From the IMG/VR virus record IMGVR_UViG_3300011114_000891, positions 1 to 28,556 of that record: 28,556 nt of DNA, one strand, 5' to 3'. Each line of letters starts with the position of its first letter. Within the stretch, counting starts at the first letter, position 1. Position numbers and translations under genes: made by a program. The DNA is from a virus. Shown here piece by piece: positions 1 to 28,556 of the stretch. A model generated the notes under the pieces. That model saw only the letters and a list, made by a program, of their open reading frames with translations. It did no database searches and was not told the origin of the DNA.

Positions 1-88
1 ACACGCGGAGATCAGTCTCGTCGAGGTCTTCCCTTTGCACGTGACGCGACGCGAGTCGCAGGGCGAGGTCCTGGTAGCGTTGGAGCAT
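1..88 (-). CDS. Unknown protein, C-terminal part lost at window edge
   Basis: The reading frame begins at the ATG on the minus strand at 88 and stays open to the window edge, giving 29 codons (begins MLQRYQDLALRLASRH). The start is supported by an AAGGA ribosome-binding site about 6 bases upstream. The first bases of the gene and its leader closely resemble the internal start at 314 of the preceding gene. The gene lies 22 bp after the stop of that gene, in the same orientation, so it is probably in the same operon. The visible part is a charged helical stretch with no recognisable motif. No function can be given. Confidence 0.65.
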   Translation of the reverse strand, partial: MLQRYQDLALRLASRHVQREDLDETDLRV

Positions 89-110
89 GGTCGATCCTTG
101 GGGGGGAGGG

Positions 111-314
111 TTAGGGGCGGCGGGCGATGACAACGATCCAGTCGTCGCCCCGCTCGGCGCAAGCGAAGAAGAACCGGCCGTCCTCGAACCAACGGTCGGA
201 GGCGGCCTCGAGGAGGGTCTCCCAGTTCTCGGGGGTGACTGCGACCTCGACCGTCTCGCCCTTGGCGCGGGAGGCCTCGATCGCCTTGTTTGCGGTCTGG
301 TAGGTTGGGAGCAT
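111..314 (-). other. Nested in-frame start giving a 67-aa product
   Basis: The ATG at 314 is preceded by AAGGTGCGACC, almost the same leader as the AAGGATCGACC before the next gene's start at 88, and the codons after both starts are also alike. It would give a 67-aa protein identical to the C-terminal half of the 146-aa frame. The linker before it (YPSSQGAT) reads like a translated former spacer. I infer that two genes became joined by loss of a stop codon, or that both forms are made. Confidence 0.4.
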
Positions 315-551
315 GGTCGCACCTTGGGAAGAAGGGTACAGTCTCTCGATCGTGACGCCGTGTTGGAACATCGCGACGGCACGCGGCCAACACCTCGGGC
401 AGATACCGTCGGGGCGCGGGCCGAGGGGCCTTTCGACCCAAGTGGACTCCTCCTCGTCGATGACCCGAGCACAGAACGAGACCCACTGGGACGGCGGCGG
501 CGCGGGGCCGTCCGCGTAGAGGGGGAGACACTTGGTCCGCCGGCGAGTCAT
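111..551 (-). CDS. Unknown protein with Cys pairs; probable fusion of two small proteins
   Basis: The frame runs 146 codons from ATG 551 to a TAA at 111. The start overlaps the resolvase stop as ATGA and has a perfect GGAGG 7 bases upstream. The first 79 residues carry cysteines at about 8, 27, 51 and 54, the last two as CPRC, which could form a small metal-binding fold. Residues 80-146 look like a separate compact alpha/beta domain starting MLPTYQTANKAIE. An in-frame ATG at 314 with its own AAGG site lies at that junction, so the downstream half may also or only be made alone. No family is recognised. Coding is well supported; which start is used for the second half is uncertain. Confidence 0.65.
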   Translation of the reverse strand: MTRRRTKCLPLYADGPAPPPSQWVSFCARVIDEEESTWVERPLGPRPDGICPRCWPRAVAMFQHGVTIERLYPSSQGATMLPTYQTANKAIEASRAKGETVEVAVTPENWETLLEAASDRWFEDGRFFFACAERGDDWIVVIARRP

Positions 552-1045
552 CGGGGAACCTCCGCGCACAATCCGACCCCCCAGTTGCCCTTGGTTCGCG
601 CCCACTCGGCCAACCATACGGCGTCGGCCTCGGCGAGGACGAACTTCCGGCCGAACCGGTTCTCGGCGAGCTCGCGGAGGGTCCGCTTGTGGTTGTCGGT
701 GAACGACCGTTTCGGGAGTACCAGGTCGCGTTGCCATGCGGACGGGGTGACCGCTTGGAGTCGCACGCGGCCGTCGAGGGAGAGGATCAACCCGGCCCAC
801 GCCTCGCCGTAGACGCGGCCGAAGACGAAGGTCGAGGAGAGTCCCTGCCGGGGCATCGCGCCGACCCGCTCGATGACCGCCGAGTGGGTATCCTCGGGGA
901 GGGCGGCGAAGTGGTCGCAGACAAGGAGTGCGATCCGGCCCTCGGTCTCCGCGTCGGAGAAGCGGGTGATCCGAAGGACCTCGCCGTCGCGGGTGATCGA
1001 GGCGATCGCGCCTTGTTTGCCGGGGTCGACGCCAGTGTAGATCAT
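548..1045 (-). CDS. RuvC-like Holliday junction resolvase
   Basis: This 165-aa protein has the RNase H-like fold signature of phage RuvC-type endonucleases, which cut four-way DNA junctions made during replication and recombination, using metal-bound acidic residues. The N-terminus YTGVDPGKQGAIA supplies the first catalytic Asp (D7). VIERVG supplies Glu 59, followed by the family-typical MPRQGLSSTFVFGRVYG segment. The C-terminal EADAVWLAEWA supplies the last acidic pair (E139, D141). The start at 1045 was chosen over an upstream in-frame ATG because GGAGG lies 7 bases before it and it overlaps the previous stop as ATGA. Its place downstream of the exonuclease and annealase genes suits a late recombination step. 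Family assignment is by motif reading. Confidence 0.85.
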   Translation of the reverse strand: MIYTGVDPGKQGAIASITRDGEVLRITRFSDAETEGRIALLVCDHFAALPEDTHSAVIERVGAMPRQGLSSTFVFGRVYGEAWAGLILSLDGRVRLQAVTPSAWQRDLVLPKRSFTDNHKRTLRELAENRFGRKFVLAEADAVWLAEWARTKGNWGVGLCAEVPR

Positions 1046-1467
1046 GGCGCGGCCTCCAATGCAGCAACGAGGGCGGCGGCTTCGGTCGGAGCAGACAGTT
1101 TCGCGGTTGGTAGAGTGTCGTCCGGCGCAACCATCATCGACCAACCTCCCGGCGTTCCGCTTTGCGGGCTAATCCCCCACGGCATAGCGTATGCTGACGG
1201 GCTATCCCACGCCCACCGCACGAGGGCGAGGAGGCAACCGATCGTTGCCGGGTCGGACAGGTCGGGCAGATTGTAGTCCTCAAGGCGGTTATCTGCGATC
1301 TCCCAGTTCTCGGGGTTCTCATCATACGCCCAACACCTAGACTCTTTGCTGCCTCGGATAACGCGCCAACCTTCGTCGGTTCGCATCCCTGGCATCCATC
1401 GGAAGTGCTTGCAGGCCACGGCCCGGCGGCCCAACTGTTCGAGGTTCTCTAACTGTTCGTTACTCAT
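1042..1467 (-). CDS. Small phage protein, paralog of its upstream neighbour
   Basis: This 141-aa protein starts at ATG 1467 with a GGGAGG site 5 bases upstream, and its stop overlaps the resolvase start as ATGA. It begins MSNEQLENLEQLGRRA, followed by CKHFRWMPGM and later LPDLSDPATIGCLLALVR, and ends TEAAALVAALEAAP. That pattern resembles a small hypothetical protein I have seen in replication regions of phages of GC-rich bacteria, with no known function. It shares spaced residues with the preceding gene product (QL, RA, H-W, GM, then PDL, T, VR), so the two look like diverged tandem duplicates. No catalytic motif or membrane segment is visible. Confidence 0.75.
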   Translation of the reverse strand: MSNEQLENLEQLGRRAVACKHFRWMPGMRTDEGWRVIRGSKESRCWAYDENPENWEIADNRLEDYNLPDLSDPATIGCLLALVRWAWDSPSAYAMPWGISPQSGTPGGWSMMVAPDDTLPTAKLSAPTEAAALVAALEAAP

Positions 1468-1862
1468 GACGCCCTCCCGATCAACTTCATCTCGGCGCGG
1501 TAGGACCACAACTCGAGGAGGCCGACCCAAGCTCCGGCGGGTGAGTAGCGGGCGACTGCAACACCCGTCGGGAGGTAGACCTTGTGGAGGCCCGTGTGGC
1601 CCTCGTAGACACACTCGAGGCCGGGGAGGTCGTAGAGGTAGCGGACGCGGTCGGCGATGATTCGGACCGTCGTCTCGGAGGTCAAGTCGGGGACTGACAT
1701 CGGGACGGGCTCGTTCGCGCCGACGATCCCAGACAACAGGGGAACCGCCGAGTCGTCGGGGTCGGGGTAAAACCACTCCATCCCGTCAACCCAGACCCAG
1801 TGGGTCAAGTGGCGGGCGCGTTTCGCGAGCTGCGTCAAGTCGTAGGTGTGTCTAGTGGTCAT
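1464..1862 (-). CDS. Small phage protein, paralog of its downstream neighbour
   Basis: A 132-aa frame starts at ATG 1862, 11 bp inside the preceding gene, and ends with an ATGA overlap onto the next. No strong Shine-Dalgarno is seen at this start, so translation may be coupled to the upstream membrane-protein gene. The sequence opens MTTRHTYDLTQLAKRA and continues HWVWVDGMEWFYPD, then VPDLTSETTVRIIADRVR, matching the layout of the next protein. The C-terminal part is aromatic-rich (RYSPAGAWVGLLELWSYR). The function is unknown; a shared fold with its neighbour is inferred from spaced identities only. Confidence 0.7.
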   Translation of the reverse strand: MTTRHTYDLTQLAKRARHLTHWVWVDGMEWFYPDPDDSAVPLLSGIVGANEPVPMSVPDLTSETTVRIIADRVRYLYDLPGLECVYEGHTGLHKVYLPTGVAVARYSPAGAWVGLLELWSYRAEMKLIGRAS

Positions 1863-2094
1863 GGGGGACTCGGACGTGGCGGTGGTGGAGAGTAACAGGG
1901 GGAACCGGGGCGCGGCGAGAGAGTTGGCGAGCATCCTCGGCGGACCTCTCCTTGACCTTCTTCCCCTCCTCGTAGAGGTAGAGGACGACGACGGCGACAA
2001 GGGTTGGGAGACAGTGCCAGAACGGCACCTTGTCGAAGGCCGCGAGGGCGTACTGGGCGACGAAGAACAACTCGGGGAGGGTGGCCTTGTTCAT
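1852..2094 (-). CDS. Small single-span membrane protein
   Basis: An 80-aa protein starts at ATG 2094 with an AAGGGGG site about 4 bases upstream and an ATGA overlap with the preceding stop. Residues about 24-42 (FWHCLPTLVAVVVLYLY) form one clear hydrophobic segment followed by a positive cluster (EEGKKVKER), which by the positive-inside rule puts the C-terminus in the cytoplasm. The C-terminal tail is rich in Arg, His and Pro. Its location in the early-gene arm, away from the lysis genes at 27.6-28.5 kb, argues against a lysis role. Small inner-membrane proteins in phage early regions are often host-interaction factors, but nothing here proves that. Confidence 0.65.
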   Translation of the reverse strand: MNKATLPELFFVAQYALAAFDKVPFWHCLPTLVAVVVLYLYEEGKKVKERSAEDARQLSRRAPVPPVTLHHRHVRVPHDH

Positions 2095-2441
2095 TCGACC
2101 CCCTTTACTCGGCGGGCGCGGGTGCGGGCGCGGTTCACCCAGGCGTCGTCGGAGGCCGCAAGACCGTAGGCGATGGAGGCCGCCGGGACTGGGCGGGTCA
2201 ACTCGAGCTCGGGGACGCCCTCGGCGAGGCATCCCTCGGGGAGGTGGAGAAGGAACTCGAACCAAGGGTGGGTCGAGGTGGAGAAGGTCGCGAGAACCGC
2301 GCGGCCGTGGAAGGCCTGTCGGGTCAATCCGACTTGCCGAGCAAGGTGGTTGATCGAACCGTAGAGGAACCGAGCCCGCGCCGAGATCGCCTTCTGGGCG
2401 TCTGGGTACTGCGGGACGGGGTAGGGGGCGGGGATGGTCAT
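2091..2441 (-). CDS. Small putative helix-turn-helix protein
   Basis: A 116-aa protein is read from ATG 2441, about 12 bp after the RecT-like gene's stop, with AAGG about 10 bases upstream. Residues about 30-50 (INHLARQVGLTRQAFHGR) have the spacing of a helix-turn-helix recognition unit (LA..VGLTRQAF), so DNA binding is plausible. The rest, including HPWFEFLLHLPEGCLAEGV, is not recognised. Gene order directly after the annealing protein suggests a role in the replication/recombination module. The HTH reading is visual and moderate; coding is supported by operon spacing and the ATGA overlap with the next gene. Confidence 0.65.
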   Translation of the reverse strand: MTIPAPYPVPQYPDAQKAISARARFLYGSINHLARQVGLTRQAFHGRAVLATFSTSTHPWFEFLLHLPEGCLAEGVPELELTRPVPAASIAYGLAASDDAWVNRARTRARRVKGVE

Positions 2442-2453
2442 TGGGCGGCTACC

Positions 2454-3344
2454 TTACAGGGGAAACCCGTCGTCCTCGAACGGGACGACCTCGGGGGAGG
2501 GGGCGAACAGGGGCGCGGCGTCGATTGCCTCGACGAGCTGCGTCCGCGGCGGCGGGGGCGGTGCGGGGAGACGAGCGGCCGAGGAGGGCGACGGGGCCGC
2601 CGGTGGCGCGGGAGGGCGAACCTCGACGTGGTCAACCGTCGCAGTCGGAGCGGGGGCCGGTGCGGGCGGAGCTTCCGACCCGAACTCCGAGCGGTCGTCG
2701 GCGGCCAGTGCGTCCGAGAACTCGATCGAGCGGGGGAGGTACTTCGCCGCGCGGCGGAGGACGGTCTTCTTCCCCATCTCGGCGAAGTCGGTCGCCCAGG
2801 GGCCCGAGTTCCCCGACTGGGAGCGGCCGCGAATCGCTTGGACCTCGTGGAGGGGCATCCACTCGAACAGATGCTCGCCGCCGGTGAGGGTTGCATGGGT
2901 GTAGAACCCGAGGATCCGCGAGTCCTTGCGGCGGAGGTCGGGCTTGTGGACGAACGGAACCGCGGCCGAGTAGTCAACCTCGAAGGTGTCCGTCTCGTAA
3001 ACGACTCGCGAGGCGATGGAGGTCACCTTGCCCGAGCGGCGGATGAGGTCGAGAAGGCCTTGGTAGCCGATCAAGAACGTGGCCTCGCCCTTGCGGGGGA
3101 TAAGGTAGCACGACCCGAGGACTCCCGGCTCGAGGCCGAGCTGCGAGGCCGTCATGACGCACGCCATGATGGAGGCGGGCGTGCAGTCGGCGAGGCCGCG
3201 AACGGTGCGGAGCTGCGTCAACGCAAGGCGGGCCATGCGGTCGGGGGCGAAGTGCGACGGGAGGGCCGCCTTCAACTGGGAGAGGGTGGCGGGGGACGCC
3301 AACCAACCTTCTACGGAACTGTCTCTACGGGCGATCTGGGTCAT
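2454..3344 (-). CDS. recT: RecT-family single-strand annealing protein with SSB-like tail
   Basis: This 296-aa protein carries the RecT core: SQLGLEPGVLGSCYLIPRKG (about 67-86), ATFLIGYQGLLDLIRRSG (88-105), GPWATDFAEMGKKTVLRRAAKYLP (181-204). RecT proteins coat single-stranded DNA and promote annealing and strand exchange after a partner exonuclease resects ends; that partner is encoded just upstream. The start at 3344 was preferred over a frame extension to 3455 because the extension is low-complexity and reaches almost to the exonuclease stop. Unusually, residues 224-268 form an Ala/Pro linker, and the protein ends in an acidic-aromatic tip (VVPFEDDGFPL) that resembles the C-terminal peptide of bacterial SSB. 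No separate SSB gene is seen in the window. Family call is confident; the tail role is inference. Confidence 0.92.
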   Translation of the reverse strand: MTQIARRDSSVEGWLASPATLSQLKAALPSHFAPDRMARLALTQLRTVRGLADCTPASIMACVMTASQLGLEPGVLGSCYLIPRKGEATFLIGYQGLLDLIRRSGKVTSIASRVVYETDTFEVDYSAAVPFVHKPDLRRKDSRILGFYTHATLTGGEHLFEWMPLHEVQAIRGRSQSGNSGPWATDFAEMGKKTVLRRAAKYLPRSIEFSDALAADDRSEFGSEAPPAPAPAPTATVDHVEVRPPAPPAAPSPSSAARLPAPPPPPRTQLVEAIDAAPLFAPSPEVVPFEDDGFPL

Positions 3345-3418
3345 GACTCTCTCTAGGTGTGGTCTCTCGACCGTTGGGGGGAGGGGCGTAGCGCGGCCTC
3401 GAACCGCGCAGGGAGGGC

Positions 3419-4435
3419 CTAGCCCTTCTTGGCCTTGGGTGCGGTCACTCGGCACGACGCGGACACCTTGGTCGTCTTCTGGAACTGCGCGAGGAGCTCG
3501 GGGTGGGCCTCGCCAAACGCTTTAGAGTCGAACGAGACCCGCTCGGAAGCGTCCGAGAAGGAGGACTTGAACCCGCCCGCGGTGGCGAGCTTGGAGGCCG
3601 AGCGGTGCGCCTCGAGGATGACCCGCTTCGCTTCGTCCTGGCGTTCCTCCAAGGCTTTGATCTCGGAGTTGATCCGAGCGTAGGTCTCGATCGCCTCGGC
3701 CACCTCGCCGTCTACCTCGAGCGGACCCTCGCTTGCAGGGTTGATCGTCCGAGCAAGGGTCGAGAGGGCGTCCGCGTCGGTCGCCACTGGGAGAAGTTGG
3801 TCGGGGTGGTTCACCCAGGCGAACGCCGTCGACGCCGCCTCGTCGATGACCGCGAAGGCCTCGAGGTCGGGGTCGATGGGGATCAAATGGAAGGCGTAGA
3901 CGGTCCAAACTGCGAGGTAGCCCTTGTCGGCCCCGGTGACTCGGAGCTGCGTCTGGACTTGCCACCAATAGGCCAACCGAGCGTCGCGGCCGTCCAAGTG
4001 GGCGAACCCGTTGGTCAACACTTCCTCCCAGTCGAGGCGGGCTCGGTCGAGTTTGGCCTCGACGACTGCGACGACAACGCCCTGGTCGTCGATCACGAGA
4101 CCGTCGGGGGTGGCGGAGACGGGGACGAACTGATCGCGGACGGCGACACCGGCGACGACCTTCTGGCCGAGGAGCCCTTCCGCGTGTTGAAGGATGAAGT
4201 CCTCGGCGAGGCGGCCGAGGGCCATAGCGTCCGAGTCCCAGATCCGAGGGTTACCCGAGAGGGCGTCCCGCTTGTCGAGAACAAGGCCGAGAAGGCCGCC
4301 GTAGGGAGAGACGCCCAGGACGACGCCAATCTCGGAAGCTCCGATGGTCTCCGCTCGGGTGGCGTGCCACTCGTTGGAGTCCTTGGGGTAGGGGGCGACA
4401 GGGGTGCAGGATGCGAGGTAGGTATAGGGTTGCAT
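3419..4435 (-). CDS. YqaJ-type viral recombinase exonuclease
   Basis: This 338-aa protein matches the YqaJ/lambda-exonuclease-like PD-(D/E)xK nucleases that digest one strand of linear DNA to feed an annealing protein. Visible motifs are ETIGASEIGVVLGVSPYGG (29-47), MALGRLAEDFI with a conserved Glu near 78, SATPDGL with Asp 111, VVEAK with Glu 126 and Lys 128, and WWQVQTQLRVTG (157-168), the usual bridging segment. A charged helical region around 265-300 is likely coiled coil. The start at 4435 (MQPYTYLAS) lies 12 bp after the previous stop and just ahead of the domain; its ribosome site is weak. It sits 74 bp before the RecT-like gene, the standard two-gene pairing. Confidence 0.92.
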   Translation of the reverse strand: MQPYTYLASCTPVAPYPKDSNEWHATRAETIGASEIGVVLGVSPYGGLLGLVLDKRDALSGNPRIWDSDAMALGRLAEDFILQHAEGLLGQKVVAGVAVRDQFVPVSATPDGLVIDDQGVVVAVVEAKLDRARLDWEEVLTNGFAHLDGRDARLAYWWQVQTQLRVTGADKGYLAVWTVYAFHLIPIDPDLEAFAVIDEAASTAFAWVNHPDQLLPVATDADALSTLARTINPASEGPLEVDGEVAEAIETYARINSEIKALEERQDEAKRVILEAHRSASKLATAGGFKSSFSDASERVSFDSKAFGEAHPELLAQFQKTTKVSASCRVTAPKAKKG

Positions 4436-4446
4436 AGTCGGGGGTC

Positions 4447-4797
4447 TTACTTGAGGGCCTGGAAGGCGTGGGCGATAGCAAGGCGGAGGGCGATCACGTC
4501 GCAGTTCTCGTCGAACCAGAACCAGACGGTCCCGGTCTTTGTCTCGAACTTGTTGTCGGAGTCCGTCCAAGTGATCGACGAGGAGACCGAGCCCTTGCCA
4601 CGGCCGCGGATGAACTCGGGGTAAAGGGTGACCGTCTGGGTCGCGATGGTCGCGCCGATCGTCCGAGTCTCGGAGAAGGCGACGTCACCGATCACACTGG
4701 GCGAGGGCTCCCAGTTGCGCGACTCGTCGGTAGTGAGGGCCGCCGCGAGGAGCTCGGCGTAGTGGACGGGGGTGGAAGATTCGAGGGAGTAGGTCAT
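4447..4797 (-). CDS. Unknown small protein
   Basis: A 116-aa protein starts at ATG 4797 with AAGG 9 bases upstream and ends 11 bp before the exonuclease start, so it is in the same transcript. It is rich in Ser, Thr and aromatics with alternating hydrophobic stretches (IGATIATQTVTLYPEF, KTGTVWFWFDENCDVIAL), suggesting a small beta-sheet protein closing with a helix. No signal peptide, membrane span or catalytic motif is seen, and no family is recognised. The position directly ahead of the exonuclease could mean a nuclease-associated or host-interaction role, but that is only positional. Confidence 0.7.
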   Translation of the reverse strand: MTYSLESSTPVHYAELLAAALTTDESRNWEPSPSVIGDVAFSETRTIGATIATQTVTLYPEFIRGRGKGSVSSSITWTDSDNKFETKTGTVWFWFDENCDVIALRLAIAHAFQALK

Positions 4798-4883
4798 GAC
4801 GGGTTACCTTGGGGGGTGGTGGCCGAGTGGCCGGGAAAGAGTCGGAGCGGGGCGGCGAACCCCGCGAGGGCCGAGCCCTGCGA

Positions 4884-5105
4884 CTAGGCGGCGAGCTGCG
4901 AGTAGTGGGCGGCGAGGAGACCGGCGCGGTAGGCGCGGCCGCCGGTCAAGATTCCCATGCTCTGTTCGTAGGAGCGGAGGGCGTTGAGGTCGCCGGTGCG
5001 GTGGTACCGAGCGAGGACCCGTTGGGCGATGATGTAGGCCGGGGTCGACTCGATCGGGGTGGCGAGTTCGGCGGTGATGTTATCGACGAGGTACTGTTCA
5101 AGCAT
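4884..5105 (-). CDS. Unknown small helical protein
   Basis: A 73-aa protein starts at ATG 5105 (MLEQYLVDNITAELATPIE) with a GAG-type site about 8 bases upstream. It is predicted by eye to be mostly helical (YIIAQRVLARYHRTGDLNALRSYEQS), without Cys or membrane segments. It is the first gene after the primase-helicase and lies just downstream of a likely minus-strand promoter at 5157-5184, so it probably leads a transcription unit for the small genes and the recombination pair. The 86 bp between it and the next gene hold no clear signal. The function is unknown. Confidence 0.65.
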   Translation of the reverse strand: MLEQYLVDNITAELATPIESTPAYIIAQRVLARYHRTGDLNALRSYEQSMGILTGGRAYRAGLLAAHYSQLAA

Positions 5106-5156
5106 TGGCGCGGCTCTTGGTTGGGGTGGTGTCGGTCTTGCTCACCGACCCCGACT

Positions 5157-5184
5157 AGATAACCCCACTTTGACGCCGTGTAAA
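5157..5184 (-). promoter_or_regulatory. Sigma70-like promoter candidate, minus strand
   Basis: Within the 137-bp spacer 5106-5242, the minus strand reads TTTACA, 16 bases, TTATCT, in a short AT-rich island that stands out from the GC-rich surroundings. It points toward the gene at 5105 and would let the recombination genes be transcribed separately from the primase-helicase. The rest of the spacer, near 5213-5240, holds CGAT-rich repeats with a weak 4-bp hairpin; I do not call a terminator there. Confidence 0.5.
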
Positions 5185-5242
5185 GTAAAGCGCACCGCTA
5201 TTTTGACCCCCGATGTCGATTTTTCGATCTTGCTCGATCCGA

Positions 5243-8044
5243 CTAGAACGGGTCGTCGGGGTACAGGCCGCCGCGGGGTTCATCCTTCCGTCGAGGCCCA
5301 TCGTTGGGCGCGACCTCGAACTCCGCGACCTGTTCGGACAGCTCGGTAGAGAGGACGAACGCCCGAACGTCGCCGCCGCCGATCCGGACCTTCCACGTCC
5401 TCCGGCGGTCGGGTGACTTCTCGAACCAACCCTTCTCGGAGATCGCCGCGATGACCGAGTCGACCGCGTACCCCCTCTCGCCAAGGAACCTCTCGACCTC
5501 GTGCGGGAGCATCGCAGCTCGGACCGTCCCGTCGTGCATCTTCCAGACCTTGCCGATCGTTGACAGGTTCGAGTCGGGGGTCGTCGCGTAGTATTGCACC
5601 CGCTTCTGGTTGGAGGCGAACCACGCGAGGAGGGCGTCCATCGCGAGAGAAGGCTTGTCGGCCTCCTTCGCCTGGTCAAACGTGGCGAACAGGTCGGCCG
5701 CCGAGAACAACCCGAACGGCCCCCGCTTCTCCCACTGAACTCCGACGAGCTCGCAGAACTTCGCCCAGGCGTACTCCATCGCCGCGACGTGGTTCGACAC
5801 CCGCCGAGTCGTATCCCGCGCGGCGTGGTCCTTCTTCGCGTATTCGTAGACGCGCACCGCGAGGTCGCGGTACTGGGCCGCGGCCTTCGCCTTGTCGCCC
5901 TCCGACAGCTCGACGAGTCGTTGGATGTAGGCCTGTCCCGCCGTCCCGTGGTTGCGGGAGTAGAACCCTGTCACCTCGTGGATCAAGTCGGAGGTCGCCG
6001 AGGAGTTGTCTCCGAAGATGGGGGCCTTGATCGAAACCAGTCGGGCGACCGTCCCCGCTTGCTTCCCCATGGTCGCGATCGACGACTCACCCGTCGAGAG
6101 GGCTATGTTCTGGAACTCGACCGTGGTCTGGGTCCCGGTCACTGTTCCCCGCGCCTTCCCTCGGCCTTGGGTCATCGCGTAGACGAAGGCGGAGACGACC
6201 CCGAAGTTGTCGATCATGTGCTGCGTCTCGTCGCGGAAGACTGGGAGGCCCCGCATCGAACCTGCGACCCTCTCGGTTGCAACCCCCGTGTCGTTCCACT
6301 GGCCGACGAGCGAGGCCGTCCCGAACACCGAGGCCGCCCACTTGAGGGAGGTCGACTTGCCACCCGACGAGTCTCCCCAGACGTCCAAAACGAACTGTTC
6401 GCACCCGATGACCTCGATCAACGGGGCGACGACCGCGGCGGCGTAGGCCAATGCAACCCGAGGGTGCAACCCGATCACCCGCTCCGTTGTCGCCCGCCAC
6501 TCGTCGAGAGACCCCCGAGCTCGAACGGCCTCGACCTTGGACCGCATCTCGCCCTCGAGCGGGGCCATGTGCAAGTCGGAGCTGCTACCGCTCGGAGAGT
6601 GGACTTCATCGTACCCTCGGACAAACGACCCGTCGACCCAACCCGTCGTCGGCGACAATCGAGAGAGGCCCGTCAAGGTCACCTCGGACAACTGCCGAGC
6701 GGCGTCGAGGTAGTCCACCATCGCCTTCGCCGAGTTGGAAGTGACTGGGAGGCCCTTCGCCGCAAGGCCGACGATTGTCCTGGTAGAGGCCACCGCCTCG
6801 AGCGGGACGTGAAGCATCCGAGACCCCAAGGCGGGCCAACCGGTGGCAAGGGTTACAAAGTGGGTCTGGGTCGCGATGTCGAGCGAACGGGCGACGAGGA
6901 ACACCGGCGGGAAACAGACCCGCACCTTGATCGGGCTCCCGTTGCGGTCAACCGCCTGTCGCGCGATCCCGCTCCCGTTGTCGAGCTCGTAGCCCTCGGG
7001 GAGTTGGACGGTCGACCCGTTGGAGAGTTTGGCGTGGAGGCCGCTCCGGTGGCCCGTTTCGACGGGGGGAGCATGGGGGCCGCTATCTTCGGTCTCCTCG
7101 GCGGGCTCCCCTGCCTCGATAGCCCCGCGGAGCTGTCGCCGCGCCTCTCCAATGCCGAGTCGCAGGGCGAGGTCGTTCCAGTCGGTCTCCTTCTCCCCGC
7201 GCCCCTCCCCAAACTCGGGGAGGACAACGAGGCCGCCCGTCTGGGTCGCCGCCTTCCGCGCAGCTCGTCGGCCGGGGTTGTCGTCTCGCTTCCAGTCGTC
7301 ATCGGCCGCGATCACCAGGAGGGCGTCTGGGAGGGCGTCCCGAACCTTGACGGCCACCGTTGCGAGCTGCGAGGTATCCATCGCGCAAAGGACCGTCCAA
7401 CCCGTCGCCTCGGCGATCGTCGCCCCTGTCGCGTACCCCTCGCAGACTGCGACGACCTCACGCGAGCCGGGGATGCGGTGGTAGGTCCCCGCTCGGTCCA
7501 TCCCCTTGGCGTACATTTTGGCCGCTCCCTCTCGGGCGGGGATGCGTTGGAACCCTCGCAGGTCGTTTGGGCCGCGGGAGAGGGGAACGAGTAGGTCACC
7601 GTCCGAGTTCATCCGAACCCCCCACGCCTTGACCCCCTTCCGCGCAAGGTAGGGGTGCGCGGGGTCGGCCTCGACCGCCGCCGCCCAGACCTCCCGCGAC
7701 TTCTTCGCCGCCTCCTCGCGGGTCGCGGCCAGTTCGGCGTCCGCGCCCTCCTTCTCCCGACGAGCTCGCTCGAGGTTGCCTAGGTACTCCTCTCGCCCTG
7801 TCCGCTCCTCGGCCTTGATCGCCGCCCAGTCCTCGTCCGGACAGACCCACGCGATGGGGTCACCCGACCAACGACGGAACAGGCCCCGAGGCTTGCCGTT
7901 GGAGGTGTAGCGGTAGCAACCCTTCCCGCCGCCCTCGAGCGGGACCGTGTGCCACTTGTCGTCGTCCTCGACTCCTCGAGGGAATGTCAACCCGAGCGAC
8001 TCCGCCTCCCGACGGAACCGCGCCTCTGCGTCTGCGCGACCCAT
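5243..8044 (-). CDS. Toprim primase fused to DUF927-type helicase
   Basis: This 933-aa protein combines two activities that start and drive replication. Residues 1-75 are a small N-terminal domain. A Toprim catalytic core follows: VAVCEGYATGATIAEATGW (198-216, Glu 202), VIAADDD (244-250), and the ETDWND signature (286-291). Residues about 335-540 match DUF927-type helicase N-termini (TGWPALGSRM, TLTGLSRLSPTTGWVDGSF). The ATPase has Walker A GDSSGGKST (557-565), Walker B-like PVFRDETQ (601-608), sensor ALSTGES (649-654) and an arginine in GTVARLVSI. The C-terminal 150 residues look like a winged helix. The start at 8044 has AAGGAG 6 bases upstream. It faces the repeat-rich spacer, consistent with a replication protein acting at a nearby origin. 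Domain order is typical of phage and plasmid primase-helicases. Confidence 0.92.
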   Translation of the reverse strand: MGRADAEARFRREAESLGLTFPRGVEDDDKWHTVPLEGGGKGCYRYTSNGKPRGLFRRWSGDPIAWVCPDEDWAAIKAEERTGREEYLGNLERARREKEGADAELAATREEAAKKSREVWAAAVEADPAHPYLARKGVKAWGVRMNSDGDLLVPLSRGPNDLRGFQRIPAREGAAKMYAKGMDRAGTYHRIPGSREVVAVCEGYATGATIAEATGWTVLCAMDTSQLATVAVKVRDALPDALLVIAADDDWKRDDNPGRRAARKAATQTGGLVVLPEFGEGRGEKETDWNDLALRLGIGEARRQLRGAIEAGEPAEETEDSGPHAPPVETGHRSGLHAKLSNGSTVQLPEGYELDNGSGIARQAVDRNGSPIKVRVCFPPVFLVARSLDIATQTHFVTLATGWPALGSRMLHVPLEAVASTRTIVGLAAKGLPVTSNSAKAMVDYLDAARQLSEVTLTGLSRLSPTTGWVDGSFVRGYDEVHSPSGSSSDLHMAPLEGEMRSKVEAVRARGSLDEWRATTERVIGLHPRVALAYAAAVVAPLIEVIGCEQFVLDVWGDSSGGKSTSLKWAASVFGTASLVGQWNDTGVATERVAGSMRGLPVFRDETQHMIDNFGVVSAFVYAMTQGRGKARGTVTGTQTTVEFQNIALSTGESSIATMGKQAGTVARLVSIKAPIFGDNSSATSDLIHEVTGFYSRNHGTAGQAYIQRLVELSEGDKAKAAAQYRDLAVRVYEYAKKDHAARDTTRRVSNHVAAMEYAWAKFCELVGVQWEKRGPFGLFSAADLFATFDQAKEADKPSLAMDALLAWFASNQKRVQYYATTPDSNLSTIGKVWKMHDGTVRAAMLPHEVERFLGERGYAVDSVIAAISEKGWFEKSPDRRRTWKVRIGGGDVRAFVLSTELSEQVAEFEVAPNDGPRRKDEPRGGLYPDDPF

Positions 8045-8123
8045 GCTCTCTCCTTGCCATTCGCGGGAGGTTGCAGTAGCATCCTCTCCACCTGGTTGTC
8101 GCGGCCTTGCTCGCCGCCCGACC

Positions 8124-8153
8124 TCTATCGCCGATCCGAAGGGGGCTTGTCAA
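8124..8153 (-). promoter_or_regulatory. Promoter candidate for the primase-helicase
   Basis: On the minus strand a perfect TTGACA (8153-8148) is followed after 18 bases by GATAGA. The predicted start of transcription would leave a leader of roughly 70 bases before ATG 8044. The -10 element is weak, so confidence rests mainly on the -35 box and the position. Confidence 0.42.
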
Positions 8154-8168
8154 CCTTCCGGCGATCCT

Positions 8169-8212
8169 CCCTCTCTCGACCTCTCCGTTGCGCGGCTCGG
8201 GTCGGGAGAGGG
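8169..8212. other. Long inverted repeat (13-bp stem)
   Basis: CCCTCTCTCGACC at 8169-8181 pairs with GGTCGGGAGAGGG at 8200-8212 with one mismatch and an 18-base loop. It lies just upstream of the -35 box for the primase gene and beside the repeat array. There is no T-tract on either side, so it is not an intrinsic terminator; an operator or a structured origin element fits better. Confidence 0.55.
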
Positions 8213-8375
8213 AACCTGCGCCCAGTTCGGACCCCCTCGAGCTGTTCCCGCCTGTTCCCGCTCTGTTCCCACTGGGCGGGAACGCCTCGCGGCCAGTATC
8301 TACGCGCCTCCGCGCCTCGTTTTGGAGCCTGTTCCCACTGTTCCCGCCCTAGGACACCCCCTACGGCGTCGACCT

Positions 8376-8391
8376 ATGCGCGTACGCGCAT
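8376..8391. other. Perfect 16-bp palindrome
   Basis: ATGCGCGTACGCGCAT reads the same on both strands. It lies in the middle of the control region, between a forward pair of the 9-mer repeats (8330-8347) and an inverted pair (8432-8449), so it sits close to the symmetry centre of that arrangement. A dimeric protein site or a hairpin used in initiation are both possible. Confidence 0.7.
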
Positions 8392-8464
8392 CTGCGCCCG
8401 CGCGTCGTGGGCCCGCGCACGTATAGGGAGAGTGGGAACAGTGGGAACTTGTGGAACATAATGA

Positions 8465-8480
8465 TTACAAGGGCTTGCAA
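8465..8480. other. Short dyad in AT-rich patch
   Basis: TTACAAG at 8465-8471 and CTTGCAA at 8474-8480 form an inverted repeat with one mismatch and a 2-base centre, in the most AT-rich part of the control region. It could be an operator half-site pair. A second dyad, ACGGTC (8561-8566) and GACCGT (8574-8579), lies about 50 bp upstream of the late-arm promoter candidate. Confidence 0.4.
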
Positions 8481-8626
8481 GGCGGTTTTTGTTCCCATGG
8501 GGTGGGAGAAGTTGGGAACACTTTGGGTAGTTTGCGCCAAGTCGCCCGAAAGTGACGCAGACGGTCAAGAATCGACCGTTTCGAGTCTGGCGTTCCCACT
8601 GTTCCCGCGTGGTCTGGGCGTTCCCC

Positions 8627-8656
8627 TTGACGCTCCCCCTCTCGTGGGGTTAGGTT
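8627..8656 (+). promoter_or_regulatory. Promoter candidate for the late arm
   Basis: TTGACG at 8627-8632 is followed after 18 bases by TAGGTT (8651-8656), about 45 bases before the small-terminase start. The -35 box is good and the -10 is poor. The last degenerate copy of the 9-mer repeat runs into the -35 box, so the repeat-binding factor could regulate this promoter. Confidence 0.4.
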
Positions 8657-8700
8657 GGAGGCCGAGGCCGTTCTAACAGTCGCGCCCGCGCGAGGTCCGC

Positions 8701-9177
8701 ATGGCAACCAAACCGACCAAACCGACCAAGTCGACACCGCCGAACACGTCGAAGCTCGCCCCCGAGGTCATCGATCGGATCTGCGAGGGCGTCGCACTGG
8801 GCCTCCCCTACGAGCGGGCCTGTCTCCTCGGAGGCATCCGCCGCGAGACTCTCCACGCCTGGAAGAACGCCGCCCCCAACACTCCGGAGGGGTCTCTCCA
8901 CCGCGAGCTCGTGACCCGCCTCGAGGAGGCCCACGCGAAGGGACAGGCGGAGCTCCTCGACCAGATGAAGGGACACGCCCGCGGGACCCGCCTGGAGAAC
9001 GGGGCCGAGGTACAGACTCGCGGGGAGTGGAAGGCGACCCAGTGGCTCCTCGAGTCGATCTACAAGATGCGCCCCGAGGCGAAGGTGGACGTGACCTCGG
9101 GGGGCGAGCCGATCAAGTACGTGGTCTCCATCCCTCGCGTTGAACGCATCTCGGACGCCGCCGACGACGAGGGCTAG
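8701..9177 (+). CDS. terS: Terminase small subunit
   Basis: The 158-aa product is read from ATG 8701 with GAGG 6 bases upstream. It has a short Lys/Thr/Pro N-terminal tail (MATKPTKPTKST) and then a helix-turn-helix (about 20-57: VIDRICEGVALGLPYERACLLGGIRRETLHAW), the usual DNA-recognition part of small terminases. Residues 65-115 are helical, fitting the oligomerisation core. Small terminase selects viral DNA and loads the large subunit for packaging. The stop TAG abuts the GTG of the large subunit. The identity rests on the HTH plus its invariant position before the large terminase. Confidence 0.85.
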   Translation: MATKPTKPTKSTPPNTSKLAPEVIDRICEGVALGLPYERACLLGGIRRETLHAWKNAAPNTPEGSLHRELVTRLEEAHAKGQAELLDQMKGHARGTRLENGAEVQTRGEWKATQWLLESIYKMRPEAKVDVTSGGEPIKYVVSIPRVERISDAADDEG

Positions 9178-10437
9178 GTGGCAACCGTCCCCCTCGAGCT
9201 CCCCGCCCTCTACGGCCGCCAACACGACGCGATCACTGACCCTCGGCGGATTGTGTGCATCGAGTCGACGACCAAGGCCGGGAAGACCTTGGGTTGCATT
9301 GTGTGGCAGATCGGCCAAATGATGGGGGCCGGGGAGGACACCGAGCATTGGTGGGTCGCGCCCGTCTACGAACAGTCCATGATGGCCTACCGCCTCGCGT
9401 GGTCCCTCCTGCGGGGCCAACCGGGGTTCGCCCAGGCGAAGGCCGAGAAGGCGATCACGGGGCCGGGGAACCGCCGGTGGAGCTTCCGCTCGGCCGACAA
9501 CGCCGACTCGCTCTACGGGTCGGCCGTCCATTCTCTCGTCCTGGATGAATGTTCTCGGATGAAGGACGACGCCGTCGACGCTTGCTTCTCGACGACAACC
9601 CGAACTCGAGGTCGGATCCGGTGCATCGGCAACGTCCGAGGTCGGGCGAACCGCCACTACCAGTTCTCGCGCAAGGGTGAGTCGGGCGAGGAGGGGTTCG
9701 GGTACCATCGGATCACGGCCGACGACGCGGTGGCGGCGGGTATCTTCTCCCGCTCCGACCTCGCCATGGCCCAACGCACCCTCCCCGAGGCGGTCTTCCG
9801 CGAGCTCTACTACTGCGAGCCCGCCGACGACGGGGCGAACCCCTTTGGTATCGACGCGATTCGGAACTGCGCGGAGCTGTGCAACGGGAAGGCCTCGGGC
9901 GACTCGGTCCGGGTCTGGGGTCTCGACATCGCCCGCAAGCGCGACTGGGCGGTCCTTGTCGGCCTCGACGGTCACCGGCGGGTCGCTCGGTTTCACCGGT
10001 GGCATGGTCTCTCGTATGGGGCCCTCGTCGAGGAGGTCGTGCGCCTGGTCGGTCGCGGGTCGAAGGCGTGCGTCTTTTTCGACGCGACTGGGGTCGGCGA
10101 CGCGGTCGGCGAACAGATCGCCGCGGCTCGGGTGTGGTGTGAGCCCTTCATCTTCTCCTCGGCCTCGAAACAGGGAATCATGGAGGGGCTCGCCCTCGCC
10201 CTCCAACAGGGGCGGACGACGGTCCTCGACGGAGTCCACCGCGCGGAGCTCGAGGCGTTCGAATACGACGTCAAGGCGGGTCGGGTAGTCTACGGGGCCC
10301 CGTCGGGGTCGCATGATGATACTGTTTGCGCCCACGCCCTCGCGTGGTATGGGGCGGAGAAACTAGGGGTCCGACCTGCGGGCCGCGTCGCCGTCCTTGG
10401 GACTGCGACTGTGACAAAGGGTGCGACAACATGGTGA
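9178..10437 (+). CDS. terL: Terminase large subunit (packaging ATPase and nuclease)
   Basis: This 419-aa protein packs DNA into the prohead. It starts with GTG immediately after the terS stop, with GAGG in the last codons of terS. The ATPase shows a Walker A variant STTKAGKT (30-37), Walker B LVLDEC (120-125) and a coupling-like segment RIRCIGNVRGRANRHY (147-161). The RNase H-like nuclease shows VWGLDIARKRDWAVLVGLD (Asp 250), ACVFFDATGVGDAVGE (Asp 302) and GSHDDTVCAHALAW (Asp 380/381), the three acidic clusters needed to cut DNA. Length is normal for the compact type. Its last 7 bases overlap the portal start. Confidence 0.95.
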   Translation: MATVPLELPALYGRQHDAITDPRRIVCIESTTKAGKTLGCIVWQIGQMMGAGEDTEHWWVAPVYEQSMMAYRLAWSLLRGQPGFAQAKAEKAITGPGNRRWSFRSADNADSLYGSAVHSLVLDECSRMKDDAVDACFSTTTRTRGRIRCIGNVRGRANRHYQFSRKGESGEEGFGYHRITADDAVAAGIFSRSDLAMAQRTLPEAVFRELYYCEPADDGANPFGIDAIRNCAELCNGKASGDSVRVWGLDIARKRDWAVLVGLDGHRRVARFHRWHGLSYGALVEEVVRLVGRGSKACVFFDATGVGDAVGEQIAAARVWCEPFIFSSASKQGIMEGLALALQQGRTTVLDGVHRAELEAFEYDVKAGRVVYGAPSGSHDDTVCAHALAWYGAEKLGVRPAGRVAVLGTATVTKGATTW

Positions 10438-13250
10438 GAGGACCGATCCTAGACTCCCAGGGCCGGGTAATCCCGACCGCCCAGGTGACCGAGCGTACCA
10501 ACCTCATTGGAGCTCGCAACTACCGCGGCGGCCTCCCAGACGCGGACGCCAACCTCTCGTTCATCCCGTCCGAGCGGCGGGGTATCGCGGGCTTGCAGGG
10601 CAAGTTCCAGGAGATGATGCAGACCCACGTCGGTATCGCCTCGGCGGTCTACTGGGCGATCACGGAGGGCGCGGCCCTCCCGAAGGAGATCGTCTGGCCG
10701 CACCGCCACGAGCCGGGGGTCGAGGAGAAGGCCTTCATGGACCTCTGTCAAACGGCGTGCATTGACGACGCGGTCGTCTACGACGGCATGGTCGAGGGCG
10801 AGGTCGCACTGTGGGCCTACCCGCTCCTCGACGCCTTCATGGGGTTTGGCCTCATGTTCCCTCGTATGCTCACCGGCGGCTCGGTCGAGTGGTACCCAGT
10901 GGCGCACAACGCGATTATGCTCTGGAAACCGAACGGCTACTTGTTTGGCGGGGCGCGGTTCTCGACCCCGAACGGCTACGATGACCTCGACGCCGACCAG
11001 CTCGTCCACACCGTCCACGGGTTCGCGGGCGCGGGCGAGTTCGAGGGCCGGTCGATCCTCCGCGACTGCGTCCAACCGTTCGAGCTCTGGAAACAGATCG
11101 CGATCAACGCGGGCGTCTACAACCAACTCGCGTGGGGTTTCCTCGACATCGCCTACGAGCCTTCGGTGGGCGAGGCGGACGTGGCGGCCTTCAACGAGTT
11201 CGGCCAACAGTTCCAGGACGGCCAACGCAAGTACATCCTCCGCCCGCAGTCGGTCGCGGTGGAGATGAAGTACCCGAGCGGGTCACCCCCGGACGTGGTC
11301 TCGCAACTCGAGTACTGGGACCGACAGATCGAGAAGAAGTTGAACGCCCCCCTCGCGGGGATCACGCAGTTTGGGTCGCGTGCCATGGCCGAGACCCTCG
11401 ACGGGGCGCAAGGTCGCAAGGCGAAGGCGTGGATCAACGGTATCTTCGATCGACAGTCTCGGGGGATGTTCCGTTGGTTGGCGAACCAAGTCGGATACGA
11501 GGGGCGGCTCCCCAAGATGCAGGTGCAATCGGCCGAACTCACGACTGGGTTCGACGGTTGGGCGGCCTACGTCAACGGCATCCAGGCGGGCCTCCTAACC
11601 CGCGGCCCCGACGACGAGAAGTGGGCGCGTCGGGTCATCGGGGCCCCCGAGCTCCCCGTCGAGGTAGTGGCCGACCTCCCCGAGCCGGTGGGCGCGTCGA
11701 CGGCGGCGACTGCAACGACGGTCCTCGGTATGCTCTCCCCGAACTCGGCGACGCCTCTCGCCCCCGAGGCGGCGGTCATCCTTCTGACGATCTCGGGTCT
11801 CGCCGAACCAGTGGCGCGACAACTCGTTGACGCCCAGACGCGCCTCTCTCTCGTGGCCCCTGTCGCGGTAGAGGGAGCGGCGGCGGTCCCAGTGGCAACG
11901 GCCGAGGGCGTTCCCGCAGACGCGGTCCCGCAGGTCGTCCTCGAGGGGAACGTGGAGGTCCCGGCGGCGATCGGAGAGGCGTCGGCCTTCGCTCCGATCT
12001 CCCCTTCGCTCTCGGCGTCGGAGGCCTCGAGCATCGCGGCGGCACTGGGCGAACACCCCGAGGTTATCGTCCCCGACAATGTCATGGCGGCGGCGGCGGC
12101 GGCTATCCTCGCCCACCGAATCGCGGGCAAGTCTCGGACGACTGACTCCGAGGCCCTCATGATTGCTCGCGACCTTGCGGCGGGCAAGCGGCTTGCGTGG
12201 TCTCGGGTCCTCGGCCTTGCGGACTACTTCTCGAAGGTCTACCCGCGCCACTCGGCGTCCAAGTCCTTCGCGGACGGCGGCCCCTCCTTCCACGCCTACG
12301 CCTTGCGAGGCGGCGACGCGGCTCGAGGTTGGGTGCGTTCGCTTCTGGTAGGGTACGCTACCCGCGCCCACCGGACGGCGTCGACCTTGGGCGAGCTCGG
12401 CGGCGACCTCGGAGATGGAGAAGGGGAAGGGGTCCTCGTCATTGGCGGCGACGGCCGCGAGTTCACGACCTACCGCGAACTCCGACCCGAGGAGACGGTC
12501 GTCGGTTGGGTCACCCTCGCGGAGACTCGGAACGACCTCGACGCGCAGCTCGCGTTGAAGATCGACGAGATCGCAGGTCGTCATCGCCTCGCAGTGATCG
12601 GCGGCCTTGCCGACGGTTGGCAAGCGGGGGAGCGGGATCGGATCTGGGCGACCTACGTCGCGGAGTACCAGGCGGCGTTGACGTCGGCGGCCGGTGGCCT
12701 CCGCTCGGCGACCGAGGCCGAGGTGACCGACGAGATCAAGCGGTCGGTCCGTTCGGGTGCGGCGGCGGGTGCGACTACCTCGGCGGAGTCCGCGCAGCTC
12801 GCGGCGGCGGCGTCGACGGCGGCCAACGCCCAGTTCGCCACGGCGGCGGCGGCGACGCAGAAGGCAGGGGAGGTCATCGCGGACAGGGTACAGGGTGAAG
12901 TCGAGGCGGCGATCCTAGCGGGCGGCGACCTCGACAACTTCGCGACTCGGATCACGGTGGCCGGTCTCGTCAAGGAGGCGGCGGGCTCGCGTAACATGGT
13001 GGCCTCGGCCTCTCGTATGGCCTCCTATGCGGCGGCTCCGGGTGCGAACCTTCCAGTCCCGAACGAGGTCATCCGGACCTCCATCCCCGACGCTAACCGG
13101 TGCGAGGTGTGCGCCGAGGCGGACGGGAACCGCTACGACGTGGCCTCGTTCGTTGTCGGCGGCCAGTTGAAGCTCCCGCCGCTCCCCGACCCGAACTGCG
13201 AGGGCCGCTCTGATTGCCGGTGCGGTTACATCGGGGTCTACAAGCGGTGA
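10431..13250 (+). CDS. Portal protein fused to extra middle domain and MuF-like C-terminus
   Basis: At 939 aa this is about twice the size of ordinary portals. Residues 1-475 are a DUF935/Mu gp29-type portal: the N-terminal GPILDSQGRVIP, then EGRSILRDCVQPFELWKQ (205-222) and WDRQIEKKLNAPLAGITQFGSRAMAETL (296-323). The portal forms the ring through which DNA enters the head. Residues about 543-640 look like a separate small domain found in other phage structural proteins (RDLAAGKRL, then LADYFSKVYPRH, then RGGDAARGWV). Residues about 700-939 are helical and end in the MuF Cys motif: CEVC (891-894), PNCEGRSDCRC (921-931). MuF-like proteins are minor head proteins. The start at 10431 fits a 7-bp overlap with terL and AAAGG upstream. 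Fusion order follows the separate gene order in Mu. Confidence 0.88.
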   Translation: MVRGPILDSQGRVIPTAQVTERTNLIGARNYRGGLPDADANLSFIPSERRGIAGLQGKFQEMMQTHVGIASAVYWAITEGAALPKEIVWPHRHEPGVEEKAFMDLCQTACIDDAVVYDGMVEGEVALWAYPLLDAFMGFGLMFPRMLTGGSVEWYPVAHNAIMLWKPNGYLFGGARFSTPNGYDDLDADQLVHTVHGFAGAGEFEGRSILRDCVQPFELWKQIAINAGVYNQLAWGFLDIAYEPSVGEADVAAFNEFGQQFQDGQRKYILRPQSVAVEMKYPSGSPPDVVSQLEYWDRQIEKKLNAPLAGITQFGSRAMAETLDGAQGRKAKAWINGIFDRQSRGMFRWLANQVGYEGRLPKMQVQSAELTTGFDGWAAYVNGIQAGLLTRGPDDEKWARRVIGAPELPVEVVADLPEPVGASTAATATTVLGMLSPNSATPLAPEAAVILLTISGLAEPVARQLVDAQTRLSLVAPVAVEGAAAVPVATAEGVPADAVPQVVLEGNVEVPAAIGEASAFAPISPSLSASEASSIAAALGEHPEVIVPDNVMAAAAAAILAHRIAGKSRTTDSEALMIARDLAAGKRLAWSRVLGLADYFSKVYPRHSASKSFADGGPSFHAYALRGGDAARGWVRSLLVGYATRAHRTASTLGELGGDLGDGEGEGVLVIGGDGREFTTYRELRPEETVVGWVTLAETRNDLDAQLALKIDEIAGRHRLAVIGGLADGWQAGERDRIWATYVAEYQAALTSAAGGLRSATEAEVTDEIKRSVRSGAAAGATTSAESAQLAAAASTAANAQFATAAAATQKAGEVIADRVQGEVEAAILAGGDLDNFATRITVAGLVKEAAGSRNMVASASRMASYAAAPGANLPVPNEVIRTSIPDANRCEVCAEADGNRYDVASFVVGGQLKLPPLPDPNCEGRSDCRCGYIGVYKR

Positions 13251-13507
13251 GACTTGCACCGGTCGCAGTCGCAGTCGGCGAGGGCGTACTTCGCCGGGGC
13301 CGTCCCCGACCCCTTCTCGACGTGGAGGATAGCCCCCGCCTCGAGGAGTCGCACGAGCTCGGCGCGAACGGCGGCGGGGGAGGTCCCCATGGGCCACTCG
13401 GTAGCCCGAACGAGGAGGCCCCCAAGGTGCGGCGGAGATGGGTGGAACTCGAGGCGGTGACACTGGGTCAAAAGATCGAGAAGGATCCGTTGTCGTCGGG
13501 TTAGCAT
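13238..13507 (-). CDS. Small winged-helix-like regulator on opposite strand
   Basis: This 89-aa gene is the only one facing the other way in the late arm. Its sequence reads as a winged helix: RILLDLLTQ, then GTSPAAVRAELVRLLEAGAI (41-60), then HVEKGSGTAPAKYALAD as the wing. A Cys cluster (CDCDRC) closes the protein. Such folds bind DNA and usually regulate transcription. The start at 13507 has only a weak AGG site. Its 3' end overlaps the portal gene's 3' end by 13 bp, and its start faces a CTAG-rich spacer shared with the protease gene. A moron-like insertion or a late-gene regulator are both possible. Confidence 0.7.
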   Translation of the reverse strand: MLTRRQRILLDLLTQCHRLEFHPSPPHLGGLLVRATEWPMGTSPAAVRAELVRLLEAGAILHVEKGSGTAPAKYALADCDCDRCKSHRL

Positions 13508-13603
13508 GGGGAGGCCTGTCGATAGGGGTGCGGGTAGTGCGCCGAAACGAACGCTAGCGGCACCCCTAGCGGCCTCCGAGGGCTAGGCAAGGGGGCTAGC
13601 AAG
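13508..13603. promoter_or_regulatory. Spacer with four CTAG-centred sites; possible operator
   Basis: This 96-bp divergent spacer holds CTAG at 13554, 13566, 13583 and 13596, within GCTAGC or CCTAGC contexts, two of which (CCTAGC at 13565-13570 and GCTAGG at 13582-13587) can pair as a hairpin. No clear sigma70 promoter is visible on either strand. The arrangement next to a DNA-binding gene suggests an operator, by inference only. Confidence 0.4.
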
Positions 13604-14854
13604 GTGCAATCTCGGCCCATGCGTTACTCCCGCCCCAAAATGCGAACAGTGGCCGTCGACCTCGGCGACGACTCCGGCCTCCGGTGGGTCTCCCTCATCC
13701 CTCGCGGCGTGATCAACGCCCACGGGATGAAGTGGGACTTCGACGCCGAGGAGACCAACCCCGACGAGCTGCGGTTCCGTTGGGAGGACGCGGTCGAGTC
13801 GGTCCAACGTTGGCTCCTCTCGTTCGCGCCCCCGGTTGCGATCGAACACGACAAGAACGGGACGGCCGCGGGGTACCTCCGCCGAGTCGTCACCCTGTCG
13901 CAGTCGGAGGCGGCGGCCCATGGCATCGCCCAACCCTCCTCGGAGATGCTCTACGGCGGTCTCGACCTCACCTCCCCGAAGTGGGCGGCGGCGTTTGACG
14001 ACGGCGAGATCCCCTACGTCTCTCCGAACATCCGCGCCTGGGCGGGAACGGAGCTCGACGAGGCCCCGGTCTACCCGTTTGCGATCGGCGAGGTCTCGTT
14101 TGTGACCATACCCCAGATCAAAGCCCAACAGGTCCCCGTCGCGGAGATGCGCGGGGTCTCTCTCTCCGAAGGTGACCCGATGAAGATGTCCATGGAAGAA
14201 TGTGCCGCCTACTGCGCGGAGAACGGCATGGATGAGGCCGCGATCGCGGCCTTGATCTCCAAGCTGTTCCCCGAGCTTCACAACGCCGCCCACGCGGCGA
14301 ACCCCGAGCTCGCGGACGAGGCCCCCGAGGCCGACCCCGAGGCCCTCGAGGGCGCGGCTCTGGAGCTCCAGAAGGCCGCCCAGGAGATCGAGGAGAAGAA
14401 GGTCGAGGAGGACGCTATGCTCTCCGAGGTGAAGCGTCTCAAGTCGGACCTGTCGGCCGCACGTCGCGCGGTCGCCCTGGCGAACGTCAAGGTCGCCCTC
14501 GGCAACCGCAAGGTCTCCGCCCAGACCGAGTCCATGCTCGCCGACGCCTTCATCGTTGGCGGTGGCAAGTTTGAGGCCCTTCTGAAGGACCTCTCGACTC
14601 CGGCCCCGCGCCCCTCGGCCCCTCTCGCTCGCACGATCGCCCCGATGGGCCGCAACTCGGCGGAGGTCACCCTCTCGGAGGTCATGGGCCGCCCCGAGAA
14701 GTTCGCGACCCTGTCGGAGGATACCCAGTGGAAGTTGATCACCGAGCTCTCCGCGAAGGAGAACTGCCACCCCGCCTTCGCCGCCTCGTGGATCACGTTC
14801 GGCGAGACCCCCGCCACTGTCATCGAGACCCGCGCCACTAAGGGCCGGTTCTAA
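13604..14854 (+). CDS. Prohead protease/scaffold (Mu gpI-like)
   Basis: This 416-aa protein resembles Mu-type protease-scaffold proteins, which act inside the assembling prohead and mature it. Residues about 12-185 form the protease part: KWDFDAEETN, PPVAIEHDKNGTAAGYL (His 82), EIPYVSPNIRAWA (Ser 140) and IGEVSFVTIPQIKA near 161-173. His 82 and Ser 140 are the candidate catalytic residues. Residues about 230-300 are a charged coiled coil (AAQEIEEKKVEEDAMLSEVK), fitting the scaffold, followed by a helical C-terminus. The GTG at 13604 is chosen because AAGGGGG lies 8 bases before it; ATGs at 13619 and 13640 lack a spaced site. It precedes the capsid genes as expected. Confidence 0.82.
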   Translation: MQSRPMRYSRPKMRTVAVDLGDDSGLRWVSLIPRGVINAHGMKWDFDAEETNPDELRFRWEDAVESVQRWLLSFAPPVAIEHDKNGTAAGYLRRVVTLSQSEAAAHGIAQPSSEMLYGGLDLTSPKWAAAFDDGEIPYVSPNIRAWAGTELDEAPVYPFAIGEVSFVTIPQIKAQQVPVAEMRGVSLSEGDPMKMSMEECAAYCAENGMDEAAIAALISKLFPELHNAAHAANPELADEAPEADPEALEGAALELQKAAQEIEEKKVEEDAMLSEVKRLKSDLSAARRAVALANVKVALGNRKVSAQTESMLADAFIVGGGKFEALLKDLSTPAPRPSAPLARTIAPMGRNSAEVTLSEVMGRPEKFATLSEDTQWKLITELSAKENCHPAFAASWITFGETPATVIETRATKGRF

Positions 14855-14897
14855 CCCATTCAACCCACCCACGCCCCTCGCGGGCTAGGAGCAACTC

Positions 14898-15347
14898 ATG
14901 GCCTTTGGATACGTCACCTACAAGAACTTCGCTCCGGTCAACCTGATCGCGAGCAACCTCACGAACTCGGAAGGTTGCGGCCTCTATCTCGACGCCGAGG
15001 GTCTCGTTGCTCTCGCGGAGAAGACGAGCGACATCCCCTACGCGATCGTCGCGGTCGGTACCGACTCGATCACTCCGGGCACCTACCCCTCGGCCCCCGT
15101 CGCGGGCTCGCTCGAGGTCATCGACCAGCTCGGCGTCGCCGTACAGGTCCGCGCCTCGGACGGGGGTAGCATCTCTGCGGGCGACCTCATCGCAATTGAC
15201 GAGACCGCCTCGGAGAAGGGCTCGTTCAAGATGCATAGCCCGGCCGACGGCGACTACATTTGGGGTATGGCCCTCACCGGTTGCGCGGCCGACGAGCAGT
15301 TCATCCTCCGTTTCGCGCCGTACCTCGTGGTCGTCCCCGCCCCGTAA
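14898..15347 (+). CDS. Putative head decoration protein
   Basis: A 149-aa, beta-rich, Gly/Ala-rich protein starts at ATG 14898 with TAGGAG 7 bases upstream. The pattern (EGLVALAEKTSDIPYAIV, AVQVRASDGGSISAGDLIA, FILRFAPYLVVVPAP) is like the small DUF2190-type capsid cement proteins that sit between protease and major capsid genes and stabilise the expanded shell. The assignment depends mainly on position and size. No Cys cluster, membrane span or catalytic motif is visible. Confidence 0.65.
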   Translation: MAFGYVTYKNFAPVNLIASNLTNSEGCGLYLDAEGLVALAEKTSDIPYAIVAVGTDSITPGTYPSAPVAGSLEVIDQLGVAVQVRASDGGSISAGDLIAIDETASEKGSFKMHSPADGDYIWGMALTGCAADEQFILRFAPYLVVVPAP

Positions 15348-15388
15348 CCCAACCGCGCCTCCGCGCCCCTTTTTGATCGAGGTAGCCT

Positions 15389-16405
15389 ATGTCCTTCGCT
15401 TTCCCCTCAACTGGCGTCAACTCCGGCGCGTTGCGTCCTGGAATCCTTCAACGGATCTCCCTCTACCGTGGCGGCTCGGACTCGGCGGTCTCGCTCGAGC
15501 TCTCCCCGATCGTCAAGGTCATGACGCGGGCCGGTTTCTACCACTACTTCGCCGAGAACGACGCCCTCGTCACCAACGGCGCGCAGGGCATCAAGCCGAT
15601 CGAGCTTGACACCCCCGCCGTCCCGGGTGGCCTTCGCATCGCGAGCGGCTCCTACAACTCCTCGGTCTACCGTTGGGGCCACCAGGTCTTCACGCTCAAG
15701 CAGATCCAGGAGTTCGCGGCTCGCGCCGAGGACATCACGGCGGTCTTCGCGATGAAGCTCCAGACGCAGGGTGCACAGCATCACGCGGCGGTCGTCGGTT
15801 CGGCCCTCTCGACGCAGGGCAACTACGCCTCGGGCCTCTCGGTCCCGAACGGTAGCGCGGCCTCGGCCGAGTTGCAGTCGACGTTCAACTCGCTCCTCCT
15901 CGCCTCGGCCGCCGACGGCGCGGACATTTTTACGGGTCGTTGGGTTGCGGTGTGTAACCTCAACACGGCGAACGCCCTTCTCCAGAAGAACGAAGTGCAG
16001 CAGATGGGCTACTCCATCGCGGCGGCCTCGGTCTCGGGTTCGCTCGCCCAGGTCCGCACCGGCGCGGCCGATTGGTCGCAGCTCAAGGCGTTCTTCGCCT
16101 CGAAGCTGATCTGCCCGGTCGACTTCGTTTGCCTCCCGCAGTTCCTCCCCACTGCGGCGTCGCAGACGGGTACTCCGGTCATGAACGACGGCCTCGTCTC
16201 GATCTTCAAAGTGGCCGAGGCGAACGGCGACTCGGGGTTCATCCAGACGTTCACCCCCGACCCGAACGCGGCCCTCGGACAGGTCATCTCCTACGACTCG
16301 CAGAACCCCCGCGGTATCGCGATGTATATCGAGTCCGACTACGCGGTCCAGGTCCTCGGCGGCACCTCGAACAAGTGGGCCCGCTACGCCTACGACATCT
16401 CCTAA
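15389..16405 (+). CDS. Major capsid protein
   Basis: The 338-aa product follows the protease and decoration genes and is the right size for an HK97-fold shell subunit. The start at 15389 has GAGG 6 bases upstream. Sequence features expected of that fold are present but diffuse: a helical spine-like segment (TLKQIQEFAARAEDITAVFAMKLQ, about 102-125), a central domain with WVAVCNLNTANALLQK, and a C-terminal strand region (RGIAMYIESDYAVQVLGG). There is no long N-terminal delta domain, which agrees with a separate protease/scaffold. Identity is by gene order and size. A hairpin follows the gene. Confidence 0.78.
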   Translation: MSFAFPSTGVNSGALRPGILQRISLYRGGSDSAVSLELSPIVKVMTRAGFYHYFAENDALVTNGAQGIKPIELDTPAVPGGLRIASGSYNSSVYRWGHQVFTLKQIQEFAARAEDITAVFAMKLQTQGAQHHAAVVGSALSTQGNYASGLSVPNGSAASAELQSTFNSLLLASAADGADIFTGRWVAVCNLNTANALLQKNEVQQMGYSIAAASVSGSLAQVRTGAADWSQLKAFFASKLICPVDFVCLPQFLPTAASQTGTPVMNDGLVSIFKVAEANGDSGFIQTFTPDPNAALGQVISYDSQNPRGIAMYIESDYAVQVLGGTSNKWARYAYDIS

Positions 16406-16415
16406 CGGAGCTCTA

Positions 16416-16439
16416 GGGGCCGCTCTACGGGGCGGCCTC
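16416..16439 (+). terminator. Hairpin after capsid gene; weak terminator candidate
   Basis: GGGGCCGC at 16416-16423 pairs with GCGGCCTC at 16432-16439 (one G-T pair, 8-base loop), 11 bp after the capsid stop. There is no T-tract, so full intrinsic termination is unlikely; it may protect or attenuate the transcript and so raise capsid over downstream genes. The 92-bp spacer also holds CTAG at 16413, 16452 and 16473. Confidence 0.35.
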
Positions 16440-16497
16440 CCTCGACGGGGGCTAGGGTCCTACCCCTCCGCTCTAGTCCCCTTCAAGGGAGGCAACC

Positions 16498-16980
16498 ATG
16501 GCCGAGATCTTCACCTTCGACGTAGTGCCCGCAGACATCGGGCGTCTCCTCCCACGGATCGCCTTCTCGACGGACTCCGCTCCGACGCAGTTACAGGCCG
16601 AGGACATCATCCTCGACTGGGGCGCGGAGCTGTCGGCGTTCCTCGAGGGGATGGGGGTCGCCGTCAAGGCGGTCAACGATCACCCGACCTACGCCCTCTA
16701 CCGGGTGTGCCAACGGTACGTCCTCCTCCGGTTCGCCGCGCAGGTGATCCGCCTTCGCAACCAGAACGACCAGACCATGGCCGACCGCCTCGACGCCCAG
16801 GCGGACGGGTTGAAGGACGTCCTACGGAAGACACCGGCGGACATGGGGGCGCAACGCCCGAACGGTCCGAACTCGCCGAACATCCTCCGCTCGAACGCGA
16901 CCTATGCGGCGGAGATCTACCTCAAGTCACTGAACTCTCGGTCGAGGGTAGCGATCAACGCCGCCGTCGATCGGATGTAA
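16498..16980 (+). CDS. Putative head-tail connector (adaptor)
   Basis: A 160-aa mostly helical protein starts at ATG 16498 with a strong AAGGGAGG site. Position right after the major capsid gene, size, and helical pattern (EDIILDWGAELSAFLEGMG, YVLLRFAAQVIRLRNQNDQ) fit the adaptor that binds under the portal and seals the DNA-filled head. The last 45 residues include a flexible segment (AQRPNGPNSPN) and a helical end. No specific family motif is recognised, so the call rests on context. Confidence 0.6.
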   Translation: MAEIFTFDVVPADIGRLLPRIAFSTDSAPTQLQAEDIILDWGAELSAFLEGMGVAVKAVNDHPTYALYRVCQRYVLLRFAAQVIRLRNQNDQTMADRLDAQADGLKDVLRKTPADMGAQRPNGPNSPNILRSNATYAAEIYLKSLNSRSRVAINAAVDRM

Positions 16981-16990
16981 TCGAGGCCGT

Positions 16991-17632
16991 ATGTTCCTCA
17001 CCCTCAAGAACAACGCCCAGGACGGGGTCGAGGCCCTCGAGCTCGCGATTCGCAACGCGGGCGATTGGTCGAAGTTCTGGGGCAACCGGAACTCGCCCCT
17101 CTCGCGGGTCTGGGCGCGGTCGCGCCAAGAAATGTTCCTCACCCAAGGTGCGTCGACGGGTTCGACGTGGCCTCGGTACACCTACGCCGAGAAAAAATAC
17201 TGGCTCCCGATCAAGCGGTGGGCCTTGGGTACCAAGCGGATCGAGGCGCGGCACATCCTGCGGTGGGAGAAGTCGCCGGGGCGAGCTGCGGGGTCGGGGG
17301 AGCGTCTCTACCCGTCGTTCGCGATGGTCAACCACCCCGAGTACGTCTGGGAGGTCCGCGGGAACTCGGTCGTCATGGGCTCGGACGTGCCCTACGCCGC
17401 GAACCACAACTCGGGGACAGGGGCCTACGTCCGCCGCACGAGTAGGAACCAGAAGGGGGTCGCCTCGGTCCCCACTCCCAAGCGTCCCCTCGTCAACTTC
17501 GGCGAGCCCTTCATCGCAGATCTCCGCTACGCATTGGGCGTGCAAGCGTCGGCCATGGGTGGTAAAGTGGGTATCCTCGACTCCGAGTTCGCTCGGAGGT
17601 TCGCCCTCAACGGTGGGAAGATCGGACTGTGA
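16991..17632 (+). CDS. Mu gpG-like virion morphogenesis protein
   Basis: The 213-aa product starts at ATG 16991, 10 bp after the previous stop, with GAGG 5 bases upstream. An N-terminal helical part with two Trp-rich turns is followed by a beta-rich half with VPYAANHNSGTG and then PKRPLVNFGE, the pattern seen in Mu gpG-type head-completion proteins and their siphovirus relatives (an H-N-x-G followed by a P-x-R-x-L/F motif). These work in the neck between head and tail. Its TGA overlaps the next gene's GTG, so translation is likely coupled. Confidence 0.68.
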   Translation: MFLTLKNNAQDGVEALELAIRNAGDWSKFWGNRNSPLSRVWARSRQEMFLTQGASTGSTWPRYTYAEKKYWLPIKRWALGTKRIEARHILRWEKSPGRAAGSGERLYPSFAMVNHPEYVWEVRGNSVVMGSDVPYAANHNSGTGAYVRRTSRNQKGVASVPTPKRPLVNFGEPFIADLRYALGVQASAMGGKVGILDSEFARRFALNGGKIGL

Positions 17633-18261
17633 GTAACCCCTCGACAAGCTACGGCCCCCAGATCGTCGCCAACACGGCGATCGACCTTGTGGTGGCGAAC
17701 TGGGCGACCGTCTGCGACGCCGCCTGGTTGAAGGCCATGGGTGCGCCTGGTCTCCCCGCTCCCGTGGCGGGGAACTGTTTCACGTCTCGTCGGGCCCTGT
17801 TCACCGCGGAGAAGCAACCGGCGATCGGGCTCTCGGTCGTTCGGACGGACTCGGTCGTAACCGACGCCCTCGGAGCGATGGATCAAGTCCACGAGCTCGA
17901 GATCGCGGTGACCTCCGACTGGGGGTTCTACGACGCCTACGGGGTGCATCCTCTCGTGGAGGCGGCCGAGGGCGACCCTGCGATCCCGTTTACCCAAGAA
18001 ACCTACGAGACGGCCCTCCGCGCCTACGTCGAAGGGATTGTGTTGATCCTCACCTCTCCCGTATGGGGGTTCCCGAACCTCGACGCCCGCAACCGGTTTA
18101 CCCCGAACTGGCCGGGGACGGGGATCTACAACTCGAGCCCCTTCTCGGGGGTGACGCCGCAAGATTTTGTGATCGGTACCGACGAGACCGGTCAGACTGT
18201 GATCCAACAGACCGTCCGCGCGTCGATCCAAGTTTACCAACGCCGCTCCCTCGCAAGGTGA
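17629..18261 (+). CDS. Putative tail terminator/completion protein
   Basis: A 210-aa protein begins at GTG 17629, within a GTGA overlap, with GGGAAG about 9 bases before. It has no recognised motif. Features are a segment WLKAMGAPGLPAPVAGNCF, a beta stretch IGLSVVRTDSVV, and a C-terminal strand pair ending VIQQTVRASIQVYQRRSLAR. In siphovirus gene order the gene directly before the tail tube usually encodes the tail terminator or a neck protein, and the mixed alpha/beta content agrees. The specific role is inferred from position. Confidence 0.55.
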   Translation: MSNPSTSYGPQIVANTAIDLVVANWATVCDAAWLKAMGAPGLPAPVAGNCFTSRRALFTAEKQPAIGLSVVRTDSVVTDALGAMDQVHELEIAVTSDWGFYDAYGVHPLVEAAEGDPAIPFTQETYETALRAYVEGIVLILTSPVWGFPNLDARNRFTPNWPGTGIYNSSPFSGVTPQDFVIGTDETGQTVIQQTVRASIQVYQRRSLAR

Positions 18262-18265
18262 CCTT

Positions 18266-19360
18266 ATGCCCGCAGTAACTACGACTCCCCAGTTCCTTCT
18301 CGCGTCCAACCTCTCGGCGGTCTACATCAAGACGCAGACGCAGCTCGGCGTCTACGAGGATCCGACGCCCGCGGTTCCGGCCCCTGGTTCGGGCTACGTT
18401 GGAACCAACGTCGTCCGCGTGGTCGGTACCCCGAAGTTCTCGGTCCGCGGTGCGGGTATCATCCAACGGGCGGACGTTCTGACCCCGTGGGGCGGCAACC
18501 AGTCCTCGAAGACGGGCGGCCTCGGTTGGGACATCACCCTCACGACGGAGTTGTTCTGGAGGCTCGGTGTCGACATATCCGACCCGACCCTTCTCGAGCA
18601 AACCCAACTCGGGCCTTTGTTTCTTGCGTCGCCGTGGAGGCTCGACCTTGGCGGCAATATCAACCTTTGGGTTCAACCCCTGTTCTACGCCGACGTTGAC
18701 CGCGACACGGCACCCTTCGCGGTCCAACCCTTCTCGATCGCCTACGAGGAAACAAACGGCAAGCGGTTTGAGGCCTACGACTGCGTCTGCGTCCCGAAGC
18801 TCTCGTGGGAGTACGGCCAGAAGGTCATGATCGAGTGGACGATCAAAGGCAAGTGGCGGCCGGTGACATTCGGCCTCGGCGTCGTCCCCGACTACGTCCG
18901 ACCCGATACCCAAGCTCCGATCGTCGGGGTGAACTGTTCGGTCTCCCTCACCAACTTCTTCGAGAACGTCAACGCGGTGTCCAAAGTGACGATCGACACG
19001 GGTTGGGCGATCAACGACGTGGCGGACTTCCGCGAGACCTACGGGTTCGGTCTGGGGTTCATCAACCTTGCGACCTCGCCCTCCATCGAGCTCGACGTGG
19101 CCGACCTCACGGAGGCCCCGACCGCCGGTGGTGGCGAGCCCGATTGGACCGACGCCGAGGCGAACACGATCTTCCCCGATGAACTGGGACTTCTAATGGA
19201 CGTGGGCGGCTACGCGATCAACTTCGTTCTTTACAACCCGCAGCTCGCGGCGTTCCCTACCCCCGGCGAGACAAACTCCTACCGGACAAACACCCTCAAG
19301 TTCCAAGGCATCCCGAACTCGGCCGACTCGGTCATGAGTTGGACGTTTGCGAACTCCTAA
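18266..19360 (+). CDS. Major tail tube protein
   Basis: A 364-aa protein starts at ATG 18266, 5 bp after the previous stop, with AAGGTGA in the overlap. It sits just before the chaperone pair, the standard place for the tail tube, and is beta-rich throughout (GWDITLTTELFWRLGVD, KVMIEWTIKGKWRPVTFG). The core KLSWEYGQKVMIEWTIKGKWRPV resembles the strand-turn-strand of tube proteins. It is somewhat longer than a minimal tube subunit, so an extra surface domain may be present. No sheath gene accompanies it, consistent with a non-contractile tail. Confidence 0.75.
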   Translation: MPAVTTTPQFLLASNLSAVYIKTQTQLGVYEDPTPAVPAPGSGYVGTNVVRVVGTPKFSVRGAGIIQRADVLTPWGGNQSSKTGGLGWDITLTTELFWRLGVDISDPTLLEQTQLGPLFLASPWRLDLGGNINLWVQPLFYADVDRDTAPFAVQPFSIAYEETNGKRFEAYDCVCVPKLSWEYGQKVMIEWTIKGKWRPVTFGLGVVPDYVRPDTQAPIVGVNCSVSLTNFFENVNAVSKVTIDTGWAINDVADFRETYGFGLGFINLATSPSIELDVADLTEAPTAGGGEPDWTDAEANTIFPDELGLLMDVGGYAINFVLYNPQLAAFPTPGETNSYRTNTLKFQGIPNSADSVMSWTFANS

Positions 19361-19402
19361 CCCGTTCCCACCACTACCCCGAACCGCAAAGGAGGGGCCG
19401 CT

Positions 19403-19774
19403 ATGCTGACATTCGTTGAGAGTCATTGGGTCGAAGTCGAGATCTACCGGACCAAGGTCCGTTTACAGTGTCGGGAGCCGAACGCCCTCGAGGGGGCGCG
19501 GTACTTCCAGGCGGTCTCTCGGAGCATGGATCGGAAGGACGAGGTCGACGGCCTCGCCTCCATCATCCAGATCCACCTCGACCTTCTCATCGCTTGTCTC
19601 AAAGGGTCGGAGGGCGTGGAACCTGCGTTCCCCTCGGAGGGTACCGAGGCCGAGCGGCGGGCGTGGGTAACTCGGATCCCGTGGAACGACGTCTCGGCGA
19701 TCGCCTCGGAGGTCGCGACGGTCGGCTACCCAAAAACCATAGCCGGGTCGAGTGGAGAGACTTCGCCCGGCTAA
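19403..19774 (+). CDS. Tail assembly chaperone, short form
   Basis: The zero-frame product is 123 aa, starting at ATG 19403 with a strong AAAGGAGG site. It corresponds to lambda gpG in position: between tail tube and tape measure. Residues 1-45 are beta-like (HWVEVEIYRTKVRLQC), then helical. Ribosomes that do not shift end at TAA 19772-19774. A fraction probably slips at CCCAAAA (19729-19735) into the -1 frame to make the longer form. Both forms coat the tape measure before tube assembly. Confidence 0.82.
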   Translation: MLTFVESHWVEVEIYRTKVRLQCREPNALEGARYFQAVSRSMDRKDEVDGLASIIQIHLDLLIACLKGSEGVEPAFPSEGTEAERRAWVTRIPWNDVSAIASEVATVGYPKTIAGSSGETSPG

Positions 19775-20121
19775 TCACGTCCCACTCGATGCGGTGTTGG
19801 GAGTGTCCCGACGAGGTGCGTCACCGTAGGGGTTGTACGATGGGTTACAGACAGGGTCTAGGCTACGAGGGCAAGGATGCATTGCCGGTGACCTGCCCAG
19901 TCCTCCTTCGCGAACCTGCGGGGTTCTGGGGCGCGTTGAGGTTGCACAAGTGGATCGAGCGGGGTAGTCCTGCGATCGCCCTCTCGGACTTGACCCACTC
20001 GCAGCTCGAGCTCGCCGAGTTGGTCCAACACGAGGTCCAAGAGGGCGAGAAGAACTACAACGAACGCAAGGAGCGGGCGACCCAACGGTTGGCCGAGCTT
20101 GCCTCCAAGATGAAGGGGTAA
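19403..20121 (+). CDS. Tail assembly chaperone, frameshifted long form
   Basis: A -1 shift on CCA AAA at 19730-19735 joins 111 zero-frame codons to 128 codons of the -1 frame, ending at TAA 20119-20121, for a 239-aa product (junction VGYPK then NHSRVEWRDF). The downstream frame has no good independent start with a ribosome site, which supports making it only by frameshift, as in lambda gpGT. The extension contains Cys at 19795, 19804, 19834 and 19894 (C-x2-C-x9-C-x19-C), possibly a metal site, and ends in a charged helix (EGEKNYNERKERATQRLAEL). It lies directly before the tape measure gene that it would bind. Confidence 0.8.
19729..19773 (+). promoter_or_regulatory. Programmed -1 frameshift signal
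   Basis: The slippery heptamer C CCA AAA is in the right phase for a tandem -1 slip (CCCAAAA, 19729-19735). Four bases later a perfect 8-bp stem begins: TAGCCGGG (19740-19747) pairs with CCCGGCTA (19766-19773) around an 18-base loop. The zero-frame stop lies in the 3' arm of this stem. Placement between tail tube and tape measure matches the conserved tail-chaperone frameshift. Confidence 0.85.
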
Positions 20122-20125
20122 CCCC

Positions 20126-21931
20126 ATGGCGCGTACCGTAGCGGAGATCGACGGCGACTCTAGTGGCCTCGTCGGAGCCCTCGACAAGGGCCGCGACGGA
20201 ATGGCGAAGATGGAGGCCTCGGGGAAGAAGCTCTCCGACCAGCTCCGCGAGGTGACCGACAAGGCCGACCAGGCGGCCGGGGCGATCGTCGAGAAGATCG
20301 GCGGTCCCAAGGCGATCGCGGCCCTCGGCGGAGCAGGGATCGCACTGGGCGGCGCGAAAATGGCGGCCGACTTCTTCCTCAACTCGGTCGAGAAGTTGTT
20401 CAAGTCCATGGGCGACGAGGGGATGAAGGTCTGGGAGGACGTGGAGAAGGCCCTCGACGGGATCACCGGTGCGTTCGCCAAGGTCATCCTCGGCGGCGGA
20501 TCGGCCGAGGAGATGGGGAAGAAGTTGATCGTGGTCTTCGACGGCATGGCGAAGATCGTCGAGGTCCTCGTGACCTACGGGTTCCCCATGCTGAAGGTCG
20601 CCTTCGACACGATCTACTGGGTCATGGAGAAGCTCGGCCAGATCACGGCCGCGGACACCGAGAAGTTCGACGCCCTCAAGCGGGCCCAGGACAACTACGC
20701 CTCCTCGGCCTCGGTCACCAACGTGGAGAACCTCGCCAAGGCGTACACTGACCTCTCGACGAGCCTCCAAGGTGTGATCGGCGACGAGACGGCCCTCGCG
20801 ATGACGGCCAACGACCGCGCCCAGGCGGAGCTGCAAGCGTTGAAGTCCTCTTTCATCAAAGTGGGCGACATCATTCGCGACACCGAGATCCGGAAACAGG
20901 TCGAGAAGTCGCGAGCGGTCATCGAGGCGCAAGCGGCGGCCGAGGTCGCGAACCTCGACCTCTCCTCCTATGGTATGTCCTGGAAGATGGTCGCCGAGCG
21001 CGAACTGGCCGACCGCGTCGCAACGAAAACGGGCGAGCTCTACTCGTCCATCGCCAAGCAGTTCGCGGAGTCGGGGAAGAACGCCTACTCCTTTATGCCC
21101 GAAGCTCTCAAACTGGCCTACGACTCGGCGGAGGCCGACCTCTCGCTTCTCTGGGAGAAGGCGAACGAGCTCTACGACCGCTACGTTGGCAAGGAACCCA
21201 AGCCCCCTTCGACGGGCGGCGGCACTCCCAAGCCCCCGAAGGCGGACCCAGTCGCGGACGCAGTCGCGGAGGCTCGGAAGCGGGCCGAGGCGTCGGCCGC
21301 GGCGGCGAAGATTGAACTCGATGCGACGATGCAAGCGACCGGCGATTGGTGGAAGGGTGTCACAACCGGGTTCAACCCGAGCGAGGGGTTCGTCGACTCG
21401 TGGCGCACTGTCGCGGGCGAGGTCGGGGAGATCTGGGATGGGGTCGTCAAGGCGATCACGACTACCGAGGAGACGTTGGGCACCGCGACCCAGAAGACCG
21501 AGGAGGCCCACTCGGCGTTTTACGACAAGTACGTCGCCCAGAACGCGAAGATGGTCGCAGTCGGTATCGCGAGCGGCGAGAAGATCGCAGACATCGGCCG
21601 CAAGGCGATCGGCGCGGTCATCTCGGCCCTCGGCGACGAGGCCCTGTCAATGGCCTCCATTGAAGCTTTCAAGGGCAACTTCGCCGGAGCTGCGGGCCTC
21701 ACCGCGGCGGGTATGGCGGCCTATGCTACGGCGGCCGTTCTAGGGGCCTCTGGGAAGAAAGCGGCGACCGCGACCGCGGCCACGGCGGCCCCTGCGGCGG
21801 TCACAAACAACCAGACCAACTTCAACCTCCGAGTTGACGCGGCCTTCGCGGACGAGGAATCGATCGCTCGGTCCTTCGCTCGAGCGCAAAGTCTCGCGTC
21901 GAACCGTTACATGGCCGCGGGCTACCAGTAG
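20126..21931 (+). CDS. Tail tape measure protein
   Basis: This 601-aa protein starts at ATG 20126, 4 bp after the chaperone frame, with AAGGGG 8 bases upstream. It is helical and Ala-rich with hydrophobic segments at about 63-85 (IAALGGAGIALGGAKMAADFF) and 135-165, a Pro/Gly linker at about 356-375 (KEPKPPSTGGG), and a hydrophobic Ala-rich C-terminal part from about 518. Tape measure proteins set tail length and help DNA cross the membrane. By the usual 0.15 nm per residue the tail would be roughly 90 nm, on the short side for siphoviruses. Position and composition support the call. Confidence 0.85.
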   Translation: MARTVAEIDGDSSGLVGALDKGRDGMAKMEASGKKLSDQLREVTDKADQAAGAIVEKIGGPKAIAALGGAGIALGGAKMAADFFLNSVEKLFKSMGDEGMKVWEDVEKALDGITGAFAKVILGGGSAEEMGKKLIVVFDGMAKIVEVLVTYGFPMLKVAFDTIYWVMEKLGQITAADTEKFDALKRAQDNYASSASVTNVENLAKAYTDLSTSLQGVIGDETALAMTANDRAQAELQALKSSFIKVGDIIRDTEIRKQVEKSRAVIEAQAAAEVANLDLSSYGMSWKMVAERELADRVATKTGELYSSIAKQFAESGKNAYSFMPEALKLAYDSAEADLSLLWEKANELYDRYVGKEPKPPSTGGGTPKPPKADPVADAVAEARKRAEASAAAAKIELDATMQATGDWWKGVTTGFNPSEGFVDSWRTVAGEVGEIWDGVVKAITTTEETLGTATQKTEEAHSAFYDKYVAQNAKMVAVGIASGEKIADIGRKAIGAVISALGDEALSMASIEAFKGNFAGAAGLTAAGMAAYATAAVLGASGKKAATATAATAAPAAVTNNQTNFNLRVDAAFADEESIARSFARAQSLASNRYMAAGYQ

Positions 21932-21940
21932 GATCAACCA

Positions 21941-22786
21941 ATGGCCAACTTCCCCTTGATCACCTGGGAGGTCACCCTCCCGAAGTTTACCGCCTCTCTA
22001 AACGGAGGTGCGGCCGTCGACGTGGAGCCTGTCTCGGGGTTCGGGTTCGGCCTCGCGGCGGTTCCCAATGACGTGGCCTCGGGTGACTCCATCGCAGGGG
22101 CGGTCTGTCTCGCTTTGCAAGCGGCTCTAGGTGGGTTTGCGCCCGTTGCTACCTACCAGTTCACCGCGAACACGATCCCCTCGACCTCGCCCCTATTGTG
22201 GACGCTCTCCACGGCCTACGGCGGCCCATTGGTCCTTGACTTCGGAACCGACGAGAACGCGGCGATCTACGGGTTCGACAACTACATCATCTCGATCGGA
22301 GGCGGGGTCACGACGACCCAGACAACCTTCAACCCCGCGGGCGTCTGGGTACCCTGCGGAGTCGCGGGTGACCTCCGGCGGACAACGGTCCAACGAGCGG
22401 CGGCGAGCTCCTCGGAAATGTCGGGCCTCTCGACCGACGTGGTCAACTGGGGCAAGGTCGCCAACCTCGAGTTCTTGTCCTCCATCTTCCCCGCGGCCAA
22501 CTTGACTCGGTGGTATGCCTCGATCGAACCCTACTACACGGCGGCGGGTCGGGAGCCTCTCGACCCGAACAACACCCTAGAGGGCCTCCTCGCGGCCGCG
22601 GCGACTGGGGTCACCTTCCGTCTCTACCGTCAACCGGCGGACACCGGAGGGACGACCCCAACGACCTACAACGAGGCGCGTATGCCTCTTATCGCCGAGC
22701 GGTCGGCGGTGGCGGACTACGCCCAGGCGGACGACGAGCCCCGCCTGTGGTCGACCTCGGGAATGTTCTTCCGGGGGAACATCTAA
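21941..22786 (+). CDS. Putative minor/distal tail protein
   Basis: A 281-aa protein starts at ATG 21941, with AGGA 8 bases upstream, right after the tape measure gene. It is beta-rich with many Thr, Gly and aromatic residues (FPLITWEVTLPKFTASLNGG, YGFDNYIISIGGGVTTTQTTF) and no recognised catalytic motif. In siphoviruses the gene following the tape measure normally encodes the distal tail ring or a minor tail protein. That role is inferred from position. Its stop overlaps the next start as TAATG. Confidence 0.6.
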   Translation: MANFPLITWEVTLPKFTASLNGGAAVDVEPVSGFGFGLAAVPNDVASGDSIAGAVCLALQAALGGFAPVATYQFTANTIPSTSPLLWTLSTAYGGPLVLDFGTDENAAIYGFDNYIISIGGGVTTTQTTFNPAGVWVPCGVAGDLRRTTVQRAAASSSEMSGLSTDVVNWGKVANLEFLSSIFPAANLTRWYASIEPYYTAAGREPLDPNNTLEGLLAAAATGVTFRLYRQPADTGGTTPTTYNEARMPLIAERSAVADYAQADDEPRLWSTSGMFFRGNI

Positions 22787-25308
22787 TGGCCTCCGACCGC
22801 GTCCTAATCGTTCGAATCTACGGGATCGGCGGGTTTACCAACCTTGCGGATGGATTGACGCTCACATCGAGGGCGGGCCTCGCCTACCTACCCAACACGA
22901 CGATCAACGGAGTGGTCGCGGACATGGGTACGCAGTTCTCGTCGGAGATCCCAGTCTTCGGTTCGATGGGTTCGGACCCGACGACGACCTTCTCGGTCCT
23001 CTCGCTCCCCGAGACGCTCTCCATCATGCTCTCGCGGACGTCGAACTACCTTCGGAACAGCTCGAACAACGGGATCGTCCGAACTACCTACTACGTCACC
23101 CCCGACCCGGCGGCGACGATCTACTGCGACGACACGACCAACCTCGCCGAGGACGACATCGTTCGAATCTCGGGGTCGACCTTCATCGTAACTGCGGTCC
23201 CCTCGTTACAGATGTTCACCGCGACTCGGACCTGGGACTCCCCGAACATCCCGATCGCGATGCAAGATCAAGGGACCGGACAGGTCATCGGCTCCCCGAT
23301 CGTTCTGGTTCGAGGCGCGGGGGTTCAATACTCGCGGGGCGGGATCGAACAGCTCCCAGTCGTGATCTCGACGGCGCCTCTCTCGGCCACCTCGACGGCC
23401 GACGAGGAGGTCATCTTCCGGGGGATGGTCTCCAAGGTCTCGACGGACACCTCGGCGGGTGGGTCGAACCAGATCAAGGTGACTTGCTCCTCCATCATGG
23501 GGATGATTCGGAACACTCCCTTTCGACCTGCGACAATGTCGGTCTATTTTTTGTACGTTCCCGACTCGTCGGGTCAAGTCTACGTGAATCGGGGCGGTGC
23601 AGTCACCCTCCAAGCGAACTACCGGGCGGACGTCTCGGGCCCCCTCTGGGACTGGCTTGACGGACCCTACAAGACGAGGGTCGGGGTCGTTCAACTGCGG
23701 AAGGACGCAACGGGAGGCCTCTACAAGGTCGACCAAGTCACCGACCAAGGCAACGGGGTAGACTACACCCTGCAAGCCTCGGGGGTCACTCTCAATAGCT
23801 CCGAAGAACCGGACGGGTACAACCTCAACGTCCCGATCTTCTTCCACGACGGCGTCTACGCGAACAACATCGGCTCGAACCTTGTGGTCAACGTTGGAAT
23901 CGGCCAAGGGTCGGGCACGCCCCCCAACGGGTCGTTCCTCAACGAGTACCGCGGGGACGGCCGAAACGTCCTCGAGTGGTTCGCCGAGACCTCCTTCGTG
24001 GGGAACGCCGAGACCTCCTTCGTGGGGAACAGTGGGTACTTTGCGACCAACGCCGTGATCGACCTGCTATTCGGGACCTTCAACGCCGACACGACGGGAG
24101 CGGAGGGCGTTCGGTCTGCGGGGATGTCCGCCTGGTTGCCGTTCGGGTGGGATAACATCGAGGAGATCGTTGACCTCGGGGAGTTGAACGAGGTCCTCGG
24201 AGATGACATCAACCAAGCTCTCCCGATCCTCGATAGCGTTTACAAGCCGTGGCCCTACAAACACGCCGCCGCGAAGACGGTCGGCGACGTCCTCGACTGG
24301 GTGTTGAAGCGGACAGGGGCCTACATGGTCTACGACCGCGGGCGGTTGCGGTTCAACCGGTGGACGACCCCCGGAGTATGGCCGACCGTTGTCGACGACC
24401 AGGGCCTCGCAGAACCGCAGATCTCCCTCAACTTCGACCGGAACAACTCGATCCAGACCTGCGAGATCGACTGGGCGAAGTCGATCCTCGACAAGGACAT
24501 CACCCGCGAGAAGTACCGAGTCTCCAACGCGGACGCCCTGTTGACCTCGTCGGGGAAGACAGTCCAACTGGGGAACTTCGTCGTCCCCTACGGGTCGACA
24601 ACGGAGCTCGCCAACTCCCAGGCTATGCGGGACGCGGTCAACCTTGTGACTCGGTTCTCGAAGGCGGCGGCGATCGTGGAGGTCACCTACCGCGACGACG
24701 TCTACGACCTCGAGGTTGGCGAGTTCATCGCCTTCTCGTCCGACTACGTCCCCTCGGCGTCTGGGACGATGGGGGTACTCAACGCGACAGGGTACGTCTT
24801 GAAGGCCGCGAGGTCGTGGAAGACCCCGACAACGACGTACACGTTGTTCCTCTACGGGTACCTCACCGCGGGCAACAAGATCTCGCTTGTCTCCTCGTCT
24901 GGGCGCGTCCTCGAGGTAATCGACGACTACACGATCAGACTCGAGCCCAACGCCTATACGCCGCCGCCCGCCCTCGCTCGCCCAGGAGCTCCGGCGACCG
25001 ACGCCGCCTCGTTCGAGCAAAGTGTCATCAAGTTCGACGCAAAGCTCCCTTTGCAGCTCCTCGACCAGTACGGGACCCCCTACTCGTTGACGACCAGACT
25101 CGTTTCGGTTGACGTTGCCAACGACTACTTGAACGTCGACTCACCGGACTTTGCGGGGGCCGTTCCCGGCGACGTGATCGTCATCGCAGACGCGACAATA
25201 GTCAACGTGAATCCCGAAGGGTTGGCGGCCATGTGGGACGCCTTCCAGGCGGACGGCCTCGGCGAGGTCGTGGGCTCTGTTGACCTCTCCTACCCTTGGA
25301 TGGTGTAG
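22786..25308 (+). CDS. Tail hub/baseplate-like protein
   Basis: The 840-aa frame starts at ATG 22786 in a TAATG overlap with GGGGGAAC upstream; an in-frame extension further left is a shadow of the previous gene. It is a long, mostly beta protein. A stretch at about 625-705 (YRDDVYDLEVGEFIAFSS, then TYTLFLYGY) looks like the hub domain strand pair of tail-tip proteins, and a segment near 500-530 (KTVGDVLDWVLKRTGAYMVYDRGRLRF) also matches hub-type proteins. Such proteins close the tail tip. An in-frame 8-residue duplication (AETSFVGN twice, residues 400-415) is present. No peptidase motif is seen. Confidence 0.68.
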   Translation: MASDRVLIVRIYGIGGFTNLADGLTLTSRAGLAYLPNTTINGVVADMGTQFSSEIPVFGSMGSDPTTTFSVLSLPETLSIMLSRTSNYLRNSSNNGIVRTTYYVTPDPAATIYCDDTTNLAEDDIVRISGSTFIVTAVPSLQMFTATRTWDSPNIPIAMQDQGTGQVIGSPIVLVRGAGVQYSRGGIEQLPVVISTAPLSATSTADEEVIFRGMVSKVSTDTSAGGSNQIKVTCSSIMGMIRNTPFRPATMSVYFLYVPDSSGQVYVNRGGAVTLQANYRADVSGPLWDWLDGPYKTRVGVVQLRKDATGGLYKVDQVTDQGNGVDYTLQASGVTLNSSEEPDGYNLNVPIFFHDGVYANNIGSNLVVNVGIGQGSGTPPNGSFLNEYRGDGRNVLEWFAETSFVGNAETSFVGNSGYFATNAVIDLLFGTFNADTTGAEGVRSAGMSAWLPFGWDNIEEIVDLGELNEVLGDDINQALPILDSVYKPWPYKHAAAKTVGDVLDWVLKRTGAYMVYDRGRLRFNRWTTPGVWPTVVDDQGLAEPQISLNFDRNNSIQTCEIDWAKSILDKDITREKYRVSNADALLTSSGKTVQLGNFVVPYGSTTELANSQAMRDAVNLVTRFSKAAAIVEVTYRDDVYDLEVGEFIAFSSDYVPSASGTMGVLNATGYVLKAARSWKTPTTTYTLFLYGYLTAGNKISLVSSSGRVLEVIDDYTIRLEPNAYTPPPALARPGAPATDAASFEQSVIKFDAKLPLQLLDQYGTPYSLTTRLVSVDVANDYLNVDSPDFAGAVPGDVIVIADATIVNVNPEGLAAMWDAFQADGLGEVVGSVDLSYPWMV
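23983..24030 (+). repeat. Perfect 24-bp tandem duplication inside the tail hub gene
   Basis: Bases 23983-24006 and 24007-24030 are identical and in frame, adding eight residues (AETSFVGN) a second time. Perfect identity including third codon positions means a recent duplication. Confidence 0.95.
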
Positions 25309-25309
25309 A

Positions 25310-26716
25310 ATGGCGTGGAAGAAGATCGACGACTACAACTCCGGCGACACTGGGACGCCCTTCCAACCCTACTCGGCGTTCCTCGCGCAGGGGTTGACCC
25401 AGAACGCCCGTTCCTACCCCTCGGAACTCACTCGGGGGGCCTCAATACCATGGCGGCGCGACAAGCCCCCTCGGTGGGCCTCCTACCACGAGCCCGCGGG
25501 GACTGTAGTCTGGGTCAACTGCGGGGCGAACGCCTCGAGGATCAACTTTCGCATCCAATACGACACCGTCAACACCCACGAGTCCGCCGAGGACCGGATT
25601 GGGGTCTTCTACATTCAATCCCTCTCGAACAACCGGACGGTGACCGTCGACGTCCCCGCGAACGTTGGCGGGACCCCGTTGACGATCGAGTTCACCGCCT
25701 ACTCCGGGGGGTACTCGGGCTACCAGGCGTTCTTCATCGGGTTCCAATCCGACAAGATCTTTGATCTCGGCCTCGTCGACGTCAACTACCTCTCCGCGAA
25801 CACGATCGGCCTCCTGCAAGTCGGGGGTGCGGGGGCCTACCCAATCACGACGGGCGAGAAGTACGAGTTGTTGGTCTGGGAGGACAACTCCTACGTGATC
25901 CAAGCGGCGAACCCAGGTATCGATCTGGAATGGCAACTGGGGTTCGTCCGCAAGGACCCTCACCCCGCCGACTCGGCGAACGGGGTCATCTTCCCCGCAA
26001 ACGCGATCTACCCGGTCCCGATGACCGTCTACACCCAAAACGACAAGGACGCCTCCTCGGCGAGGGTCTGGGAGCTCGGAGCCCCGCGGCTCTACTCCAT
26101 CTCCTACGTCGTCATCGAGGCGGAAGACTACACGCCGCCCGACCAGTTCAACCATTACCACGCCCTCGCGTTGTCGTCGGTCAACTCCGCCCAGACGCAA
26201 GCGATCCCGACCTTCCGCCCCGAGCTCGCAAACAACCAGTGCGACCCCTACAAGTTCGGCCGAGTTGTCACCGCCGCGCCCGACGCCTTGACCTCGACCT
26301 TCTGCGTCCAAACGGACGTCACCGGACGGGTACAGATCGCGATGACGGTCTTCCCTCTCAACGTCAACGCGACAAGCGCGGTCATTCGCTACGACATCCT
26401 CGACTCGACGGGCGCGTCTATCTTTGGCGGCCAGATCATCGAGCCGTTCCGGTCTCCGGGGTTTACGCCCTCCTACTCCCTCACCCCGACGGTCAACCAG
26501 TCGCGGGCCTTGATCGGAGTGTTTGCGGCCGAGCTCGAGTGGGGGATGCGCGACGCCCTCCCGCAGTCCGACATCCAGAAGGGGACCCAAGTCGTCTTCG
26601 AGTTCCCCGAGTTCTCGTTTGACTCGGTGGGCTCGGGCGTCGTTGGAGTCTACACCATCCGGATCGAGTTCGGTATCGCCCACTGGGTCATCGCCTACTC
26701 TGCGAGGTTGATCTAA
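25310..26716 (+). CDS. Tail-tip or receptor-contact protein, unknown family
   Basis: A 468-aa protein starts at ATG 25310, 1 bp after the previous stop. It is beta-rich with many aromatic and Gly residues (YSGGYSGYQAFFIGFQSDK, SYSLTPTVNQSRALIG). It has no collagen-like repeats or coiled coil, so it is not a classic long fibre. Location between hub and lysis genes makes it a likely exposed tail-tip component, possibly receptor binding. No family is recognised. Confidence 0.6.
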   Translation: MAWKKIDDYNSGDTGTPFQPYSAFLAQGLTQNARSYPSELTRGASIPWRRDKPPRWASYHEPAGTVVWVNCGANASRINFRIQYDTVNTHESAEDRIGVFYIQSLSNNRTVTVDVPANVGGTPLTIEFTAYSGGYSGYQAFFIGFQSDKIFDLGLVDVNYLSANTIGLLQVGGAGAYPITTGEKYELLVWEDNSYVIQAANPGIDLEWQLGFVRKDPHPADSANGVIFPANAIYPVPMTVYTQNDKDASSARVWELGAPRLYSISYVVIEAEDYTPPDQFNHYHALALSSVNSAQTQAIPTFRPELANNQCDPYKFGRVVTAAPDALTSTFCVQTDVTGRVQIAMTVFPLNVNATSAVIRYDILDSTGASIFGGQIIEPFRSPGFTPSYSLTPTVNQSRALIGVFAAELEWGMRDALPQSDIQKGTQVVFEFPEFSFDSVGSGVVGVYTIRIEFGIAHWVIAYSARLI

Positions 26717-27186
26717 TGTCTTCGTTCACCATCCCAGTCAACGACCCCGGCGCACCCCGCTTGCAGACCTTCCCCGACGTGATCCGCGGGGAGACGATGG
26801 ACGGGTTCCTCCGTCGAGACCGCTTCGTCTACGCGACCTCCCGCCGTCTCCTGGTCTCGATCCCCAACTACTCGACGACCGCCTCCGGCGCGGTCATCGT
26901 CTACCGAGGGCAAGCGGCCCTGTCTGACATCATCACGGCGAAGTTTCGGATCGTCGGCTACGCCGAGAAGGGGACGGTCACTGTCACCCTAACGGGGGGA
27001 TGGTCTGCGTCTCAAGTGTACGGAACGACCGCCGAGGCGAAGTCCACGGTCCTCTCGACAACGTTGCCCGGCAACGCCTACGTCTCCTACCAGATCACGA
27101 TCACGAAAACCGCGGGTCAACCCTACGTCAACGTCTACGGCCTCTCGATTTACGAGACCCGCCTCCTCGAAATAGACCTCCCCTAG
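26716..27186 (+). CDS. Small tail-associated protein, unknown
   Basis: The 156-aa product begins at ATG 26716 in a TAATG overlap with the previous stop, with GAGG about 9 bases upstream. It opens MSSFTIPVNDPGAPRLQTFP and its C-terminal two-thirds are regular beta strands (GTVTVTLTGGWSASQVYG, VSYQITITKTAGQPYVNV), like a jelly-roll or Ig-like fold. The tight coupling to the preceding gene suggests the two products act together at the tail tip. No function is known. Confidence 0.62.
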   Translation: MSSFTIPVNDPGAPRLQTFPDVIRGETMDGFLRRDRFVYATSRRLLVSIPNYSTTASGAVIVYRGQAALSDIITAKFRIVGYAEKGTVTVTLTGGWSASQVYGTTAEAKSTVLSTTLPGNAYVSYQITITKTAGQPYVNVYGLSIYETRLLEIDLP

Positions 27187-27214
27187 TCCCCTCACCCTCC
27201 GCTTGGAGCTCCCA

Positions 27215-27589
27215 GTGTCGATCATCTCCGCCGCCTCCGTCTTTCGCGCCCTCGTCGACTCCAAGGTGGAGGCCACCCGCGACGGGTTCCTCCTCCGAGA
27301 CATCAACTCTCACACTGTCTCCGTTGGGACCTCGTTCTGGGACGAGTCGCAGCTCCTGGCCGTCCTCGAGGAGGTCTGCGTCGTCCTCCGCAAGCGGGGC
27401 GCGGCGGTGACTCCCAAGATGAAAGCCTCGGTGAAGCTCGACAAGCCCCGCCCGACCGAGGGCCTCCGCATTGACCCGCTCCCCGAGACCCCCAAGGCGG
27501 CCCCTAAGAAGGCCGCCGTCGAGGTCCTCGCACCTGCGGCCCTCAAGTCCGCTACCAAGGCCTCCAAGGGCCGTTCCAAGCGAGGATAG
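27215..27589 (+). CDS. Unknown protein with basic C-terminal tail
   Basis: A 124-aa protein is best started at GTG 27215 (first residues after Met SIISAASVFRALVDSKVE), with GGAG 7 bases before it; an in-frame TTG at 27203 has no better site. The first 75 residues look like a small alpha/beta domain. The last 45 are a disordered Lys/Pro/Ala tail ending SKGRSKRG, which could bind DNA, RNA or a membrane surface. It lies directly before the endolysin gene (1 bp gap). It might be a minor virion or lysis-associated protein, but no family is recognised. Confidence 0.6.
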   Translation: MSIISAASVFRALVDSKVEATRDGFLLRDINSHTVSVGTSFWDESQLLAVLEEVCVVLRKRGAAVTPKMKASVKLDKPRPTEGLRIDPLPETPKAAPKKAAVEVLAPAALKSATKASKGRSKRG

Positions 27590-27590
27590 G

Positions 27591-28169
27591 ATGACCGAAC
27601 AGACCCCCGCCGAGAAGTTGATCGAGGTCGCCAAGGCCGAGGACGCGAAACACGTCCGCGAGGTCGGGGGGATGAACCGAGGCCCCGACGTCGAGAAGTA
27701 CCAGAAGACGGTCGGCCTCTCGCCGGGGTCGCCATGGTGTGCGGCGTTCGTCGCCTACTGCGTCAAGGAGGCGAAGGGCCTCACCGTTGCGCCCCTGTGG
27801 TGTAGTGGGTCGGCGATTACCCAGTGGCATAAGGGAACGCGGAGGATGCTCCCCGAGGGGTTCACGACCCCCGAGAAGGGCGACTTCCAGACCAAGGTCC
27901 GCCCAGGCATGATCTGGGTTCGGGCCAAGGATGGGGCGGGGGCGGTATCCGCCCGCAAGGGGACCTGGGTACAGGGTCACACTGGGATCGTGGTCGCCGT
28001 TGACGCCGAGGGGTTTCACACCGTAGAGGGCAACACGAACGGGGCGGGCTCTCGCGAAGGCGACGGCGTCTACTCCAAACTCCACAAGTGGAGCTACACG
28101 ACGGACATCGTTCGGACGGTCGGATGGTTCGACCCCGAGTTCGTAGGTAGGACCCTCCCCAACTCGTAG
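27591..28169 (+). CDS. CHAP-like cysteine endolysin
   Basis: This 192-aa protein has the NlpC/P60-CHAP-type layout of phage endolysins, which cut peptidoglycan to release progeny. The active-site Cys is in GSPWCAAFVAYCVKEA (Cys 50), the His in QGHTGIVVAVD (His 130), and a third polar residue in FHTVEGNTN (Glu 146/Asn 148). The segment RPGMIWVRA matches the conserved P-G-D/M-I before the His. A start at ATG 27591 has GAGG 5 bases upstream. There is no signal peptide and no separate cell-wall-binding domain, so export probably needs the holin downstream. Amidase versus endopeptidase specificity cannot be told. Confidence 0.85.
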   Translation: MTEQTPAEKLIEVAKAEDAKHVREVGGMNRGPDVEKYQKTVGLSPGSPWCAAFVAYCVKEAKGLTVAPLWCSGSAITQWHKGTRRMLPEGFTTPEKGDFQTKVRPGMIWVRAKDGAGAVSARKGTWVQGHTGIVVAVDAEGFHTVEGNTNGAGSREGDGVYSKLHKWSYTTDIVRTVGWFDPEFVGRTLPNS

Positions 28170-28177
28170 GATCCCCC

Positions 28178-28423
28178 ATGGTCAAGTTTACCCACTCGAA
28201 AGGTCGGATCAACGGAGGCCTCGCCCTCTCGGCCACCCTCGGAGCGTTGATCCCGATCGTCGCAGTCGCCGCAACCGGTGGCCTCGCCGCCGTCCCGATC
28301 GCCATGTGGATCGGACTGGGGTCGGTCGTCTCCGGCCTCCTCGCAGGGAACGTCGAACGGAAGAACGCAGTCGACCTCGTCCTCGAGACCGAGGAGAAGA
28401 AGGCGGGCCGCTCCGATGGGTAA
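28178..28423 (+). CDS. Holin candidate
   Basis: An 81-aa protein starts at ATG 28178, 8 bp after the endolysin, with AGGA upstream. It has two hydrophobic stretches (about 13-34 and 36-57) separated by a short Gly/Pro turn, and a highly charged C-terminal tail (VLETEEKKAGRSDG). This is the size and topology of class II holins, which make the inner-membrane holes timed for lysis. Position next to the endolysin is the main support. It could instead be an antiholin. Confidence 0.6.
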   Translation: MVKFTHSKGRINGGLALSATLGALIPIVAVAATGGLAAVPIAMWIGLGSVVSGLLAGNVERKNAVDLVLETEEKKAGRSDG

Positions 28424-28556
28424 CCCGCCCACCGGGTCAATCGAGGCCCTCGTATCGCGAACCTCGGTCACCCTCCCGACCCTCTGGAAGGTGGTCTGGG
28501 CGGTGACCTCGATCCTTGCGGCGTTGATCTTGGGCCTCCTTGGGATGCTCTACCAG
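28416..28556 (+). CDS. Second lysis-region membrane protein, 3' end cut by window
   Basis: A frame starts at ATG 28416, overlapping the holin stop by 8 bp, and remains open to the edge (47 codons). Residues about 23-45 (LWKVVWAVTSILAALILGLLGM) form one membrane span after a short polar N-terminus. It might be a second holin or the membrane-anchored spanin subunit (Rz-like); the missing part would decide. An AAGG site lies farther upstream than usual. Confidence 0.6.
   Translation, partial: MGNPPTGSIEALVSRTSVTLPTLWKVVWAVTSILAALILGLLGMLYQ

Follow-up and report, generated by a model that had tools for sequence, protein, structure and literature searches.

The dense array of short repeats at positions 8243-8627 of the window (the whole 28,556-base stretch of viral DNA analysed here) is best explained as a replication origin of the SaPI/PICI type in an uncultured tailed phage, where it would fire in vivo. 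We consider it very probable that this array is the phage's replication origin and that its iterons are bound by the C-terminal winged helix of the adjacent Toprim-DUF927 primase-helicase (P0001). The array, its conservation, its family-wide association with the helicase gene and the covariation between helicase residues and iteron bases were obtained by computation. Iteron binding by the helicase's own C-terminal domain is proposed here from strong covariation and a fold match.

The array comprises about 14 iteron copies in total, the core of which reads TGGGAACA. The 28,556 bases contain seven exact matches to TGTTCCCRC, every one of them within 8243-8608 (six on the plus and one on the minus strand). 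When one mismatch was allowed 22 copies were found across the window, of which the 12 inside 8243-8608 comprise the seven exact and five one-mismatch copies, and two weaker copies, TGTGGAACA at 8450 and CGTTCCCCT at 8619, lengthen the array. The core GTTCCC is present 44 times in the window with 13 copies packed into 385 bp, and this is the densest hexamer cluster of the window, other independent hexamers reaching at most seven copies per 385 bp. The copies are arranged in tandem groups in both orientations with a spacing of 9-12 bp within clusters. The first-pass annotation had described a dense two-orientation array of this 9-mer beside the primase-helicase gene, with tandem copies and few occurrences elsewhere, and this description holds. 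Against shuffled sequence, as it had proposed, the window-wide one-mismatch count is marginal (22 observed against 14.7 expected, with 22 or more in 3 of 100 shuffles); the clustering is far from chance, and the signal of the array is therefore its clustering.

From left to right, cluster A (8243..8272, plus strand; one-mismatch scan) consists of tandem TGTTCCCGC, TGTTCCCGC and TGTTCCCAC starting at 8243, 8253 and 8264 (spacing 10 and 11 bp), and is followed by the inverted iteron CGTTCCCGC (8276..8284, minus strand). Cluster B (8330..8347, plus strand; motif scan and alignment of relatives) is the tandem pair TGTTCCCAC-TGTTCCCGC with a period of 9 bp. Cluster C (8432..8458, minus strand) has the same period and holds the inverted pair TGTTCCCAC and AGTTCCCAC together with the degenerate TGTGGAACA at 8450. 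Single iterons follow at 8490..8498 (TGTTCCCAT, plus strand) and 8512..8520 (TGTTCCCAA, minus strand), and cluster D (8591..8608, plus strand) is the tandem pair CGTTCCCAC-TGTTCCCGC. The rightmost copy is the degenerate CGTTCCCCT (8619..8627, plus strand), which overlaps TTGACG (8627-8632), a possible -35 element of a rightward promoter. Amid the clusters lies a relatively A+T-rich stretch (8421..8500; 53-55% AT compared to 34% overall) that is a candidate melting site. The short iterons thus flank an A+T-rich stretch in opposed orientations as in SaPI/PICI origins, its A+T-richness being modest.

Five IMG/VR contigs (L008-L012) encode a P0001 homolog with 81-95% identity, and in each of them 13-15 GTTCCC copies lie within 900 bp on the 5' side of the gene. 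When the intergenic regions of the window and these five relatives are aligned, several iteron cores stand out as invariant islands between diverged spacers. Two to four copies of cluster A are retained, GGGAAC of the inverted iteron at 8276..8284 is invariant across the five, and the iteron at 8490..8498 is conserved. The right-hand copies (8512-8608) are gone from L009-L012, which have differently placed copies instead, and among the relatives only L008 keeps the iteron at 8512..8520. The array is hence present beside the primase-helicase gene in all five relatives although the flanking DNA has diverged. The first-pass annotation had named equal density elsewhere in the genome, or absence next to the primase-helicase of homologous phages, as grounds for rejecting its interpretation, and neither was found. 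The block CCCTAGGACACCCCCTA (8347-8364), which adjoins cluster B and is not an iteron, is invariant in all five as well.

The P0001 gene (5243..8044, minus strand) encodes 933 amino acids with Toprim_3, DUF927 (MCM-like AAA+) and, at the C-terminus, winged-helix HTH_56 domains. Beyond it, to the left of the array and on the minus strand, RecE-like, RecT-like and Holliday-resolvase-like genes come next. To the right, on the plus strand, are the genes of the small (8701..9177; outside the origin) and large terminase subunits, and the window also has a long rightward late-like gene block. The terminase genes had PHROG matches at an E-value of 0.001; ten large ORFs that read rightward in the late-like region (10326-28423) had none at this threshold, and this phage seems to have highly divergent virion proteins. 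A 14-nt inverted repeat (TCCCTCTCTCGACC/GGTCGGGAGAGGGA) at 8168-8213, whose surroundings are almost invariant in the five relatives, may form a hairpin in the leader of the primase transcript. An RNA element was rejected, the window being without an Rfam match. The cumulative GC skew that the first-pass annotation had suggested computing was of no help, with a weak local change near 9 kb that is confounded by the divergent genes and no clear origin signal.

P0001 belongs to the DUF927 (Cch/SaPIbov1 Rep-like) family with a PF06048 score of 130.9 bits (cut-off 22.6). HTH_56 scored 30.9 bits for the isolated domain (cut-off 26.2) and 25.6 bits, just under the cut-off, for the whole protein. The winged-helix domain (residues 784-905; 5330..5695, minus strand) is the proposed iteron reader. 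In an AlphaFold model of moderate confidence (mean pLDDT about 78) K885 is located in the first beta-wing strand (884-888) and R881 just before it. The best solved relatives of the whole protein, both by sequence and by fold, were SaPIbov1 Rep (8tch) and SCCmec Cch (5dgk). For the isolated domain the best folds were SaPIbov1 Rep (TM 0.75) and then the TcpK-oriT complex (about 0.7, normalized by TcpK), and the sequence profile of the domain also retrieved TcpK (E-value 0.0066).

The association of array and gene extends to distant relatives. A scan of IMG/VR for TGTTCCCRCTGTTCCC returned at least 119 loci, and about 45 of these, among the matches listed, carry dense arrays (contig GC 38-67%). 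Among the matches listed, a DUF927 gene was found at 33 of 51 dense GTTCCC loci (L008-L012 counted in), mostly within about 250 bp, compared to 1 of 67 loci with the 16-mer pattern but without a dense array. Protein searches blind to the motif, although with queries taken from motif-bearing loci, yielded 239 DUF927 loci; sub-family alignments were used because the family-wide alignment of 23 sequences was too diverse for locus searches. Within 700 bp on the 3' side of the gene, 75% of 147 non-redundant DUF927 loci contained some 7-mer at least five times and 61% contained one at least seven times. The corresponding shares among 2320 control windows were 4% and 0.6%, and five or more copies were seen in 1% of upstream windows. 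At about 25% of the 147 loci no array was seen within 700 bp. Most distant DUF927 genes are thus adjoined by a 7-9 bp two-orientation repeat, nearly always 3', and the array-bearing loci come from hosts as distant as Streptomyces and Gammaproteobacteria. The iteron sequence varies between DUF927 lineages (TGGGAACA, TGGTAACA, GGTGTAACA, GTGGTTACA, AGGCGTAAGG and others), dense GTTCCC clusters of the TGGGAACA type being a minority (23 of 239 loci), and an orientation layout such as +++-++--+-- recurs with different iterons. L134 carries GTGGTTACA and L158 TGGTAACA, and the domains of L134 and L136 (iteron GTGGGAACA) are distinguished by only a few wing positions. The 5' position of the array is restricted to the window's own clade, and all other scored arrays are 3' of the DUF927 gene.

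Several individual loci are of interest in their own right. Two small plasmids, of Streptomyces virginiae (L372) and Geobacillus (pSJEF4-2-2, L373), have GGGGAAC 14 times and TGTCACA 16 times, respectively, directly 3' of the DUF927 gene, and both arrays are likely unannotated plasmid origins. In Thermoanaerobacterium phage THSA-485A (L374) and Faecalibacterium phage FP_Epona (L375) the primase/helicase gene is followed on its 3' side by ten or eleven iterons that lack annotation, and an unusually long array of 23 iteron-like sites (refined motif) lies 3' of a split primase/helicase pair at 3263-3644 and beyond in L039. A coding-repeat artefact applies to a single locus, L069, where the repeat encodes a protein repeat.

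To relate iteron sequence to the protein, the iteron was written a-G-X-N-A-C and the protein columns were screened for covariation with a and X. Screening by columns was required, since identity in 40-column blocks differed only weakly between same- and different-iteron pairs (+0.05, C-terminal). The same wing position headed the ranking for X, alone or tied, in two families aligned separately (K817 of L292, z 5.8; K850 of L132, z 4.2). In one family a position four residues before it ranked first for another base (z 7.2). In the joint alignment with clustering at 80% column 0 ranked first of 412 for the third G (X=G; Fisher p 7e-10), with K/R in 21 of 25 clusters with X=G and in 3 of 38 without. 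Column -4 likewise ranked first of 412 for the first G (a=G; p 2e-9), with R in 33 of 43 clusters with a=G and in none of the 20 without. Both columns kept first rank with clustering at 60%. In P0001 they correspond to K885 (column 0; codon 5390..5392, minus strand), covarying with the third G of GGGAAC, and R881 (column -4; codon 5402..5404, minus strand), covarying with the first.

Simple p-values of this kind are inflated by phylogeny because a similar protein and a similar array can be co-inherited. A tree of 94 tips was built from the helicase core, leaving the winged helix out, and this test lowers, but does not abolish, that inflation. For column 0 there were 16 iteron changes and 14 residue changes, 11 of them on a shared branch compared to 1.2 expected. 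For column -4 six changes fell on the same branch compared to 1.7 expected (P 0.003). Exceptions to the code were 8 of 94 tips at column 0 and 13 of 94 at column -4. The code columns were picked by the scan and then checked on held-out loci; clades found by the DNA motif could show only G. The loci outside the covariation scan fit the code: P0001 itself (R881/K885), L239 and L240 (R/K) and L052 (R/R), and so does the Streptomyces plasmid with the GGGGAAC array (R/K).

The co-crystal of TcpK with DNA is independent support for the wing code from a published structure. TcpK of the conjugative plasmid pCW3 on oriT (5vfx) resembles the P0001 domain in its winged-helix fold, and arginines of TcpK align with both code positions, the profile alignment placing R71 at -4 and R75 at 0 (numbering by matching E69-N73 of the paper to the aligned EDRFN). 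It binds AAGGAACTTTACAGGGAACTTTA with its beta-wing in the major groove, and its tandem boxes contain GGGAAC (PMC6137059). The box of this oriT is a 9-nt tandem repeat whose second copy plus linker reads GGGAAC, as does the iteron of the window. In the co-crystal R71 contacts the CAG linker at its last G, the base with which GGGAAC begins, and the change from CAG to CAA leaves about 25% of binding (PMC6137059). Binding was lost in a quadruple mutant including R75A, where the effect of R75 is mixed with those of three other substitutions (PMC6137059). Whereas the P0001 domain belongs to a helicase and would act at a replication origin, TcpK is a small dimer of the relaxosome and functions in conjugation. 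For P0001 we propose from the sequence comparisons that R881 and K885 in the wing help to set its specificity for GGG.

The first-pass annotation knew of no named system with this repeat, which is too strong a statement, as the kind of origin is known in SaPIs and PICIs (PMC6092414, PMC7581432). The literal repeat was not found in the literature searched, which lacks most subscription journals, and its novelty is thus unproven. SaPI/PICI Rep and SCCmec Cch2 bind iterons through their own C-terminal domain (PMC7581432, PMC6092414), and two hexamers are proposed to load head to head at opposed repeats (PMC9894130). The SaPI/PICI replicon (SaPIbov1, EcCICFT073; Rep or Pri-Rep) has a self-loading helicase that carries a C-terminal DNA-binding domain, as proposed for P0001, and at its origin by the gene, like in the window, sets of short iterons facing in opposite directions surround an A+T-rich stretch (PMC6092414, PMC7581432, PMC9894130). 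In the EcCICFT073 origin region we counted 11 GGTAGA copies in both orientations. The window differs in having its own terminase genes and another iteron sequence, and its array, as in the close relatives, is 5' of the gene and not immediately 3' as in SaPI/PICI origins. A PICI identity of the element was rejected on the basis of its own small and large terminase genes and the 5' array, and by content, with these terminase genes and the long rightward late-like block, the window is not a satellite. SCCmec Cch (DUF927, MCM-like helicase; 5dgk) shares the DUF927 and HTH_56 domains with P0001, and Cch2 binds repeats adjoining its own gene through its C-terminal domain (PMC7581432). Cch2 belongs to another helicase family and has an AAGTG iteron, whereas P0001 adds the Toprim primase and is phage-borne. 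A primase-helicase fusion reading short GG..ACA-like iterons (ori/crr) near its gene is also found in the alpha protein of satellite phage P4, which is of a different helicase family from P0001, the likeness lying in this general description.

Instead of serving as an origin, the array might mainly act as a master operator that regulates divergent early (primase) and late (terminase) promoters through the primase-helicase or a separate repressor. The array fills the divergent intergenic region, its degenerate last copy touches TTGACG, and with a 5' array in the window's clade only, a bound helicase could also control the primase promoter there. The promoters themselves are weakly supported. 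The promoter and terminator scan returned one weak promoter-like site, outside the array, and zero terminators. The late promoter candidate that the first-pass annotation had placed at the last copy consists only of TTGACG with a poor -10 and was missed by the consensus scan. TTGACA at 8148-8153 (minus strand), on the primase side of the array and kept in the relatives, is a candidate leftward -35 without a good -10 and was likewise not picked up. Nearly all arrays of the relatives are 3' of the gene, and control of the helicase promoter is therefore unlikely in them; moreover, the residue covariation points to the helicase and not to a separate repressor. We consider regulation as the main function of the array unlikely, while an added operator role is possible because the array sits between divergent promoters.

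An origin bound by another initiator, a host or other phage protein that merely recruits the helicase, is highly improbable. The iteron core is shared with loci of VapE and DUF5906 helicases, which could be due to a host factor common to them. Against this, iteron and wing residues change together between close relatives, the arrays occur in hosts as far apart as Streptomyces and Gammaproteobacteria, and the domain resembles TcpK, in which the residues at the aligned places bind GGGAAC. The GTGGGAACA two-orientation arrays beside VapE-like/DUF5906 helicases (L119 5829-6073, L023 2852-3166, L086 1064-1376) may reflect shared or convergent iteron recognition. Packaging initiation by the small terminase subunit (8701-9177) at a cos/pac site in the array has hardly any probability, for although its gene is less than 100 bp away and a few GTTCCC arrays elsewhere have a large terminase gene nearby (contigs of L056, L061, L088), the arrays track the DUF927 gene and not the terminase gene throughout the family, are also found in plasmids (L372, L373), and covary with residues of the helicase. 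The three arrays near large terminase genes are at 5623-5795 (L056), 2379-2682 (L061) and 8053-8188 (L088); a DUF927 gene is present elsewhere in the L056 contig and none was found in the L061 and L088 contigs. Both of these explanations were rejected as the main one because the arrays track the DUF927 gene and show covariation with the wing of its product.

The possibility that these are origin iterons bound by the primase-helicase, which the first-pass annotation had listed among others, is strongly supported by the association of gene and array, the residue-base covariation and the fold matches. Counting against it are the 5' position of the array, the quarter of non-redundant DUF927 loci at which no array was seen, the exceptions to the code, the flat GC-skew result and the arrays beside other helicases or terminase genes. 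At such an origin the winged-helix domain of P0001 would bind the TGGGAACA iterons in both orientations around the A+T-rich stretch. By analogy with SaPI Rep, the bound monomers may then build two oppositely oriented hexamers, which would open the stretch at 8421-8500, its presumed role in melting, and unwind in both directions, with the Toprim part of P0001 probably providing the primers.

More generally, it is rather likely that each DUF927 replicative helicase, whether of a phage, a satellite or a plasmid, recognizes an iteron private to it by a beta-wing code that can evolve, in which R at -4 reads the first G and K/R at 0 the third. Arrays of about ten or more iterons would have been rewritten in their entirety, in step with the wing residues, under a layout that stayed fixed. 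Concerted rewriting perhaps keeps related elements in one host from firing each other's origins. For the phage of the window, a probable replication origin was placed to about 400 bp by sequence alone, and the protein and two residues that should read it could be named. The family, with over 200 relatives compared, supplies more than a hundred pairs of initiator and iteron that follow a testable rule linking residue to base, a rule backed by the published co-crystal of a distant relative, and the co-evolution of specificity between self-loading initiators and their iteron arrays becomes directly testable. The SaPI/PICI style of origin is hereby extended to terminase-bearing phages and to plasmids.
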